From contig NZ_JALKBA010000016.1 in the NCBI RefSeq assembly GCF_023015805.1, positions 1-64,000 on the forward strand: 64,000 bases of DNA, in the 5' to 3' direction. Shown in pieces: positions 1 through 64,000 of this stretch. The DNA is from Cellulophaga sp. F20128. Lineage in GTDB: Bacteria > Bacteroidota > Bacteroidia > Flavobacteriales > Flavobacteriaceae. Position 1 is the first letter of the stretch. Every line of letters begins with the position of its first letter. The notes beneath the pieces are model-generated. The model saw only the letters and a program-made list of their open reading frames with translations. It made no database searches and was not told where the DNA came from. The translations under genes and the position numbers were made by a program.

Positions 1-572
1 AAATCATTTTCTTCAAGTATTGTTTTGAAAGATTTTATGGTATTTTCAATATCAGTAGGAGAGCTTCGAAATTCAATAATAGCATCACCCTCATCGTTCA
101 ATCCCTTATAAATTAGTTCGGTCTTTTTAGCTTCTTTTAAAGGTAAAGAAAACTCTTTGTTCAACCAATCTCTAGCTCCCTGCTCGTTAGCAAAGTGTTT
201 AGGATTAAAAACACTAGGAGAGGGTTCGTTAAATACACCCATAACTTCCATATGAGAAAGCACATCCTGGCCAACAACAAAAGCAATGGGGTGAAACCCA
301 TCTTTATCAGCAATTACAAAACCAGCATCAAACCTTGGTTTTAAAATATTAATTTCTACCCATAATTTTGTTTCATCATCAATTTTAAAAGTGAAATTTT
401 GTTGCAACCATATAATTTGAGTCGGGTTAATTTTCTCTAGAGCCTTACGGTATTCTAATAATTCACTTTTAAATATTTCGGTAGTTTCAGGTGGTTTTTT
501 CCAAGAATTAATAAAAAGGATATTTTCTTTTTCAAATTTGACATTTAAATGATGACCACTGTATACAATCAT
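1..572 (-). CDS. Partial protein, possibly SpoIIAA/STAS-like
   Basis: An open frame starts at the ATG whose complement is 570-572 and runs off the left edge, giving 190 codons without a stop. It begins MIVYSGHHLNVKFEKENILF. Further features are a WKKPPETTEIF stretch, an alternating hydrophobic/charged pattern (IIWLQQNFTFKIDD, LWVEINIL) and a GARDWLNKEF segment near the right end of the visible part. This layout recalls Bacteroidota proteins of the SpoIIAA/STAS-like group, in which a beta-strand core is followed by a final WL helix, but no catalytic motif supports a function. There is no signal peptide, so it is probably cytoplasmic. Its promoter would lie in the 573-1100 gap, which contains one copy of the local intergenic repeat. 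The gene itself is well supported; the family is a guess. Confidence 0.7.
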   Translation of the reverse strand, partial: MIVYSGHHLNVKFEKENILFINSWKKPPETTEIFKSELLEYRKALEKINPTQIIWLQQNFTFKIDDETKLWVEINILKPRFDAGFVIADKDGFHPIAFVVGQDVLSHMEVMGVFNEPSPSVFNPKHFANEQGARDWLNKEFSLPLKEAKKTELIYKGLNDEGDAIIEFRSSPTDIENTIKSFKTILEEND

Positions 573-1100
573 AGGTTGGTAGTTGGAGTTTTAATTTTAA
601 CGCACTTATAAATGGTTTGTTGTGAACTTTAAGCAACAATTTAACAAATATAAACCCTCCTATCTTAAAACAGCAATCGTTTTTATTGAAATTTCAATCG
701 CATAAACTACATTAGATTAGGTTTGATATATAAAAATATTTCATCTTTTAATTCATTCTTGTATTTTATTTATAAGTGTAATATGTACCTAGGTTTTTAT
801 TCTAGAATATAACTTTGATTAAATAGAATACTAAGTCGTCTTGAGGTTTAACAACAATTCTTTCGATATTATTCTTAGTTTCTAAAATCACCCTTACAAA
901 TAATCAATATCTAACTTTTATCAAACAAAACCTTTTATCATTCAATGAATTATTTTAATTTCTTTTATTTCCCTTCCGCCCTTTTTAAACGTTTTTAAAC
1001 GTAGGGCTGAATGTAGCTAAGCTCTGGATTTTTTTTAGTGTTGTCTAAATACGTTACAAAAAAGTTATAGTGCTTGTTTAAGTTACTTTAGTGAACTAGA
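573..1100. other. Gene-free stretch with repeat copy A
   Basis: No convincing gene is present. The right part (about 980-1100) is copy A of the local intergenic repeat. A tandem 10-mer (TTTTTAAACG twice) sits at about 983-1002. The left part is AT-rich and holds a minus-strand open stretch of about 29 codons near 810-900, too short to call. Confidence 0.6.
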
Positions 1101-1130
1101 CTAGGGCTTTTCATAGGATACGGACTTAGT
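980..1130 (-). repeat. Intergenic repeat, copy A
   Basis: This is one of six related junction elements. It contains the GTAGGGCTGAATGTAG box near 1000, a TTTTAGTGTTGTCTAAATAC core near 1034-1053 and GTGCTTGTTTAAGTTAC near 1071-1087. It lies downstream of the 1101-2003 gene and upstream of the gene starting at 572. It is the most diverged copy in the GTATC-GATAC palindrome. Confidence 0.6.
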
Positions 1131-2003
1131 CATTAAATTTTTCAATTTTCGTTCTTCTTTTAATCTTTTAATCATATTCTCAACTAAACCTCTTATTGAT
1201 TTTTCTTTATCATATTGACTTAAAAATTGTATCAGTTCCTTTTTTATTTTTTTATTTTGAACTAACATTTTTTTAGATAAATTTTGATTTGAAATACCAG
1301 CTTCTGAAATTAAATAGTCAATTATTAAAGTAAGCATATAACCTAGGTAAACAAACGGATTATAATATCCTTCAAGAGAATCATATATATATTTGTTATT
1401 TTCTCTAGTCCTATAATTTCCAGAAGAAATCATATTAAGATGAGTGTGTTCACACAAATATGGGTAGAATGATTTATGTAATTCAACTTCATTTTCAGAT
1501 TCCAAACTTGCAGCCATTTTAGAAACTCCAAGTCCAAAGCTTTCTATGTTTCCGGTATTCGGATTCACAATTTTATTCTTTTCCATTCTACCATTTTTAC
1601 TAACTGGATGTGAAAGCAAATTTGCTGAAACTCCTAAATCCTTATATGTGAAATGAAAAACTGCTTGTGGTGTTTTGGAAACATATTTAATAGCTAAATA
1701 ATTTTCATAAATTGTTCTTATAATTATTTGTGAATCTTCTTTTAAAAAATTTTCTGCTAATAAGAGAGACGCACTGCAAGATTTATAGCTTTTAAAAATT
1801 CCAAAATTTATAAAGTCTTGGAAAATGTCTTTAAACTCCACTTCATTTTGTTTTTTTGTAATGCAAACTACTTTACCGTTTTGGTCGAGTAATTTTTCAA
1901 AAAATGACATTTGTTGAACTATTAAATCTCTTAAATTTAGTATACTTTCCTTATCTGGAAGAATAAAGTCAGGAACTTCATCTATTGAATCTTGTTTTTT
2001 CAT
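1101..2003 (-). CDS. DUF5677-like hypothetical protein
   Basis: A 300-residue soluble protein. I do not recognise a function. The central part (about residues 75-205) is helical and contains SASLLLAENFLKEDS, RTIYENYLAIKYVSK and YPYLCEHTHLNM, a pattern like the DUF5677 family (a helical domain with conserved Arg, Glu and His). DUF5677 proteins are uncharacterised and are common in accessory islands. The C-terminus is Lys-rich (KNKKIKKELIQFL, IKRLKEERKLKN). The start is the first ATG (complement 2001-2003). The gene stands alone, with one copy of the intergenic repeat on each side, so it has the layout of an independent cassette. No phage or toxin motif is visible. Confidence 0.7.
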   Translation of the reverse strand: MKKQDSIDEVPDFILPDKESILNLRDLIVQQMSFFEKLLDQNGKVVCITKKQNEVEFKDIFQDFINFGIFKSYKSCSASLLLAENFLKEDSQIIIRTIYENYLAIKYVSKTPQAVFHFTYKDLGVSANLLSHPVSKNGRMEKNKIVNPNTGNIESFGLGVSKMAASLESENEVELHKSFYPYLCEHTHLNMISSGNYRTRENNKYIYDSLEGYYNPFVYLGYMLTLIIDYLISEAGISNQNLSKKMLVQNKKIKKELIQFLSQYDKEKSIRGLVENMIKRLKEERKLKNLMTKSVSYEKP

Positions 2004-2022
2004 TTTATTGAATTTATCATTT

Positions 2023-2172
2023 CCTGAACACTCGGCTATATGGAACCATGCTCTGGATTTCTTTAATGTTCTGTATCTAATTTACATAAAACTAAAAAAA
2101 GACAATAACGTTTGTTTAAATTACTTTATAGAATTGGATTAAGAAATTTATAGAGGATACGGTGCTGTAGCC
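2023..2172 (-). repeat. Intergenic repeat, copy B
   Basis: This copy has the GCTCTGGATTTCTTTAATG segment, CTGTATCTAATTTACATAAAA, then GACAATAACGTTTGTTTAAATTAC and GGATACGGTGCTG. Read on the minus strand it shows ATTG, 19 nt, TAAATT, a promoter-like pair that would transcribe the 1101-2003 gene. Confidence 0.65.
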
Positions 2173-2178
2173 AGTTAT

Positions 2179-2943
2179 TTAGTTCCATATTTCATTAGAT
2201 TCCGTTAAAATTACCGGAATTTTATTCGTGATTAATATTGTTTGTTCGTGTTGGGTTACATATCCTCCTTTGTTTCCAACTAAAGTCCAACCATCATGCA
2301 ATTCTACAGCCACAGTTGAGTTCGTTGAAATGAAAGTCTCTATGGCTACTGTGGTATTTACTTTAAATCGTTCTCTGTTACTTTTGACCCTGTAATTTAA
2401 AATATTTTCAGGCTCTTCGTGTAAACTTCTACCAACTCCGTGACCAGCCAAATTTTTAATAACTTTAAATCCTGATTTTTTAGCTTCAGTTTCAATTAAA
2501 TATCCAATTTCAGAAATTTTTACTCCGCCCTTGATATTGCTTATTGCCTTGCGTAAAATGTTTTTTGAAGCATCTACAAGAGGTTGGTGATTATGAATGT
2601 CTTTTCCAAGTACAAAAGAACCTCCATTATCGGACCAAAAACCATTTAATTCTGCTGACACATCAATATTAACCAAATCTCCTTCTTTCAGTATTCTTTT
2701 TTCTGATGGTATTCCGTGAGCTGCTTCTTCATTTACACTTATGCAAGCGTAACCCGGAAATCCATATGTTTCATAAGGTGCAGATTTTGCTCCATAACTT
2801 TTTAAAATACTACCTCCGTATTCATCTAGTTCTTTAGTTGACATTCCAACCTTAGCATATTCTCTCATTAATTTTAATGTAGTTCCAACAACTGCACTAA
2901 TTTTTTCCATTCCGATTAGTTCGGATTCTTTTGTTATTGACAT
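2179..2943 (-). CDS. map: Type I methionine aminopeptidase paralogue
   Basis: Removes the initiator Met from new proteins; cytoplasmic dinuclear-metal hydrolase. All five metal ligands and the active-site His are visible in order: AAHGIPS (substrate His), NIDVSAELNGFWSDN (two Asp), LAGHGVGRSLHEEP (His), AIETFIST (Glu) and QHEQTILI (Glu). I chose the ATG at 2943 (MSITKESELIG, 254 residues) over an upstream TTG at 3042, because the extra 33 residues would lie inside the repeat and match nothing in the family. A housekeeping map gene normally sits in the ribosomal-protein region, so this isolated copy between two intergenic repeats is probably an accessory paralogue. Such extra copies can replace the main enzyme or confer tolerance to inhibitors; that is inference. 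The family call is secure. Confidence 0.92.
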   Translation of the reverse strand: MSITKESELIGMEKISAVVGTTLKLMREYAKVGMSTKELDEYGGSILKSYGAKSAPYETYGFPGYACISVNEEAAHGIPSEKRILKEGDLVNIDVSAELNGFWSDNGGSFVLGKDIHNHQPLVDASKNILRKAISNIKGGVKISEIGYLIETEAKKSGFKVIKNLAGHGVGRSLHEEPENILNYRVKSNRERFKVNTTVAIETFISTNSTVAVELHDGWTLVGNKGGYVTQHEQTILITNKIPVILTESNEIWN

Positions 2944-2956
2944 TTTATTTTTTAAT

Positions 2957-3108
2957 TGGCTACAACGCAGGGCGAAACGTAGTTCGGCTTTTGCTTTTTT
3001 TAGTATTGGATATCGAAGATACCAAAAAACAAAAAAATGCAATGGAGCTTTTTTAAATTATTTAGTGAACTAGCCTTGGGCTTTTCAATGGATACCGTTT
3101 TGTGTTCC
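2957..3108 (-). repeat. Intergenic repeat, copy C
   Basis: A well preserved copy. It has GGCTACAACGCAGGGCGAAACGTAG at its right (downstream-gene) end in minus-strand terms, TTAGTATTGGATATCGAAGATACC, GCAATGGAGC and TTTAAATTATTTAGTGAACTAG. The minus strand reads ATTG (3040-3043), 18 nt, TATCTT (3016-3021), pointing at the map gene. Confidence 0.75.
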
Positions 3109-3669
3109 GTTTTTTTTACTAGTTTTTTTACTAGTTTTTTTATTGGTATTTAGTGTTTCATAATCATTTTCAAACATGCTCATAACTTCAACGGAGGGAG
3201 TTCTGATTTCATTTTCGGAATCACTATTAATTATTATTTCTCTCATATTTTGAACTTTCTTATTTTTCCAAAATCCTGCTTTTGTGAATCCAATTGCACA
3301 TATTTGACCATTCTGCTCAAAAGTTTGTCGATGATAAACCCATTTTTCATCTGAACCTTCTAGTTTTAGAGTAATATCAAATTTTTTAAATTTCTTTAAT
3401 GGTTTTTTGTATATTATTTTCTGAGATGCTAGAACACCAAACATTCCCTTTTTTATAGTATTGTCATACAATTTTGACCGAAAAACAACTTCGTATCTTA
3501 TTAAATCCATATAATAAAAATATTTCGAATTTGCCATATACCTTAAAGATTCACAATCCAATATATTCACTCTTCTTGTTCTAGTAAAATCAGAAGTTAT
3601 TTTGACTTTTTTCCAAAATATCCTTGATCCAGTGTAGATATAAATCATGTGTAACCAATAATAAATCAT
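3085..3669 (-). CDS. Acyl-CoA thioesterase-like (THEM6/4HBT hotdog) protein
   Basis: 194 residues. Features are SRIFWKKVKI, then NILDCESLRYMANSKYFYYM and DLIRYEVVFRSKLY, a GMFGVLASQKIIYKKPLKKF core and KWVYHRQTFEQNGQICAIGF. This order (Arg-x-x-Asp near the N-terminus, a mid-protein helix, and paired strands ending in VYHRQTF) matches the single-hotdog thioesterases related to eukaryotic THEM6 and 4-hydroxybenzoyl-CoA thioesterase-like proteins. They are expected to hydrolyse acyl thioesters, but the substrates of this branch are unknown. The C-terminal 40 residues are polar and low-complexity (NKKTSKKTSKKNG), beyond the usual domain. The extreme 3' end overlaps the outer part of repeat copy C. 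Single gene with its own repeat-borne upstream region. Confidence 0.75.
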   Translation of the reverse strand: MIYYWLHMIYIYTGSRIFWKKVKITSDFTRTRRVNILDCESLRYMANSKYFYYMDLIRYEVVFRSKLYDNTIKKGMFGVLASQKIIYKKPLKKFKKFDITLKLEGSDEKWVYHRQTFEQNGQICAIGFTKAGFWKNKKVQNMREIIINSDSENEIRTPSVEVMSMFENDYETLNTNKKTSKKTSKKNGTQNGIH

Positions 3670-3719
3670 TTTTGACTTTTAGTTTTGTAGCTTATTAGTT
3701 ATCTGGGAATCAAAATTAT

Positions 3720-3874
3720 TTACAACGCAGGGCTAAATAGATTTCCCCGATGTTTCGCGATTAATTCATTTAGTGATTAGTATGGAAGATACATAAAAAC
3801 ACACAAAAAGACAATAGTGCCAGTTTAAATTACTCTTATTAGATCATAACACAACATTTTAGCCGTTGTGCTGT
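3720..3874 (-). repeat. Intergenic repeat, copy D
   Basis: The clearest copy. TTTACAACGCAGGGCTAAATAG lies at one end and ACAACATTTTAGCCGTTGTGCTG at the other, so ACAACG/CGTTGT-type inverted ends bracket the element. Inside are TAGTGATTAGTATGGAAGATACAT and GACAATAGTGCCAGTTTAAATTAC. On the minus strand ATTG (3812-3815), 20 nt, TATCTT (3786-3791) reads toward the 3085-3669 gene. Confidence 0.75.
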
Positions 3875-3894
3875 TTCTGTGTTGATAAACTTTT

Positions 3895-4320
3895 TTAATT
3901 AAACGTAAAATCCACAAAATCAGTAGTTCCTGACTCTGTAATCGTAATTTCTTTTTCAGTTAAAGTTTCTGAATCTGCACTTATTTTAAGTTTGATATTG
4001 TAGGGTTCAAAAGAAACTCCAACTTCCCCTCCAGAATTATCTCTATAGGTAATATCTAATGTTGTTAAAAAAGCGATTTTTTGATTCAAATAATCTTTGG
4101 TAAAAGGTAAATGAGATTCGCCACTGGAAAAATCTGAAACATCTATCCCTTTTCCTTGTATGGCCAGTGTAATATCTGACTGTCTGTTATTATCCGAAGA
4201 TGTTATTACAAATGAAATATCTTTATTCTGAGGATAATTATCCCGTGGGTCATCGTCAGGTCCACAAGATACAGTTAAAAACACTACTGTAACTACTAGT
4301 AATAATTGTTTTTTAAACAT
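3895..4320 (-). CDS. Small lipoprotein of unknown function
   Basis: 141 residues. The N-terminus MFKKQLLLVVTVVFLTVSCG is a lipoprotein signal peptide with the lipobox TVSC and the acylated Cys at residue 19, followed by an Asp-rich GPDDDPRDN spacer that resembles Bacteroidota lipoprotein export signals. The mature part is predicted beta-rich (ISFVITSSDNN, SDITLAIQGKG, YNIKLKISADSE, EKEITITESG), consistent with one small Ig-like or beta-sandwich fold facing outward or into the periplasm. No family is recognised. It stands alone between repeat copy D and the 4493-5209 gene. Confidence 0.75.
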   Translation of the reverse strand: MFKKQLLLVVTVVFLTVSCGPDDDPRDNYPQNKDISFVITSSDNNRQSDITLAIQGKGIDVSDFSSGESHLPFTKDYLNQKIAFLTTLDITYRDNSGGEVGVSFEPYNIKLKISADSETLTEKEITITESGTTDFVDFTFN

Positions 4321-4492
4321 ATTTTTTATTGTTTAAATGAATGAATTTTTAAAAATTAGATTTCAAAATCTATACCAAATATTATAAATTTTTTACAATT
4401 AAGCGAATAATCTAAAGTAATCAAGTCTTGGTTTAATGTAGCTTTACAGGCACTACCCTTTTAGATTAACCTTATATTTCTCAATATTCTAT

Positions 4493-5209
4493 TCATTTAA
4501 ATTTATCACTTTCGTCCATATTAGCTTGTACCTTGTTGGTAATAGTATTTTTTAATTTTTCATTCAAGGTTCCTATGAATTCCTTACGCTCAATAAGATC
4601 ATTTAGAGTGGTTACAAAAGTCTTTGTTTCATTTAAATTTGGAAATGATAACTTTCCTTTTGCAATTGAATATGCTATAAGGACGTTGAAATAATTATAT
4701 ATCAAAATCAACTTTTGAATATAATCGGTCTTGACAATCGTAAAACCCATTCTTTGCGCTGTTCTATCGTTTATGATATAACTTGTTCCACGTACATTTA
4801 TGTTTTCACAATTATTGTTTTCTTTTTCTTCAATGAGGTTCAAAAGACCTTCTAAATATTGTTGAATTATAAAATTAGTTCTTTGTTTTCCATTCAATTT
4901 TAGATCAATTACAAATACATAATCAAACAATGTTCCTCCGTGTATTTTAATCAATCCATTTTTAGGTTTTTCAGATAAGAATAGTGGCGAATAATAAATT
5001 AAACCTCCGCTCTTTTTTAAGGAAGGTGTATCGAAGAAAGGCGCAATTATAGATAGCGTTATTGGGATGGTTAAAATTGCCAATAAATAAGTTTCTGTTT
5101 TCCAAGAAATAACTAGAAATATCAGAATTAGCGTAAATGCAATAATACCTATCCATACTTGAATTTGATTTCGCTCTTTTTTCGATTTTATGTAAAATTT
5201 GTGTTTCAA
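4493..5209 (-). CDS. Two-TM membrane protein, unknown function
   Basis: 238 residues. Two hydrophobic segments near the N-terminus (about residues 18-36 and 41-57: IGIIAFTLILIFLVISW and AILTIPITLSIIAPFF) are followed by about 170 cytoplasmic residues containing FDYVFVIDLKLNGKQRTNFIIQ and LLNLIEEKENNN. The only available start in frame before the TM segments is a TTG (complement 5207-5209); an in-frame stop lies 11 codons upstream and no ATG falls between. Either it uses TTG or the 5' end has been damaged. The upstream gap holds a fragment like the repeat family (TATAGGGCTAAATG near 5234). Function unknown. Confidence 0.65.
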   Translation of the reverse strand: MKHKFYIKSKKERNQIQVWIGIIAFTLILIFLVISWKTETYLLAILTIPITLSIIAPFFDTPSLKKSGGLIYYSPLFLSEKPKNGLIKIHGGTLFDYVFVIDLKLNGKQRTNFIIQQYLEGLLNLIEEKENNNCENINVRGTSYIINDRTAQRMGFTIVKTDYIQKLILIYNYFNVLIAYSIAKGKLSFPNLNETKTFVTTLNDLIERKEFIGTLNEKLKNTITNKVQANMDESDKFK

Positions 5210-5380
5210 TTGATTTCTTGAATTAATACCATTATAGGGCTAAATGTCATTTCTGAATTACAGAACTCTTATCCTTGGCGAAAACTTACTTGTTTTTTAA
5301 ACCCATTTCTTTGTTAGCATCAGTTTTTTACCTGTATGTTGATGGTTCTATCACAACCATTGGGGTACCTTGTTCCTCTA

Positions 5381-5758
5381 TTATTTGATTAGTACTGAAT
5401 ACTTTTCTCTATTTTCATAAATAACCCAAAGGTTTATAGCAAATAAGGTTAATGCAATAGGTAAACCAGACGGTGTGGAAATGATATTCGTTAACATTAT
5501 ACCTATCATAACCGGAAAAATTACAACGGCACCGAGTGCTCTTGTTTTAGGAATGGCAAACAATAAACCCCCAAAAACTTCAGCAAAACCCACCAATGGC
5601 ATAAGCCAACTTATCTTCATAAATGCAGTCATTAATTTTACCATATTTTCGGGTAAATCTTCAGGCATTGGCATATAATTAAAAAATTTATTCAACCCTG
5701 CGTTGATAAACATAAGCCCGAATAATAGGCTTACAACGAAAATTATTTTCTTTTTCAT
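5381..5758 (-). CDS. DoxX family membrane protein
   Basis: 125 residues with four predicted membrane segments: FVVSLLFGLMFINAGLNKFF, ISWLMPLVGFAEVFGGLLFA, ALGAVVIFPVMIGIMLTN and LPIALTLFAINLWVIY. The N-terminal GLMFINAGLNKF and GFAEVFGGLLF motifs are typical of DoxX/DoxX-like proteins. These are small inner-membrane proteins linked to redox or thiosulfate/quinone chemistry in a few cases and unknown in most. Last gene of a tight four-gene operon, 5 bp after the second AHSA1 gene, so it is probably controlled by the ArsR-type repressor that heads the operon. Confidence 0.85.
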   Translation of the reverse strand: MKKKIIFVVSLLFGLMFINAGLNKFFNYMPMPEDLPENMVKLMTAFMKISWLMPLVGFAEVFGGLLFAIPKTRALGAVVIFPVMIGIMLTNIISTPSGLPIALTLFAINLWVIYENREKYSVLIK

Positions 5759-5763
5759 TTTTA

Positions 5764-6267
5764 TTATTTTTTAAAGCTTACTAATAATTCATCCAACTTC
5801 TCAAGCGTTGAAAGCATACCTTCTTCCATTCCCATATTGATTACAGTTTCAAGGTCTTTTAATGAATCATAATTAACCACAGTTGTAACTGTAGTATTTT
5901 TGCCTTTGTCATTAAAAGTCACTTTCCAATTTGCTGTAGGCAACTCATGATTTACTGAGCCTTTACTATCACAAAAGGAATCGATTGTTCGATAATAATC
6001 AATAGGGTTTACCTCGTAATATTCGGTATAACCCCAATATTCAGTTCCTTCTGGGTCAATCATTGCATAATGCCAATGACCACCATTTTTAAAATCCATT
6101 GATTTTGTCTTTGTAGAAAATGGTTTAGGCGAAAACCATTGATCCAGTAACTCTGGTTTGGTATAACAATCCCAAACTAATTGTCTTGCAGCATTAAACT
6201 CACGAACAATTGTAAGGGAGCTGTTTTCTTTATCAATTAAGAAATCGAATTGTAAATTACTTTTCAT
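5764..6267 (-). CDS. SRPBCC/AHSA1-domain protein
   Basis: 167 residues of the START/SRPBCC fold (AHSA1, Hsp90-ATPase activator homologue 1 group). Family marks are SLTIVREFNAARQLVWDCYT at residues 17-36, PELLDQWFSPKPFSTKTKSM, GGHWHYAMIDPEGTEYWGY and the C-terminal NMGMEEGMLSTLEKLDELL helix. These domains form a hydrophobic pocket for a small ligand; in bacteria they are usually of unknown function and often sit beside ArsR regulators. The start overlaps the end of the preceding paralogue by 11 bp, so translation is probably coupled. It is clearly a tandem duplicate of the 6257-6778 gene. Confidence 0.88.
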   Translation of the reverse strand: MKSNLQFDFLIDKENSSLTIVREFNAARQLVWDCYTKPELLDQWFSPKPFSTKTKSMDFKNGGHWHYAMIDPEGTEYWGYTEYYEVNPIDYYRTIDSFCDSKGSVNHELPTANWKVTFNDKGKNTTVTTVVNYDSLKDLETVINMGMEEGMLSTLEKLDELLVSFKK

Positions 6268-6778
6268 TTTTCTTGTTTTTAATTGTAACTAATAAATTGT
6301 CTAATTGATTTAGGCCTAATATAAAACCATCTTTAAAGCCCATTTCTATTATTTTTTCTAAAGCTGTTAAAGAAACAAGTGTTAAGGTTATATGAACAAT
6401 AGTGCTTTTAGGGCTATCTTTAAAGCTATTTTCCCAATGTATTTTTGAAAATTCCGTTTCTATAAAATTTCCTTGTTCATCGCAAAAGCCATCCCATCCA
6501 GTATACATTTTTTGCACTTCAATATTTTCGTAATCAAACCTATTCCAATGCATTTTATTCTCAGGGCTTATCATAGCATAATGCCATATTCCACCTTCTT
6601 TAAAATCTAAAGTTTTAGTTTGATTTCGATAGGGTTTGGGTGCCCACCATTGGTCAAGAATTTCCGGGGTTGTCCAGGCCTTCCAAACTAAAGGAAGATT
6701 CGCGTCGAACTCACGTTTTATGTGAATGGTATTATTTTCCTTATTGACAGTGAAGTCAAATAATAAATTAGATTTCAT
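6257..6778 (-). CDS. SRPBCC/AHSA1-domain protein
   Basis: 173 residues, paralogue of the gene that follows it. Both begin MKSNL-FDF and share the block LVWxxxTxPExLDQWxxPKP, the GGxWHYAMIxPE strand pair and the C-terminal MGxxxG-LxxLxxLL helix. It carries [19 protein letters not shown] and [24 protein letters not shown]1-type domains bind hydrophobic ligands; no catalytic residues are known for this branch. It overlaps the ArsR gene by 11 bp upstream and the second AHSA1 gene by 11 bp downstream. The duplication followed by divergence suggests the two pockets bind different ligands or form a heterodimer; that is inference. Confidence 0.88.
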
Positions 6779-7100
6779 TATTTTTATTTTTTAGGTTAGC
6801 TAAAACATTATCTAATTGATTGAAACGATTTTCCCAAATTTTCCTGAATTGCTGCAACCATTTGTCAATTTCTTTCATTTTATCAATTTTAATTTGATAA
6901 TGAATTTCTCTGCCTTGTTGGTTTGCTTCAATCAAATCGCACTCATTTAATATTTGTATGTGTTTGGAAATTGTAGGTCTGGAAGTGTCAAAATTAGAAG
7001 CAATGTCTCCGGCTGTCATCGTCTGTGTCGTTAGCAAAACCAATATGGCTCTTCGCGTTGGGTCTGCAATTGCTTGAAAAATATCTCGTCTTAATCTCAT
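6768..7100 (-). CDS. ArsR-family transcriptional repressor
   Basis: 110-residue winged-helix regulator. The N-terminal [20 protein letters not shown], the recognition region [20 protein letters not shown] and the wing ([17 protein letters not shown]) are the standard ArsR/HTH_20 layout. The metal-binding Cys motif (ELCVCDL type) of classical ArsR/SmtB is absent, so it belongs to the non-metal group that usually travels with AHSA1 genes. First gene of the ArsR-AHSA1-AHSA1-DoxX operon and probably its autorepressor. The sequence before the start contains a direct repeat (AGTTATTTGACTAC and AGTCATTTAACTAC on the + strand at 7106-7119 and 7132-7145), which is a plausible operator. Confidence 0.88.
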
Positions 7101-7105
7101 TATGA

Positions 7106-7145
7106 AGTTATTTGACTACAAATATATATGAAGTCATTTAACTAC
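7106..7145 (-). promoter_or_regulatory. Candidate ArsR operator (direct repeat)
   Basis: Two imperfect copies of AGTYATTTRACTAC lie 26 bp apart (7106-7119 and 7132-7145) directly before the ArsR start. They differ at two positions. Each half also contains a TAG/TTGACTA-like inverted core. Position and repetition suggest the binding site of the operon's own repressor. Confidence 0.4.
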
Positions 7146-7338
7146 GCAAATTTTAGATAAAAATATGTAGTTGAAGGTTCTTTTAGGGAGGGATGTTTCA
7201 ATTAGTGCTAAAGGTTTGGACCTAGAAGTGCTAGACATTAGCAACCACAAATCATGTTATTGTCATAAATGGTTTCGAGGGATAAATCTGTTTTTCTATT
7301 CAATTAAGCAATTCATGATAGGTGCTAATACAGCAGAT

Positions 7339-8391
7339 TTATTCTGCCCTCCCGTATACTTTTTCACTTGGAAGATAAATTGTAAACACTGTCCCTATAT
7401 TTTTACTGCTGTCAAATTTTATTGTTCCTCCTAGAACTTTAACCGTATGTCTAACTGTATAAAGTCCAAGTCCACTTCCACTGGCTTGGTGTGTAGCACG
7501 AAAAAACATTTTAAAAACATCTTTTTGTAAATTGGTTGGTATTCCAATTCCATTATCTGTAACCATAATTTTAACCCCACCGTTTTCGTCTTCAACAGAT
7601 ATTTTCACATATGAATCTTTATTGTTTTCTTTTTTGTACTTGATAGTGTTATCTAGTAAATTTTCCATCAATGAAATAATAAGGGACTTATCGCTATAAA
7701 ATTTTCGTTCTGTAGAAATGTTTTGTTCAAACCTAATTTCATCATACTGGTTCATATATTCAAGCGATTTCAGAACAGATTTAATAACTTGACAAAAATC
7801 AATCAAATGAATTGTTTTTTTGCCTTGACGTATACTCATAGTCTCAACCAGTTTCAGCAATATAGTGTCTAATCGTTCGGTTTCCTGTTTTATCGTTAAT
7901 AGGTAATCCTTCGCAGTTTCAAGGCTCTTCATGTCGTAGTCTGCAGCATTGATAAGTCCTAAAACACTAGCAATGGGCCTTCTCATATCATGTGAAACTT
8001 TATAAATGTAGGTTTCGAGTTCGTCAGTGGCTTCTTTAAGGTCGGTAATATTCACAGCTGATAATCCCAAGTAATCTCCTACCTTAAATATACTTACTCG
8101 TGACATATAATTTCCTAAACTTGGATGCAATCTCACTTCATCTATAACAACTGGAATTCCTGTTTTTAGTACTTCCTTGTATATTTCATACCGTTTTGTC
8201 ACTTCAATACCTGGACTTATTTCAGTAACATTTTTTCCAACGATTTGATCTCTTTTAAGTCGAAGTATGCGGAGAAGAGCTTCATTGGCATCAACAAAAT
8301 TTAAGTCCTTATCAAAAATAGCAAGTGTCTCTTGCGTATTGTTAAAAAACGCTTCTCGTAAACTAGTTGTGTCCTTGTGTTCATTTGCCAT
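7339..8391 (-). CDS. PAS-domain sensor histidine kinase
   Basis: 350 residues, soluble, no membrane segment. The PAS domain (about 10-115) contains LAIFDKDLNFVDANEALLRI and GKNVTEISPG. A short coiled helix (TDELETYIYKVSHDMRRP) carries the phospho-acceptor His134. The HATPase domain shows ENLLDNTIKY (N box), VTDNGIGIP (G1) and GSGLGLYTVRHTV (G2). It autophosphorylates on His134 using ATP; the signal bound by the PAS domain and the cognate response regulator are unknown, as no regulator gene is adjacent. Orphan kinases of this type are common in flavobacteria. The start ATG (8389-8391) lies next to repeat copy E. Confidence 0.9.
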   Translation of the reverse strand: MANEHKDTTSLREAFFNNTQETLAIFDKDLNFVDANEALLRILRLKRDQIVGKNVTEISPGIEVTKRYEIYKEVLKTGIPVVIDEVRLHPSLGNYMSRVSIFKVGDYLGLSAVNITDLKEATDELETYIYKVSHDMRRPIASVLGLINAADYDMKSLETAKDYLLTIKQETERLDTILLKLVETMSIRQGKKTIHLIDFCQVIKSVLKSLEYMNQYDEIRFEQNISTERKFYSDKSLIISLMENLLDNTIKYKKENNKDSYVKISVEDENGGVKIMVTDNGIGIPTNLQKDVFKMFFRATHQASGSGLGLYTVRHTVKVLGGTIKFDSSKNIGTVFTIYLPSEKVYGRAE

Positions 8392-8397
8392 TATTCA

Positions 8398-8535
8398 ACT
8401 CGTTGCTAACACTAGGCAAAACGTAGATCTCCAAAAATTCCGAGACTATATTTTTTTTAGTGATTAGTATCTAAGATACATAAAAATTACAGGACTAGAT
8501 CAAATTACTTTTTAGTTGATAATGACTTATACGTT
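8398..8535 (-). repeat. Intergenic repeat, copy E
   Basis: Contains CGTTGCTAACACTAGGCAAAACG, TTTTTTTAGTGATTAGTATCTAAGATACAT and CAAATTACTTTTTAG. The inner GTATCTAAGATAC is a near-perfect palindrome. The minus-strand TATCTT element points at the histidine-kinase gene. The -33-like ATTG is not conserved in this copy. Confidence 0.7.
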
Positions 8536-8615
8536 CTCCAAAAACAATTATTCCCAAACCTAAAAAAGTAAACCGCCAAAAAGGCGGTTACAGCAATCAT
8601 TATTTTATAAATCAT
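8505..8615 (-). CDS. Possible 36-residue membrane peptide
   Basis: A short open frame starts at the ATG complementary to 8613-8615 and encodes MIYKIMIAVTAFLAVYFFRF followed by a polar tail (GNNCFWRTYKSLSTKK). One membrane helix with a positively charged C-terminus is a usual layout for small inner-membrane peptides. It overlaps the hairpin at 8571-8589, so either the peptide or the terminator reading may be the biologically relevant one. No homologue is recognised. Confidence 0.3.
   Translation of the reverse strand: MIYKIMIAVTAFLAVYFFRFGNNCFWRTYKSLSTKK
8571..8589 (-). terminator. Hairpin terminator after the DUF5694-like gene
   Basis: Perfect 7-bp stem (AACCGCC/GGCGGTT) with a 5-nt loop. 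On the minus strand it is followed by TACTTTTTT. It lies about 65 bp past the stop of the 8652-9479 gene, as expected for an intrinsic terminator. Confidence 0.55.
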
Positions 8616-8651
8616 GTCCTTGGGCAAGGGTTCCCATCTTTGTACTTAAAC

Positions 8652-9479
8652 CTAATCCGTATAGTCTGTATAGTTAGTTGTATTTTCCAAAATATATTTA
8701 GGACTATTTCCAATGAAGATATCAAAATAGGCAGTGTGTGTTGCTCCCATAATAATTAAAACCCGGTCGTTTTTTGTTAAAGGAATATCTGAAAAATTCG
8801 TATACATTCTCAAATTTCTTTTATAGAAATCTGCAATTATATCAGCGCCTTCAAAACCATTTGGAGTATGCATAGTTGCTAAAAAATTATATAAATCAAA
8901 TGTTTCCATTTTGTACTTAGTCGTATTTATTTCTGCAAATTGTTCAAGAAGCGGTTTTTTGTTTTGAATTTCATAACTCCCCATAATATTTTGAACATAA
9001 ATACTGTCAGAAGCATTTTTATTAGCCAATTCAATAAGTTTAGGATAGTCAAATCCGATGGGGTTATCAATACCATATATTTTTTTTGTTCCACTCAACC
9101 GAGCAACTTCAAGTCCAATTACATTCACTTCCTCAGAATAGTTAATTCGGCTCGATTGATCTGTCTTGTATTTTTGAAAAGTTTGATTCATAAATTCAGT
9201 ACTTTCAGGTGGTATTTCTACACAAATTATAGTTGGTTTAAACTTTACCAGTTGTTCTACAATTTTCTGTATGTCTGCTTTACCCTTTATGCTATTTACG
9301 TCTGTAATTGAAGAATAAGCATCAGTACTACCGCTTAGATGTACCGAGCCAAAATTCAATACTCGTATTTTATTCGTATCCGTTTTCTCAGTTTTAGTCT
9401 CCTTTACTAGGTTCACTTTTGATTCTGGATTACAGGCTAACATTGTCAGTGTAAAAAAGGAAAGAAGCAGGTTTTTCAT
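8652..9479 (-). CDS. DUF5694-like lipoprotein (TraB/GumN-like fold)
   Basis: 275 residues. The signal peptide MKNLLLSFFTLTMLACNPES has the lipobox MLAC with Cys16. The mature part starts with IRVLNFGSVHLSG, then KADIQKIVEQLVKFKPTIIC with VEIPPE, GLEVARLSGTKKIYGIDN, and near the end RNLRMYTNF and RVLIIMGATHTAYF. The paired His/Glu motifs (FGSVHL, EIPPE, GATHTAY) are the signature of DUF5694 and the wider TraB/PrgY/GumN group, thought to be metal-dependent peptidase- or esterase-like folds; the activity of this branch is unknown. Anchored in a membrane facing the periplasm. Single gene followed by a hairpin terminator. Confidence 0.8.
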   Translation of the reverse strand: MKNLLLSFFTLTMLACNPESKVNLVKETKTEKTDTNKIRVLNFGSVHLSGSTDAYSSITDVNSIKGKADIQKIVEQLVKFKPTIICVEIPPESTEFMNQTFQKYKTDQSSRINYSEEVNVIGLEVARLSGTKKIYGIDNPIGFDYPKLIELANKNASDSIYVQNIMGSYEIQNKKPLLEQFAEINTTKYKMETFDLYNFLATMHTPNGFEGADIIADFYKRNLRMYTNFSDIPLTKNDRVLIIMGATHTAYFDIFIGNSPKYILENTTNYTDYTD

Positions 9480-9727
9480 AAATTTTTAAGATGTTATTTT
9501 GATCTAAGAAAAGAAAAGGTAAAATAGATTTTACGATATTTCTGGATTATTTTAATTTTAGTTTTACAAACCGAATATACATAAAAATTTAAAAGAATAT
9601 AGTGTTTGATTATAAGGCCAAAGGTATTGGTGACTTTTGCTAAAAACACGTAATACGATACACCATTTCATGATTGATTTTGACCAATTACCTAGCTAAT
9701 TCTGAAGAATTTTAGTCGATCAATTTC
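9480..9727. other. Short gene-free stretch
   Basis: AT-rich with no supported gene. It lies between the DUF5694-like gene and the last readable codon of the broken DUF4369 gene, and may once have been the 3' part of that gene, but no thioredoxin motif (CxxC) remains. Confidence 0.5.
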
Positions 9728-10177
9728 CTACTGTTTTTGTTGCGAAAGATTCATTAAAATTTGCGCTAAAGAATCTCTCATGGTATAATTTTCTTCTGTT
9801 AGACTTTAAGAATAATTAAAATCTCCCTGAGTTTTTGAACCACTGATATTTACGTTCCAAGGAAGGTCTGATATATCTCCTTTAACAGTAATATTTTCAT
9901 TTCCAATTAGAAGGTAGGTGTAGTAGAAATTTTTATCAAGTATTGTGTTTAACCAAATTTGTACTGACGGACTTTCTAGGTTTCCTTCAAATTTATAGGT
10001 GTTATTCTTAACAATCGCACTATCAAAAACGGCATCTGTTGCTAGGTTTCTTAAATAAAATTTAGTCCCATCAGGAAATCCAGTTACTTGTCCATAAATT
10101 ATGAAATTTCCCTTTTTCTTTTCATTATAGTTACGAGTAGTTATTGAAGTAATAATGCTCACAAATAAAATTAACAT
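9728..10177 (-). pseudogene. Broken DUF4369 (TlpA/thiol-disulfide oxidoreductase N-terminal) gene
   Basis: The readable 123-residue part has an N-terminal hydrophobic segment (MLILFVSIITSITT) and a DUF4369 domain: NFIIYGQVTGFPDGTKFYLR, FDSAIVKNNTYKFEGNLESP and NENITVKGDISDLPWNVNIS. In intact proteins this domain is followed by a helical linker and a TlpA-like thioredoxin domain. Here TAA at 9806-9808 ends it after DFNYS. In the same frame the next codons still read SLTEENYTMRDSLAQILMNL then SQQKQ before a TAG at 9728-9730, exactly the linker expected. So the gene has at least two nonsense codons and has lost its thioredoxin part. Probably inactive. Confidence 0.75.
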
Positions 10178-10212
10178 GATTAATTTCTAGAATTCTTTTT
10201 AATATTCTCTAA

Positions 10213-10350
10213 TGGCTAACAAGACAGGGATACGTATCGTTCCCAAATATTTTAGGAATAGACTTTTTAGTGTTGCGTACCGAAGATATATAAAAACCAA
10301 AATTGGCAATGACCTTGTTAATTTCCTTTTTATTTGAAAAAGCTAACTTT
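10213..10350 (-). repeat. Intergenic repeat, copy F
   Basis: Contains GGCTAACAAGACAGGGATACG, CTTTTTAGTGTTGCGTACCGAAGATATA and GGCAATGACCTTGTTAATTTCC. The minus strand reads ATTG (10307-10310), 18 nt, TATCTT (10283-10288) toward the DUF4369 pseudogene. It is the last recognisable copy, next to the metE terminator. Confidence 0.7.
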
Positions 10351-10389
10351 TATAAATCGAAGGATAGTATTCATTACCCAAAAAAACCA

Positions 10390-10425
10390 AAATAGCGGTT
10401 AAATAAAATTTATAAACCGCTATTT
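10390..10425 (-). terminator. metE terminator
   Basis: Perfect 11-bp stem AAATAGCGGTT/AACCGCTATTT with a 14-nt AT loop. On the minus strand it is followed by a T-rich run (TTGGTTTTTTTGG). It starts 19 bp after the metE stop. Confidence 0.8.
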
Positions 10426-10444
10426 ATTAATAAGTTATGTGATT

Positions 10445-12751
10445 TTAAACTGACTGAGCTAGTTTCTCTCTCATATTTTTAGCTGAATGAACAAGGTTGA
10501 CTAATGCAGTTTTAGTTTCAGGCCAATCCCTCGTTTTTAAACCACAATCTGGATTAACCCAGATATTCTCTTGAGGAAGCAGCTTCGATGCTTTTTCAAT
10601 TAAACTTTCTATTTCTTCTTGAGTTGGCACCCTTGGAGAATGAATATCATAAACACCAGGTCCAATCTCATTTGGATATTTAAAATCGACAAATACGCTT
10701 AATAATTCCATTTCTGAACGAGATGTTTCTATTGTAATTACATCGGCATCCATATCCGCAATACTTTTAATTATATCATTAAATTCAGAATAACACATGT
10801 GTGTATGAATCTGTGTATCATCTGCCACACCACTAGCAGAAATTCGAAACGCTTTAACAGCCCAATCCAAATATTTTTTTCTATCTTCATTTCGTAGAGG
10901 TAACCCTTCACGAATAGCAGGTTCATCTATCTGAATTATTTTTATTCCAGCTTTTTCTAAGTCACTGACTTCGTCACGAATAGCAAGTGCAATTTGATTA
11001 CAAGTAATCGCTTTTGGTTGATCATTCCTCACAAATGACCATTGCAAAATCGTTACAGGTCCTGTGAGCATCCCTTTAACAGGTTTTTCTGTTATAGATT
11101 GGGCAAAAGTTGACCACTTTACAGTCATAGCATGTGGTCTGGAAACATCGCCGAAAATTATTGGTGGTTTCACGCATCGTGTTCCGTAGCTTTGTACCCA
11201 ACCAAATTTGGTGAAAATAAAGCCATCCAGCTGTTCTCCAAAGTATTCAACCATGTCGTTTCGTTCAAACTCTCCATGTACCAAAACATCCAAACCAATG
11301 TTTTCTTGAAAACGAATAGTTTCTTCCGTCTCTTTTTTGATAAACTCATCATATAGCTCTTGTGATAATTCTCCTTTTTTGAATTTTGCTCTAGTTAATC
11401 TTACAGCATTCGTTTGTGGAAACGATCCAATAGTCGTGGTAGGGAATAATGGGAGTTTAAGTGTTTTACGCTGCAATAACTGACGCTTAGAAAATCTAGC
11501 ATTTCTTTCACTATCTGCAAAAGAAAGTGTTTGTATCCTTTGTTTTACTGTTGGGTTGTGAATCAACTTTGATTCAAGTTTATTCTGGCTTGCTCTTATG
11601 TTCTCATTATAAATATGACCACTGACATCGTTGTTTGGATCCGTAGCCAATTTTTTTAAATCCCCTAACTCCTTTAATTTTTGTTTTGAAAATGCAAGCC
11701 ACTGTATTATAGTTGTATTGATTCCTTTAGTATTTTTCTCTAAGTCCAAATCATAAGGACTATGAAGTAAGGAACAAGAAGTACCAATCCAGACGGATTC
11801 AATTTTTAGTTTTTGTCTTGCTTTTTGAATAAATTCTAAGGATTTTTTAAAATCATTTTTCCAAATATTTCTACCATCTACAAGACCTAGTGAAAGTGTT
11901 TTAGTAGTGTTAAATGACCGGTGTGATAAAACATCATTTAACTGTAATGAACAACTAACCAGGTCTAGATGGAGAACAGCTACTGGTAATTTTAGCGCAA
12001 GGTCTAAGTTATTTCCATAGCAATCGAAGTAATTTGCTAAGATGATTTTTACCCCAGAGTTGATTTCATCAAAATATTCATAGGTCCGGGTTATTGCAGC
12101 TTGTTCGTCTAGAGAAAGATCTGTGGCCAAAATAGGCTCATCTATTTGTAAGTATTCTACCCCTAGAGAATCAATCTCATTAATTAACGCTTTATATATT
12201 GGAAGAAGTTGATCCAACAATTCTAATCGATTAAATCCACTTTCTTTTTCTTTTCCAAGTAATAAAAATGTCAGTGGTCCTATAATGACAGGTTTGGTTT
12301 TAATACCAAGGGCTGAGGCCTCCTTATATTCATTAATAATTTTATTTGAGTTTAAGGCAAAAGTTTGATTTTTAATAATTTCAGGCACAATGTAATGGTA
12401 ATTTGTATCAAACCATTTGGTCATCTCCATAGCTGTAACATCCACCTCTTCATTTTGAAGACCTCTAGCCATTGCGAAATATTGGTCAAGACCACTCAGG
12501 TTTTTAAACCTTTCTGGAATACATCCTAAAGTGATGCACATATCCAATACTTGATCATAGAGTGAAAAATCATTTGAAGAGATTAAATCAATACCTAAAT
12601 TATCTTGAGACTTCCAAGCCTTTTCTCTTAGTCCCTTTGTAATGATTTTTAGGTTATCTTCAGAAGTATTTTTCCTCCAATAGCTTTCAATTGCTTTTTT
12701 TAATTCTCTTTTTTCTCCTATTCTAGGATAGCCTAATACAATAGATTTCAT
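10445..12751 (-). CDS. metE: Cobalamin-independent methionine synthase
   Basis: 768 residues, close to the usual 755-770. Transfers a methyl group from 5-methyltetrahydropteroyl-polyglutamate to homocysteine, the last step of methionine synthesis, in the cytoplasm. The N-terminal barrel begins with SIVLGYPRIGEKRELKKAIE. The C-terminal catalytic barrel contains TTTIGSFPQTNAVRLTRAKF, the zinc/homocysteine motif HTHMCYSEFN, VITIETSRSEMELL and the last zinc Cys in VNPDCGLKTR. The start ATG (complement 12749-12751) has a promoter-like TAGTTTTG about 25 bp upstream. No SAM riboswitch is visible; control is more likely by the divergent Lrp-type regulator through the palindromes at 12809-12868. Confidence 0.96.
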   Translation of the reverse strand: MKSIVLGYPRIGEKRELKKAIESYWRKNTSEDNLKIITKGLREKAWKSQDNLGIDLISSNDFSLYDQVLDMCITLGCIPERFKNLSGLDQYFAMARGLQNEEVDVTAMEMTKWFDTNYHYIVPEIIKNQTFALNSNKIINEYKEASALGIKTKPVIIGPLTFLLLGKEKESGFNRLELLDQLLPIYKALINEIDSLGVEYLQIDEPILATDLSLDEQAAITRTYEYFDEINSGVKIILANYFDCYGNNLDLALKLPVAVLHLDLVSCSLQLNDVLSHRSFNTTKTLSLGLVDGRNIWKNDFKKSLEFIQKARQKLKIESVWIGTSCSLLHSPYDLDLEKNTKGINTTIIQWLAFSKQKLKELGDLKKLATDPNNDVSGHIYNENIRASQNKLESKLIHNPTVKQRIQTLSFADSERNARFSKRQLLQRKTLKLPLFPTTTIGSFPQTNAVRLTRAKFKKGELSQELYDEFIKKETEETIRFQENIGLDVLVHGEFERNDMVEYFGEQLDGFIFTKFGWVQSYGTRCVKPPIIFGDVSRPHAMTVKWSTFAQSITEKPVKGMLTGPVTILQWSFVRNDQPKAITCNQIALAIRDEVSDLEKAGIKIIQIDEPAIREGLPLRNEDRKKYLDWAVKAFRISASGVADDTQIHTHMCYSEFNDIIKSIADMDADVITIETSRSEMELLSVFVDFKYPNEIGPGVYDIHSPRVPTQEEIESLIEKASKLLPQENIWVNPDCGLKTRDWPETKTALVNLVHSAKNMREKLAQSV

Positions 12752-12776
12752 GCTTATATAAAGTTTAAATTTCTTT

Positions 12777-12784
12777 CAAAACTA
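12777..12784 (-). promoter_or_regulatory. metE promoter -7 element
   Basis: Minus-strand TAGTTTTG fits the Bacteroidota TAnnTTTG consensus, 26 bp before the metE start. No clear TTTG is seen at the -33 position, which instead overlaps the palindrome at 12809-12831. Confidence 0.45.
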
Positions 12785-12808
12785 TATAAATTAAATATAT
12801 TATCTTTG

Positions 12809-12831
12809 TTATATCTTGTTTTAAGATATAA
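12809..12831. promoter_or_regulatory. Palindromic operator 1 (metE/lrp)
   Basis: Perfect 9-bp inverted repeat TTATATCTT-GTTTT-AAGATATAA in the divergent intergenic region. It overlaps the expected -33 region of metE. The size fits an Lrp/AsnC dimer site. Confidence 0.55.
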
Positions 12832-12853
12832 TAACTATTTAATACAATTAAAT

Positions 12854-12868
12854 AAGATATAATATCTT
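12854..12868. promoter_or_regulatory. Palindromic operator 2 (metE/lrp)
   Basis: AAGATAT-A-ATATCTT, a perfect 7-bp palindrome built from the same half-site as operator 1, about 41 bp centre to centre from it (about four helical turns). A third half-site-like TATCTTTG lies at 12801-12808. Confidence 0.55.
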
Positions 12869-12908
12869 TATATGATGCGTTTTTATTAGACTAGAAGAAA
12901 ATTTACCT

Positions 12909-13370
12909 ATGAATGAATTAGACTCAATTGACTGGAAGCTATTGGAAATACTCCAGCAAAACGGAAAGTTAACTACAAAAGAAATAGCTAAAAAAGTTAA
13001 TTTATCGCCTACCCCTGTGTATGAAAGGATTAAACGTATGGAAAGGATGGAGATTATTAAAAAATATGTTGCAATCGTTGAAGCTGAAAAGATTGGCAAG
13101 TCTCTAACAGTATTTTGTAATGTGACCTTAAAAGAGCATACTAAAAAAATAGGAACTCAATTTGTGAGGGAAATCACCTCATTAAAACAAGTAACTGAGT
13201 GTTATAATATCTCGGGGGATTATGATTTTATGCTAAAAATCATCGTGAATGATATGAAAGAATATCAAGAATTTGTTATCAATGATTTAGGCTCTATAAA
13301 AAATATTGGTAGTGCTCAAAGTACTTTTGTAATGGGGATTATCAAGCAATCATACGCAATTCCTATTTAA
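12909..13370 (+). CDS. Lrp/AsnC-family regulator
   Basis: 153 residues, normal length. The N-terminal winged helix contains LDSIDWKLLEILQQNGKLTT and the recognition helix KKVNLSPTPVYERIKRME. The C-terminal ligand (RAM) domain has the strand pattern TVFCNVTLKEHTKK, VTECYNISGDYDFMLKIIV and DMKEYQEFVI, with the GDYDFML effector-site motif. Such proteins form octamers that sense amino acids. Its divergent position with metE and the shared palindromes suggest it senses methionine or a related amino acid and controls metE and itself; that is inference. The start is the first ATG with a tolerable AT-rich leader. Confidence 0.92.
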   Translation: MNELDSIDWKLLEILQQNGKLTTKEIAKKVNLSPTPVYERIKRMERMEIIKKYVAIVEAEKIGKSLTVFCNVTLKEHTKKIGTQFVREITSLKQVTECYNISGDYDFMLKIIVNDMKEYQEFVINDLGSIKNIGSAQSTFVMGIIKQSYAIPI

Positions 13371-13950
13371 AGTCATTTCGCCTAATATTTCCTAAGTTTC
13401 CTACCGTTTCAGGCAAGTCGTTTTAATGATATGAAGAAAAACACAAACATAATGCTACCCCTTTTATTCAAACTAATATATGAATACCTATGAACATATA
13501 AAGGGAGGAGATCAGGCAGTTATGGTTTAGCCTGTGAATCAAAGGGTCTTGTGAATTGTATAAGCAAAGGATGCCGAATAATTGGCAAGTGGTTGTTATT
13601 TTATGAGGCGGACTTAATTCACATTTTATACTTTGTAATGAATTCCTAGTGCAATGTTTAAAACGGGTGAACCATTCCAGCGTAGCGGATAAGGTTATGG
13701 AATGAAAAGTAAAAAATGGGGATTGTGTCCAAGACTTTTTAATGAAGCTCTTTACCCGCAAGTTTTCCACGAAAGGTAGCGGTAAAGTGCTGCCGGAAGT
13801 ATTGTAGCTTCCCCTTCTAATACTTCCAAATTCCTTCTTCCTTTAATTTTTACCAACCATAAGAGCATGTATTAATACTATTACTAAAATTAAAAGACAT
13901 CAAAATGACACTTTGAACAAAAATCTTGAATCTTTCTTACTTTTAAAAGG
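13371..13950. other. Gene-free stretch holding dispersed repeat copy 1
   Basis: Holds the 280-bp repeat (13514-13793), immediately followed by a perfect 9-bp hairpin GGAAGTATT/AATACTTCC (13795-13803 and 13819-13827). The remainder is AT-rich with no gene signal. Confidence 0.7.
13514..13793. repeat. Dispersed 280-bp repeat, copy 1
   Basis: From AGGCAGTTATGGTTTAG to GCGGTAAAGTGCTGC. It matches 23446-23729 in the same orientation with about seven mismatches in the first 230 bp and a short indel in the last 50 bp. The ends are GGCAG and CTGCC. A 75-codon minus-strand frame is open in both copies, but most of the substitutions checked in it change amino acids, so it is not a conserved gene. Confidence 0.85.
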
Positions 13951-14829
13951 CTAACCTTTCTTTAAATTTCTATATGCTTTTGGAGATTTGCCCATAACTT
14001 TTGTAAAAACTCTTGAAAAGTAAAATGGATCTGAATAACCAAGTTTTGTTGCTATTTCATTTATTTTTAAATCGCTAAAATCTAAATAATGGGAGGCCTT
14101 TTGTATTTTTAAATGCATAAGATAATCTAGAGGTGTTCTAGCGGTTTTTTCTTTAAAAAGATTACAAAATTGTGACAAGGATAAATTAACATGATGTGCT
14201 AAATCTTTTAGACTAATCTTTTCATTTAAATGGTTCTGCATAAATTTTATACTTTGGGCAACTCTATCTGGTGCATTAATTTCTTTTATTTTTCTAAACT
14301 GAGATAAATAGCGAAGCGACCCCAACATATGCCACAAACAAATATTAGCATATTCTAAATTATCCTTACTATATCCCATCTCAAGATTATTATATATCTC
14401 CTCAAATAGAAGAATTCTATCGGTAAACCTTGAAAATTGGGAACTATCAATTTCTATTTTTAAATTAGGGTGATTTATAAAAATATTAGATTTTCTACCG
14501 GTAAAATGAATCCAATAAATACTCCATGGTTTAATACTATCTGCTCCATATCTATGCGGCGTATTTGCAGAAATAATAATATAATCGTACTTTTTTAAAA
14601 GCATCTTCTTACTATTAATCTCCACCCAACCAGCACCTTGAGAACAATAAATTAAAATGTTTTGAGGGCTACCATTTTTCCTTACTCGATAGTGATTAAC
14701 AGCATCAGGGTAATAACCAATATCAGTTACCATTAAATCATTAATGAATTCATTATCTTTTAATTCATTAATGATTTTCTTCGGCAAGATAATGGACTTC
14801 TCTTGCTTAAAACCTTCTTTTTTCAACAT
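13951..14829 (-). CDS. AraC-family regulator (cupin sensor)
   Basis: 292 residues. The N-terminal cupin/AraC-binding domain (about 20-160) includes NILIYCSQGAGWVEINSKKM, DYIIISANTPHRYGA and SIYWIHFTG. The C-terminal double helix-turn-helix has ISLKDLAHHVNLSLSQFCNL, FKEKTARTPLDYLMHLKIQ, INEIATKLGYSDPFYFSRVF and GKSPKAYRNLKK, all typical. It is divergent from the MFS-DUF5107-GH2 operon and almost certainly its sugar-responsive activator. The intergenic region contains a perfect 14-bp inverted repeat (14946-15011) just before the MFS gene that could be its target. Cytoplasmic. Confidence 0.93.
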   Translation of the reverse strand: MLKKEGFKQEKSIILPKKIINELKDNEFINDLMVTDIGYYPDAVNHYRVRKNGSPQNILIYCSQGAGWVEINSKKMLLKKYDYIIISANTPHRYGADSIKPWSIYWIHFTGRKSNIFINHPNLKIEIDSSQFSRFTDRILLFEEIYNNLEMGYSKDNLEYANICLWHMLGSLRYLSQFRKIKEINAPDRVAQSIKFMQNHLNEKISLKDLAHHVNLSLSQFCNLFKEKTARTPLDYLMHLKIQKASHYLDFSDLKINEIATKLGYSDPFYFSRVFTKVMGKSPKAYRNLKKG

Positions 14830-14945
14830 AACCTAAAAATAACTATTTAATCGGAAGATAATCCATCTTTATTAAACTATTCTCTATTTATTACAGGAAA
14901 ATTAAATCATAAATTTGAAATTATCTTTTAATTTTTAAAACAACC

Positions 14946-15011
14946 TTATTTAAACTTTTGTATTGAAACGATTATTAGTCATTTTAAAACCAATTGTAAA
15001 AGTTTAAATAA
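14946..15011 (+). promoter_or_regulatory. Long inverted repeat before the MFS operon
   Basis: TTATTTAAACTTTT (14946-14959) and its exact complement AAAAGTTTAAATAA (14998-15011) are separated by 38 bp, so the half-sites are 52 bp apart, close to five helical turns. It ends 21 bp before the MFS start. A looped AraC-dimer site is plausible; a hairpin in the 5' leader is the alternative. Confidence 0.55.
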
Positions 15012-15032
15012 AATCTATAAAACTTAAATTAA

Positions 15033-16427
15033 ATGAGTCAAAAACACACATTCAATTATCGTTTTTTATTTAGGGTTTCCTTAGTAACTGCAATGGGAGG
15101 CCTATTATTTGGATACGATTGGGTAGTTATTGGTGGAGCAAAACCATTTTATGAAACATTTTTCCAAATATCCAACACCCCTTCGTTACAGGGTTGGGCT
15201 ATGAGTTGTGCATTGATAGGATGCTTAGTTGGAGCTATTTTTTCTGGAATGTTAAGTGATAATTACGGTAGAAAAAGATTGTTAATTATTGCTGCCTTAC
15301 TTTTTTTTATATCTGCAATTGGCACTGGTGCCTCTAATAGTTTTAATCATTTTATTTTTTACAGAATCCTAGGGGGTGTCGGAATTGGTCTAGCTTCAAA
15401 CCTATCACCTATGTATATTGCTGAAATTTCACCAGCCAAGGTAAGAGGTAAGTTTGTATCACTTAATCAATTAACTATAGTTATTGGTATTCTAGCAGCT
15501 CAATTGGTAAATTGGCAAATTGCAGAACCTGTTCCAACTAATGCAAATTCTCTTGAAATTCTTAACTCATGGAATGGGCAAACAGGTTGGAGATGGATGT
15601 TTTGGATAGAAATTATTCCGGCAGGGCTATTTTTTATTTTAATGTTTTTTGTTCCAGAAAGTCCAAGGTGGCTAGCACAAAAAGGATACAAAGAAAAAAC
15701 ACGATCAATACTTACAAAAATAGGAGGGCAAAATTATGCAGATACCGAGGTTAAAAAAATTGAAGTCACTCTTAAAAATGATTCTCTTAAAGATAGCTTT
15801 CGTAAGTTACTCCAGCCAAATATTAAAAAGATTTTAATAATAGGGATTGTAATTGCTGTATTTCAACAATGGTGTGGCATCAATGTTATTTTTAATTATG
15901 CTGATGAAATTTTCGCAGCAGCGGGATATGGGGTTTCAGATATCCTATTTAATATTGTAATAACAGGCAGTGTTAATTTAGTGTTTACGTTTATAGCTAT
16001 TTTTACAGTTGATCGTTGGGGCAGGCGCTCTTTAATGCTTTTAGGAGCTGGTGGTCTTGCAGGCATTTATACATTAATCGGCTTAGCTTATTTTTTTGAA
16101 ATTAGCGGATGGCCTTTATTAATTTTAGTAATTTCTGCTATCGCCTGTTACGCTATGTCATTAGCACCTGTTACTTGGGTAATTCTCTCAGAAATTTTTC
16201 CGAATAAAATCAGAGGAGCAGCTATGGCAGCCGCTACGATAGCCTTATGGTTAGCCTGCTTTATTTTAACATACACATTTCCAATATTGAATCAGTTTTT
16301 CGGAGCCTCCGGAACATTTTGGTTATATGGATTAATATCGATAGCTGGTTTTATATTTATCTATAAGAAGTTACCAGAAACTAAGGGTAAATCTTTAGAA
16401 GAAATTGAAAAAGAAATTACACAATAA
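15033..16427 (+). CDS. MFS sugar porter
   Basis: 464 residues, twelve predicted membrane helices, sugar-porter family of the major facilitator superfamily. Visible signatures: GLLFGYDWVVIGGAKPFYE (helix 1), SDNYGRKRLL (loop 2-3), YIAEISPAKVRGKFVSLNQL, PESPRWLAQKG at the end of helix 6, QQWCGIN in helix 7, WGRRSLMLLG, and the C-terminal PETKGKSLEEIEKEI. It is a proton-coupled or facilitative importer of a monosaccharide across the inner membrane. It heads the operon with the DUF5107-TPR and GH2 genes (gaps 12 and 14 bp), so it probably takes up the sugar that the GH2 releases. The exact sugar cannot be read from the sequence. Confidence 0.95.
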   Translation: MSQKHTFNYRFLFRVSLVTAMGGLLFGYDWVVIGGAKPFYETFFQISNTPSLQGWAMSCALIGCLVGAIFSGMLSDNYGRKRLLIIAALLFFISAIGTGASNSFNHFIFYRILGGVGIGLASNLSPMYIAEISPAKVRGKFVSLNQLTIVIGILAAQLVNWQIAEPVPTNANSLEILNSWNGQTGWRWMFWIEIIPAGLFFILMFFVPESPRWLAQKGYKEKTRSILTKIGGQNYADTEVKKIEVTLKNDSLKDSFRKLLQPNIKKILIIGIVIAVFQQWCGINVIFNYADEIFAAAGYGVSDILFNIVITGSVNLVFTFIAIFTVDRWGRRSLMLLGAGGLAGIYTLIGLAYFFEISGWPLLILVISAIACYAMSLAPVTWVILSEIFPNKIRGAAMAAATIALWLACFILTYTFPILNQFFGASGTFWLYGLISIAGFIFIYKKLPETKGKSLEEIEKEITQ

Positions 16428-16439
16428 AAAGAAACATCA

Positions 16440-19400
16440 ATGGAAGTAAAAGTTTGGAAGGAAAGCGTGATAATACCAACTTACGAAATTGGGGAGCCTG
16501 AAAAAAACCCATTATTTTTAGAGAATAGAGTCTATCAAGGAAGTTCTGGTAAAGTGTATCCAAATCCAGTAATAGAAAAAATAAGTGACATAAAAACTGA
16601 TAAAGTTTGGCATGCCGTTTATTTAGAGAATGATTTTATTAAAATAATGATATTACCTGAATTAGGGGGAAGGGTTCAAATGGCATTTGACAAGACTAAA
16701 AACAGGCATTTCGTTTATTACAATCAAGTTATAAAGCCAGCATTAGTAGGGCTTACTGGTCCTTGGATTTCTGGAGGAATTGAATTTAATTGGCCACAGC
16801 ACCATAGACCTTCCACATATAGTCCTGTAGATTTTGATATTGAGGAACATTCGGATGGAAGTAAAACAGTTTGGTGCAGCGAAGTGGAACGTATGTTTAG
16901 AACCAAAGGGATGGCTGGTTTTACACTTTATCCAGATAAAGCTTATATGGAAACTAAAGTAAAGCTTTACAACCGCACTCCACAAACTCAAACCTTTTTA
17001 TGGTGGGCTAATCCAGCCGTTAAAGCAAACGACCATTACCAATCTGTTTTTCCTCCAGATGTTAATGCCGTATTTGATCATGGAAAACGAGATGTATCAG
17101 ACTTTCCAATAGCAACAGGAACCTATTACAAAGTAGATTATGCCCCAGGAACTGATATTTCATGGTATAAAAATATTCCAGTACCAACCTCCTATATGGC
17201 TATAAACAGTGATTTTAACTTTGTAGGTAGCTATGAAAATGATACTAAAGGTGGGTTATTACATGTAGCAAACCATCATATATCTCCAGGTAAAAAACAA
17301 TGGACATGGGGTAATGGCGAATTTGGTAAGGCTTGGGATAAAAATTTAACTGATGAAGATGGCCCTTATATTGAACTTATGTGTGGAGTATATACTGATA
17401 ATCAACCCGATTTTTCATGGTTACACCCTTATGAAGAAAAATCATTTTCGCAATATTTTATGCCCTATCGTGATTTAGGAATTATAAAAAATGCCACTAA
17501 GGAAGCCTTGTTGAATTTAGAATTTTATGGAGAAACAGCTATAGTTAAGTTTTACACCTTAGGTGTTTTTAACAATGCCAAAATTAAACTTCAAGCTAAA
17601 GGACAGATTTTTCTTGAGGAAACCTTAGACACATCACCTAAAAGTTCATACGAAAAGAAGGTTATAATTGATACAACAGTACCATTAACTGATTATATAC
17701 TTCAATTAGAAGATTGCAACGGACAAGACTTGGTTAGTTACCAGCCCAAAGATTTTTCAAATAAAACTATGCCTTGTCCGGCTAAAGCAGCTAAGTCTCC
17801 TAAAGCGATTAAAAGCATTGAACAATTATATTTAAGAGGATTGCACCTAGAGCAGTATAGACATGCTACCTATAATCCTAAAGACTACTATGAAGAGGCT
17901 TTACGTAGAGAACCAACTGATGTAAGGTGCAATAATGCTATGGGGTTATTACTGTTACGTTGTGGGCAATTTCAAATGGCAGAACCCTATTTTAGAAAAG
18001 CCATAAAAACTTTAATTGAAAGAAACCCAAACCCTTACAACGGCGAGCCTTATTATAACTTAGGGCAATGCCTAAAATATCAGGAAAAGGATGAGGAGGC
18101 TTACAAAATTTTTTATAAATCTGCATGGAATAACGAGTGGCAAGATGCTTCATATTTCCATTTAGCACAATTAGATACTAAAAAAGGAAAATTTAATTCA
18201 GCACTAGATTTAGTAGAAAAATCATTGTTAAAAAATTGGCATAACCACAAAGCGAGAACATTAAAAATTGCATTATTAAGGAAGATCGGACATCTAGAAA
18301 AAGCTTTAACATTAATAGATGACAGCCTAATTATTGATCGATTTAACTTTGGAGCACTTTTTGAAAAATATCTAATAAGTACTAACAAAATCCATTTAAA
18401 TCAACTCCAAGAATTAATGAGAAACAATATAGATAACTATATTGAATACTCGTTAGATTACGCTTCAGCTGGTCTATATACAGAAGCCACATCATTTCTT
18501 AATTATGGCCTGATTTACAATACTGAAAATCCAATGGCTTACTATTTTAAATCTTGGTTTGAAGCAAAAAAAGGCAATACAACGGCTACTTTAAAATTGT
18601 ATAAAAACAGAGACCCTAAATATTGTTTTGCTTACAGATTGGAAGCCATAGCTGCATTAAAATCAGCCATATCAATAAATCCTAATGATGCCAAGGCTTT
18701 ATATCATTTAGGAAATTTATGGTATGATAAAAAACAGTATAGCGAAGCAATCTTATGTTGGGAAAAATCAATATCTATAGATGACAATTTCCCTACAGTG
18801 CACCGAAATTTAGCATTGGCCTATTTTAACAAATTAGATAAGAAAAAAGAAGCATTATCTCAATTAGAAAAAGCATTTGAACTAGACCCAACGGATGCAA
18901 GAATATTAATGGAGCGAGATCAATTATACAAAAGACTAAATTACCCCATAGAACATCGTTTGAAGATCTTAGATAAACACCCCAATTTGGTCAATTTTAG
19001 GGATGATCTATATTTGGAAAAATGTACACTCCACAATATATTAGGTAATAATTCTTTAGCATTAAAAATGTTAGTAGAAAGGAAATTTCATCCATGGGAA
19101 GGTGGAGAAGGTAAAGTTACTGGAATGTATTTATACGCCTTAATAGGTTTAGCTCAAGATTCCATCTTTAAGAGCAACTATAAAGAGGCAATTCAATTTT
19201 TAGACAAATTAGAAACTTATCCTGATAATTTAGGAGAAGGCAAGTTATACGGTACCCAAGAAAATGATATTAATTATTGGTATGGATGCGCATATGAAGG
19301 GCTTAACCAAAAGGACAAGGCTTTATATTATTGGAAAAAAGCCTCTGAAGGACTAACAGAACCTAGTGCCGCTGTTTTTTACAACGATCAGCAACCAGAT

Positions 19401-19736
19401 AAAATATTTTATCAAGGTCTAGCTCTATTAAAGTTAAAGAGAACTACAGACGCTGAAACAAGATTTAACAGTTTAAAAAACCATGGAAAATCACACTTAA
19501 AGGATAACGTAAAAGTAGATTACTTTGCCGTTTCACTTCCGGATCTTCTGATTTGGGAAGATAATCTTAATAAAAGAAATGAAATCCATTGCCGCTATTT
19601 GATAGGATTAGGAAATTTGGGGCTTGGTAGTATTAAGGATGCTTTGTATGAGTTTAAAAAAGTACTGGAATTAGACAAAAACCACTTCGGTACACTAATG
19701 CATAAAAAAATTATTAATAACATTTTCACTAAATAA
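16440..19736 (+). CDS. DUF5107-domain protein with TPR array
   Basis: 1098 residues, no signal peptide, so cytoplasmic. Residues about 45-340 form the DUF5107 beta-sandwich: FIKIMILPELGGRVQMAFDK, GPWISGGIEFNWPQHHRPST, LYNRTPQTQTFLWWANPAVK and WTWGNGEFGKAW. The ELGGRV motif and fold pattern resemble galactose-mutarotase-like domains. From about residue 440 to the end there are at least ten tetratricopeptide-like helical pairs (for example AMGLLLLRCGQFQMAEPYF, ALYHLGNLWYDKKQYSEAIL, VHRNLALAYFNKLDKKKEAL). DUF5107-TPR proteins recur beside sugar porters in Bacteroidota, but their reaction is not known to me. The first Met follows the MFS stop by 12 bp. Possible jobs are sugar epimerisation or isomerisation, or sugar-dependent scaffolding. 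Confidence 0.9.
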   Translation: MEVKVWKESVIIPTYEIGEPEKNPLFLENRVYQGSSGKVYPNPVIEKISDIKTDKVWHAVYLENDFIKIMILPELGGRVQMAFDKTKNRHFVYYNQVIKPALVGLTGPWISGGIEFNWPQHHRPSTYSPVDFDIEEHSDGSKTVWCSEVERMFRTKGMAGFTLYPDKAYMETKVKLYNRTPQTQTFLWWANPAVKANDHYQSVFPPDVNAVFDHGKRDVSDFPIATGTYYKVDYAPGTDISWYKNIPVPTSYMAINSDFNFVGSYENDTKGGLLHVANHHISPGKKQWTWGNGEFGKAWDKNLTDEDGPYIELMCGVYTDNQPDFSWLHPYEEKSFSQYFMPYRDLGIIKNATKEALLNLEFYGETAIVKFYTLGVFNNAKIKLQAKGQIFLEETLDTSPKSSYEKKVIIDTTVPLTDYILQLEDCNGQDLVSYQPKDFSNKTMPCPAKAAKSPKAIKSIEQLYLRGLHLEQYRHATYNPKDYYEEALRREPTDVRCNNAMGLLLLRCGQFQMAEPYFRKAIKTLIERNPNPYNGEPYYNLGQCLKYQEKDEEAYKIFYKSAWNNEWQDASYFHLAQLDTKKGKFNSALDLVEKSLLKNWHNHKARTLKIALLRKIGHLEKALTLIDDSLIIDRFNFGALFEKYLISTNKIHLNQLQELMRNNIDNYIEYSLDYASAGLYTEATSFLNYGLIYNTENPMAYYFKSWFEAKKGNTTATLKLYKNRDPKYCFAYRLEAIAALKSAISINPNDAKALYHLGNLWYDKKQYSEAILCWEKSISIDDNFPTVHRNLALAYFNKLDKKKEALSQLEKAFELDPTDARILMERDQLYKRLNYPIEHRLKILDKHPNLVNFRDDLYLEKCTLHNILGNNSLALKMLVERKFHPWEGGEGKVTGMYLYALIGLAQDSIFKSNYKEAIQFLDKLETYPDNLGEGKLYGTQENDINYWYGCAYEGLNQKDKALYYWKKASEGLTEPSAAVFYNDQQPDKIFYQGLALLKLKRTTDAETRFNSLKNHGKSHLKDNVKVDYFAVSLPDLLIWEDNLNKRNEIHCRYLIGLGNLGLGSIKDALYEFKKVLELDKNHFGTLMHKKIINNIFTK

Positions 19737-19750
19737 AAACACCTACTAAT

Positions 19751-22700
19751 ATGAGACATTATTTAATACCCTTATTTGGATTACTATTTTTTACTTCCCT
19801 TACAAGCGCACAAGATATTATAGATTTACAAGGAACGACTTGGTATGTAGAATTAGACAAACAAAATGATGGGTATAAAAATTCTAAAAACTTACAAATT
19901 GAATTACCAGGAACGTTAACCGAAGCTGGTTATGGAGAAAAAACGGTTGGTTCTGATTTTGGTGTTTTAACCCCTACTCACAAATATATTGGCGCTGCTT
20001 GGTATACCAAAGATATTGAAATACCCAAATCATGGAAAAACAAACAAATTACAATTTTTCTAGAGCGCGTTTTATGGGAATCTAAAATATTTATTGACGG
20101 CATCGAATTAAGTACACAAGACGCTTTAGGCACACCCCACATTCATAAATTAGGTAAATTAAAACCTGGAATCCATAAGCTATCTATTCGCATTGATAAT
20201 GACTTAATCCATAATATTGGAGATAAAGGTCACGGTTACGGAGAATACACCCAAAGTATTTGGAATGGTATTGTGGGTAAAATGGAATTACATGCCAACG
20301 ACCCAACTTATATAAACGGTATTCGCACGTTTTCGTTGATAGATAAAGACCAGCTAAAAATTGAACTTCAAATTGAAGCTGCTTTAAAAGAAGAAGTTAA
20401 ATTTTCAATGGAAATAATTGATTTAGAATCAAACATAATAGTTAAAAATATTGCAATAACAGAATATTTAGAGCTAGGCCAAAACACTAAAGAAATCGTT
20501 TTAGATCTTGAAGGTAGATTAAAAAAGTGGTCAGAGTTTAATCCAAATGTTTATATTCTAAAAGTCAAACTAAAAACCAAAAAATATAAGGATAATCATC
20601 AAACGGAATTTGGTTATGTTCAATTTTCACATGATGGTACTAAGGTACTTGTTAATAATCAACCAGTATTTTTAAGAGGTAATTTAGACTGTGTACATTT
20701 TCCATTAACTGGATATCCTTCTACAAAGGTTGAAGATTGGGAACGCATTTTCAATATTTATAAAGATTATGGTTTAAATCATGTTCGTTTTCATTCATGG
20801 TGTCCCCCAGAAGCTGCTTTTAAGGCAGCCAATAGAGTTGGAATTTACATGCAAGCAGAGGCCTCTATTTGGATTGACTGGTGGATGAGTGAAGATATGA
20901 TAATTAAAGGAAGACCAGAAATGGATACCAAGGGACACCCAAAAGGATTAGGAAAAGACCCTGAAAGGGACAAATTTGTTATTGCAGAAATGAACCGAGT
21001 AGTTAATTATTATGGAAATCATCCTTCATTCGCTATGTTTTGTATTGGTAACGAACTTGGAAATGCTGACTTTGATGTGATGAACCAATGGATAGCAGAT
21101 CTTAAAATTAAAGATCCTAGAAAACTGTATGCTGTATCTACTGCTAGAAAAATTATGGATGTAGATGATTATATGGCTACACATTACATCCCTAATGTAG
21201 GTCGTACTAGAGGGTTAAATGGTGCTTCTACGGATTGGGATTTTGAAGATGTTTATAGCCAAATGAATATTCCTATTATAGCCCACGAGATTGGTCAATG
21301 GCCAGTATACCCGTCTTGGACAGAAATTGAGAAATATACAGGTGTTTTAAAAGCTAGAAACTTTGAAGAATTTAAGGCTGTTGCAGAAAAAAATGGAATT
21401 GTAGATCAAGATGAAGACTTCAAAATGGCATCTGGTGCCCTTAACCAAATCATGTATAAATATGAAACCGAATCTTTTTTACGAACTAAAAGTTGTGCTG
21501 GTGTTCAATTATTAAGTATGCAAGATTACCAAGGCCAAGGCGAAGCACTTATTGGTTGGTTAGATTCGCATTGGGATAGTAAAGGAATCACAACACCAGA
21601 AAAATTTAGAGAACATTTTGATGTTACTGTTCCACTCCTACGTATGGAAAAATTTATTTGGGCAAATGATGAGGTTTTTAAAGCAAAGGCACAATTATCT
21701 CACCATGGAAACCAAGAAATTAAGAATGGCGAAATAATTATGAACGTCTTATCATCTAATGGTAGCCTATTAAAAAGTGAAAAATGGCCTGTAAAAAATG
21801 TCGAAATTGGTTCATTAATCGATATTGGCAATATATCCTTCACTCTAAAAAACTTAGACAAAGCAGAACAACTAACTGTTTCCCTAAAACTCAAAGACAC
21901 GCCATATAAGAATGAATGGAAAATTTGGGTTTATCCAACACAATTACCAGTAAATGACAACAGTAATATCATCATAAGAGAAACCTTAGATGACAAGACA
22001 ATTTCAGACTTAGAAAATGGAGCTGATGTGTTATTAATTGCCAATAATCTAGGCACTTATGAAAACAGTATTTCTGTGGATTTTTATCCATTATACTGGT
22101 CCTTAACATTTTTCCCTGGTCAAGGAAAAACCAGTATTGGAATGTTATTAAAAGACCAACATCCAGCTTTTCAAAACTTTCCAACGTCATTTCATAGTGA
22201 TTGGCAATGGGAAACTTTTAATAATTCAACGAAAGGTTTCATTCTAAATGACTTACCTGCCGAATATAAACCTATTGCACAGGTAGTTGACGATTTTCAT
22301 CGCAATAATAAAGAAGGATCTATTTTTGAATTTAAAGTAGGAAAAGGGAATTTACTAGTATGCGGATTTGATATAAATAATAAAAATAATCTAGTTGCAA
22401 AACAGTTACGATATAGCTTAACGGAGTATATGAAAACAGATGATTTTTCACCCACACAAAAAGTAAATGTTTCATTTATAAAAAACCTATTCCCACTAAT
22501 TCCTAAAGTAGAAAAAGTAAATTCTGATGGTGATTTCAAAAATATAATCCTTCGAGTAAATTCAGCTGAAAACCAACAAGAAAAAGAAGCCAATACACCT
22601 TGGTCTAAAAAACTCGATAAGGTTATACAATCAATCGAAACAGATTATAAAGTATTTTCTGACGGTGTCTGGAAAGATGACTATGTAAGTGCGTGGCATG

Positions 22701-22972
22701 GTGAAAATATGAGTATTGAAATCAATTGTCCTAGTGGAATTTTAGGCACCTTATTTGTTCAATTTAATGATTGGAACAATAAGGGAAGAGAAGGTTTCTT
22801 AGAATTTGAAGGACGAAAATTAAAACTTGATAAACACCAAGGAAAAGAAGGGAAGTGGGTTAAATTACATGTAATGCGCGAAGATAGTAATGATGGAAAA
22901 TTAAATTTAAAAACTAAAATGTTACAAGGAGGTAATCTAATGATTTCCCAGATAGTTCTTGTTAAAGAATAA
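19751..22972 (+). CDS. Secreted GH2 glycoside hydrolase
   Basis: 1073 residues. Signal peptide MRHYLIPLFGLLFFTSLTSAQ. A jelly-roll sugar-binding domain (about 25-175) contains LPGTLTEAGYGEKT and IFIDGIELSTQDA. An Ig-like domain follows, then a TIM barrel starting at VFLRGNLDCVHFPLTG. The acid/base is Glu435 (CIGNELGN) and the nucleophile Glu513 (IAHEIGQW), in normal GH2 order. About 470 further residues form extra beta domains; the last (about 965-1073) looks like a galactose-binding fold. Retaining exo-hydrolase in the periplasm or outside. Substrate unknown; GH2 covers beta-galactosidase, beta-mannosidase, beta-glucuronidase and alpha-L-arabinopyranosidase. Third gene of the AraC-linked operon; a hairpin terminator follows at 23033. 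Confidence 0.9.
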   Translation: MRHYLIPLFGLLFFTSLTSAQDIIDLQGTTWYVELDKQNDGYKNSKNLQIELPGTLTEAGYGEKTVGSDFGVLTPTHKYIGAAWYTKDIEIPKSWKNKQITIFLERVLWESKIFIDGIELSTQDALGTPHIHKLGKLKPGIHKLSIRIDNDLIHNIGDKGHGYGEYTQSIWNGIVGKMELHANDPTYINGIRTFSLIDKDQLKIELQIEAALKEEVKFSMEIIDLESNIIVKNIAITEYLELGQNTKEIVLDLEGRLKKWSEFNPNVYILKVKLKTKKYKDNHQTEFGYVQFSHDGTKVLVNNQPVFLRGNLDCVHFPLTGYPSTKVEDWERIFNIYKDYGLNHVRFHSWCPPEAAFKAANRVGIYMQAEASIWIDWWMSEDMIIKGRPEMDTKGHPKGLGKDPERDKFVIAEMNRVVNYYGNHPSFAMFCIGNELGNADFDVMNQWIADLKIKDPRKLYAVSTARKIMDVDDYMATHYIPNVGRTRGLNGASTDWDFEDVYSQMNIPIIAHEIGQWPVYPSWTEIEKYTGVLKARNFEEFKAVAEKNGIVDQDEDFKMASGALNQIMYKYETESFLRTKSCAGVQLLSMQDYQGQGEALIGWLDSHWDSKGITTPEKFREHFDVTVPLLRMEKFIWANDEVFKAKAQLSHHGNQEIKNGEIIMNVLSSNGSLLKSEKWPVKNVEIGSLIDIGNISFTLKNLDKAEQLTVSLKLKDTPYKNEWKIWVYPTQLPVNDNSNIIIRETLDDKTISDLENGADVLLIANNLGTYENSISVDFYPLYWSLTFFPGQGKTSIGMLLKDQHPAFQNFPTSFHSDWQWETFNNSTKGFILNDLPAEYKPIAQVVDDFHRNNKEGSIFEFKVGKGNLLVCGFDINNKNNLVAKQLRYSLTEYMKTDDFSPTQKVNVSFIKNLFPLIPKVEKVNSDGDFKNIILRVNSAENQQEKEANTPWSKKLDKVIQSIETDYKVFSDGVWKDDYVSAWHGENMSIEINCPSGILGTLFVQFNDWNNKGREGFLEFEGRKLKLDKHQGKEGKWVKLHVMREDSNDGKLNLKTKMLQGGNLMISQIVLVKE

Positions 22973-23032
22973 AATTATAAAGTTAATTATCAAAAAAGCA
23001 GGTTTTATTGATTATTACCAAAAGTAAAGGGG

Positions 23033-23065
23033 TCGTCTAAAAGTAATTTTTAGGCGATTTTTTAT
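23033..23065 (+). terminator. Terminator of the MFS-DUF5107-GH2 operon
   Basis: Ten-bp stem TCGTCTAAAA / TTTTAGGCGA (one G-T pair) with a 5-nt loop, followed by TTTTTTAT on the + strand, 60 bp after the GH2 stop. Confidence 0.8.
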
Positions 23066-23333
23066 ATAATTTTATGAATAAATTAAATTATAAAATTCTT
23101 GTTCTATAGTCTATTATTTTTAGAAAGTAAAGGAAGCCTAAATCGTTAAACATTACTTTTTGAAAAACACCACACTAGGTTGAATAAGGATTAAACCGAT
23201 TTTAAAAGTCCTTAAAGAATATATTTTACACTTATCTGGGTATATTTAAACATATAATCAGGATAAATTACATTTTTAATTAACTTCCCATAGAGCCAAC
23301 TCCGTTACCTTCTTTTTGTAACTTAAGGCAATT

Positions 23334-23421
23334 CAATATTCAGGTTTGTACAGACATATAAAAAGAGCGAAGGAGTATACGAACTGAACCTGATTATGCT
23401 GTAGTACAAAACTGAATATTG
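23334..23421. repeat. Long imperfect hairpin beside repeat copy 2
   Basis: CAATATTCAGGTTTGTAC (23334-23351) and GTACAAAACTGAATATTG (23404-23421) pair over 18 positions with a single mismatch around a 52-nt loop. It ends 24 bp before repeat copy 2. Copy 1 has no such neighbour. Confidence 0.6.
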
Positions 23422-23445
23422 TTTATTTGCTATCAAAACAAGGTA

Positions 23446-23729
23446 AGGCAGTTATGGTTTAGCTTGTGAATCAAAGGGTCTTGTGAATTGTATAAGCAAA
23501 GGATGCCGAATAATTGGCAAGTGGTTGTTATTTTGTGAGGCGGACTTAATTCACATTTTATACTTTGTAATGAATTCCTAGTGCAATGTTTAAAACGGGT
23601 GAACCATTCCAGCGTAGCGGAAAAGGTAATGGAATGAAAAGTATAAAATGGGGATTGTGTCCAAGAATTTTCAATGAAGCTCTTTACCCGAAATGTAGTT
23701 TTTCCCGAAATATAGCGGTAAAGTGCTGC
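23446..23729. repeat. Dispersed 280-bp repeat, copy 2
   Basis: 284 bp, same sense as 13514-13793. The outer boundaries AGGCAGTTATGG and GGTAAAGTGCTGC are the points where similarity stops on both sides. The two copies bracket the AraC-MFS-DUF5107-GH2 module. Confidence 0.85.
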
Positions 23730-23947
23730 ATAAATAATCAAGGTAGAATACTCCGCTTTTCGTAGAATTAATGGTTGACTTAAATTATTTTTTTGTTAGG
23801 CAGTTAATTTGCACTTTATTTCTTCACCCAAAAAGGTAGAAATTTTGTTAACTGCCCATACTCACTTAGACAAGGAATAGCTTATTAGGCATACATATCA
23901 AAATAAACCGCTTTCCAAATCAATTAATGGATGTCCATCTATTTAAG

Positions 23948-24205
23948 TTATAGGTACTGTTCCAAAATTGAAATTCCAAATGGATTGAAGTAGTAAAAGT
24001 ATATATCATGAAATCCTGTTGGGCAATAGTAAAATTTGAAGCCAATTTTTTTGTAATGTCTATTGCCTGTTTAACTAGAATATGAAAATTTTCTATTTGA
24101 AAATTTCCCTTCTAAATATCCAGAAATGTAATGTATAATATCTTTTAACTTATATATGATTCTTTGGCTGAAATAATTGTTTTTAACAGTCAAAGTTCTT
24201 TCTGG
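23948..24205 (-). pseudogene. Possible decayed reading frame
   Basis: One minus-strand frame stays open for 44 codons (including NNYFSQRIIYKLKDIIHYI and SGYLEGKFSNRKFSYSS), hits a single TAA at 24071-24073, then continues for 40 codons (TGNRHYKKIGFKFYYCPTG, FHDIYFYYFNPFGISILEQ). A stretch this long with one stop is uncommon in such AT-rich DNA. No family is recognised, so it could be chance. Confidence 0.2.
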
Positions 24206-24283
24206 TCATTTTTTCATAGATAACCCAAAGTATAAACTTTGTTAAAAATTTAGTCCCCCTCCAACCAAGGAAAATGTCATTTA

Positions 24284-24916
24284 TTAATTTATCATTTCTA
24301 ATAAAATAGGCTGAAGTCCTGCAAAAAAGAATTCAACAGCAATAACCATTACAATCAAACCCATTAATCTCATCATTACATTGATACCTGTTTGACCCAA
24401 TATATTTATTATTTTTGAAGAACTATAAAGAATAATGTAGGTCAAAAGCATGACCATAAAAACAGTAATAATTAAAGTGATTTTTTTTTCAAATGAATTA
24501 GCATCTTCCATCAACACTATGGCATTTGTTAAGGCACCAGGTCCGCAAATCATAGGTATGGCCAACGGTGTTATTGAAATGTCGTCAACATAAGATTTTA
24601 CTTCTGAGTCCTTCACTTTAACTTTTCCTAACCTTGCTTGTAACATATCCATACCCATTAGAAAAAAAATAACACCCCCAACTATTCTAAATCCATTTAC
24701 TGAAATATTGAAGAAATTAAATAATAATTGTCCAGAAAAAGCAAAAAATACAATAGTAATAAATGCAACAACTGAGGCTTTTTTAGCGGTTTTTGTTCTT
24801 TGTTGAATATTTAGTTCGGCCGTCATTGTCATAAAAATTGGCATTGTACCCAAGGGGTTAATTAATGTAAAGAAGGAAGTGAAACTTAAAATCCCAAAGG
24901 TTATGAAATCCGACAT
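24284..24916 (-). CDS. MarC-family inner-membrane protein
   Basis: 210 residues with six predicted membrane helices. The MarC signature is clear: FTSFFTLINPLGTMPIFMTM in helix 1, FFNISVNGFRIVGGVIFFLM with GMDMLQAR in helices 2-3, DDISITPLAIPMICGPGALT in the centre and GINVMMRLMGLIVMVIAVEF near the end. The repeated Asn-Pro and Pro-x-x-x-Gly motifs lie in the two halves. Members were once linked to multiple antibiotic resistance and are now generally regarded as uncharacterised transporters. Single gene, no link to the neighbouring sugar modules. Confidence 0.93.
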   Translation of the reverse strand: MSDFITFGILSFTSFFTLINPLGTMPIFMTMTAELNIQQRTKTAKKASVVAFITIVFFAFSGQLLFNFFNISVNGFRIVGGVIFFLMGMDMLQARLGKVKVKDSEVKSYVDDISITPLAIPMICGPGALTNAIVLMEDANSFEKKITLIITVFMVMLLTYIILYSSSKIINILGQTGINVMMRLMGLIVMVIAVEFFFAGLQPILLEMIN

Positions 24917-25580
24917 TAGTATAGTTATTTATATGAAAAAATTAATATTACATCATTCTTATTACTCTATGCGTACTAATACCCATAGCTTATTTAATAG
25001 GTTTACTTCCCAGAGAATATATGTTGGTTGCGAGGTTTACTTTGACATGAACTAACCAAAATAGTTTTATTTAAAACATCTAAAAAAAATTCACAGGCTG
25101 TTCACTAGAAAATTCATATCTATTATGAAACACAAAAAGGGAACACCATAAATACCAAATTCTTTTGCTAGTTTTTGATCCTCGCAGACACTATTAAATA
25201 AATCCTAATCTAATAGTATTTATTCTAAGTCCTTTGCCTCAATTCCTAAGCTTGCTCGTAATTTTAATAATACATTACTAGCATCAATATTTTTTTATCA
25301 GTAAAATATGCTTTCATTAGTATTTCTTTTTGTCATTACATTCTACTTTTTTTTTGGGGGGGCTGCTAATACATTAATCATTATTTCTACTTTTTATTTA
25401 CGTAACTATTCTTTTAATAATTGTTATTGTATAACGAAGTTAGCTTCCATAAAATTGAGTTATCCTAATTACCTACTACCCTTATACATATTGTACAAAA
25501 TTCCATATTTTTACATAAATATCGAATTTTACACTATAGTAATTTACATATAACGAAAATTATTCTTAAAATACGCTTTT
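24917..25580. other. Gap with FrnE remnant and a T9-G7 tract
   Basis: Holds the decayed FrnE-like gene (25062-25332) and, at 25347-25362, nine T followed by seven G. The remaining part before the second Lrp gene is AT-rich without a gene. A plus-strand open frame at 25308-25553 is dominated by Phe, Tyr and Ile and is not supported. Confidence 0.6.
25062..25332 (-). pseudogene. Decayed FrnE/DsbA-type oxidoreductase gene
   Basis: Pieced together across frames, the minus strand reads QKEILMKAYFTDKK, then IDASNVLLKLRASLGIEAKD, LE-stop-ILLD-stop-DLFNSV, CEDQKLAKEFGIYGVPFL, HNRYEFSSEQPVNFF and LDVLNKTILVS. This follows the C-terminal half of FrnE/DsbA-like proteins: a KAYF segment, a GL-rich helix, a D-x-x-x-A-x-x-x-GI-x-GVPFFVF strand with the cis-Pro, and Y-x-x-SG-x-QP. 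At least two nonsense codons and about three single-base shifts (two in A or T runs) are needed, and the N-terminal CxxC half is missing. Not functional. Confidence 0.75.
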
Positions 25581-26051
25581 ATGAAACTAGACCAGAAGGA
25601 TATTCAAATTTTAAAACTATTACAGAATAATGCACGGTTATCCAATAAGGAGTTAGCTGTTGCTTTAGACATAGCACCATCAACCTGTCATGAAAGATTA
25701 AAAAAATTGACACAAAAAGATTTTTTTAAGGCATTCAATGCCGATTTAAATTTGAAGAAGTTAGGATTCAATATAGAAGTCCTCGTGGCGGTTCGACTTA
25801 AAAAACACGAAAGGGAGGTTGTAAATTCTTTTATTCAAAAGCTACACTCTTTAAAAGGAGTTATTCGCTTTTATCACTTGGCTGGTGAGACTGATTTTAT
25901 GTTACATGTTGCGGTAGAAAATTCTAATAGCCTCAGATCTTTTATAATGGATGAATTAGCTAATTTTAGTTTTATCGATCATATAGAATCATCATTGATT
26001 TACCATGATGAATGTCTACACAATCTTTCTTATAATGATATAATACACTAA
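25581..26051 (+). CDS. Lrp/AsnC-family regulator (second)
   Basis: 156 residues. Winged helix: MKLDQKDIQILKLLQNNARL with recognition helix VALDIAPSTCHERLKKL. Ligand-binding RAM domain: NIEVLVAVRLKKHEREVV, GVIRFYHLAGETDFMLHVAV and SLRSFIMDELANFSF; the GETDFMLHV motif is the effector pocket. It differs clearly from the metE-linked Lrp protein. No intact divergent target lies beside it: upstream is the FrnE remnant and downstream the convergent VCBS gene, so its regulon is not visible here. It may have controlled an amino-acid transporter or the lost gene. Confidence 0.9.
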   Translation: MKLDQKDIQILKLLQNNARLSNKELAVALDIAPSTCHERLKKLTQKDFFKAFNADLNLKKLGFNIEVLVAVRLKKHEREVVNSFIQKLHSLKGVIRFYHLAGETDFMLHVAVENSNSLRSFIMDELANFSFIDHIESSLIYHDECLHNLSYNDIIH

Positions 26052-26271
26052 AATTAACCTACAATTTATAATCAAAGAATCTCAAAATTATAATATTTAC
26101 TTTATTAATAATAGTGGTAATTTTTAAGCCTATGGATAATTTTGGAATATAAAATAATGAAAAACTATTTATGTAAACATTTGGCTTGTAGATTACAGTA
26201 AGGTTTAAGAATATATTCCTAATCCTCACTAGTAAATAGATTGATCCAATAATACCCCTCCATACTATTAT

Positions 26272-29200
26272 TTAATCTCTGATTGCCCTAAGTAGTTGGA
26301 TATAATCATTATTTTTTGAAAGGATTAAGCCATATTTCTTTTCTTTTCCTAATTTAATGGGTTCTATAATTTTAGTATCACCTTTAATAAATACTCCACT
26401 TTCCTTAGATGCAACAGGAAAGAAATTTCCTTTTCCATTACCTTTTAACAACAAACCGTATCCAGCATCATTTCTAGGAGTTTCAATTTCAGAAGCATAT
26501 AAATTTCCAACCAGTAAAATATCTTTAAACCCATCTCCATCAATGTCGTTTAAAACAATACTATTAACAGAAGAAAACTGTGCCTGACTTGGCAGTTCAA
26601 ATTCTTGAAATGTCCCATCACCCAAATTTTCAAAGTAGGATGTTGCAAAAGTAGTAGCAGAGTAATGCAGTGAATTTTCAAGATCATCGCCATAAACATC
26701 ACCAAGAGTCGCCAAACCAAAATCAGAATATGTTCTGAATTTTTCCTTAATAAATGGCATTTGTGCAGAACTACATGACCTTCCTCTAAGTGGGTATTTT
26801 ACACCTTGATCATAATAACTCAAAACTATATCCAATGTTCCACTCTTATCAAAATCCGCAGTATGAACTTCAAAAGGGGTTTCTAAAGTTGCTTTATACT
26901 TATAATTTTTACCCAAATTTCCCAAGACCAAATCCATATCACCATCATTATCCATATCAGCAGAAGAAACGCTAAACCACCAACCCGTTTTGTTCAAAAG
27001 ATTGGAATCCAAAGTTATATTTTTAAAATTATTACCTTCATTTTTAAAAATAAAAACGGGTGTCCATTCACCCAAAATAACTAAATCCTTTTTTTTATCT
27101 CCGGTTACATCAACCCATTCCGCGGCTGTTATCATACCCAAGTTGTTAAACTCCGGAGCTAAACTTGCAGTAACATCATTGAAAATCACCCTGCCATTCT
27201 TTGATTCATTTTTCAATAAATAGCTCTTTGCCGGAAAAGGATATTTACCAGGAATTAATCTCCCTCCTACAAATAGGTCTATATCACCGTCACCATCAAA
27301 ATCATGTGATTTAACAATGGAACCGCTAGATAACATTTTTGGCAAAGCATTTATGGACTTTTTAAAATTACCTGAGCCATCATTTAAGTATAATCTATCC
27401 TGTAATTCTATTGCTTTTTCACTAAATGCATTGCCTCCGCTCACTATGTATAAATCCAAATCTCCATCTGAGTCTGCATCGAATAATTCTGCAGAAATAT
27501 CTTCACAGTTTTTGTCAGCTTGCCATAATTTATTTGGTGATTTCCTGAATGTACTATTTTTATTTTGAAAGTATAGTTCACCACTAAACCCCTTTGCACC
27601 ACCAACATAAAAATCATCTAAACCATCATTATTTATGTCACCAACAGCCAATCCAGGTCCGAAATTTGACATTTTATGGGGCAACAAGCTCTCTCTATCA
27701 AAATCATTAAAATCATTCTCAATATGTTTGAAATTTATTTTGGCAGTTTCAGTAATATCTTCAAAAATCGGAGTAGTTGATTTAACATCTAACCTTTTTT
27801 CAATGGCATCTTTGTAATATAGCACAAGGGTTTGATTAGCACTAACGCCATTTAGGTATTGAGTTTTCCCATCAGGCCATATAACCTGTAGTTCTTTCAA
27901 ACCATTTTCTTTTCCTAATCCAAAATGTAATATTTCGGTAACTGAAGACTGAAAACCTCTAGTCAGGTATTGCTCTAATATTTGGGTTTTATCTTCTTGT
28001 ACGGCAATTAATCTTGCACCTATTCCTAATTTATTTTTCATAGGGCCATTTAATTTAACTTTAAGATAATTTCCCTTTTTTAATTCGGAACTATTATTTT
28101 TATAAATGAAGGCGGGATCATCAACATTGTTTACAACAATATCCATATCTCCGTCATTATCAAAATCGGCATAAGCTGCACCGTTTGAGCTAGTTTGTAT
28201 TCTATCTTTACTATTTAATTCTATTGAACTAAAAGTTAGGTCACCGTTATTTTTGTAAAAATAATTTTCTTTTTTTCGCTCTGGCATTTTATCCAGAATA
28301 TGATTTACATAGGTCTTTTGATCAATCCTTTTGCCTTGCTTCTTTAATTCGACTATTTCCTTTTGTCGTTTTTTTCTATAGTTAACAAAATCACTATTTC
28401 TGAAATCACCTTTTATTCCGTTAGAAATAAATAAATCCTTTAATCCATCGTTATCCATATCAAGAAATAAAGGTCCCCAACTCCAATCGGTACTAGAGAC
28501 ACCGGATAATTGAGCTATATCAGAAAACATAGGTAAGTCATTTTGGTTTCCATTATTTATCTGCAACGTATTAAACATATATTGATGGTGTAATCCTAAA
28601 TCAACAAGCTTGTAAAACCTCTTTGGGTTCATTCCACTCATACTAGTTTTAATATCAAAGTTATGCTCAGACATCATATCTAGGGTAATAAAATCGAGTA
28701 ACCCATCATTATTAAAATCAGCGATGTCATTTCCCATAGAGAAATTAGAAATATGACCCGTTGTAAGAAGAATAACCTCCTTAAATTTACCATTTTTTTG
28801 GTTTAAATACATATGGTCTTTTTCAGAATAATCATGCCCCACTAAGATATCGGGCCATCCATCATTATTTAAATCTCCAATAGACACACCTAAACCAAAA
28901 CTTAATAAATTATTAATAATACCACTTTCCTTAGTAACATCTACAAACTTTCCATTCTCATTTCGAAATAGACGTTCACCTTGATATTTAGAGTCTATAT
29001 TTACAAACTTATCAATGGACTCATCGGGATACAACAAAATACCATGATTAATTAGAAACAAGTCTAGATCTCCATCTTTATCGTAATCGAAGAATGAGGC
29101 TTGTGTAGAAAAATGTGGTAAATTTAGTCCATACTTTTCCGCGGCTTCCTCAAAAACTGGAATCCCTTGTATATTATTCCCTTTGTTTATGTATAATTCG

Positions 29201-29661
29201 TTTCTTCTCTTATTGAGGTCATTAAATTTGCCAGATTTACAAATATAAATATCCAATTTTCCATCACCATTAATATCAACCATAGTAACGCCTGTAGGAA
29301 AACCAAACTTTCCTTTCGTTTTAGATATTTCAGTTATATCCTTAAATTTCAACTTTCCCTGGTTTAAGTAGAGTGTATTTGTTTTTAAATTTGAAATAAA
29401 ATAAATATCAGGTAAATCATCTCCATTTAAATCTCCAACAGCGACACCTCCTCCATTATAAAAATACTCATAAAGCAGTCCATTCATGGAACTTGATTCA
29501 TTTAATTCATTTTTAAAATTAATATTTGTAGTTTCTGTAGAAGCAATAGTAAAAAGCGCAGTGGAAACTTTTTTTTCATTAAAAATTTTAGCGTCTTCTT
29601 TTTTGCAAGAAAATACTAGTATAAAAAAAAGCCCTAATAATACGTTGTTCTTTACTGCCAT
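26272..29661 (-). CDS. VCBS/FG-GAP and ASPIC/UnbV lipoprotein
   Basis: 1129 residues from the ATG at 29661; a TTG 39 bp upstream is less likely because the lipobox LVFSC then sits at the normal distance. Cys19 is the lipid anchor. About 13 calcium-binding VCBS/FG-GAP blades follow, each with a D-x-[ND]-x-DG-x-x-D core (DLNGDDLPDIYF, DINGDGKLDIYI, DFDNDGDMDIVV, DIDGDGFKDILL). In the middle (about 540-620) is an ASPIC/UnbV domain (LGIGARLIAVQEDK, ILHFGLGKENGL, VIWPDGKTQYL). Such proteins are seven-bladed beta-propeller surface proteins of Bacteroidota. Third gene after susC/susD and likely co-transcribed; it may act as a surface glycan-binding protein. No catalytic residues are recognised. Confidence 0.9.
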   Translation of the reverse strand: MAVKNNVLLGLFFILVFSCKKEDAKIFNEKKVSTALFTIASTETTNINFKNELNESSSMNGLLYEYFYNGGGVAVGDLNGDDLPDIYFISNLKTNTLYLNQGKLKFKDITEISKTKGKFGFPTGVTMVDINGDGKLDIYICKSGKFNDLNKRRNELYINKGNNIQGIPVFEEAAEKYGLNLPHFSTQASFFDYDKDGDLDLFLINHGILLYPDESIDKFVNIDSKYQGERLFRNENGKFVDVTKESGIINNLLSFGLGVSIGDLNNDGWPDILVGHDYSEKDHMYLNQKNGKFKEVILLTTGHISNFSMGNDIADFNNDGLLDFITLDMMSEHNFDIKTSMSGMNPKRFYKLVDLGLHHQYMFNTLQINNGNQNDLPMFSDIAQLSGVSSTDWSWGPLFLDMDNDGLKDLFISNGIKGDFRNSDFVNYRKKRQKEIVELKKQGKRIDQKTYVNHILDKMPERKKENYFYKNNGDLTFSSIELNSKDRIQTSSNGAAYADFDNDGDMDIVVNNVDDPAFIYKNNSSELKKGNYLKVKLNGPMKNKLGIGARLIAVQEDKTQILEQYLTRGFQSSVTEILHFGLGKENGLKELQVIWPDGKTQYLNGVSANQTLVLYYKDAIEKRLDVKSTTPIFEDITETAKINFKHIENDFNDFDRESLLPHKMSNFGPGLAVGDINNDGLDDFYVGGAKGFSGELYFQNKNSTFRKSPNKLWQADKNCEDISAELFDADSDGDLDLYIVSGGNAFSEKAIELQDRLYLNDGSGNFKKSINALPKMLSSGSIVKSHDFDGDGDIDLFVGGRLIPGKYPFPAKSYLLKNESKNGRVIFNDVTASLAPEFNNLGMITAAEWVDVTGDKKKDLVILGEWTPVFIFKNEGNNFKNITLDSNLLNKTGWWFSVSSADMDNDGDMDLVLGNLGKNYKYKATLETPFEVHTADFDKSGTLDIVLSYYDQGVKYPLRGRSCSSAQMPFIKEKFRTYSDFGLATLGDVYGDDLENSLHYSATTFATSYFENLGDGTFQEFELPSQAQFSSVNSIVLNDIDGDGFKDILLVGNLYASEIETPRNDAGYGLLLKGNGKGNFFPVASKESGVFIKGDTKIIEPIKLGKEKKYGLILSKNNDYIQLLRAIRD

Positions 29662-29784
29662 TATAAATAAATTATTTTGTAAAAGTTTTAGTCCTACCAA
29701 ATTGAAAAGATAAAATGAGGCTGCATAAATACAAACCTCATTTTCTCAACTAATCAACTAACTAAAATTCATAAGGATTGTTGG

Positions 29785-31278
29785 TTAATAATTGGGGTTT
29801 TGTTCTAATGCGGTTCCCTCAATATCAAACTCACCTGCAGGAATAGGAAATAAATAATCCCTATCAGGATTAAAAGATCTTATACCCCCCGGATCTGTTA
29901 AACCATCCATTACTTGTTCTGCAATACCCCATCTTCTAATATCAGAATATCTCGTACCTTCCAGAAGCAGTTCAACTCTTCGTTCGTGTCTTATAGCTTC
30001 GCGCATTTGACTTTTACTTAAACCCAAAGGCAAAGGAGGCATATTAACACTTGGTCTAGCCCTAATTTCATTAATGGCATCATATACTGAAGCGTCCGGA
30101 CCAACAGCCTCATTTTGAGCTTCGGCATAAGTCAATAATACACTGGCTAACCTTAAGATAATAACATTTTGTCCTGTTTCCGTGGGGTATGGAGTTGGAG
30201 AAACAACTCCAATCTCATCATATTCAGTATACTTTTTAAAGCAATACCCACCAAACTCACCTACATGGTCTACTATTCCATTTATTGTAGCTCCTGGCAC
30301 AGAAATAGTTTGCTTTAATCTAGGATCTCTATTATCATAGGGGTTTTCAGGATCGTACAATGGTGAGTCTGATATTGACATTCCGTCAATCATTTCATAC
30401 TCATCTATCATATTTTGCAAAGGAACCACTGAAGACCATCCCCCGACTGTATAACTACCAAGGTATAATTCTATAAGGTTACCTTGTTCAGGAGAAATAT
30501 ACTGTACGTCAAAAATAACCTCCTCATTATTTTCATTTGCTTGACGAAATAAATCTCTATATTCAGGAAATAACGTATACCCCATTCCTAGGACTTCTTG
30601 AGCAGAAATAGCAGCATCTTCCCATCTTTCATTGTATAATTCCACTCTTGCTTTTAAAGCTCTTGCTGCACCTTTTGTTGCTTTCCCAACTTCCGTTTGG
30701 GTAATAGGTAAATGATTATATGCCTGATCTAAATCATCAATTATTTGATTAATTACGGCTTCTTTTGTGTCTCTTGGTAATTCAGAATGCTCTATTTTTG
30801 GACTTTCAGTAATGATTGGAACTCCTCCATAAAAATCTGATAATTTAAAATAGAAATACGCCCTAAGAAACAAAGCCTCTCCAATTGCTGAATTTTTAAA
30901 ATCTTCATCAAGACCTTCAACATTATCCACATTATCAAGTAGCACATTCGCTCTTCCAATACCCTGAAAACAGGAAGACCATATCCATCCAATTACTCCA
31001 GGCCCCCGCGCGTCATGGGTTCCATCTGCGATTGCTTTATAACCTTCCCAAGGGTAGTTATTGTAGGCATTATCAGACATTACATCATAATATATATAAT
31101 TTTGTTCTAAGCCAGCCAATGAGTTATATATTCCATTTAAAGCTAATCGAGCATCTGTTTCCGTTTTCCAAAATGTTTCAGAAGATATATTTGTTGAGGA
31201 AGCTACTTCAATGACATCTTTTGTACAAGAAGTCAAAATAAGGGATAACCCTAGTATTAATTTTATATATGTTTTCAT
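29785..31278 (-). CDS. susD: SusD-like glycan-binding lipoprotein (cluster 1)
   Basis: 497 residues. Signal MKTYIKLILGLSLILTSCTK with lipobox LTSC (Cys18). The SusD N-terminal TPR-like region has SSETFWKTETDARLALNGIY and GEALFLRAYFYFKLSDFYGG with VPIITE; the C-terminal RagB/SusD region has IILRLASVLLTYAEAQNEAV, AINEIRARPSV, RHERRVELLLEGTRYSDIRR and ends in ALEQNPNY, the usual ending. It caps the SusC channel at the outer surface and delivers oligosaccharides. It lies 23 bp after susC, with which it forms the transport complex, and is followed by the VCBS lipoprotein gene. The glycan cannot be deduced from this sequence. Confidence 0.95.
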   Translation of the reverse strand: MKTYIKLILGLSLILTSCTKDVIEVASSTNISSETFWKTETDARLALNGIYNSLAGLEQNYIYYDVMSDNAYNNYPWEGYKAIADGTHDARGPGVIGWIWSSCFQGIGRANVLLDNVDNVEGLDEDFKNSAIGEALFLRAYFYFKLSDFYGGVPIITESPKIEHSELPRDTKEAVINQIIDDLDQAYNHLPITQTEVGKATKGAARALKARVELYNERWEDAAISAQEVLGMGYTLFPEYRDLFRQANENNEEVIFDVQYISPEQGNLIELYLGSYTVGGWSSVVPLQNMIDEYEMIDGMSISDSPLYDPENPYDNRDPRLKQTISVPGATINGIVDHVGEFGGYCFKKYTEYDEIGVVSPTPYPTETGQNVIILRLASVLLTYAEAQNEAVGPDASVYDAINEIRARPSVNMPPLPLGLSKSQMREAIRHERRVELLLEGTRYSDIRRWGIAEQVMDGLTDPGGIRSFNPDRDYLFPIPAGEFDIEGTALEQNPNY

Positions 31279-31301
31279 AGTTCTACAATTTTTATATTTA
31301 C

Positions 31302-34300
31302 TTATAATGAAAGGTTTAAACCCAATGAATAAACTTGAACATTAGAATAAGACCCTCTATTTCCAAAAGGATTTTTTTCTGGATCTAATCCTCTATAGTC
31401 GGTAATTGTAATTGGATTTGTTGCGTTAACATAAAACCTAAGTTTATCAATTTTAATTTTTTCTAAAAATCTTTGGGGTAAGGAATACCCTAATTGAATA
31501 TTCTTTAACCTTAGGAAGGAAGCGTCTTGAATCAAGAATGAAGAGTTTCTCCACATATTATTCAAATAATTACTTGCTCTAACCAATCTTGGATAATTAT
31601 TATTAGGCTTCTCAGGAGTCCACGCATTCTCTACCCAAAATTTTGGAATTCCAGCACTATTAAAAAATGGTTTTTGTTCCTCCTCAGTTATAGCATTTAT
31701 TCCATCTACACCCTGCCAAAGCATTGAAAAATCAAAACCTTTATACGCAGCAGAAACGTTAAACCCATAAGTTAATTTTGGTATAGAACTTCCCATAGCC
31801 TGCCTATCCCCGTCACCAATATCTCCACTATCATCAAAATCTTCAAATTTTATATCACCTGGTTGAGCAGTTGGTTGTGCACCATGGGCATCAATCTCCG
31901 CCTGATTTTGAAAGATGCCTAACATTTTTATGGTATAAAATTCATTTATAGAACTGCCCTCAACTATTCTTGAAAATCCTCCAATTTGTGGTGTTGGTAG
32001 TTTTGTCACCTCATTATCTATCGTTGTAAAATTAACACTTACACCATATTCAAATTCTCCTGCTGCATTGTTGTAATCAACTAAAAACTCAAAACCTTTG
32101 TTTCTTACAGAAGCCAAGTTAACAGTTGGGGGTATTAAGCCACCTACAACTGTTGAAATGTTTATACTTCTTAAAATATCTTCTGTATCTTTTAAATAAT
32201 AATCTGCAACGATATTTAATTTTCTACCAAACATAGAAATATCAAAACCAATATCTGTTTGTGTAGAGGTTTCCCAAGTCACATCAGGATTTGGCAGGCT
32301 AGTTTGGGCGGCGCCACCAACTAAATTTCCGCCATAAGAATATATTCCACCTAAATTGTAAATAGAACTATACTGATTAGGTGTTATGGCTTGATTACCC
32401 AATTGTCCCCATGAAGCTCTTAATTTTAGGTCATCAATAAAGGTAACATTCCCCATAAAACCTTCATTTGATATATTCCAACCCGCAGAAAAAGAAGGAA
32501 AAACTCCCCATTTATTACCCGGTCCAAAATTTGAAGAACCATCATACCTTACATTGGCCTCCAAAAGGTATTTACTATTAAAATCGTAATTAAACCTTCC
32601 AAAAAATGATTGAAGCCCATAATCAACACTGTAACCTGAAGCTGCCGGATCATCTGCACCCGCATCTATTTCTTGCAAAGCATTACTTGGCAAACCATTC
32701 TTTGAAGCAGACAAATGATTTGTTTTGGTACTTTCTTGACTAAAGCCTCCAAGCAATGTAAAATTATGATTCTCAGCAATGGTTTTATTATAATTTAAAG
32801 TTGACAGAAGAGTTAAGGTTCTGCCTGTGGTATACCCATTCCAAGCAGATAATGGATTTCCTCCTACCCCTAAATTTGAAGCTACCAATGTTTTAGGGTT
32901 AATTAAATCTATTTGAGGTCTAAAAACCTTGTGCAAATTATGGTAAGTATTTATCCCTATAGAACTTTTTAATTTTAAATCCTGAATTAATTCATATTCT
33001 CCAGATAAATTAATCAATAGGTTATCCCAGGCATTTCGATTTTTACCTTCCAAAGCTCCGGCAAGGGCGTGTGTTGCATTAGGAAACCCAATCCAAGGAT
33101 AAGCATAGCTTCCGTCCTCCAAACGCGGACTTTGCATTGGGGTCGCTCTTTCTACCCATCCAATAACAGCTCCTGCTCCAGCAACCGGCTGATTTACATC
33201 ATCATATCTCCCTGATAATTTTAAGGAATAATTAAATTTATCAGAAACTTTTGTGTCCAAGTTTAATCGAGCTGTATACTGTTTGGTATTCGTCCCCAGG
33301 ACAATCCCGTCTTGATCGGTGTGACCTACTGAAAATGAATATGTTGTTTTATCATTACCTCCTCTAACACTGAAATTATGAGTTATAATTTGAGCGTCTC
33401 TATAAACTACATTTTGCCAGTCTGTATTGGGGTACAAATAAGGATCTGTGCCATTTCTAAATTCATTAATTTCGGATTCAGAAAAATCAGGCATAGAAGC
33501 AGGATCTTCATTAAATTTAGCTTGGTTAAGCAATTCCATAAACTCTACAGAATTGGTTACATACTCCGTTAATTTCGTAGGCTTTTGAATACCAGTATAT
33601 CCATTATAGCTTACGGTCATTTTACCAGACTTACCTGTTTTAGTTGTAACTAACAATACACCATTTGCTGCCCTAGCTCCATAAATTGCGGCAGAGGCAG
33701 CATCTTTTAGAACAGTGATAGTTTCAATATCAGCCACATTTACATTTCCAAGGCTTCCTCTTATTCCATCTATTAACACTAATGGATTACTATTTCCAAG
33801 GGTTCCAATACCTCTAATTTTAATTGTAGCACCATCACCTCCTGGATTTCCAGAGGTTTGAGTTACAGTAACACCTGCAGCCTTACCTGCTAAGGCTTGG
33901 GTTGCATTGGCAATTGGCCGATTTAAATCATCTTCTAGCTTAACTGTTGAAATAGATCCGGTAAGATTTTCCTTCTTCTGTGTTCCGTAGCCAACAATGA
34001 CTACTTCATCCAATTGAGAAGCATCTTCTTCCATCGATATAGAAAGCACCTTTTGGGTATTAAAAGCTACTTCAATAGTTTTGTACCCTACGTAACTTAG
34101 AACTAATATGCCGGTCGGCGAGACGTTGGTCAAGGTAAATTTCCCATCATAATCGGTAACAGCTCCTGTTAGAGTACCTTTAACAAGGACATTAACACCC
34201 GTAAGTGGCATACTTTCGTTTGAAGATGTTACCGTACCCGTGATTTTATGATTCTGCGAATACCCTAGGCTAACACAGAATATAACAAATAAAGTAACTA

Positions 34301-34322
34301 GATAACATAATTTAGTTTTCAT
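31302..34322 (-). CDS. susC: SusC-like TonB-dependent outer-membrane transporter (cluster 1)
   Basis: 1006 residues. Signal peptide MKTKLCYLVTLFVIFCVSLG. A carboxypeptidase-regulatory-like domain (about 25-100: ITGTVTSSNESMPLTGVNVL, GAVTDYDGKFTLTNV) is followed by a TonB-box-like LDEVVIVGYGTQKKENL. The plug (about 120-230) has IANATQALAGKAAGVTVTQT, NPLVLIDGIRG and VLKDAASAAIYGARAANG. The barrel follows and ends VQVYSLGLNLSL with a terminal hydrophobic residue. It imports oligosaccharides using the proton-motive force. First gene of the susC-susD-VCBS operon and divergent from the AraC gene at 34436. The minus-strand TATTTTTG at 34350-34357 is a likely -7 box. Confidence 0.96.
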   Translation of the reverse strand: MKTKLCYLVTLFVIFCVSLGYSQNHKITGTVTSSNESMPLTGVNVLVKGTLTGAVTDYDGKFTLTNVSPTGILVLSYVGYKTIEVAFNTQKVLSISMEEDASQLDEVVIVGYGTQKKENLTGSISTVKLEDDLNRPIANATQALAGKAAGVTVTQTSGNPGGDGATIKIRGIGTLGNSNPLVLIDGIRGSLGNVNVADIETITVLKDAASAAIYGARAANGVLLVTTKTGKSGKMTVSYNGYTGIQKPTKLTEYVTNSVEFMELLNQAKFNEDPASMPDFSESEINEFRNGTDPYLYPNTDWQNVVYRDAQIITHNFSVRGGNDKTTYSFSVGHTDQDGIVLGTNTKQYTARLNLDTKVSDKFNYSLKLSGRYDDVNQPVAGAGAVIGWVERATPMQSPRLEDGSYAYPWIGFPNATHALAGALEGKNRNAWDNLLINLSGEYELIQDLKLKSSIGINTYHNLHKVFRPQIDLINPKTLVASNLGVGGNPLSAWNGYTTGRTLTLLSTLNYNKTIAENHNFTLLGGFSQESTKTNHLSASKNGLPSNALQEIDAGADDPAASGYSVDYGLQSFFGRFNYDFNSKYLLEANVRYDGSSNFGPGNKWGVFPSFSAGWNISNEGFMGNVTFIDDLKLRASWGQLGNQAITPNQYSSIYNLGGIYSYGGNLVGGAAQTSLPNPDVTWETSTQTDIGFDISMFGRKLNIVADYYLKDTEDILRSINISTVVGGLIPPTVNLASVRNKGFEFLVDYNNAAGEFEYGVSVNFTTIDNEVTKLPTPQIGGFSRIVEGSSINEFYTIKMLGIFQNQAEIDAHGAQPTAQPGDIKFEDFDDSGDIGDGDRQAMGSSIPKLTYGFNVSAAYKGFDFSMLWQGVDGINAITEEEQKPFFNSAGIPKFWVENAWTPEKPNNNYPRLVRASNYLNNMWRNSSFLIQDASFLRLKNIQLGYSLPQRFLEKIKIDKLRFYVNATNPITITDYRGLDPEKNPFGNRGSYSNVQVYSLGLNLSL

Positions 34323-34349
34323 ATTTAGTTGGTTTTAAATTTATTTAAA

Positions 34350-34357
34350 CAAAAATA
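34350..34357 (-). promoter_or_regulatory. susC (cluster 1) promoter -7 box
   Basis: Minus-strand TATTTTTG fits TAnnTTTG, 28 bp before the susC start. A second TTAGTTTG lies about 14 nt upstream; no TTTG is found at the usual -33 distance, as expected for an activator-dependent promoter. Confidence 0.4.
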
Positions 34358-34402
34358 CCAATCCAAACTAAGGTTAGCTTGTGCTGAATTATCAATTACA
34401 TT

Positions 34403-34423
34403 CTCTATATTTGCTATAACCAC
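34403..34423. promoter_or_regulatory. Shared motif pair, candidate AraC target
   Basis: CTCTATATTTGC (34403-34414), one base, then ATAACCAC (34416-34423). Both words recur together before the SSS operon at 46607-46626 in swapped order. On the + strand TATATTTG could also be the -7 box of the araC gene at 34436. Confidence 0.45.
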
Positions 34424-34435
34424 AAATTTTAACCA

Positions 34436-35302
34436 ATGAAAGCAAACTTTAGAAAGATAAATACATCAATTGAACAAGCCTTTCATATTAGAAAAGACGA
34501 ACGCACACATTTCTATGATAATTGGCATTTTCATGAAATGCTTGAACTTGTAGTTATATTAAAAGGTGAAGGACAGCGATTTATTGGTGATTCCGTTGAA
34601 ACATTTTTGAAAGGTGATGTAATTTTAGTAGGATCAAAACTCCCACATGTTTGGAGAAGTAACCCTCCAAAAAATTTAAATGATACAAAAACACATTGCA
34701 CCTCAATTATCATACAATTTTCGCCAGGTTTCTTGGGACCTTCATTTTTAGATTTGTTTGAGTCTAAAAAACTCAATGAACTTTTTAAAAATGCAGAAAG
34801 GGGTATGTCATTTTTCAATTACACCTCCAAAATACTGATTCGAAAAATAAAGAAACTGTTACCATTAATGGGTATGGAACGGCTTTTGTTGTTTATTGAA
34901 ATATTACATATAGCCTCAATGTCCAATGAATACAGATTATTAGCATCCTCTTTATTTAAGGAAACTATATTTAAAGGCGACAATAAAATTAATAGAGTCT
35001 TCGAATTCGTAATGGATAATTTTTCTAATCCTATTACATTAGACGAAGTAGCCAAAGTTGCGTCGATGAATAAGACAGCTTTTTGTAGGTATTTTAAAAA
35101 TAGGACTAATAAAACTTTTACTTCTTTTTTGAACGAAATTAGAATAGGTTATGCCTGTAAATTAATCCATGAAGAAAAATATAGTATAACAGAGGCTGCT
35201 TACCTAAGTGGGTATAATAGTCCCTCACACTTTAATAAGCAATTTCGACTTATCAAAAAAATATCTCCTTCTGAATTCTATTCCAATATTAAAAAATTAT
35301 AG
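34436..35302 (+). CDS. AraC-family regulator (cluster 1)
   Basis: 288 residues. The cupin sensor (about 15-130) has FHIRKDERTHFYDNWHFHEM, LELVVILKGEGQRFIG and DVILVGSKLPHVWRS, where the His residues of the barrel are typical of AraC-binding domains. The C-terminal double HTH has ITLDEVAKVASMNKTAFCRY, FKNRTNKTFTSFLNEIRIGY and ITEAAYLSGYNSPSHFNKQF with KKISPSEF. It lies divergent to the susC-susD-VCBS operon and convergent with the GH95-like gene, so it is the most likely local activator. The motif pair shared with the SSS promoter region suggests it also controls the catabolic operon. Cytoplasmic. Confidence 0.93.
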   Translation: MKANFRKINTSIEQAFHIRKDERTHFYDNWHFHEMLELVVILKGEGQRFIGDSVETFLKGDVILVGSKLPHVWRSNPPKNLNDTKTHCTSIIIQFSPGFLGPSFLDLFESKKLNELFKNAERGMSFFNYTSKILIRKIKKLLPLMGMERLLLFIEILHIASMSNEYRLLASSLFKETIFKGDNKINRVFEFVMDNFSNPITLDEVAKVASMNKTAFCRYFKNRTNKTFTSFLNEIRIGYACKLIHEEKYSITEAAYLSGYNSPSHFNKQFRLIKKISPSEFYSNIKKL

Positions 35303-35342
35303 TCATCAATATAGTAACGGAAAAAATAAATTCTTAAAAAAA

Positions 35343-35400
35343 GGTGTAACGTAAAAAAATTCAGGAACGAAATAGTTCATAATTTTTTTTACCCTACACC
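35343..35400 (-). terminator. Terminator between araC and GH95-like genes
   Basis: GGTGTAACGTAAAAAAATT (35343-35361) pairs with AATTTTTTTTACCCTACACC (35381-35400) with two mismatches and one bulge, and the loop contains a smaller GAAC/GTTC stem. On the minus strand the stem is followed by TTTTTTTAAG, so it serves the GH95-like gene; it may also stop transcription coming from araC. Confidence 0.65.
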
Positions 35401-35450
35401 CATTATGAGAAACTACCTAAAATAATATCCCTAATCCTTTAGTTGTCGTT

Positions 35451-37742
35451 TTAATTTTCTTGTTTGAGTTCAATTAATTGACCTTTCATTGTTGTTATTA
35501 CAATAATATCATCTTCAACTATAAATTCGGAATTGACGTTAATATCATCAGTATTAAAAGGGTTTCTTAAACGTAGTTCTCCGCCTTTTTCTGAAATTAT
35601 TTTCACTTCTTTCACCGTACCATCTTCCATTTTTGCTGTAACAAGAAAAGCACCTTCAGTTCTAAGACTTTCAAACGAAGAATTTTTCCAATTGTGAGGT
35701 ATTGCTGGAAACAAAATAACTATACCTGTGTGGCTTTGAATTAACATCTCCTGAATTGCCGAGGCAAAGGCAAAGTTACCTTCCAAAGTAAATGGACGAT
35801 ATTTAAATTTTGAATACCCTTTATTATGTTGTTCACCATTGACATGAAAACTATTTGGAAGGCAAAAGTTTTCTGCAAAAATACGAAGTGTTTTTGCAGC
35901 ACCCTCGCCGTCAAAAGCACGTGCTTGTAAATTACCCAACCAACTAAAAGAATAGCCTGTCCACCAATCTGACCCTTTATCTACTAAATGATTAATAGTA
36001 TTGTCAATAATTTTTTTATCATTTTCCCCATTAGAATAATCAATTAGTCCATATGGATGAAATGCCATTAAATGAGAGAAGTGACGGTGTGATTCCTCAT
36101 ATGGATGCTCTGGAGCAAACTTTAACCCTTCGGATTCATCAATGGAAAAATAAGGCCATTCATTTAGAGTATTTATCCAATTTTCCGCTTCTTCATTTTT
36201 ACCAAGTTCCAAAGCCAGTTCAGCAGCTTTTTCATATGTCCATCTAATGGCTGCAAGATCAAAATTAGTGGTTTCATCGAACCATGCTTCTCTGGAATTA
36301 TTATGGATTTCAGGGCTAGAACTTAACGGTAATTTTCTCAAACCTGCATCATCTATAATAGATATATTATCAAAAAAAACGGCAACATCTTTAATCCAAG
36401 GATAAGCTTTTTTACTTAAAAATTCTTTATCCATAGAATAACGCCAATGCATATAGAAATGTTGACTTAGCCATGCTGACACTGTGGGACCAAAGGAATA
36501 TTGAATCCATCCTCCCATGGGCTCTCCAGTTAATGTTGTTACACCAGGAACCGCTAATCCATCTGATTCGAAATATTCTTTAGTGTACGTCTTAAAAGTT
36601 TTTTTATATTTAAGCAACCATTCCAAATACCCATTCTCTAAATCGAGGTGATTTCCTGAATACGATGCCCAATAACTTAATTGTGTATTTAAATCATGGT
36701 GATAATCGCCTTTCCAAGGAGGTAACTTACCATTATCTGCAGTCCAAACTGCTTGTAAGGAAATTGGTGGTGCACCATCTCGAGCAGCCGATCCAAATTT
36801 GTATTGTTCCAAATACCATTGTTTTTCCAAAATTGGATCCGGAATACGCAAAGATGATTTCCCCCAAAACTGTTTCCACCATACGGAGTGAGATTCAAAA
36901 GCTTTTGCAAAACCTTTATTTAATTGCTCTGCAACAAATACATTTGCTTTTTTCGATTTCTCTAGCTTTTCATAATCAGCACTTATACTCCAACACCCCG
37001 CAACTACATTTCCAATTTGTAACCATGACACATTTACTTCATATTCAAATCCACCCCATCCTTCTTGTTTATATGTAATACTATTGTCTTTCTCAATAAT
37101 TGTTCCTTCAGGGTACCCTAACCTTCGTAAATCTTGCCCGGTAACTGGCGATTCCATTTCATCCTTTCCACTTGAATTATAAGCTGGTGGTACCAGCATT
37201 GGTTTAAATCCTTCCTTCACTCCATCAAATCGAAACCACCCAACTTGATCTGTAGCATGTACAAATGAATTCATCGTTACACCATTTTCCCATTTAATTT
37301 CAGAAATTGCATCAGTAATCGCTAGTTTATTGGAGATCACATTTCCAAATTCTGCTATTTCAAATTCCAAACCAGCTCCTGGAATTTTAGAAGGTGCTGG
37401 CGAATTATCGTAAGGCGCATCAAAATTTTTCTGAACTTCTTCATAATTATTATTTTTCCATTGCTCATAGACCCAAGAAAATTTATAATTCGGAGTATTT
37501 AAATTTTCCATTGGTCGCAAATCCCACAAATTGACATTATCTAAAGACATTCTTAGTCGTTCTTCTTTTTCCCAAACCAGTGCTCCAATAACACCATTTC
37601 CCAAAGGAATACCTTCATCCCAACTTTGTGCAAGAGTTTTAAAATCAAGATCGTGTTTTCCCCAATCTATATCGACTCCTTTTTTCTGTTTTGAACAGCT
37701 TACAAACAAAGTAAGGATTGATATAAGTAAAATGTTTTTCAT
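35451..37742 (-). CDS. GH95-like glycoside hydrolase lipoprotein
   Basis: 763 residues. Signal MKNILLISILTLFVSCSKQK with lipobox FVSC (Cys16). The N-terminal beta-sandwich has WDEGIPLGNGVIGALVWEKE, the GH95 opening. The (alpha/alpha)6 barrel contains LQAVWTADNG, PPWKGDYHHDLNTQLSYW (343-358), SSSPEIHNN (Glu478), SHRHFSHLMAFHP (551-563), TGYSFSWLGNLQARAFDG and LEGNFAFASAIQEMLIQSH (653-671). GH95 enzymes are inverting alpha-L-fucosidases or alpha-L-galactosidases. By my alignment the acid Glu478 is kept, but the Asn-x-Asn pair is Asp350-x-Asn352 and the conserved Asp of IDGN is Glu654. So the specificity or even the activity may differ. Its own gap (135 bp) separates it from the SMP-30 gene. Confidence 0.85.
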   Translation of the reverse strand: MKNILLISILTLFVSCSKQKKGVDIDWGKHDLDFKTLAQSWDEGIPLGNGVIGALVWEKEERLRMSLDNVNLWDLRPMENLNTPNYKFSWVYEQWKNNNYEEVQKNFDAPYDNSPAPSKIPGAGLEFEIAEFGNVISNKLAITDAISEIKWENGVTMNSFVHATDQVGWFRFDGVKEGFKPMLVPPAYNSSGKDEMESPVTGQDLRRLGYPEGTIIEKDNSITYKQEGWGGFEYEVNVSWLQIGNVVAGCWSISADYEKLEKSKKANVFVAEQLNKGFAKAFESHSVWWKQFWGKSSLRIPDPILEKQWYLEQYKFGSAARDGAPPISLQAVWTADNGKLPPWKGDYHHDLNTQLSYWASYSGNHLDLENGYLEWLLKYKKTFKTYTKEYFESDGLAVPGVTTLTGEPMGGWIQYSFGPTVSAWLSQHFYMHWRYSMDKEFLSKKAYPWIKDVAVFFDNISIIDDAGLRKLPLSSSPEIHNNSREAWFDETTNFDLAAIRWTYEKAAELALELGKNEEAENWINTLNEWPYFSIDESEGLKFAPEHPYEESHRHFSHLMAFHPYGLIDYSNGENDKKIIDNTINHLVDKGSDWWTGYSFSWLGNLQARAFDGEGAAKTLRIFAENFCLPNSFHVNGEQHNKGYSKFKYRPFTLEGNFAFASAIQEMLIQSHTGIVILFPAIPHNWKNSSFESLRTEGAFLVTAKMEDGTVKEVKIISEKGGELRLRNPFNTDDINVNSEFIVEDDIIVITTMKGQLIELKQEN

Positions 37743-37853
37743 AATAAATCAGTTTTTAATTTTTAGTAGATTGTATGATTAATTTTCTATTCTATAATAT
37801 TTCCTAAACAACGTCACTTTGACATTTACCCAATTATAAATCTTCCGAATCAT

Positions 37854-37884
37854 TTATTTATTTATTTATTTATTTATTTATTTT
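37854..37884. repeat. Tetranucleotide tandem repeat
   Basis: About seven and a half units of TTTA/AAAT. The SMP-30 stop codon is the first TAA inside it, so changes in repeat number would alter only the 3' untranslated spacing before the GH95-like gene. Confidence 0.85.
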
Positions 37885-38774
37885 GAATTAATTATAAATC
37901 GATTAGGTTTTAAACCGTTGACATTCGTTCGAAAAGAAAATATACTTCCGCTGTAAGGATATTTTTCTAACTCTTTTGTTTTCAAACCTTCTCTGGCCGT
38001 GGTTATAAAAAGTATATCCATATTTTGTCCACCAAAAACACAGGAGGTAACAAGTGGTGCATCAACTTCAACTTTCTCAAGTATAAGTCCAGATTCTGGA
38101 TTAATACATAAGACACAAGCTCCACCCCACATAGCAACCCATAAATTACCTTTATTATCTATAGTCATACCATCGGGTGACCCAAATTGCTTTGGTATTG
38201 TCACTAAAATTCGTTGATTGGATATTTTACTTTTGTTATCAAAATCAAATGCGTAAATGCTTCTTATTGCAGTGTCAATAAAATACATTGTTTTTTTATC
38301 TATAGACCAAGCCAATCCATTCGAAATACTAACGCCCTTTAATTTTATTGATATCTTTTTATTTGGCTCTACACAGTATAAATTACCTTTTTGGAGTAAG
38401 CCATTCATTTCCATAGTTCCAATCCATAAATTCCCATATGGATCTACCTTACCATCATTGAACCTTATATTTGTTGATTTGTAATCAACTTTAAGAAATA
38501 ACGTTATCGCTCCTGTACTTCTATTTAACCGAATCAATTTATCAATATCGGCAACAAGAAGTTCTTCATTAGAGATTGAAATAATACAAGAAGATTTCTC
38601 TCCTTCGTATATTATTTTATTTTCTTTGGATATAGAATCTGAAACGTGAACATAGCCATTATTTATGTCTAACCAAACCAGTTCTTCGGAGTCATTAAAA
38701 TATACAGGTCCTTCGCCTAAGTTTGCCTTGGTTTTAAGCCATAATGATGCTATTTCGATTTTCATTTTATGCAT
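37878..38774 (-). CDS. SMP-30/gluconolactonase-like lactonase
   Basis: 298 residues from the ATG at 38774 (a second ATG at 38765 is equally possible; the TTG at 38780 is less likely). Six-bladed beta-propeller with the metal ligands of the SMP-30/regucalcin family: ANLGEGPVYFND (Glu), FNDGKVDPYGNLWIGTMEM (Asn and neighbours), VSISNGLAWSIDK (Asn) and GSPDGMTIDNKGNLWVAMWG (Asp). No signal peptide, so cytoplasmic. It hydrolyses an aldono-lactone to the open sugar acid, the step expected between the SDR dehydrogenase (38 bp upstream) and the dehydratase. The stop codon lies in a short tandem repeat. Confidence 0.9.
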   Translation of the reverse strand: MHKMKIEIASLWLKTKANLGEGPVYFNDSEELVWLDINNGYVHVSDSISKENKIIYEGEKSSCIISISNEELLVADIDKLIRLNRSTGAITLFLKVDYKSTNIRFNDGKVDPYGNLWIGTMEMNGLLQKGNLYCVEPNKKISIKLKGVSISNGLAWSIDKKTMYFIDTAIRSIYAFDFDNKSKISNQRILVTIPKQFGSPDGMTIDNKGNLWVAMWGGACVLCINPESGLILEKVEVDAPLVTSCVFGGQNMDILFITTAREGLKTKELEKYPYSGSIFSFRTNVNGLKPNRFIINSK

Positions 38775-38812
38775 TTTCAATCTATATTTATAATCATAAA
38801 CTTTTTTAAATT

Positions 38813-39598
38813 TTAACCTTGCATCAGTGCCGATCTTCCGCCATCCATCAGATAGGTTGTTCCCGAAATAAAGGCAGCTTGATCAGATGCTAAAAAGGCA
38901 CACAATCCTCCCACTTCATCTGTGGTTCCTATCCGTTTTACTGGATGAGTGTTTATAGTACGTTGACGTTCCTCTTCCGCATTAGAAAAACTATCAAACC
39001 ATTTTTGATTCCCTTTGGTATCAATAAACCCGGGTGCTATCCCAATCGTTCTGATTTTGGGCCCCCACTCTATAGCTAGAGATTGTACCAAACCTTTAAT
39101 AGCGGTTTTAGCTACATTATATGGAAAACAACCAGGAATGGTGTAATTACTATGATTTGAAGTCATGATGATGATAACCCCCTTTCCTTCCAATTCTAAA
39201 AAAGGTTTACAAAGTTTACTCAATTGCCAATGTGATTTTAAATTCAAATCCATATTAAATTCCCATTCTTTGTCTGAACAATTTTCTGCTCCCTCAAAAA
39301 CGTTGACTCCGGCATTAGAAACTAGAATATCAATACCGCCAAAAGTGGCAACTGTTTTTTTTATTAATGCTTCTTGATCTGCACAAGATGTAATATTTAA
39401 AGGAGTGTATATTGCTTGTCTACCTTCAGATGCTACACTATCCATAAAGGCTTTCACACCTTCGGAAAATTCTGGAGAGTTACTACACCCAGATATATTA
39501 CACCCAGCTTTCGCCAACATTTTGGCAACTCCTTGGCCAATACCCTTACTAACACCTGTTACTAAGGCTGTTCTTCCCTTTAAATCAATGGTCAACAT
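38813..39598 (-). CDS. SDR-family sugar dehydrogenase
   Basis: 261 residues, classical short-chain dehydrogenase/reductase with a Rossmann fold. Cofactor motif TGVSKGIG at 14-21, NAG at 95-97, catalytic Ser147 (MTSNHSN), Tyr160 and Lys164 (YNVAK), and the C-terminal GTTYLMDGG that closes family members. Many such enzymes oxidise aldoses such as L-fucose, L-rhamnose or D-arabinose to lactones with NAD(P). Its gene is 19 bp after the dehydratase gene and 38 bp before the lactonase gene, which fits that role. An alternative is oxidation of a 2-keto-3-deoxy acid, the role of the second SDR in some fucose pathways. Cytoplasmic. Confidence 0.9.
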   Translation of the reverse strand: MLTIDLKGRTALVTGVSKGIGQGVAKMLAKAGCNISGCSNSPEFSEGVKAFMDSVASEGRQAIYTPLNITSCADQEALIKKTVATFGGIDILVSNAGVNVFEGAENCSDKEWEFNMDLNLKSHWQLSKLCKPFLELEGKGVIIIMTSNHSNYTIPGCFPYNVAKTAIKGLVQSLAIEWGPKIRTIGIAPGFIDTKGNQKWFDSFSNAEEERQRTINTHPVKRIGTTDEVGGLCAFLASDQAAFISGTTYLMDGGRSALMQG

Positions 39599-39617
39599 TG
39601 TAATCGTATTTTAATTA

Positions 39618-40778
39618 TTAAATATAAAATCCATCCCTGTGTTCTCTAATTCCAGGGTGTGCATCCATTTCATCTTCTATCAAATCTACACCTAACCCTG
39701 GTCTATTGCTTAATATGAGTTGACCTCCTTCAACATGAATGGGGTGATCTATTATTGTATCCCTCCAGGGTACATCTTTGAAAATAAATTCTTGTCTAAA
39801 AAAATTAGGAATAGATGCACACACATGGGCTGATGCCAATGTTGACAATGGTCCATTGGGATTATGAGGCGCTACAAGAACATTGTAAGCCTCTGCCATG
39901 GTTGCCATTCTTTTCATTTCTGATGGTCCACCACAGCGCGTAATATCTGGCATAATAACATCGCATATTTGTTTTTCCAATATAGGTCTTATGCCATGTC
40001 TAGTATAATGTCTTTCTCCCACACAAATAGAAACACTTGGATCTATTCGTTCTCGAAGGGCTCTTAACGTATTTGGATTCTCAGGTCCAGCAGGTTCCTC
40101 ATACCAAGTAATATCTAATTCTGCCAGACGCTTTGCCATGGTAACGGCTACTTTAAAATTAAGCATTGCGTGTGTTTCAATCATAATATCCATATCCTCA
40201 CCAACCGCCTCTCTTACAGATTTACTAACTTCAAATGCCTTATTTTGTTGTGATTTTGTCAAAGACAAGTTGGTGTCCAAATCATCTCCATAAAAGTAAT
40301 TCGTATGAGCAAATGGATCAAATTTTAAACCTGTAAAGCCTGCTTTTTTAACCTCCACTGCTTGCCTAGCATAATCTTCCATATTATGGCCTCCGTTTGT
40401 AAACCAATAATTTGCATAGAGTTGGATTTTGGTTCTATAGGATCCCCCCAAGAGATCATAGACAGGAACCCCGAGTTTTTTTCCTTTCAAATCAAGTAGA
40501 GCCATATCTATACCTGAGATTGCGCACATACTGGCTCCGTAAGGACCAACCCAATTCATATCACGATAAAGTTTTGTCCAAATAAAATCAACTCTCATTG
40601 GGTCTATTCCTATAATTCTTTGTCCAAGTTCTTTTGCTGCTGCTTCAACTATTTGGCTTCCGGGCCAATTCGTAGCTTCTCCTACTCCGGTTAAACCTTC
40701 GTCCGTATATATCTTCAAAAAGGTCCAATTATATTTCACGCCCTCAACGAGCCAAACTTTTACATCAGTAATTTTCAC
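39618..40778 (-). CDS. Enolase-superfamily sugar-acid dehydratase
   Basis: 386 residues of the mandelate racemase/galactonate-dehydratase (DgoD-like) group. The start is GTG (complement 40776-40778), read MKITDVKVWLVEG; no ATG fits the domain start. The capping domain has GLTGVGEATNW and GIDMALLDLKGKKLGVPVYD with LLGG. Metal ligands by alignment: Glu201 (IMIETHAML, where Asp is usual), Glu227 (YEEPAG), Glu255 (VGERHY); catalytic His203 and the Asp278-His305 dyad (MPDITRCGG, APHNPNG), and Glu330. It removes water from an aldonate to give a 2-keto-3-deoxy acid. It lies between LacZ-like GH2 and SDR genes in the operon. The sugar (galactonate, fuconate or rhamnonate type) is not fixed by sequence. 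Confidence 0.92.
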   Translation of the reverse strand: MKITDVKVWLVEGVKYNWTFLKIYTDEGLTGVGEATNWPGSQIVEAAAKELGQRIIGIDPMRVDFIWTKLYRDMNWVGPYGASMCAISGIDMALLDLKGKKLGVPVYDLLGGSYRTKIQLYANYWFTNGGHNMEDYARQAVEVKKAGFTGLKFDPFAHTNYFYGDDLDTNLSLTKSQQNKAFEVSKSVREAVGEDMDIMIETHAMLNFKVAVTMAKRLAELDITWYEEPAGPENPNTLRALRERIDPSVSICVGERHYTRHGIRPILEKQICDVIMPDITRCGGPSEMKRMATMAEAYNVLVAPHNPNGPLSTLASAHVCASIPNFFRQEFIFKDVPWRDTIIDHPIHVEGGQLILSNRPGLGVDLIEDEMDAHPGIREHRDGFYI

Positions 40779-40833
40779 AGTTCTTTATTTATAGTTAAAG
40801 TAATTGATAATTATTCGGAATTTTATTTCATCC

Positions 40834-43800
40834 TTATTTTATTTGAATTTGAATTTTATCCGAAATTGAATCCCCTAATTTTAATGGAACCCTGGTTGGT
40901 TCATAAAAACTTCCTAAGAAAAGTTCGTTCCCTGCGGTAACAAATTTTGCCACTAAAAATTGTATATCATCACCATTTAGCCAAGAACGCCAGTGTTGAG
41001 AGGCATCTTTTGAAATAGCCAAAACTTGCTTTCCATTTCCATCTTTTAGGCCTGCATAATTAAAATTTCTTCTAGTAGACCTAAAGTCATTGCTCCCTAA
41101 TTTATTAAAGTCCATACTCCAATGCCAAAGCGGTTCTTCTCTAGGATTGATTTTATTAGGAACGCCTTCATAGAACAATGGTGCTTCGCCAAATGGTCTA
41201 CCTATATGTTTTGAAGGGTAAGAGGTCCATCTACCTTCTCTATTCCAAAATAGAGTATTGTAACTCTTTGGTGCATTAAACACCATTCCCCATTGCCTGG
41301 GGTTTACTCCAATTTTACTACGAAAAGAATAATCAACACTAAGTTCCCCATTTGCATTAATTGACAATATATAGCTTCCTAAAAAATCAGTATACACTCC
41401 TTCAACTATTACCTTAATATCCTCTCCGTCTTTCTTTGCAATCACAGAATTCGCAACCCAATTGGCTGCTAGTTCGTTGAAAGGTGGAATATTAGCATCA
41501 TGATCTGGCTCACAACCTTCACCGTCTAAAGGTAATACCATTAACCACGGACCACCATTTAAAATTAGTTTATTGTCTTTTTTAAGTGAAACAATCTGTC
41601 CATTTTTCTTACTAATAACACATTCAAAACCTTTCCCTTTGATGATAAATTCAGTTTTATTGGTACTTAAATTTGTTTTTATTGGGGTTTGGTAATTCAC
41701 TACATCTGAATAGGTTTGTTTCCCCACTGGAATCACAAATTCATCTGCTAAGAAACCTCTAGGGTCATAAATTTTTAGATTGAGTTTTTCATTTTTTAGC
41801 AGTTTCTCAACCTTTATTGTTGTATATCCAGTTTGTCCTGGATTAATATCTGGAAAAACCATACCAGCTTCATCACCATAGGACCAAACTATTTTGGCAG
41901 ATTTTAAATTAACAAATGAATACCTATTTTCTATTTCAATTTCAAATGTACTTTGAACTTCTAACTGTTTTGTTAAAATTCGTATTGGACTGTATACTTT
42001 TTTAACGTGCCAATATTCAGGTTTTTCTCTTCTCCATCCATCAATTGGTCCCCAAGGTCCATAACCAACTGCTTCGCCGTTTGGCATTTGAAAAATATCA
42101 TCCACACCAGACCATATAGCACCACCCAAAATACCTTTTGTATAATACATATTTTCCCAAGTTGGTGCCAATGCCATTGCCCAATCATTCCGAACACCGG
42201 GATCTGTGATAAGTTCTCTTCGGTTATATACATTTAAGTGGCAATACTCACCATAAATTAAAGGTTTATCAAAGTCTACTGCTTTTTTATAACCTTCTGG
42301 TCCGGGGTAATGAATATTTGCAATACTTGCAGTACTTCCTTGATTATTAAAGCCACCATATCCTTGATCATGAAAAGCATTTGGTCTTGTTGCATCTGCC
42401 GCGTCAACATACTTCATTAACTTTGCTGTATTATAATTCCAATAGGATTCATTGGCAGCAGACCAAAAGATAATTGAAGGATGGTTTCTATAAAACTGAA
42501 TGGTTTCCATATTGGCTTGTAACATATACGGAAAATATTGTTCATCCTTATAATCTAAAGTTAGCCAATTTTTATTAGCATGATGTCCAACCCAACAAAT
42601 TGGAGCTTCCACTTCGACAAAAATTCCTTTTTCATCACAAAGAGCTATAAATTCTTCCCCTGGCGGATAATGAGATGTACGAATATAATTGCAATTGGCT
42701 TTGTTATATAATTCCACATCTTTTTCCCATGTTTCTTGATTAAGAACTCTACCTGTAAGTGGATGTATTTCATGCCGGTTAACTCCTCTTAATTTAACAG
42801 AAACACCATTCACCAATAATTCGTTTCCTCTTACTTCTACCTCTCGAAACCCTATTCTATTTGCAACTCTTTCAGATAAATCATTACCATCTAAAATATC
42901 AGTAAAAAAATCATACATATTTGGAGTTTCATTCGTCCATTTTTTAGGATTTCTAACATTTATTTCAATGTTTTTAGTAATCGTTTCTCCTACATTTATG
43001 TTTTCTATACCGAACTCTTTCACCAAATTCTCATCTGGAAGTGTAAACCTTAAAGTTTTATTTTTCGATATTGTATTTCCTAGATTAGTAATCTCTAATT
43101 TTAATTTTAGTATCGCATTTTTATAGTTTGCATCTAAATCTGTAACAATTCTAATATCAGACAAATGCACTTCTGGCACTGCAAAAAGAGTTACTTTTCT
43201 TGTAATACCACCAATTTGATGTGCGGCATATTGCGTTAAACTGCCTAACATATCTGCTAAGGATTCATTACGGACTTTTAATGCAATACTGTTATGGTCT
43301 TTTTTCAAGTATTTAGTAACATCAAATTCAAAGGCGGTCATTCCCCCCATATGTGAACCAACTTCTTGGCCGTTAATCCAAACAGTACATTCGCTAGAAA
43401 CACCATCAAAACGAAGTTTAACACGTTTATCATTCCAATCTGTAGGAACATTAAATTTTCTCTCATAGCCTGCAAATGCAGCGGAATCTACTTCATACCC
43501 CTGCATTGCCCATTCTCCAGGCACATTAATAGTATTCCATTTGTTAGATGCATTATTTTTATGAAAATCTACTTCCGGTTTTGCATTAAACTTCCATTCA
43601 CCATTAAGTGATATTTTTGGGTTGTATACTTCAATTACCTTTGAAGGGCGCGGTGTATATTGTGGTAAAAACTTTTCAACCTCTATCTTTTCTTTTATAA
43701 CGAAAGAATTTGATTTAATTAATTCTGTTTGCCGTGAATTATCAAATGGCTTAAGTAAAGCTTTGTTGGAGGAGAATACTTCAAGTTCTGAAATAATGAC

Positions 43801-44238
43801 ATTAGCACCAGAAACCAATTCAAAAACTAAAACTAGCTGCTTATAGGCGTAAGATTTTGCCGGTAACTGAAGATTAATTTCTTTCCTTGAACCTTTGCTT
43901 AGTTTTATAGTTTCTCCTATTGTATTTCCATCAGCTGTGATCTTAATTGTTCTATCAGCATCTGAAACAAAAACTGCTCTTAAAGAATATGTTGCATTGA
44001 TATCTATATTATCAAACGCATAAATAACCTTTGGTCCATAGTTACAGGACCTATCCACTTCACTTCCTAGATTTTCATCGGGAAACGTATAATTATCTCC
44101 GAGTACCAGAAAAGGTTGATTACCAGGATTACCACTATCACTATAAGCTACTGATACTTCATTATTAACTTGAGCCTGAGAAAGACCACAGGATATCATA
44201 AAAACGAACCAAACTATTTTAAGACTTAATTTACTCAT
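40834..44238 (-). CDS. LacZ-like GH2 glycoside hydrolase
   Basis: 1134 residues from the ATG at 44238, preferred over 44250 because GAGG lies 8 nt before it and the signal peptide MSKLSLKIVWFVFMISCGLS then starts correctly. A galactose-binding-like domain (about 25-175) precedes the GH2 core, which has a sugar-binding domain (LNGEWKFNAKPEVDFH), an Ig-like domain and a TIM barrel from VKLRGVNRHEIHPLTGRVL. The acid/base is Glu597 (SAANESYWN) and the nucleophile Glu664 (IYGEYCH). The C-terminal beta-galactosidase small chain includes FNYAGLKDGNG. Secreted to the periplasm. Probable beta-galactosidase or related exo-enzyme. It sits inside the cytoplasmic catabolic operon between the aldolase and dehydratase genes. 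Confidence 0.92.
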   Translation of the reverse strand: MSKLSLKIVWFVFMISCGLSQAQVNNEVSVAYSDSGNPGNQPFLVLGDNYTFPDENLGSEVDRSCNYGPKVIYAFDNIDINATYSLRAVFVSDADRTIKITADGNTIGETIKLSKGSRKEINLQLPAKSYAYKQLVLVFELVSGANVIISELEVFSSNKALLKPFDNSRQTELIKSNSFVIKEKIEVEKFLPQYTPRPSKVIEVYNPKISLNGEWKFNAKPEVDFHKNNASNKWNTINVPGEWAMQGYEVDSAAFAGYERKFNVPTDWNDKRVKLRFDGVSSECTVWINGQEVGSHMGGMTAFEFDVTKYLKKDHNSIALKVRNESLADMLGSLTQYAAHQIGGITRKVTLFAVPEVHLSDIRIVTDLDANYKNAILKLKLEITNLGNTISKNKTLRFTLPDENLVKEFGIENINVGETITKNIEINVRNPKKWTNETPNMYDFFTDILDGNDLSERVANRIGFREVEVRGNELLVNGVSVKLRGVNRHEIHPLTGRVLNQETWEKDVELYNKANCNYIRTSHYPPGEEFIALCDEKGIFVEVEAPICWVGHHANKNWLTLDYKDEQYFPYMLQANMETIQFYRNHPSIIFWSAANESYWNYNTAKLMKYVDAADATRPNAFHDQGYGGFNNQGSTASIANIHYPGPEGYKKAVDFDKPLIYGEYCHLNVYNRRELITDPGVRNDWAMALAPTWENMYYTKGILGGAIWSGVDDIFQMPNGEAVGYGPWGPIDGWRREKPEYWHVKKVYSPIRILTKQLEVQSTFEIEIENRYSFVNLKSAKIVWSYGDEAGMVFPDINPGQTGYTTIKVEKLLKNEKLNLKIYDPRGFLADEFVIPVGKQTYSDVVNYQTPIKTNLSTNKTEFIIKGKGFECVISKKNGQIVSLKKDNKLILNGGPWLMVLPLDGEGCEPDHDANIPPFNELAANWVANSVIAKKDGEDIKVIVEGVYTDFLGSYILSINANGELSVDYSFRSKIGVNPRQWGMVFNAPKSYNTLFWNREGRWTSYPSKHIGRPFGEAPLFYEGVPNKINPREEPLWHWSMDFNKLGSNDFRSTRRNFNYAGLKDGNGKQVLAISKDASQHWRSWLNGDDIQFLVAKFVTAGNELFLGSFYEPTRVPLKLGDSISDKIQIQIK

Positions 44239-44252
44239 ATAAAACCTCATAT

Positions 44253-44948
44253 TTACATTATTTGATATTTATTCCAAGCATCTACTGCACTCATCCCATT
44301 TTGAATGGCCTTCAAGACCGTTTTTTCCCGCCTAGCTTTATCAAAGGCCCTAAGGAACACTTCTTCTTCATATTCTTTTGGAACAACACAAACCCCGTCT
44401 ACATCGCCTACAATAATATCACCTGGATTTATGCGTACTCCTTCCATTTCTATTGGTACCCTAAAATCTATAACCTTCCCTCTTGGGCCCTGGTCTTGAG
44501 CATAATTGCCATAGGAAAATATTGGAAAATTTAAATCTAACATTCCAAAAGTATCTCTTGAATAACCATTGGCAACGGCACCTGCAGCTCCTAGAATTTT
44601 AGCCCTAGTCATCATAAGCTCACCAACAAGTGCATAGTTGGGAGATGCTCCTGAACAGATATAAATTTCATTTTTTTTTAAGTCATCAAGAGCTTCAAGC
44701 ATTAACCCAAAAGGTTTTGACATTAGTTTATTTTGACTACCGTAGCTTAATTCTTCAAAAGTATCCGCTTCTAAAACGGGCATAGCACGACCAATAAGAA
44801 ACATCCTCTCCTGTAATGGTTGAATCTTTGGCGGAAGAAATTGGTGTAGCAATAACATTTTATCCATTGCATCACCTACAACTGCAGTAAAGAGCTCTTC
44901 TTTTGCCGCAGCAAAAAGCTCATCATCATTATTCCAAAATTTTATCAT
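44253..44948 (-). CDS. RraA-like aldolase/lyase
   Basis: 231 residues of the RraA/demethylmenaquinone-methyltransferase-like superfamily. Motifs: AVVGDAMDKM at the N-terminal helix, NYALVGELMMTRAKILGAAG with AVANGYSRD (Arg-Asp that binds the 2-keto acid and metal) and INPGDIIVGDVDGVCVVP (Asp-x-x-Gly-Val strand). True RraA proteins inhibit RNase E, but proteins with this Arg-Asp set and an operon context of sugar degradation are 4-hydroxy-2-oxo-acid aldolases. Here it would cleave the 2-keto-3-deoxy acid made by the dehydratase into pyruvate plus an aldehyde. Gap of 22 bp after the symporter gene and 14 bp before the GH2 start. Cytoplasmic. Confidence 0.88.
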   Translation of the reverse strand: MIKFWNNDDELFAAAKEELFTAVVGDAMDKMLLLHQFLPPKIQPLQERMFLIGRAMPVLEADTFEELSYGSQNKLMSKPFGLMLEALDDLKKNEIYICSGASPNYALVGELMMTRAKILGAAGAVANGYSRDTFGMLDLNFPIFSYGNYAQDQGPRGKVIDFRVPIEMEGVRINPGDIIVGDVDGVCVVPKEYEEEVFLRAFDKARREKTVLKAIQNGMSAVDAWNKYQIM

Positions 44949-44970
44949 AACATTATTATTCTATTCAGTT

Positions 44971-46530
44971 TTACCAAAAAGTATAGTACAACACACCAAG
45001 TAATGCACATATAACTATTGCGGATACATTAAAAATCATATCTGTTTTATAGCTATTTTTATTTGTTTTTATAATGTCTTTACCATCTTTTTTAAATAAA
45101 AAGGTAACACCAATTAACACTACCGATAAGATAAGAAAAGACAACCCCATTCTATCCAAAAAAGGTAAATCAGCAATAAGTAAATCAAGAATCAATGCTA
45201 CAGGAATCGTTAAAATCACTGTCCATAAAGCACCCAAGGCAGTTGCTTTTTTCCAAAATAGACCAAACAAGAAAACAACAACTATCCCAGGTGTTACCAT
45301 ACCTGTAAAGTTTTGAATAAATTGAAATGCTTGCTCTAAGGAAGATAATAACGGTGCAACTAAAACAGCAATAACCAATGATACTGCACTCATTACTCTT
45401 CCAACAAAAACTAACTTACTATCTTTTACATTTTTATTGAAAATTGGTTTGTAAATATCAAATGTAAAAATTGTTGAAGCGCTAGTTACCATTGAGCTTA
45501 ATGAAGAAACGATGGCAGCAATTAAGGCAGCAAATGCCAACCCTTTAAAACCAGTAGGTATGAATGTATTCAATAACCAAGGATAAGATTCATCGGGTTT
45601 TGCAATATCAGCTTGTAAAACAAATGCAGCTATACCAGGAAGTACGACAATTAAAGGGATAAAAAGCTTTAAAAATGCTGCAAATGCCATCCCTTTTTGT
45701 GCTTCTTTAATGTTTTTTGCCGCGAGAGAGCGTTGAATTATATATTGATTACAACCGAAATATGCAATATTTGCCACCCAAAGACCCCCTAGAATAACAC
45801 CTATACCTGGTAAATATTTATAATTTGGATCAGACTTATCAAGAATTAGATCAAATTTTTCAGGCGCCTTTTCATAAAGCATTTTTAACCCTAGAATTAT
45901 ATCGTTAGAATTACTAATAGCCTTTAAGACAAAGTAGGTTGTTAGGAGTCCACCAGCTACCAAAAAAATAACCTGAATTACATCAGTATAAGCAACTGCC
46001 TTTAACCCTCCTATAACTGCATAAATCGCTGATAAAACTGCTAAAACTAATATCCATTGAACAAGAGACAAACCTAAAAACCCTTCTAAAACTAAAGCTC
46101 CTAAATAAAATACAGATGATAAATTAACAAACCAATAAACTAACAACCAAAATACAGCAAGACTAATTCTTAATCTATAATCATAACGCTTTTCTAAAAA
46201 CCCTGGCATCGTATAAATACCATTTTTTAAATAAATCGGCAAAAAATATTTAGCAACAATTAGTAACCCAATAGCACCTAACCACTCATAAGTAGCAATG
46301 CCTAATCCTATAGCATAACCAGATCCCGTCATACCAATAAATTGTTCAGCAGAAATATTTGCGGCTATTACAGAAGAGCCTATAACCCACCACGGCAATG
46401 AATTACCCGCAAAAAAATAATCTTTCGAGGTTTGTTTCCTTTTTAAAAATATAGTGACTCCTATACCAACCGAAAGAACAAGTAAAAAATAGCACACGAA
46501 AACAATTATATCCAATCCAGAAAGATTCAT
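44971..46530 (-). CDS. SSS-family sodium/sugar symporter
   Basis: 519 residues, about 13-14 membrane helices. Features of the solute:sodium symporter (SGLT-like) family: FLKRKQTSKDYFFAGNSLPW, SSVIAANISAEQFIGMTGSG with YAIGLG, GIYTMPGFLEKRYDYRLRI, and VSSLSSMVTSASTIFTFDIY where the second Na site residues sit. It imports a monosaccharide or sugar acid with Na+ across the inner membrane, a common choice in marine bacteria. First gene of the catabolic operon symporter-RraA-GH2-dehydratase-SDR-lactonase, so its substrate is probably the sugar oxidised by that pathway. It differs from the MFS porter in the other module. Confidence 0.94.
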   Translation of the reverse strand: MNLSGLDIIVFVCYFLLVLSVGIGVTIFLKRKQTSKDYFFAGNSLPWWVIGSSVIAANISAEQFIGMTGSGYAIGLGIATYEWLGAIGLLIVAKYFLPIYLKNGIYTMPGFLEKRYDYRLRISLAVFWLLVYWFVNLSSVFYLGALVLEGFLGLSLVQWILVLAVLSAIYAVIGGLKAVAYTDVIQVIFLVAGGLLTTYFVLKAISNSNDIILGLKMLYEKAPEKFDLILDKSDPNYKYLPGIGVILGGLWVANIAYFGCNQYIIQRSLAAKNIKEAQKGMAFAAFLKLFIPLIVVLPGIAAFVLQADIAKPDESYPWLLNTFIPTGFKGLAFAALIAAIVSSLSSMVTSASTIFTFDIYKPIFNKNVKDSKLVFVGRVMSAVSLVIAVLVAPLLSSLEQAFQFIQNFTGMVTPGIVVVFLFGLFWKKATALGALWTVILTIPVALILDLLIADLPFLDRMGLSFLILSVVLIGVTFLFKKDGKDIIKTNKNSYKTDMIFNVSAIVICALLGVLYYTFW

Positions 46531-46561
46531 CTTATATTTTTATCATTTATAATTTACATCA

Positions 46562-46569
46562 CAAATGTA
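46562..46569 (-). promoter_or_regulatory. SSS operon promoter -7 box
   Basis: Minus-strand TACATTTG fits TAnnTTTG, 32 bp before the symporter start. The -33 region has no TTTG, but the motif pair at 46607-46626 lies directly upstream of it. Confidence 0.4.
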
Positions 46570-46606
46570 TCCATCGATTTTTAAAATGAATTGTTTTAAA
46601 TTTTCC

Positions 46607-46626
46607 ATAACCACCTCTATATTTGC
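46607..46626. promoter_or_regulatory. Shared motif pair, second copy
   Basis: ATAACCAC (46607-46614) followed directly by CTCTATATTTGC (46615-46626), the same two words found at 34403-34423 between araC and susC. The position just upstream of the SSS promoter suits an activator. Confidence 0.45.
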
Positions 46627-47123
46627 AATTATAAAATTAACACCCCTTTAATATGCAAAATAAAACAAGGTATTGAGATGCATATTTTAGCATAAAAAAC
46701 ATCTTTAAATCAATAAGTGCACAAAATAAATATGAATAATCATACCTGAAACAGTGAATATGATAGGTATTACCTATGCTTGGGTAATTTCATTTTTAAC
46801 TTTTAAACAATATTTCTTGCACAAATTTCAAATAATACTTATGCTGATGTTCACTGGTTTTTGCCCTCCATTTAAGGCACTTGAAACTCCTTAGCTTTTG
46901 TTATCGCACTACTACGTAATTCCTCCACCTTTATAAATGAAAGCGTAATGATTCCTAAAACTTTAGGTAATTTAGGCTTATACCTAGAGAGTTATTATAA
47001 AGTCCATAATAATTTTAATCTCCTAAAATATGCACACCTTAATTATTCCTGGTAATATTTAAAGCTATTAAATTTGCATTATCACCACACTTTTTATTTG
47101 GATAACCTTTGTAACTTAGCATC

Positions 47124-49418
47124 TTACATTTTAAATTTTTCAGAAATATCTACCTTTAGTTTACTTTTTTTTGGTGAGTGTTCCAAAAGTGTAATAATCC
47201 CGTTTTCTACTTTGCAAGTAACGATCCCTTTTTCAGGAGTGAACAACTTAAATTCTACATCCCAATCTTTCGGCCAAGCAGGAAATAAATGAATCTCTTC
47301 ATCATCGTATTGTAACAACATTCGTTGAAGTGCTATCATAGCAACTGCCCCATGATCTTGATCGGGAGTCCAATCGTAATTAGGCCCCCACATGGCAGGA
47401 AATCTATAAGCATCGTTACTAGTATTAAAATTCGAAGTAGTTAATCTTGCTGCCTCATTGGTTAAACCCAAATACGCAGCTTTTATTGCATTTTGCTGCC
47501 ATCCTCCTGTTTGTTTATAAGCTCTATTTTTAAATGACTCTAGTGCAATTTCTAAATCAGGTTTCCCAACTCCATAAGCACGGTAAGGAAATATAGCGTA
47601 TAACTCAGGGTTTTCAGAATTTTGTTTTCCACTATAAGATTGCGCTGGAGCCAACATTTTTACTCCATCTACTTCTCGCATGGGTACCTCTGGTATTTCG
47701 TTCTTTAATCGTGCCCATTGTTCTTTTAGGGCTTTGTTAATTTCTACATCAGAGATTTTTAATAATTCAGTACATACTTTATTAATCCCAACAATTTCTG
47801 GCAAAGGATTTACCGCTATACTATAAGTTTCCAATGCCATAGCTGGATCAAATCGAATTTTTCCAAATTCATCACGATCCCAGTGTTGATCGTAAAAATT
47901 TATAATTTCAGAAACTATAGGCAACAAAGTTTCTTTAAGAAAAATTGGATCTTTGGTAAAAGCGTAATAATCAAGCATCATTAAAGAAATCTCTAGTCCA
48001 CTTTGCCAATAATGTCTTACATATTTATTTTCAGTCATTCCTAAGGGCAAACCATCTCGATTCCTCCCATAGTTGCCATCGACATAAGTGCCCCAAAAAT
48101 ACATAGTCTCTGGAAAAAAAGCTCCTTGGTGATTGTAGTAAGTTTCTGTGGCAAATTTCCGGATGGGCAAAGCATCTTGATACATTTTAAAAAGGGGTTT
48201 CATCATCTCAAAATCACCAGACTCTAACATTGCCCAATAAGGTAATCTTGTGTTTTGCCACCAATATGGTCCACCCCAACGGCGATAATCTGCATCAAAA
48301 CCTTCAAATTCACCTTTTAAATGCTTCGTATCAACAGTAAACAAGGAACCGTTGAATTTTATTGGAGAGTTCCCACGTCCCGAACATGCTAAAATATAAC
48401 GTTGAAGCGCATATCCACGATTAATATTGTAGATCTCTTCTTTTTCGTTATCGTTCTTGGTGCTTATGTTAATATAGCTTCGATCCCAAAAGGACTGCCA
48501 CCATACAAGATGTCTTTTAAATCTTTTTGTACGGGATTTTTTAAAAATATAGTTAGATACGGCTTTTAATTGAACAGCCCAATCATTCAATGTATTCGTT
48601 TGCGAGGTATGTGCAATAACAGATAGGGAAAATGACTTTACTTTTTTATCGGTAGACAGCGTTGTTGGTTTAATTTTTATCAGTTCTTTAGATTCTAATA
48701 CCGCACCAAAAGTCCTATGTAGTAAGGGATCTAGATTCTGAATGGTATATTGGCCCAAGCCCTGCAGTTTTAAATTATCCTGCCAAATAGAACTTTTATT
48801 GCGATGGGCCCATACAACCTTATTTTCATAACCCGACAATATAGTGTCAGGTTCAACAAAAACATCCGGAGCTCCGTTTCCATGCAAACCGTAGGCTGAG
48901 TGTAATTCGGTAGGGTTGACTAATTTACGACGTTGGGTTCGCCAAGGTTCTATGGTTGCACGTGCCGATAGCGAACTTTCACTGTTTACATCAATTTCCA
49001 CCACGGGGTTGTTGGCATCTACCCAAACTTTAATGGATACCTTATCTCCTTTATCACCTGCCTCTATATAAATTACTCCATCTTTTAAAACCAACTGTTG
49101 CAGAAATGGTACGCCTTCCTTAAACGGATTAGGAGAAAGGGACAACCTTATTTTCCCAAGTTTAAGAAGTCTTGCATTTTCGCTCCATGCATCAGTTTTA
49201 GCCAAGTAAAAGATGGCATCTCCATTCTTTTCAATCCAAAAATTTATAGCGATATCACCGTTCCCTGCAGGCATAGAACCCAAAGAATTTTCTGATGGAG
49301 TATCCCAAATTACATCTGAATTACTAATTTTAGAACCGCTATTCCTTTGTTGACATTTTGCCGATTCTGGAATCACAATTATGCCCATCAAAAATAAACC
49401 CCAAATAATTTTTTTCAT
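47124..49418 (-). CDS. DUF5703-type putative glycoside hydrolase
   Basis: 764 residues from the ATG at 49418 (MKKIIWGLFLMGIIVIPESA signal peptide); the TTG at 49433 is less likely. The N-terminal beta-sandwich (DVIWDTPSENSLGSMPAGNG, DIAINFWIEKNGDAIFYLAK) matches DUF5703. It is followed by an (alpha/alpha)6-like domain: YALQRYILACSGRGNSPIKF, FDADYRRWGGPYWWQNTRLP, RHYWQSGLEISLMMLDYYAF, MALETYSIAVNPLPEIVGIN and PDQDHGAVAMIALQRMLLQY. The layout is like GH95 and GH65-type clan enzymes, so hydrolysis of a glycan side chain is likely but the bond and catalytic residues are unknown to me. Periplasmic. Last gene of the cluster 2 operon, 36 bp after the beta-helix gene. Confidence 0.8.
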   Translation of the reverse strand: MKKIIWGLFLMGIIVIPESAKCQQRNSGSKISNSDVIWDTPSENSLGSMPAGNGDIAINFWIEKNGDAIFYLAKTDAWSENARLLKLGKIRLSLSPNPFKEGVPFLQQLVLKDGVIYIEAGDKGDKVSIKVWVDANNPVVEIDVNSESSLSARATIEPWRTQRRKLVNPTELHSAYGLHGNGAPDVFVEPDTILSGYENKVVWAHRNKSSIWQDNLKLQGLGQYTIQNLDPLLHRTFGAVLESKELIKIKPTTLSTDKKVKSFSLSVIAHTSQTNTLNDWAVQLKAVSNYIFKKSRTKRFKRHLVWWQSFWDRSYINISTKNDNEKEEIYNINRGYALQRYILACSGRGNSPIKFNGSLFTVDTKHLKGEFEGFDADYRRWGGPYWWQNTRLPYWAMLESGDFEMMKPLFKMYQDALPIRKFATETYYNHQGAFFPETMYFWGTYVDGNYGRNRDGLPLGMTENKYVRHYWQSGLEISLMMLDYYAFTKDPIFLKETLLPIVSEIINFYDQHWDRDEFGKIRFDPAMALETYSIAVNPLPEIVGINKVCTELLKISDVEINKALKEQWARLKNEIPEVPMREVDGVKMLAPAQSYSGKQNSENPELYAIFPYRAYGVGKPDLEIALESFKNRAYKQTGGWQQNAIKAAYLGLTNEAARLTTSNFNTSNDAYRFPAMWGPNYDWTPDQDHGAVAMIALQRMLLQYDDEEIHLFPAWPKDWDVEFKLFTPEKGIVTCKVENGIITLLEHSPKKSKLKVDISEKFKM

Positions 49419-49454
49419 ATAATTTTTATTCAATTTCTTAAAAATATTTTGCTA

Positions 49455-51704
49455 CTATTTTGAACCAGATGGATTAATACTTTTTCTGTATTGATCAATA
49501 TAGAGTCCCATTTTATCAAAAGGTACTTGTTCAAATCCAGGTATTTTCGTAAACACTTCTGAATCGGGACGTAGGTTAAAATTTTCATTTTTATAATCCA
49601 CAAAACCTGGATCATGATCTGTTTTGTAGTTATTAATATATTCGCATTTCGCATGTTCACCTCCTCTCAATAGTAAAGGGTTATCAGGCCCACCTATTAT
49701 CAGGTTATTGCTAAGAACATTCCCTTTTGCTCGCATTCCTTCCCATTCTTTGCCATCAACAATAGGATTTAAATAACTTGTTAATTCGGGATATCTTTGA
49801 GAATATGGGCTTTCATAAATATTGACATTTTCTGTTAAACGTTTTCTTATTAGCCCATTTTCACCAAATGTTTTTGGTGCTTGCGCTTTACTCCAAGTAT
49901 AATTATGAGCAGAAAATTCCGCTGTGGAAGAAATGGGCTCAATAACAATATTGTTTTTCATCTTTAAATCCCATCCACTGTTAGAAAATAACATCCCGTG
50001 TTTTGTATCCATCTTATAGAATACATTACCGAAAATTTCTACACCCGTAGTTGAGTCATCACAATAAATTCCCATATTCATTCGATTGGGGTTACCAGAA
50101 TGGTGAAAATAATTATATCTTATAACATTACCTCTATCACTTGGATCACGACCAATATACCAAGGTGAAGTATCATCAGAGTTTAAGGTTACGTGATGAA
50201 TATTGTTGTATTCAAATAGATGGTCATTACCATGAACATATATTGCTTGCCATTCCGAATCAAATATTTCGCAATGAGAAATTCTGTTACCACAGCCGTC
50301 AATATTAATCCCAGACCAAAGGAATTTGTTACGTCTGTTATAATTATTCACTTTGCAATTTTCTACATAATTATTTCCAGGTATCAATTTACGTTTACTT
50401 CCTCCACTTAAGTAAATTCCTCCACTTCCTGTATTGTAAACATCACAGCTTAAAATACCATTATTTGATCCAGCATTACGATCCCAATGGGTGTATTTAT
50501 AAATATGTCCTTGCAAGTTGCCTATTCTTCTTGACACTGGTACCCCCTCATAGTCATCGTGCGTAATAAAAGGAAATGTTTGCTTAGCCCCTTGTCCCAT
50601 AAAAATTCCGCTCGTTCCCACATTTCTAACGGTACAGCCTGCAATTAGATTATTAAAACCTCTTTCCATATAAACGCCAATACCTCTTCCAACTTCAATT
50701 GTTAGATCCCGAATAGTTACATAGCTTGCACCTTCTAAACTTATAATAGGATCTTCCAAACAGGAAACCATTATAGAAGCATTCGAAATACTACTAGGTG
50801 GCCAAAAATATAGTATGCCAGTTCTTTTATCTACATACCATTCTCCTGGGCTATCGAGTTCCTCGAGAATATTGTAGGCCACATAATGCTGATAATTACG
50901 ACCGCCCCCCACACCATATAGAGATGGATTGGCTAATTTAATTTGTTTCTTTTTTGAATTAATAGATTCCACTAAAATATTATCATCGGCAAACCCCCAC
51001 ATAAAAGATCCCTGAAACCAAATATCCTCTAACCCTACCCAATTATCGTGTCTTAAGTCAGTATATTCAAAAACAGCTCCTCGATTGGTATAATCTTGAT
51101 TTCTAGGAACGGAACCAGGATCTATTACCTTTCCTATTTTAATATCACCTTCATTTGGGTAACGTGCTAAGTTCATTGCATCATTATTGAAGAAAACCTC
51201 AATAGGTGCAGGTGTAACCGACAGTGCATGTCCATATTGTTTTATTTCTCCAAAATCATAAATTCCTAATTCATTCAAATTAACTTGTAATACGTTTTTA
51301 ACAGCATTCTCGGAGAGCCTTTTGAGAATCGCCTTATTCGTAACTTTAATAAATTTTTCAGAAGGAATGCTTTTACCACCTGTAACACTTGCATTTTCGT
51401 TAGGCAAAGTTCGCCATACTATTGGAGCATCTGGCTTTCCAGAATCATTCTCATTTAGGATGAATGGTTTAGTTTGTTCATACTGTCCTTTACCAATCCA
51501 TACGGTAATTCCTCCTTTAGGCACATCATTTATAGACTTGAAATGTCTAATTAAATCACGTGCTGCTTCTAGTGTAGCAACTGGTTTTTCTTTTGTACCT
51601 GGATTACTATTATTTCCGTCAATAGACACATAAATATCTTGCGTATAACTGCTTACACTCAAGCAAAATGTACAAAAAATTGTAAGTATTACATTTAATT
51701 TCAT
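49455..51704 (-). CDS. GH141-like right-handed beta-helix protein
   Basis: 749 residues from the ATG at 51704; the TTG at 51728 is rejected because the signal peptide MKLNVILTIFCTFCLSVSSY starts at the ATG. The opening IYVSIDGNNSNPGTKEKPVA and TLEAARDLIRHFK, with PKGGITVWIGKGQYEQTKPF, is that of the GH141-type proteins. A long parallel beta-helix follows (SLEGASYVTIRDLTIEVGRG, IGVYMERGFNNLIAGCTVRN, GIYLSGGSKRKLIPGNNYVE, WQAIYVHGNDHLFEYNNIHH). Characterised GH141 members are an alpha-L-fucosidase of rhamnogalacturonan-II breakdown and a xylanase; the subfamily here is not determined. Polysaccharide lyases with beta-helices are an alternative. Periplasmic; between the GH2 and DUF5703 genes. Confidence 0.82.
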   Translation of the reverse strand: MKLNVILTIFCTFCLSVSSYTQDIYVSIDGNNSNPGTKEKPVATLEAARDLIRHFKSINDVPKGGITVWIGKGQYEQTKPFILNENDSGKPDAPIVWRTLPNENASVTGGKSIPSEKFIKVTNKAILKRLSENAVKNVLQVNLNELGIYDFGEIKQYGHALSVTPAPIEVFFNNDAMNLARYPNEGDIKIGKVIDPGSVPRNQDYTNRGAVFEYTDLRHDNWVGLEDIWFQGSFMWGFADDNILVESINSKKKQIKLANPSLYGVGGGRNYQHYVAYNILEELDSPGEWYVDKRTGILYFWPPSSISNASIMVSCLEDPIISLEGASYVTIRDLTIEVGRGIGVYMERGFNNLIAGCTVRNVGTSGIFMGQGAKQTFPFITHDDYEGVPVSRRIGNLQGHIYKYTHWDRNAGSNNGILSCDVYNTGSGGIYLSGGSKRKLIPGNNYVENCKVNNYNRRNKFLWSGINIDGCGNRISHCEIFDSEWQAIYVHGNDHLFEYNNIHHVTLNSDDTSPWYIGRDPSDRGNVIRYNYFHHSGNPNRMNMGIYCDDSTTGVEIFGNVFYKMDTKHGMLFSNSGWDLKMKNNIVIEPISSTAEFSAHNYTWSKAQAPKTFGENGLIRKRLTENVNIYESPYSQRYPELTSYLNPIVDGKEWEGMRAKGNVLSNNLIIGGPDNPLLLRGGEHAKCEYINNYKTDHDPGFVDYKNENFNLRPDSEVFTKIPGFEQVPFDKMGLYIDQYRKSINPSGSK

Positions 51705-51857
51705 CGGTTTATTTTTATTATTCTTCAAACTACAAATCTTATTAATTTAATATTGGGATGCAATAAAAACACCATTAGGAATCAGCTCAAATAAAGGAAG
51801 TTCCCAAAATAAAAATATTGCCATTTAAACACTCCCCCTTTTATTCCAATCTAAGAA

Positions 51858-54800
51858 TTATTTAAACAATAATTTAAGCACAAAATCTTGGGCAGTTGGA
51901 TTCGATTTTATTCTATTAATCAAATCTAATTGACAAATAAATATAGCCCCATCCCCAATTTTTAGTTCCCCCGCAGCCATAGCTTCACCATGGTCCTCTG
52001 TCCAATTAGTATTACCAGTGGCTAATATTGGCGACCAGTTTTCGGCCAAGATTATTTTGTCTAAGAATGGAGTAATATATCCAGTTTCCTCGTCATACCA
52101 CATTTTAAAATCGAACGGCTTTGCATTTTGAGTAAACCGATGACCTGTTAGAGGAGAAGTAAAATAATAACTTCCCATGGAGGTGTTTAGAATTTTCACA
52201 TTGGTACCACCTATAGTATGACTTCCAATGGGAACATTATATAATATAATTCTAGTTCCTGATTTTGCCAATTGATCAAATTTTTCTTTATTTTTTTCAT
52301 AATCACTAAATTGATCAATCCATATAACATTAGCATTTTCCCAATTGGAAGTTATGGTTTCTCTAAAATTATATTTCAAATAGGTGTTTATTTTGCTTTC
52401 ATTCCCAAGAAAGGCTATCTTCTTCAGATTTGAATTTTCAACCGTTGGAAAAACGTCGATATTCATAGTAGTCTGATCTACACTGTTGCCAGCTCCATCA
52501 AAAACCGCGGCACGTAATATATATGGCGTTCTTTTTTTCACCTGTGGAGTCTTAAACTTTAAAAAGCCTTGAAATTTTGAACTGTTATGCGGGACAACAG
52601 CTGCATTTTTTCCAGAATAAATAATTTTGCCATTCTGCTCCAATTGGTATTGAATAAAATAATCTTTAGGACTGCTATTAGGATCATGAGCAATCCACGA
52701 TTCAACAGAAATATCCTCTCCCTCATAAAAGTGCTTCCTATCACTACGAATGCTAACTATGGTTGGCTTTAAGGCATTTCTATAAGCAAAATAACCTTTT
52801 TTTGGATTTCTATCCACATCCATAATGGTTTTCATCCATCCGGCTGGCCATGCGTCTATAAATAAATGTGCTGCAAACGTTACCATACTGGAATCTCTTC
52901 TAAACGATTCGGTTACCGTTTCCAAAGCCCAGGATTGGTGATCTTGACTGGCATCGACCCAATCCTCCAAGGAATGCTGTGTATTGTACCACATATAATG
53001 AAACTTTTGGGTCTGGGCAGCGTATATTCGATTGGCCGTCCAATTTTTATCTTCTTCCTTATTTTTAGGCAACCATTCTTTGGGGTAGTATTTTTCCATA
53101 ACCTCAACCGGATCTAAAGCCTCTGCCCCAAACTCCCCACAGCCATAATACCAGTCTGGTTTTACCCATTGCCAATATCCTTTATATAATTTCCCTATAC
53201 CTAAACCTTGACCATTATACCACGTATTATAACAATGGTTGTCAGGTAAGCCTGGAGTTGGTGGATCATAATCGCCATCCGATTTTTTAATAACACGATC
53301 AGGGTTCTCTTTTAGCACCGCTTCATCCATAGCTCTAAACAATGAAAAATATTGTTCAGGACTTGCCATATTTCTATGAGGATGCCCTTCGCCATTAGGA
53401 AAGCGCTCATTAATATAGGTTATCATCACATTACTTGGGTGGTTCCGAACTAACCGTTCCATTTCAGCAACTTGCTTTACACATTCTTCCCATTGGTTAT
53501 AGCGAATTCCACCAAATGTAGGAAAGTCGGTTTGTAACATTAGGCCTAATTTATCCGCGTATTCATAGATTTCTGGTTGGACCGGACGTTGAGTCATCCT
53601 AAGGAAATTCATATTGGTAAGTTTGGCCAGTAAAATATCTTCAATTAACTGATCCCAATTTTTTTTATAAACATCTTGTTGAAGGAAACCCATAGTGTTG
53701 GCCCCTCTCAGCCTTATTTTTTTATTATTAAAATACAAACGTCCTTTGGGAATAGAAACAGTATCCATTGCAAATGAGCGCATTCCAAAGGTTTGTTTTC
53801 GTACGTCCGTAACGGTATTGTTATTATCTAAAATCTTTATTTGCGCCTGGTACAGCCATGGAGAATCGTTACTCCACGAACGAAACTCAGGTATTTTGAC
53901 ATAGTAGGTGAAATAATTGGGACCATAACCCAAATTGGTTCGGGACTTTTTCCAATCCATCGGTTTTTGTAAATCACCAATTCCCGGTACGTGTAAGGCG
54001 GAGGGTATTATAAGGGAATCCTTAAGTACTATATCTTCAAAATTTTGACCATATATGGATAGATTAAAGCCAATGGGTCTATTAGTCTCATGGTAATTGT
54101 TCACTTCGATACGGATTTCAACCATATTATCGTCATAAAGAGGTCTTACAAAAACATCATTGATATGAATAAAATCTCTAGACTCAATATAACAGTCCTG
54201 ATAAATACCCATTCCAGCAGCTCCTTGATGACCACCATCGTGAAAATTATCATAGCCTAGACCAGTAACACCATAGATCTTATCCCCAAAAACCCGTTCT
54301 TTTCCGGCTGCGACAAACCCGGTAGTTGTAAAATCGTTTTGTACCTGTACTAAAAGTTCATTTTCACCTATCCGAGCATTTTTGCTAATATTAAACTCAA
54401 AAGGAGCAAAAAAACCTTCATGGGAGCCAATATAAGCTCCGTTTAAAAACACATGTGCTTTGTAATCAACCGCCTTAAAATGAACAAATAGAGCACGGTC
54501 ATTTAACATTTCAGGGGTGATATTTATTTTTTTAAAATAAAAGGTTGTCGCTTTTCCAATAGGGGCGTCAAAATGGGGTACTTTTATGTTCTTCCAAGAT
54601 CCTTCACCTCGAAGTGTTGAAAAAAAGTTTTGCCTATCCTCTGGAGTTTCTTGCCTCCATTGAAATTCTGTTAAATAGAGTCGTTCTCTGGTATTTACAA
54701 TTTCTGGAGCTTTGTTCTCCATAAAGGGGATGAACCTTCTCTTCAAAACCTCTAACTCCTTATATAATTCTTTTTTATCACTAATTTCCCGCACTTCTTT

Positions 54801-55010
54801 AAAAGCATATTTGCTGCTTTTTTCAAAAGGAATATAGGTTTCTGATAATTTGGGAGGCTGCTTTTCCTCCAAAAGATTCATACGTTCATTTTGGCTTTTA
54901 TTTCCAATTTCAGCAAAAAAACCGGTGTTCTGGGCATTTAGCGTTCCAAAACTAAAAAAAATGCCAATAACTAAAATATAAGCTTCTAAAAATATTTTAT
55001 GTTGTTTCAT
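51858..55010 (-). CDS. GH2 glycoside hydrolase (cluster 2)
   Basis: 1050 residues from the ATG at 55010; the longer frame starts with GTG at 55052. The N-terminus MKQHKIFLEAYILVIGIFFS ending in FGTLNAQ is a signal peptide. A jelly-roll domain (KNIKVPHFDAPIGKATTFYF, KAHVFLNGAYIGSHEGFFAP), an Ig-like domain and a TIM barrel from IRLRGANTMGFLQQDVYKKN follow. The acid/base is Glu535 (ITYINERFPNG) and the nucleophile Glu626 (CGEFGAEALD), the GEFGAE motif being close to beta-glucuronidase-type GH2. After the barrel come two Ig-like domains and a short alpha/beta tail (KIAFLGNESKINTYLKYNFR). Periplasmic. It lies 98 bp after susD. Confidence 0.9.
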   Translation of the reverse strand: MKQHKIFLEAYILVIGIFFSFGTLNAQNTGFFAEIGNKSQNERMNLLEEKQPPKLSETYIPFEKSSKYAFKEVREISDKKELYKELEVLKRRFIPFMENKAPEIVNTRERLYLTEFQWRQETPEDRQNFFSTLRGEGSWKNIKVPHFDAPIGKATTFYFKKINITPEMLNDRALFVHFKAVDYKAHVFLNGAYIGSHEGFFAPFEFNISKNARIGENELLVQVQNDFTTTGFVAAGKERVFGDKIYGVTGLGYDNFHDGGHQGAAGMGIYQDCYIESRDFIHINDVFVRPLYDDNMVEIRIEVNNYHETNRPIGFNLSIYGQNFEDIVLKDSLIIPSALHVPGIGDLQKPMDWKKSRTNLGYGPNYFTYYVKIPEFRSWSNDSPWLYQAQIKILDNNNTVTDVRKQTFGMRSFAMDTVSIPKGRLYFNNKKIRLRGANTMGFLQQDVYKKNWDQLIEDILLAKLTNMNFLRMTQRPVQPEIYEYADKLGLMLQTDFPTFGGIRYNQWEECVKQVAEMERLVRNHPSNVMITYINERFPNGEGHPHRNMASPEQYFSLFRAMDEAVLKENPDRVIKKSDGDYDPPTPGLPDNHCYNTWYNGQGLGIGKLYKGYWQWVKPDWYYGCGEFGAEALDPVEVMEKYYPKEWLPKNKEEDKNWTANRIYAAQTQKFHYMWYNTQHSLEDWVDASQDHQSWALETVTESFRRDSSMVTFAAHLFIDAWPAGWMKTIMDVDRNPKKGYFAYRNALKPTIVSIRSDRKHFYEGEDISVESWIAHDPNSSPKDYFIQYQLEQNGKIIYSGKNAAVVPHNSSKFQGFLKFKTPQVKKRTPYILRAAVFDGAGNSVDQTTMNIDVFPTVENSNLKKIAFLGNESKINTYLKYNFRETITSNWENANVIWIDQFSDYEKNKEKFDQLAKSGTRIILYNVPIGSHTIGGTNVKILNTSMGSYYFTSPLTGHRFTQNAKPFDFKMWYDEETGYITPFLDKIILAENWSPILATGNTNWTEDHGEAMAAGELKIGDGAIFICQLDLINRIKSNPTAQDFVLKLLFK

Positions 55011-55108
55011 TACTTTAAAAGATTTTTTGTTTAACATAAAAGAAAGTGCCACTGCCGATAGACAATGACACCTTGCAAACTAAACTTAACTAAACTACTT
55101 TTAATTTT

Positions 55109-56731
55109 TTAGTACCCTGGGTTTTGCTCTATGGCAGCACCTACATTACCATCAATAACACGTTGAGGGATTGGAAAAAGGTTGTTTTTTTCTTTTATGG
55201 AATTTCGAGCAGGTTCATACCCAAACCTTTTTGTACGATCGTACAATAAACCGAGTCTACACAATGTTAACATACGAAATTCTTCTCCTAATAATTCTCG
55301 CATACGCTCATCTAAAATGTAATCAATATCTATATCTGAGGCACTAATTAGAGGAGATTGTGCTCTTGTATGGAGTACATTTATATCAGCTGCAGCAAGG
55401 TTCTTCTGACCTTTTCCTAAATAGGCCTCGGCTCTTAATAAATAAGTTTCAGGTAATCTCATTACATAGAAATCTCGGATATAACCATTGTCAGGTTTAC
55501 CATCTATATGTTTATCTGTTCCAAATTTTGACCAATTAGGATACACAAATTGTAAGGTATCTTCCGGGGCAGTTAAAAAAGATTTAGGAATTAAGTCCCC
55601 CTTAGCATAGGGAGGAACATCTGCTCCAAAATAAAATTTTCTTTTAATAACAGCCTCCGTATTTCTTAAATCGTTACCCGTGTTTTTCCAAATGGTGAAA
55701 TTAGCGTGATCTGTTGGCCTAACAAATGATGCGCCTCTTCCGGTCGAATCTGGTGCAACCCCATTATATCCTGCTTTTCTAAAATTCCAAATTCTATTCC
55801 ACCAAGTACGCTCTACGGTAGGTCTTCCAAAATTAACGGTTCCACCACTTAATTTATCTTCAAACTGGGCTACCCATATCGCTTCTTTATTTCCTGTCTC
55901 GTAATTTTGGTTGCCCATTCGAAATAAATCCCAGAAAATGTTTTTTCCTGTTTCATTAGCCCGCGTTCCAAAGCGTCCTGTCATTAATTGGTAATCGCCG
56001 TCTTTACCGTCAATAACACGACTAGCAGCATCTATGGCGCCATCCCAATCTTCTAAACAAATATTAACTTCAGCCAGTAAATGATCTGCTGCTGCTTTAG
56101 TTACTTTCCCTGGATACTTGGCAGTAGTATTCAAATATGTCCGAGCAAATTCCAAGTCTTCCTTAGCAAACTGCCAACATTCTTCCCGCGTATTCCTTTT
56201 AAAATCTACCTTCGGTTCAGTAACCGGTTCATTTACTATTGGCATTCCACCAAAAACATTAGCAAGGTTACGGTATGCAAAAGCACGAAAGAACTTTCCT
56301 TCTGCTATGATTGCATCTCTTTCTTCATTACTGTTCCACTCTACCCCTTCTTTTTGTGCAGCATCGATTACAGTGTTGGAGTTTCTAATAAATTGATATT
56401 GCCAGCTAACCCATCTATCGGTATAAGCTTCAAAAGGTGTGACTAAATTCCAATCATTATAAGCTTGAGTATCACCTAAAGGCCAAAAACATACATCAGT
56501 ACCCAATCCTAAAACCCATGGGTCGCTATCAGCATCTCCCGAATTATAAATTGTTTGTAAAATTCTGTAATTGCTAGCCAAAAGTGTTTCGAACTGGGCT
56601 TTGTTTAAAAAGGCATTCTCTGTTGTAAACGCATCTTTACGTTCCTCTTTCAAAAAATCCTCATCTGAACAGGATACCATGAAAAGCAAACTGCTCAATA
56701 GCATCAAAGTTTTATTTATATATTTTTTCAT
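55109..56731 (-). CDS. susD: SusD-like glycan-binding lipoprotein (cluster 2)
   Basis: 540 residues. Signal MKKYINKTLMLLSSLLFMVSC with lipobox MVSC (Cys21) and a following SDEDFLKE acidic stretch typical of surface-exposed Bacteroidota lipoproteins. SusD marks: NAFLNKAQFETLLASNYRIL, GKFFRAFAYRNLANVFGGMP, AADHLLAEVNICLEDWDGAI, YVMRLPETYLLRAEAYLGKG, ILDERMRELLGEEFRMLTLC, and the usual AAIEQNPGY ending. Partner of the susC gene 19 bp upstream. It binds the oligosaccharide at the outer face. It differs strongly from the cluster 1 SusD, so the two pairs probably take different glycans. Confidence 0.95.
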   Translation of the reverse strand: MKKYINKTLMLLSSLLFMVSCSDEDFLKEERKDAFTTENAFLNKAQFETLLASNYRILQTIYNSGDADSDPWVLGLGTDVCFWPLGDTQAYNDWNLVTPFEAYTDRWVSWQYQFIRNSNTVIDAAQKEGVEWNSNEERDAIIAEGKFFRAFAYRNLANVFGGMPIVNEPVTEPKVDFKRNTREECWQFAKEDLEFARTYLNTTAKYPGKVTKAAADHLLAEVNICLEDWDGAIDAASRVIDGKDGDYQLMTGRFGTRANETGKNIFWDLFRMGNQNYETGNKEAIWVAQFEDKLSGGTVNFGRPTVERTWWNRIWNFRKAGYNGVAPDSTGRGASFVRPTDHANFTIWKNTGNDLRNTEAVIKRKFYFGADVPPYAKGDLIPKSFLTAPEDTLQFVYPNWSKFGTDKHIDGKPDNGYIRDFYVMRLPETYLLRAEAYLGKGQKNLAAADINVLHTRAQSPLISASDIDIDYILDERMRELLGEEFRMLTLCRLGLLYDRTKRFGYEPARNSIKEKNNLFPIPQRVIDGNVGAAIEQNPGY

Positions 56732-56750
56732 GTTTTATTAATTTATTTAA

Positions 56751-59700
56751 TTAGAAACTAAGGTTTACACCTAGCGTAAATGTACGTATTACGGGACTTG
56801 AGCTTGCGAGTTGACCAGCGTTCTCTGGATCTAGGCCAACCCAATCTGTTTTGGTCAATAGATTTTTCCCTGTGAGGTATAACTTGAGTTCCTTAACCCC
56901 TAACAATTCTTTAACTCCATCATCAAAATTATAGGCCAGAGAAACATTCTGTAATCGAACAAACCCCCGATTTTGATAGAAACCATAACCAAATGGATTA
57001 CTGTAATTAGGTCGTGGAACAATATTACTTTGGTTATCAGGCATCCAGTATTCTCTTCCTGAAATCCAATTTGCGACATGGTTATTATTAGTAGATGTTC
57101 CTAAAAAAGCGCGCTGATTGCCGCTTAGATAATGATTTCCTTTTCCACCTCCAGAAACAATATTAATATCGAAATAAAGTTGAAAATTTTTATAATGAAA
57201 AGTATTGGTTATGTTGGCTCTATAATTAGGTGAAGAATTTCCTATTATCGAGCGATCATCTGCATCAATCTTTCCATCAGGTTCACCTGTTAAGTTACCT
57301 TCATTATCTCTACCGTTAATATCAACAATTTTTAGATCACCAGGGTTTCCTCCATAAGTATCTAAGTAATCGGAATCTTCAGTTTGAACAACCCCGTCAA
57401 TAGTAAAGTCATAAATAGAACTTAACGACTCACCAATAAACCATCTATTGCCTATATCGTCATCTTCAATACCATCACCGTCAGCATCTATACCTACAAT
57501 ACTAACTAATTTATTACGGTTGTACCAAAATGTCATTCCTGTGCTCCATTCAAAATCTTTAGAGGAAACATTAACTGTTTTTAAAGAAACCTCAAGACCT
57601 TTATTATCTAATTGCCCTATATTGGTTCTAACTTGACCAAAACCGGTAAAAGGGGGTAATCTGCGTGAAAGTAATTGATCTGTTGTTTCACTTTTATAAA
57701 CATCGATATCGCCTGAAACGCGATTTTTAAACAAAGAAAAGTTTACTCCTAAATTTAAAGAGGTGGTAGTTTCCCAAGACAATGTCTTATTTGCAAGATT
57801 GGATTGATTTATGGTATTAAAAGTTTGGTCCCCAAAAATAGTAGCACCACCACTAACACCTGCTAGGGTTTCGTATGGACTAATTCCTAAGTTTCCGTTT
57901 TCTCCATAAGAGGCTCTAAATTTTAGATGATTAATTTGTGGGATTCCATTTTTTATAAAATCTTCTTCACTTACGGTCCAAGCAACCGCAACTCCGGGAA
58001 ATTCACCAAATTTGTGCCCCTCTGAAAACGCAGAATACCCATCTCTTCGATATGTAGCTGTTAAATGATACTTGTCTTTAAAAATATAATTTAAGCGAGC
58101 AAAGTATCCCACATTGCTACTTTCGGTTATTGATGTACCCCCCCCCTTTCTTTCAGGATTAGCAAACTGAAGTCCGTAGAAACCCAAAACACTTGAACCT
58201 GCTTCTTTAAAATCTGTACCACTAAAGCTAACTGCCTCCCTTTCAAACTTATCCTTAGTATAACCTAAAAGCCCTGTTATTTTATGGTTACCAAAACTCT
58301 TATCATAAGATAATACATTATCTAGTACCCAACTATTTGAAGTAGTTGTACTCTTGGATCCACTAGTCCTATCCAGAAATTGCTGAGGATCAGAAAGTTG
58401 ACTTTCGACATCTGGATTAACAAAACTCATCTCATGGGCAAAAAAACCATCATCAAATACGCGTCTACTTTGTGTGTAACTCGTTTTAAAACTCAAACCC
58501 TCTATGCCAGGAATCTCAACTTTCATAAATCCAGTTCCTCTTATTCCCCAACGCTTGTCTAAATCGTCATTGTAGAAATTAGAATAGGGGTTGACCAGCA
58601 AACTAGGTGTTGGGTATTTATCAAGTACTTCACCTTCTCTTCCTTGAAGCCATTTATAACTATATGGTGTATATCCTGTAGCTTGATTGATATTTGGTGA
58701 AAAACCGGTATAATCCTGAGAATCATATCGGGTAGTTAACCCATAGGAAAGCCAATCCGTAATTTTATTTTCAATTTTAGCTGACAAATTGAAAGATGTA
58801 AAATCATCACCGTCCAATACCCCTTTTTGCTCAAGTAGAGATCCAGACACATAATAGTTAGTTTTATCCGTTCTCCCAGAAATGCTTACTTGATAATTTT
58901 GAATTGGAGCAAATTGACTAATTTCTTTTAACCAGTCCATTTGATGACCTGCTTGGTATGCCGCATATTCTTTGGCTGAAAGAATATTTTCAGTGCTTAA
59001 ATCAGTTACATTTCTTAGACTAAGATTATCTGCTCTATATTTTAAAAATTCATCTCCGCTTTTCATTTTTGGCAAACGTGTCCAGTTCTGAACGCCCGTA
59101 TAATGATTAAAGCTGATTGTTGGTTTTTCAGATTTCCCCCTTTTAGTAGTTACAATAATAACACCATTAGCTGATCTAGATCCATAAATTGCAGCCGAAC
59201 TAGCATCTTTCAACACATCAATAGTTGCTATATCATCATTACCTATTTGATTCAAGGAACCATCAAAAATAACTCCATCTAAAACAATTAAGGGAGCATT
59301 GCTAGCGGAAATTGAATTCTGTCCTCGCACCAATAAACCGGGTGAACCTCCAGCACTGGATATAGCTCCAATATCAACACCTGGAGTTGTTCCTTGCAGT
59401 AACTGCAATAAGTTGGTAGTGGATTGAATGGCAAGCGGACTGTTTTCAACAGTTACACTTGACACAGAACCGGTAAGGTCTTTTCGAGTAGTAGTTCCGT
59501 ATCCTATCACAACAATCTCATCCAATCTGGAAGCATCCTCCTCCATCATAATATTAAGTTGTGTTTGCCCTTCGAGTTTTAATTCTTTAGTTTTCAATCC
59601 TAAATAGGAAAACACTAAGGTTGCATTGGCAGTACTAACCGAAATGGAATAACTTCCATCAAAAGCGGTTACCACACCATTCATTGTATTTTTCTCAATA

Positions 59701-59828
59701 ATATTGACCCCTAATATGGGTACCGAACTGGCATCCACAACGGTTCCTGTCACCTTTATTGATTGGGCACTAACAATATTTAGTGAAGCCAAGCAAATTG
59801 CAATAAATAATAAACATATTTTTTTCAT
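56751..59828 (-). CDS. susC: SusC-like TonB-dependent transporter (cluster 2)
   Basis: 1025 residues from the ATG at 59828; a TTG 39 bp upstream would put extra residues before the signal peptide MKKICLLFIAICLASLNIVS. The carboxypeptidase-like domain (IKVTGTVVDASSVPILGVNI) and LDEIVVIGYGTTTRKDLTGS precede the plug (IQSTTNLLQLLQGTTPGVDI, NAPLIVLDGVIFDG, VLKDASSAAIYGSRSANGVI). The barrel ends VIRTFTLGVNLSF. A run of nine C on the + strand (58138-58146) encodes GGG inside the barrel. It imports oligosaccharides together with the cluster 2 SusD. The promoter 59865-59893 fits the Bacteroidota consensus exactly, and three TTWTCGGAA repeats stand directly upstream. Confidence 0.96.
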   Translation of the reverse strand: MKKICLLFIAICLASLNIVSAQSIKVTGTVVDASSVPILGVNIIEKNTMNGVVTAFDGSYSISVSTANATLVFSYLGLKTKELKLEGQTQLNIMMEEDASRLDEIVVIGYGTTTRKDLTGSVSSVTVENSPLAIQSTTNLLQLLQGTTPGVDIGAISSAGGSPGLLVRGQNSISASNAPLIVLDGVIFDGSLNQIGNDDIATIDVLKDASSAAIYGSRSANGVIIVTTKRGKSEKPTISFNHYTGVQNWTRLPKMKSGDEFLKYRADNLSLRNVTDLSTENILSAKEYAAYQAGHQMDWLKEISQFAPIQNYQVSISGRTDKTNYYVSGSLLEQKGVLDGDDFTSFNLSAKIENKITDWLSYGLTTRYDSQDYTGFSPNINQATGYTPYSYKWLQGREGEVLDKYPTPSLLVNPYSNFYNDDLDKRWGIRGTGFMKVEIPGIEGLSFKTSYTQSRRVFDDGFFAHEMSFVNPDVESQLSDPQQFLDRTSGSKSTTTSNSWVLDNVLSYDKSFGNHKITGLLGYTKDKFEREAVSFSGTDFKEAGSSVLGFYGLQFANPERKGGGTSITESSNVGYFARLNYIFKDKYHLTATYRRDGYSAFSEGHKFGEFPGVAVAWTVSEEDFIKNGIPQINHLKFRASYGENGNLGISPYETLAGVSGGATIFGDQTFNTINQSNLANKTLSWETTTSLNLGVNFSLFKNRVSGDIDVYKSETTDQLLSRRLPPFTGFGQVRTNIGQLDNKGLEVSLKTVNVSSKDFEWSTGMTFWYNRNKLVSIVGIDADGDGIEDDDIGNRWFIGESLSSIYDFTIDGVVQTEDSDYLDTYGGNPGDLKIVDINGRDNEGNLTGEPDGKIDADDRSIIGNSSPNYRANITNTFHYKNFQLYFDINIVSGGGKGNHYLSGNQRAFLGTSTNNNHVANWISGREYWMPDNQSNIVPRPNYSNPFGYGFYQNRGFVRLQNVSLAYNFDDGVKELLGVKELKLYLTGKNLLTKTDWVGLDPENAGQLASSSPVIRTFTLGVNLSF
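58138..58146 (-). repeat. Nine-base homopolymer in susC
   Basis: Nine consecutive C on the + strand, read as GGG GGG GGT (three Gly, after PERK) on the coding strand. Slippage by one base would frameshift susC mid-barrel. Confidence 0.9.
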
Positions 59829-59864
59829 AAATGATACAGTTTGGTTATTAATAGCCAATAATAA

Positions 59865-59893
59865 CAAACATAAACCCCCTTCAGTAGAACAAA
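59865..59893 (-). promoter_or_regulatory. susC (cluster 2) promoter
   Basis: Minus-strand TTTG (59890-59893), 17 bp, TATGTTTG (59865-59872), matching the Bacteroidota -33/-7 consensus. The start codon lies about 37 bp downstream of the -7 box. Confidence 0.65.
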
Positions 59894-59912
59894 TCCGTTT
59901 AATTCTAAATGA

Positions 59913-59961
59913 TTATCGGAACACTAAAACGTTATCGGAAAAGTGTAGTCCATTTTCGGAA
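59913..59961. promoter_or_regulatory. Triple direct repeat, candidate HTCS site
   Basis: TTATCGGAA at 59913-59921 and 59932-59940 and TTTTCGGAA at 59953-59961, spaced 19 and 21 bp, about two helical turns. They lie between the divergent susC and HTCS genes, about 20 bp upstream of the susC -33 box. Confidence 0.6.
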
Positions 59962-59989
59962 TTAAGCGCCTATTTTCTATTCAAAACCA

Positions 59990-59998
59990 TATATTTAC
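59990..59998 (+). promoter_or_regulatory. HTCS -7 box
   Basis: TATATTTAC, close to TAnnTTTG, 24 bp before the HTCS ATG on the + strand. No consensus -33 TTTG is apparent. Confidence 0.3.
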
Positions 59999-60021
59999 AT
60001 CTCATTTTAAGTGTATTTCAA

Positions 60022-63000
60022 ATGAATATTCAAAAATTATTATTGGTATTTATTCTAATTTTTTTATTGGTTGGAAAATTTAGCCATGCCCAGTTTATTA
60101 ATTACACGAAAAAAGAAAGATTGTCCTCCAACAATATTGAGCATATTAGTGAAGATGATGAAGGTTTAATTTATATTTCTGGCTACTATGGCTTAAACGT
60201 TTTTAATGGCAGTGATTTTAAAATTTATAACCAAAATAACACCGAAGGATTTAGCAACGAAATATCTTGTACTTTACAGTTAAATAAAGGATACGTTCTA
60301 ATTGGCACATTGGATAAAGGACTTTATCTAATGGATAAATATGAGCAAAAAATAATGCCTTTAAACATATCTACAAATCCCAAAAACGACCCAATCGCCA
60401 TTCGGGAACTATTTTTGGATAAAAATGGAAATATTTGGCTTGGCTTACAAGATGGAAAACTAATAACCTTTAGTAGTACAGAGGTAACAAAACCAACCTC
60501 AATTAGGAAAACAATTCAACCTATTACCGTAACCAATACTAACTTCACAATTAAATCCATTATAGAATCAGGCCCTTATATTTTAGTCGCGGGCAATGAT
60601 TCTCAAATTATTAGGATAAAAAAAGATAGTAACAATTATATTATTGATAATCCGATAGTGTTAAAAGAAATTGATCAAGTTTACTGCATGATTATTTTGA
60701 AAAACAATTTGTTTATAGGTACTGAAAATGGAGTTTTCCAGATAAAAAACGTTGATTATATTGACAAACAAAAACCTATTCTCTTGGATACTATATGGAG
60801 ATTAAAGGGTTCAATCATTAGAAGTATATCGGTCCACAACAACAACCTATGGATAGGATCTGAAGGAGAAGGACTTTATAAATATAATAGTAGTGGTAAA
60901 GAATTAGAGCATTTCCTCTATTTAGAAAACAAAAAGAATGCCATTAACTCTAATTATGTACTTAACACCTTGGTAGACAGCAATGAAAACTTATGGATAG
61001 GCACTTGGTTTGGAGGTATAAACATATTAGACTTAAATGAAAATAATTTTAAATTTATTTATGATAGCCAAAGTGAGGTTGACCTTTTTTCAAATATTGT
61101 ATGGGCCATTTCGAAAACAATGGAAGGGGTGTATTATCTCGGAACACATGGAAACGGTTTATGTAAATATTCACTAAAAGATAAAAGTTTTGTTTCCATT
61201 CTAAAAACCCCTGAGTTAAAATCAATATCCACTTTATATTATGACGAACTTTTAAAACTTTTATTCATTGGAACATGGGAAAATGGAGTTAAAGTTTTTG
61301 ATCCAATCAAAGGGAAATTAGTAACCAACGAATTCGATTTTAGCATTCTTTCTAAAGAAAGAATCTACACAATTACCAAGGGTCCTGATGGTAATCTATG
61401 GATAGGTAGTTTTAACAAGGGATTGTTTTCATTCTCTTTCAAAGAAAACAAACTAGAAAAATTTCAACTTTCCGCTGATGAAGGATTAAACAATACAGAT
61501 ATTCGATGTTTATTAACTGACAACAACAATAAACGCCTATGGATTGGATCTATTAAGAATGGGCTCTTTACCATAGAATTTACAAATAAAAATAAGGAAA
61601 AAAGAATAACTCATTTTCCGAAGTTTAAGGATCCTATAAAAAAAATAAATGCGGAAAACCTATTTCAGGATTCTAATTGTAATATATGGATATTATGTCG
61701 AAATGGCATCGGTAAGGTAGAGCCTAATAGTTTACCAGTGAAATTACCAATTTTAAATGGTGCGATTACTACAGGAATGGTAGAAGATGCTAAAAACCAA
61801 TTATGGATAAGTACTTACAATGGCATTTATATATATAATCCTAAAACTCAAAAAATCACTCCTCTTTTACCAAACTATACTTTTTCTGACATTCTTTTTA
61901 TCCCAGAATCAGAGCTAGTTTTAGTTGCGTCGGACAATGGCCTTCTTAAAGCCAGTGCTATACAACCTAATGAACAACTTAATTCTCCCAATATTTCCTT
62001 TTCACATTTAAAAATTTTAGACAAATTAATAAAACCACTTGATAAATATAAAGGAGTTAGGGTATTACCTAAAAATTTAAATTATTGTGATTCATTAATT
62101 CTTCCCTATTTTTCCCAAACGTTTTCAATAGGCTTAAATGCTATTTCCTTTATTGGTAATACTAAAGAAAAGTTGCGATATCGACTTCATAACTTTGAAT
62201 CAGGATGGAATTTATCTCACGACCGTTCTGCTACAGCATCCTACACTAATGTACCACCCGGAAATTACAAATTTGAAGTACAGGCCTCTAATAGTAAAGG
62301 AGAATGGGGGGGCAATATTCGCACATTAACTATTATCAAGGAGCAACCTTGGTGGACAACCTCTCTGGCCTATTTGGTGTATTTTATAATTTTAACGCTT
62401 ATTATCTATATAATTTATAGAGAAATTAGGGATAGAGTACGTATGCGGCAAGAACTAAAAATTGAAAAAATTAAGCAGGAACGAGAATTTGAAATTTATC
62501 AGCAAAAAATGTCTTTCTTCACGAACGTATCCCATGATATACGGACACCGCTAACTTTAATACTAGGTCCACTTGAGGAAATTCTAAACAACTACAACAT
62601 AGAAAAAGCCGTTGAATTAAAACTTCAGCGAATGCTAAAAAATTCACGCATGCTTCTGAGTTTGGTGAATCAAATTTTAGATTTCAGAAAAGCTGAATCT
62701 GATAATATAAAATTAAATTTAAAGCAAATTGATCTAAATTCTTTTGTGCAAAATGTCCATTATCAATTTAGTGAATTAGCCCAAAATAAAGAAATTGATC
62801 TAGATATATCTTCTCCCGATGAAAAGATTTGGGTAGTCGCGGACCCACAAAAATTAGAATCAATTTTTTTTAATTTGATATCCAATGCAATAAAATTCAC
62901 ACCAAAATATGGTCAGATAATGATCCATTTTAATATGGATAAAGACTTTATTACAATTATTGTAAAAGATACGGGAATGGGTATTCCTGAAGATGAATTG

Positions 63001-64000
63001 GAAAGTATTTTCACTCGGTTTTACAGATCCAAAAATAATAGTCAATTGCAAGGAACTGGAATTGGGGTTGCCTTGGTGAAAAAATACATAGAACTACATA
63101 AAGGTAATATCGAAGTGAAAAGCACAAAAAATATTGGTTCAGAATTTATTATACAACTACCTGTATTACCTGACACACATTCTTATCCAAACCATATTGC
63201 CCTAATGGGCAATGAAAATAATTCCCTAATCACATTGACTAATAGTAAAAGTGACACCAAAAAAGCCACTGTTTTAGTAATTGACGATAGTTATGACATA
63301 CGGGAATACTTGAAAGAAATATTACAAAAAGATTATAATTTTCTTGAGGCAGACAATGGAAAATTAGGCTTATCCATTACTAATAAAAGATTACCTGATC
63401 TAGTTATCAGTGATATTATGATGGATGGAATGGACGGAATAGAGGTTTGTGGGCTTATAAAAACTAATTTAAATACATCACACATACCGGTTATATTATT
63501 GACAGCAAAAAATTCGATGGATTCTAAAATTGAAGGATTTGAAAAGGGAAGTGATGCGTATTTAGAGAAACCTTTTAACAGCAAATTACTTTTAACTATG
63601 ATAAAAAAACTAATTGAACATAGGGAATTATTAAAAAAGAAATTTCTGCTTTCTACATCTATCGCAGAGGAAACTACTCCCACAACAGTTGATGAAGAAT
63701 TTATAGAAAAAGTAATTAAAATAATTCACAAACACTTAGCCGAGTCGGAATTTTCGGTGCAGAGTCTGGCTGATAAACTAAAAATGAGTCAAGATCAAAT
63801 TTATCGAAAAATTAGGGCATTAACCGGGTTATCTGCTATTCATTTTATAAGATTGATACGTTTAAAACAAGCAGCCAGCCTACTTGCTCAAAAACGATAC
63901 GCAGTGAATGAAATTGTATATATGGTTGGGTTTAATAATCCATCCTATTTTACTAGATGTTTTAAAGCAGAATTTGGTGTCCCGCCAAGTGATTATGGCC
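60022..64000 (+). CDS. Hybrid two-component system regulator (HTCS), partial
   Basis: 1326 codons are visible, missing only the last few. Signal peptide MNIQKLLLVFILIFLLVGKF ending SHAQ. The periplasmic sensor is a double beta-propeller of two-component-regulator repeats (LWIGSEGEGLYKY, LWIGTWFGGINIL, LWIGSFNKGLFSF) ending in a Y_Y_Y domain (about 707-773). A membrane helix follows (about 777-800). The kinase has His838 (FFTNVSHDIRTPLTLILGP), NLISNAIKFTP, DTGMGIPEDE and GTGIGVALVKKY. The receiver has Asp1131 (SDIMMDGMDG). The AraC output domain has LSVQSLADKLKMSQDQIYRK and VNEIVYMVGFNNPSYFTRCF. It senses a glycan fragment in the periplasm and activates the divergent susC operon. Confidence 0.95.
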   Translation, partial: MNIQKLLLVFILIFLLVGKFSHAQFINYTKKERLSSNNIEHISEDDEGLIYISGYYGLNVFNGSDFKIYNQNNTEGFSNEISCTLQLNKGYVLIGTLDKGLYLMDKYEQKIMPLNISTNPKNDPIAIRELFLDKNGNIWLGLQDGKLITFSSTEVTKPTSIRKTIQPITVTNTNFTIKSIIESGPYILVAGNDSQIIRIKKDSNNYIIDNPIVLKEIDQVYCMIILKNNLFIGTENGVFQIKNVDYIDKQKPILLDTIWRLKGSIIRSISVHNNNLWIGSEGEGLYKYNSSGKELEHFLYLENKKNAINSNYVLNTLVDSNENLWIGTWFGGINILDLNENNFKFIYDSQSEVDLFSNIVWAISKTMEGVYYLGTHGNGLCKYSLKDKSFVSILKTPELKSISTLYYDELLKLLFIGTWENGVKVFDPIKGKLVTNEFDFSILSKERIYTITKGPDGNLWIGSFNKGLFSFSFKENKLEKFQLSADEGLNNTDIRCLLTDNNNKRLWIGSIKNGLFTIEFTNKNKEKRITHFPKFKDPIKKINAENLFQDSNCNIWILCRNGIGKVEPNSLPVKLPILNGAITTGMVEDAKNQLWISTYNGIYIYNPKTQKITPLLPNYTFSDILFIPESELVLVASDNGLLKASAIQPNEQLNSPNISFSHLKILDKLIKPLDKYKGVRVLPKNLNYCDSLILPYFSQTFSIGLNAISFIGNTKEKLRYRLHNFESGWNLSHDRSATASYTNVPPGNYKFEVQASNSKGEWGGNIRTLTIIKEQPWWTTSLAYLVYFIILTLIIYIIYREIRDRVRMRQELKIEKIKQEREFEIYQQKMSFFTNVSHDIRTPLTLILGPLEEILNNYNIEKAVELKLQRMLKNSRMLLSLVNQILDFRKAESDNIKLNLKQIDLNSFVQNVHYQFSELAQNKEIDLDISSPDEKIWVVADPQKLESIFFNLISNAIKFTPKYGQIMIHFNMDKDFITIIVKDTGMGIPEDELESIFTRFYRSKNNSQLQGTGIGVALVKKYIELHKGNIEVKSTKNIGSEFIIQLPVLPDTHSYPNHIALMGNENNSLITLTNSKSDTKKATVLVIDDSYDIREYLKEILQKDYNFLEADNGKLGLSITNKRLPDLVISDIMMDGMDGIEVCGLIKTNLNTSHIPVILLTAKNSMDSKIEGFEKGSDAYLEKPFNSKLLLTMIKKLIEHRELLKKKFLLSTSIAEETTPTTVDEEFIEKVIKIIHKHLAESEFSVQSLADKLKMSQDQIYRKIRALTGLSAIHFIRLIRLKQAASLLAQKRYAVNEIVYMVGFNNPSYFTRCFKAEFGVPPSDYG

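What the first reader, a model, noticed from the sequence alone, without database searches (positions are those of the whole stretch)
980..10350. Six-copy intergenic repeat separating unrelated single genes: a cassette-array-like region without an integrase
Aligned by eye, copies A-F (about 980, 2023, 2957, 3720, 8398, 10213) share a CGCAGGGCTAAACG-like box, a TTAGTG-N-TNNGTATCNAAGATAC palindrome, and GCAATNGNGC followed by TTTAAATTAC, in the same order and orientation. Copies C and D carry ACAACG/CGTTGT-type ends. All flanking genes point the same way and have unrelated functions (map paralogue, thioesterase, lipoproteins, kinase, broken DUF4369). This is what a recombination-built cassette array looks like. 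Canonical integron attC R boxes (RYYYAAC / GTTRRRY) fit poorly.
Basis: partly seen in the sequence, partly recalled or inferred. Interest (0 to 1): 0.7.

Follow-up and report, generated by a model that had tools for sequence, protein, structure and literature searches.

The report
Integron-like cassette system in flavobacteria
The six repeats are worn recombination sites of a gene-cassette system that is built like an integron but appears to use a different recombinase; site-like sequences occur in most flavobacterial genomes examined, and I found no description of the system in the papers searched.

Summary
The repeat is real: each of six copies is found by a profile of the other five. It is a divergent, mostly decayed attC-like site. 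In relatives a 355-393 aa tyrosine recombinase is followed by an attI-like point and single-gene cassettes. Each cassette is bounded by its own inverted repeat (GTTR...YAAC); between cassettes lies a covarying hairpin site. The window's genome has such a recombinase with attI and two cassettes on another contig, an attI beside a recombinase remnant, and 40 site matches. The window's map-like cassette (2164-2966) has an 89% copy in another array of the same genome, homology stopping at the R boxes. Recent duplicate cassettes keep the downstream site and, in 9 of 11 pairs, not the upstream flank. Sites occur in 262 of 299 family genomes and 0 of 13 non-Bacteroidota controls, and in a Polaribacter phage one of whose attC sites is published as active with IntI1. 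The recombinase lacks the IntI additional domain. It works like an integron but is not a canonical one. The window array is largely dead: the site model misses it and one cassette has a clear box pair.

The parts
984..1120 (+). Window-type site A (the genes read on the minus strand)
2014..2159 (+). Window-type site B
2950..3094 (+). Window-type site C; its left end carries the R' box of the map-like cassette
3713..3868 (+). Window-type site D; ACAACGCAGGGC end intact, no clear R'' partner
5229..5325 (+). Degenerate half-site between D and E, ending in an R''-like box at 5313 (seen by eye; no model match)
8394..8535 (+). Window-type site E
9504..9612 (+). Weak remnant of a site
   Evidence: E 3.5e-5
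10208..10360 (+). Window-type site F
2164..2966 (-). Cassette with M24 peptidase (map-like) gene, bounded by its own inverted repeat; 89% copy in array C11 of the same genome with unrelated flanks
2954..2966 (-). R' box GTTGTAGCCAATT (cassette start)
2164..2176 (-). R'' box AACTGGCTACAGC (cassette end, one mismatch in the AAC core)
5313..8410 (-). Possible larger cassette (DoxX, two AHSA1-domain genes, small ORF, histidine kinase); boxes match 9 of 13 only
1101..2003 (-). DUF5677 gene between sites A and B; reading frame runs into site A
3085..3669 (-). 4HBT_2 thioesterase-like gene between sites C and D
8652..9479 (-). DUF5694 gene between site E and the weak remnant

Best explanation
The repeats are decayed attC-like recombination sites of an integron-like cassette system of flavobacteria. 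Shown by comparison: (1) a tyrosine recombinase of about 355-393 aa with an extra N-terminal domain; (2) in many loci an attI-like point 27-135 bp after its stop codon, followed by cassettes in the same direction; (3) each cassette starts with a gene-specific box GTTRNNNNNN and ends with its reverse complement NNNNNNYAAC; (4) between cassettes, a body that can fold by R boxes and L arms into an attC-like hairpin; (5) the unit that duplicates is R'-gene-R''-body, and a copy can sit at attI. Inferred: this recombinase cuts at GTT, uses the folded single strand as in integrons, cassettes circulate as excised circles, and the window array lost its recombinase and most site function.
For: A cassette pair within -60..+200 bp of the recombinase stop in 26 of 40 loci, five of which have under 1 kb downstream (shuffle expectation 1.55 in total). 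119 candidate sites, 79 with bodies of 116-121 nt and 18 of 178-186 nt. L arms match their own partner: mean 11.4 versus 5.7 swapped, 0 of 2000 permutations as high. 18 consensus pairs, 13 with changes on both sides. 11 duplicate cassette pairs of at least 96% identity (from four genomes): downstream body 0.97-1.00 in all 11, upstream at most 0.61 in 9. Window map-like cassette repeated in array C11, boundary at the R boxes. Window-type units: 14 of 21 have a gene-specific partner of at least 12/15, versus 38 of 420 swapped. Own genome: recombinase + attI + 2 cassettes on C35, 26 further boundary pairs with both cores intact, an attI-like point preceded by a recombinase C-terminal remnant on C21. 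ORF co-directional in 277 of 283 cassettes with an ORF of at least 80 aa. The model, built without phages, finds 10 sites (E 1.7e-13 to 6e-5) in Polaribacter phage P12002L, of which published work shows one attC recombining with attI1 by IntI1 through the bottom strand, none through the top (PMC9892861, passages; which of the 10 it is, if any, I could not tell).
Against: The main site model R2 does not hit the window (best E 0.5), and only one window cassette has a convincing box pair. Folding of the window copies is not clearly better than shuffles. The six homologous cassette pairs under 85% identity, one of them a map-like pair, have downstream bodies of 0.45-0.72 similarity (random mean 0.55, 95th percentile 0.71), which a simple integron model does not predict. 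No recombination by this recombinase was measured. Clade II recombinases lie divergent from their arrays and their link rests on four genomes. 14 of 40 recombinase loci, nine of them with more than 1 kb downstream, show no first cassette.
Confidence: 0.88

Rival explanations
1. The units are dispersed intergenic repeats (a promoter/terminator unit or MITE-like element) that copied themselves in front of unrelated genes; the genes themselves do not move.
For: Copies sit 5' of genes and carry a conserved palindrome; window copies fold no better than shuffles; a promoter-like TTT[AG]CTA motif is strand-biased in main-class sites (21 of 60, 0 on the other strand, shuffle mean 3.0).
Against: Gene-specific inverted repeats at gene ends, duplicated gene+site units with unrelated upstream flanks, and the map-like cassette bounded at the R boxes in two arrays are not expected.
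Confidence: 0.07
2. It is an ordinary integron whose IntI and attC were simply overlooked.
For: Same layout: recombinase, attI-like point, co-directional single-gene cassettes, gene-specific R boxes. NCBIfam's nearest names include integron integrase. Sites of this kind occur in a phage of which one attC works with IntI1.
Against: Three array recombinases score 189-205 bits to TIGR02249 against a cut-off of 265, in split stretches; 65 residues of VchIntIA stand against 22 here between the two aligned blocks. Canonical IntI passes the cut-off in 1 of 247 Bacteroidia genomes, not in this one (at most 8 candidates scored per genome). The tree groups two real IntI together (98/94), apart from the array recombinases, though deep branches are unresolved.
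Confidence: 0.12
3. Window-type units are a separate element unrelated to the main attC-like sites, merely sharing the same neighbourhoods.
For: R2 misses the window and R1 does not retrieve main-class sites on own contigs.
Against: In G420 window-type units alternate with main-class sites in one array; on own contigs C28, C40 and C114 both kinds lie on the same contig; window-type units bound cassettes by the same box rule.
Confidence: 0.12

Closest known systems
Integron (IntI / attI / attC gene-cassette system)
   Same: Tyrosine recombinase beside an array; attI-like insertion point; single-gene co-directional cassettes; cassette-specific R'/R'' boxes with GTT/AAC core; hairpin sites with R and L arms and unpaired spacer; mobile unit is gene plus downstream site.
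   Different: Recombinase lacks the IntI additional domain and has an extra N-terminal domain; in the main clade it is co-directional with the array; R boxes are GTTRNNN rather than GTTRRRY; recurrent mismatched positions 4 bp apart in the L arm; most sites about 116-121 or 178-186 nt.
attC sites (CALIN) of Polaribacter phage P12002L (PMC9892861)
   Same: Ten matches to the model built here lie in this phage; one of its attC sites is published as recombining with attI1 by IntI1, bottom strand only.
   Different: The paper treats them as attC of integrons in a phage; no flavobacterial recombinase or host array is described in the passages seen. I could not identify which model match, if any, is the tested site.
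CALIN (cluster of attC sites lacking an integrase), term of IntegronFinder
   Same: The window is an array of sites and cassettes without a recombinase beside it.
   Different: The sites are not canonical attC and are mostly decayed; other contigs of the genome carry the recombinase and intact arrays.
XerA / Xer-type simple tyrosine recombinases (PDB 5hxy, 4a8e)
   Same: Nearest solved structures by sequence and fold over the core-binding and catalytic domains.
   Different: About 80-100 extra N-terminal residues; linked to cassette arrays.

Membership tests
Integron (canonical) | Tyrosine recombinase next to a cassette array | tested here: met
   26 of 40 recombinase loci start a cassette within -60..+200 bp of the stop codon; shuffle expectation 1.55 in total. 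Named examples: Winogradskyella ursingii, Seonamhaeicola aphaedonensis.
Integron (canonical) | IntI-specific additional domain around patch III | tested here: not met
   65 residues of VchIntIA (2a3v) versus 22 between the aligned blocks of a clade III protein; no insertion there in the 15 aligned proteins; TIGR02249 matches split and below cut-off. The domain as defining: PMC9668308, passages seen.
Integron (canonical) | attI insertion point | tested here: met
   A box preceded by a TAT-containing stretch (such as TATACAATT or TATCCAATT, variable between clades) 27-135 bp after the stop; a duplicated cassette in G120 has one copy there. By position and sequence only; function not shown.
Integron (canonical) | attC hairpin with R and L arms conserved in structure, not sequence | tested here: met
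   58 non-redundant sites, 0 of 2000 permutations reach the observed arm pairing; 13 of 18 consensus pairs covary. Window-type units were not tested this way.
Integron (canonical) | R boxes RYYYAAC / GTTRRRY (consensus recalled; G|TTRRRY also in PMC9892861) | tested here: not met
   In the sites listed only YAAC / GTTR is constant; GTTR and YAAC were required by my search, so their constancy is partly by construction.
Integron (canonical) | Mobile unit is gene plus its downstream attC | tested here: met
   11 of 11 recent duplicate pairs keep the downstream body; 9 of 11 have an unrelated upstream flank. The six older pairs do not keep the body.
Integron (canonical) | Recombination through the folded bottom strand | not testable with these tools
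   Needs an assay with this recombinase. Published only for an attC of Polaribacter phage P12002L with IntI1.
CALIN (window array) | At least two attC sites without a nearby integrase | tested here: inconclusive
   No recombinase of the family in the window (tblastn); units are homologous to cassette-bounding units but are missed by the main model.

The most novel reading that the evidence does not exclude
Bacteroidota carry a second integron lineage: a Xer-like recombinase with its own N-terminal domain that captures and shuffles single-gene cassettes through folded sites of its own kind, carried by most Flavobacteriaceae and unseen because integron searches demand the IntI domain.
Probability: 0.5. 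Interest if true: 0.95.

Novelty: new variant of a known kind. Interest (0 to 1): 0.87.

Why it matters
Complete integrons are reported as very rare in Bacteroidetes: the IntegronFinder 2.0 paper names one in Salinibacter ruber M1 besides those of Chlorobi and Ignavibacteriae (PMC9024848, passages seen); a review lists Bacteroidota among phyla with integrons (PMC8618304, passages). Here attC-like sites occur in 262 of 299 genomes of one family. If confirmed, a large marine and soil group has a cassette-shuffling system that standard searches miss. It would show that the IntI additional domain is not needed for this style of recombination, and would offer a second solution to compare with IntI on how folded DNA sites are recognised.

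Tried and rejected
Whole-unit folding of the window copies: not clearly better than shuffles. Rfam at gathering score: nothing on the window, and on seven array loci one tRNA. HARP-like N-terminal domain of the recombinase: suspected from a recalled motif; Pfam gave nothing significant and the Foldseek list is ranked by Xer/integrase cores without resolving that domain, so the idea is dropped. Weak R1 hits in G003 and G005 looked like coding DNA and were set aside. Phage collection: no match to the recombinase at 1e-40. Promoter role of the palindrome: only a lead; the Bacteroidetes -7 motif is recalled, not looked up. A first reading that the long unit of G420 is one 570-bp site was replaced: the model finds two sites with a roughly 240-bp ORF-less piece between them (the second only at E 0.02-0.05). 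The 306-of-306 mismatch at box position 11 is by construction of my filter and is not claimed; the mismatch is visible without that filter. Cassette counts per own locus are too low because identical cassettes in overlapping loci were dropped; one search is used instead. L241 and L114, L133 and L161, and L259 and L179 are the same places and are not counted twice. In one search the own genome shows no TIGR02249 match although one search gives the own recombinase 205 bits in two stretches, so that call undercounts split matches.

Literature: eight searches showed, in the rows listed, no paper on flavobacterial or non-IntI cassette arrays apart from the Polaribacter phage sites of PMC9892861. 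Only the held open-access library was searched; most subscription papers and preprints were not. Papers seen as passages: PMC8618304, PMC9668308, PMC9024848, PMC9892861, PMC8138268, PMC8352920; PMC10963911 held none of the terms asked. PMC4889954 was not held.
Full report
Observation. The six copies are real. Profiles made from five copies find the sixth at E 4e-7 to 2e-19 in the 64-kb window. Nine good copies exist in the 4.17-Mb genome: six in the window and one each on C114, C28 and C40. The window starts at the first base of contig C22, so the array may continue beyond the contig edge. In a sample of 397 genomes of the same family, 16 (own included) carry units of this sequence type at E <= 1e-4, several at contig ends, as expected for repeated DNA that breaks assemblies.

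What bounds the genes. In genome G420 an 8.5-kb contig carries five such units between single genes. Each of four cassettes there lies between a box and that box's own reverse complement, for example GTTGTACGCA ... TGCGTACAAC, and the box differs from gene to gene. I took the 21 rows that continue like the window-type unit: 14 have such a partner (at least 12 of 15 letters) 250-2000 bp away; when units are given each other's boxes, 38 of 420 do. This is the layout of integron cassettes, where R'' after a gene pairs with the R' that opened the same cassette.

The recombinase. PF00589 proteins lie beside such units in G261, G380, G386 and G420. Looking downstream of this recombinase family showed the larger pattern: the stop codon, then 27-135 bp further a TAT-containing stretch (for example TATACAATT), then a cassette bounded by GTTR...YAAC. 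I fetched 40 of the hits listed (38 genomes, chosen across the score range): 26 show it, against 1.55 expected from shuffled flanks. Of the 14 that do not, five had under 1 kb of downstream sequence. Named genomes with the same picture include Winogradskyella ursingii and Seonamhaeicola aphaedonensis and A. onchidii (L179); Rufibacter and some other Bacteroidota show one to three pairs, where single pairs are weak evidence. In clade II (G266, G420, G386, G380) the nearest cassettes or sites lie upstream on the other strand, divergent from the recombinase.

The sites. Of 119 candidate sites between consecutive cassettes, 79 have bodies of 116-121 nt and 18 of 178-186 nt (some rows of odd length are probably false pairs). 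The two ends of one site pair with each other far better than with ends of other sites (58 non-redundant sites, mean score 11.4 versus 5.7, 0 of 2000 permutations as high). RNAalifold on 60 non-redundant sites places 18 pairs: the box core, a three-letter spacer, then arms of 6, 4 and 4 pairs separated by recurrent mismatched positions; 13 of the 18 have changes on both sides, one position being A-U 25, G-C 18 and C-G 17 times. A covariance model of these 60 (R2; the rows come from 30 loci) finds sites in 262 of 299 family genomes at E <= 1e-4; own and training genomes are among them, and only 11 candidates per genome were scored, so counts per genome saturate. Of the 20 listed genomes without a match, 16 are under 2 Mb. 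R2 finds none in 13 non-Bacteroidota genomes, many of which gave few candidates, probably because they are GC-rich; it finds 35, 31 and 32 in W. ursingii, S. aphaedonensis and A. onchidii (the last a training genome); of ten other Bacteroidota genomes in that call, seven have 2 to 27 and three have none.

A published link. R2, built without phage sequence, finds ten sites (E 1.7e-13 to 6e-5), several only 53-65 nt long, in Polaribacter phage P12002L. A paper reports a CALIN in this phage and shows that its attC2 recombines with attI1 by IntI1 through the bottom strand, with no recombinants for the top strand, while attC1 was not verified (PMC9892861, passages). Which model match, if any, is attC2 I could not tell. 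If it is one of them, sites of this kind are usable as folded single strands, and by IntI1.

The window's own genome. R2 gives 40 matches at E <= 1e-3 in it, on contigs including C44, C17, C11, C53, C28 and C35 (one is a training site). Contig C35 has the recombinase (18694-19836), an attI-like point 47 bp after it, and two cassettes. Scanning nine fetched stretches of other contigs gives 26 cassettes with both box cores intact and the usual pattern (a 3,974-bp and a 519-bp pair on L228 and one cross-pair on L227 are left out of this count). On C21 an attI-like point follows 19 codons and a stop that read like the C-terminus of the same recombinase family (EIYTHVANRSLMEIKDLLS, my reading), while tblastn with the own recombinase finds nothing on that stretch: an integron-like element that lost its recombinase.

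Mobility. The map-like gene of the window lies in a cassette of 803 bp (2164-2966). The same genome carries an 89% identical copy at C11:93911-94717; the homology starts at GTTGTAGC and ends at GGCTACA, with unrelated flanks on both sides. G007 carries it as a cassette in a third setting; in the other nine same-genus loci whose flanks were printed I see no box pair. None of 17 same-genus relatives keeps the window's gene order: 16 have a DNA match, and these are single genes or fragments at separate places, except that G016 has the map-like and DUF5694 genes in the same order but about 1.4 kb apart instead of 5.7 kb (DNA level only). Among 306 cassettes from the loci fetched by then, 17 homologous pairs exist. 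Of 11 pairs at 96% or more, from four genomes and so not independent, all keep the downstream body (0.97-1.00) and nine have an upstream flank at random level (0.43-0.61; random mean 0.52); the two exceptions (0.83 and 1.00) look like block duplications. In G120 four copies of one cassette exist, one of them directly at attI, and the identity starts at the GTT. The six pairs under 85% have downstream bodies of 0.45-0.72, against a random mean of 0.55 and 95th percentile of 0.71. So gene and site travel together at first, but over longer times the site body seems to be exchanged while the box is kept. I have no explanation for that.

How it most likely works. By analogy with integrons, the recombinase would recognise a folded strand of the site, cut at the GTT, and insert the cassette at attI. 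The covariation supports the folded form. The cut position, strand choice and circles are inference. The window array would be an old array whose recombinase is gone or on another contig, with units of a divergent subtype whose R'' halves have mostly lost pairing. Their relation to main-class sites rests on G420, where both kinds alternate, on shared contigs in this genome and on the common box rule; the main model itself does not hit the window.

Is it an integron? It works like one. It fails defining tests: the recombinase lacks the IntI additional domain and does not reach the IntI cut-off, and the full R-box consensus does not hold. Canonical IntI passes in 1 of 247 Bacteroidia genomes. 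In a 51-protein tree two real IntI group together away from the three array-recombinase groups, but deep branches are open and the bootstrap had not settled, so independent origin is not proven. An AlphaFold model of the W. ursingii protein (mean pLDDT 86, pTM 0.57) shows an extra N-terminal alpha/beta domain before the usual two domains. NCBI's model NF040815, named 'site-specific tyrosine recombinase/integron integrase', fits best and passes its cut-off for the own protein, so annotation comes near the truth by name.

Beyond chromosomes. A Chryseobacterium plasmid carries a recombinase 39% identical to the own one, a box after it and cassettes with three model-supported sites. Forty-eight Acinetobacter plasmids match; the two listed were 55% identical over the C-terminal 63%, and in the one examined the gene stands directly before tet(X3), without a detectable box pair. 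This is described only.

Change after re-checking: the phage link was added, and confidence in the best explanation moved from 0.87 to 0.88, in the ordinary-integron rival from 0.10 to 0.12 and in the dispersed-repeat rival from 0.08 to 0.07; interest moved from 0.88 to 0.87 because part of the site class may already be in print.

Noticed in passing
L342 (NZ_CP041297.1 17361-28068): A shortened relative of the cassette recombinase lies directly upstream of tet(X3) on an Acinetobacter plasmid; no box pair or site was detected around the gene.
   Followed up: partly
L343 (Chryseobacterium plasmid NZ_CP041688.1): Recombinase annotated as tyrosine recombinase/integron integrase followed by an apparent cassette array with three model-supported sites on a plasmid.
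   Followed up: partly
L344 (Polaribacter phage P12002L): Ten matches to the flavobacterial site model, several short (53-65 nt) and near methyltransferase genes, in a lytic phage.
   Followed up: partly
window 8563-8644: An ~80-bp stretch next to site E recurs in many places in same-genus genomes (74-78% identity), unrelated to the six copies; nature unknown.
   Followed up: no
L060 (G420:C6): Gene cassettes alternate with a similar ~240-bp ORF-less piece between two sites; possibly a promoter-carrying cassette.
   Followed up: partly
L231 1381-1560 (own contig C21): Remnant of the C-terminus of a second cassette recombinase followed by an attI-like point and cassettes.
   Followed up: yes
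L226 1202-2047 (own contig C44): A recombinase below the XerC and XerD cut-offs lies on the strand opposite to the sites inside an array contig.
   Followed up: partly
main-class sites (alignment A5): A strand-specific TTT[AG]CTA motif inside the sites (21 of 60, shuffle mean 3.0) may be a promoter element for the next cassette.
   Followed up: partly
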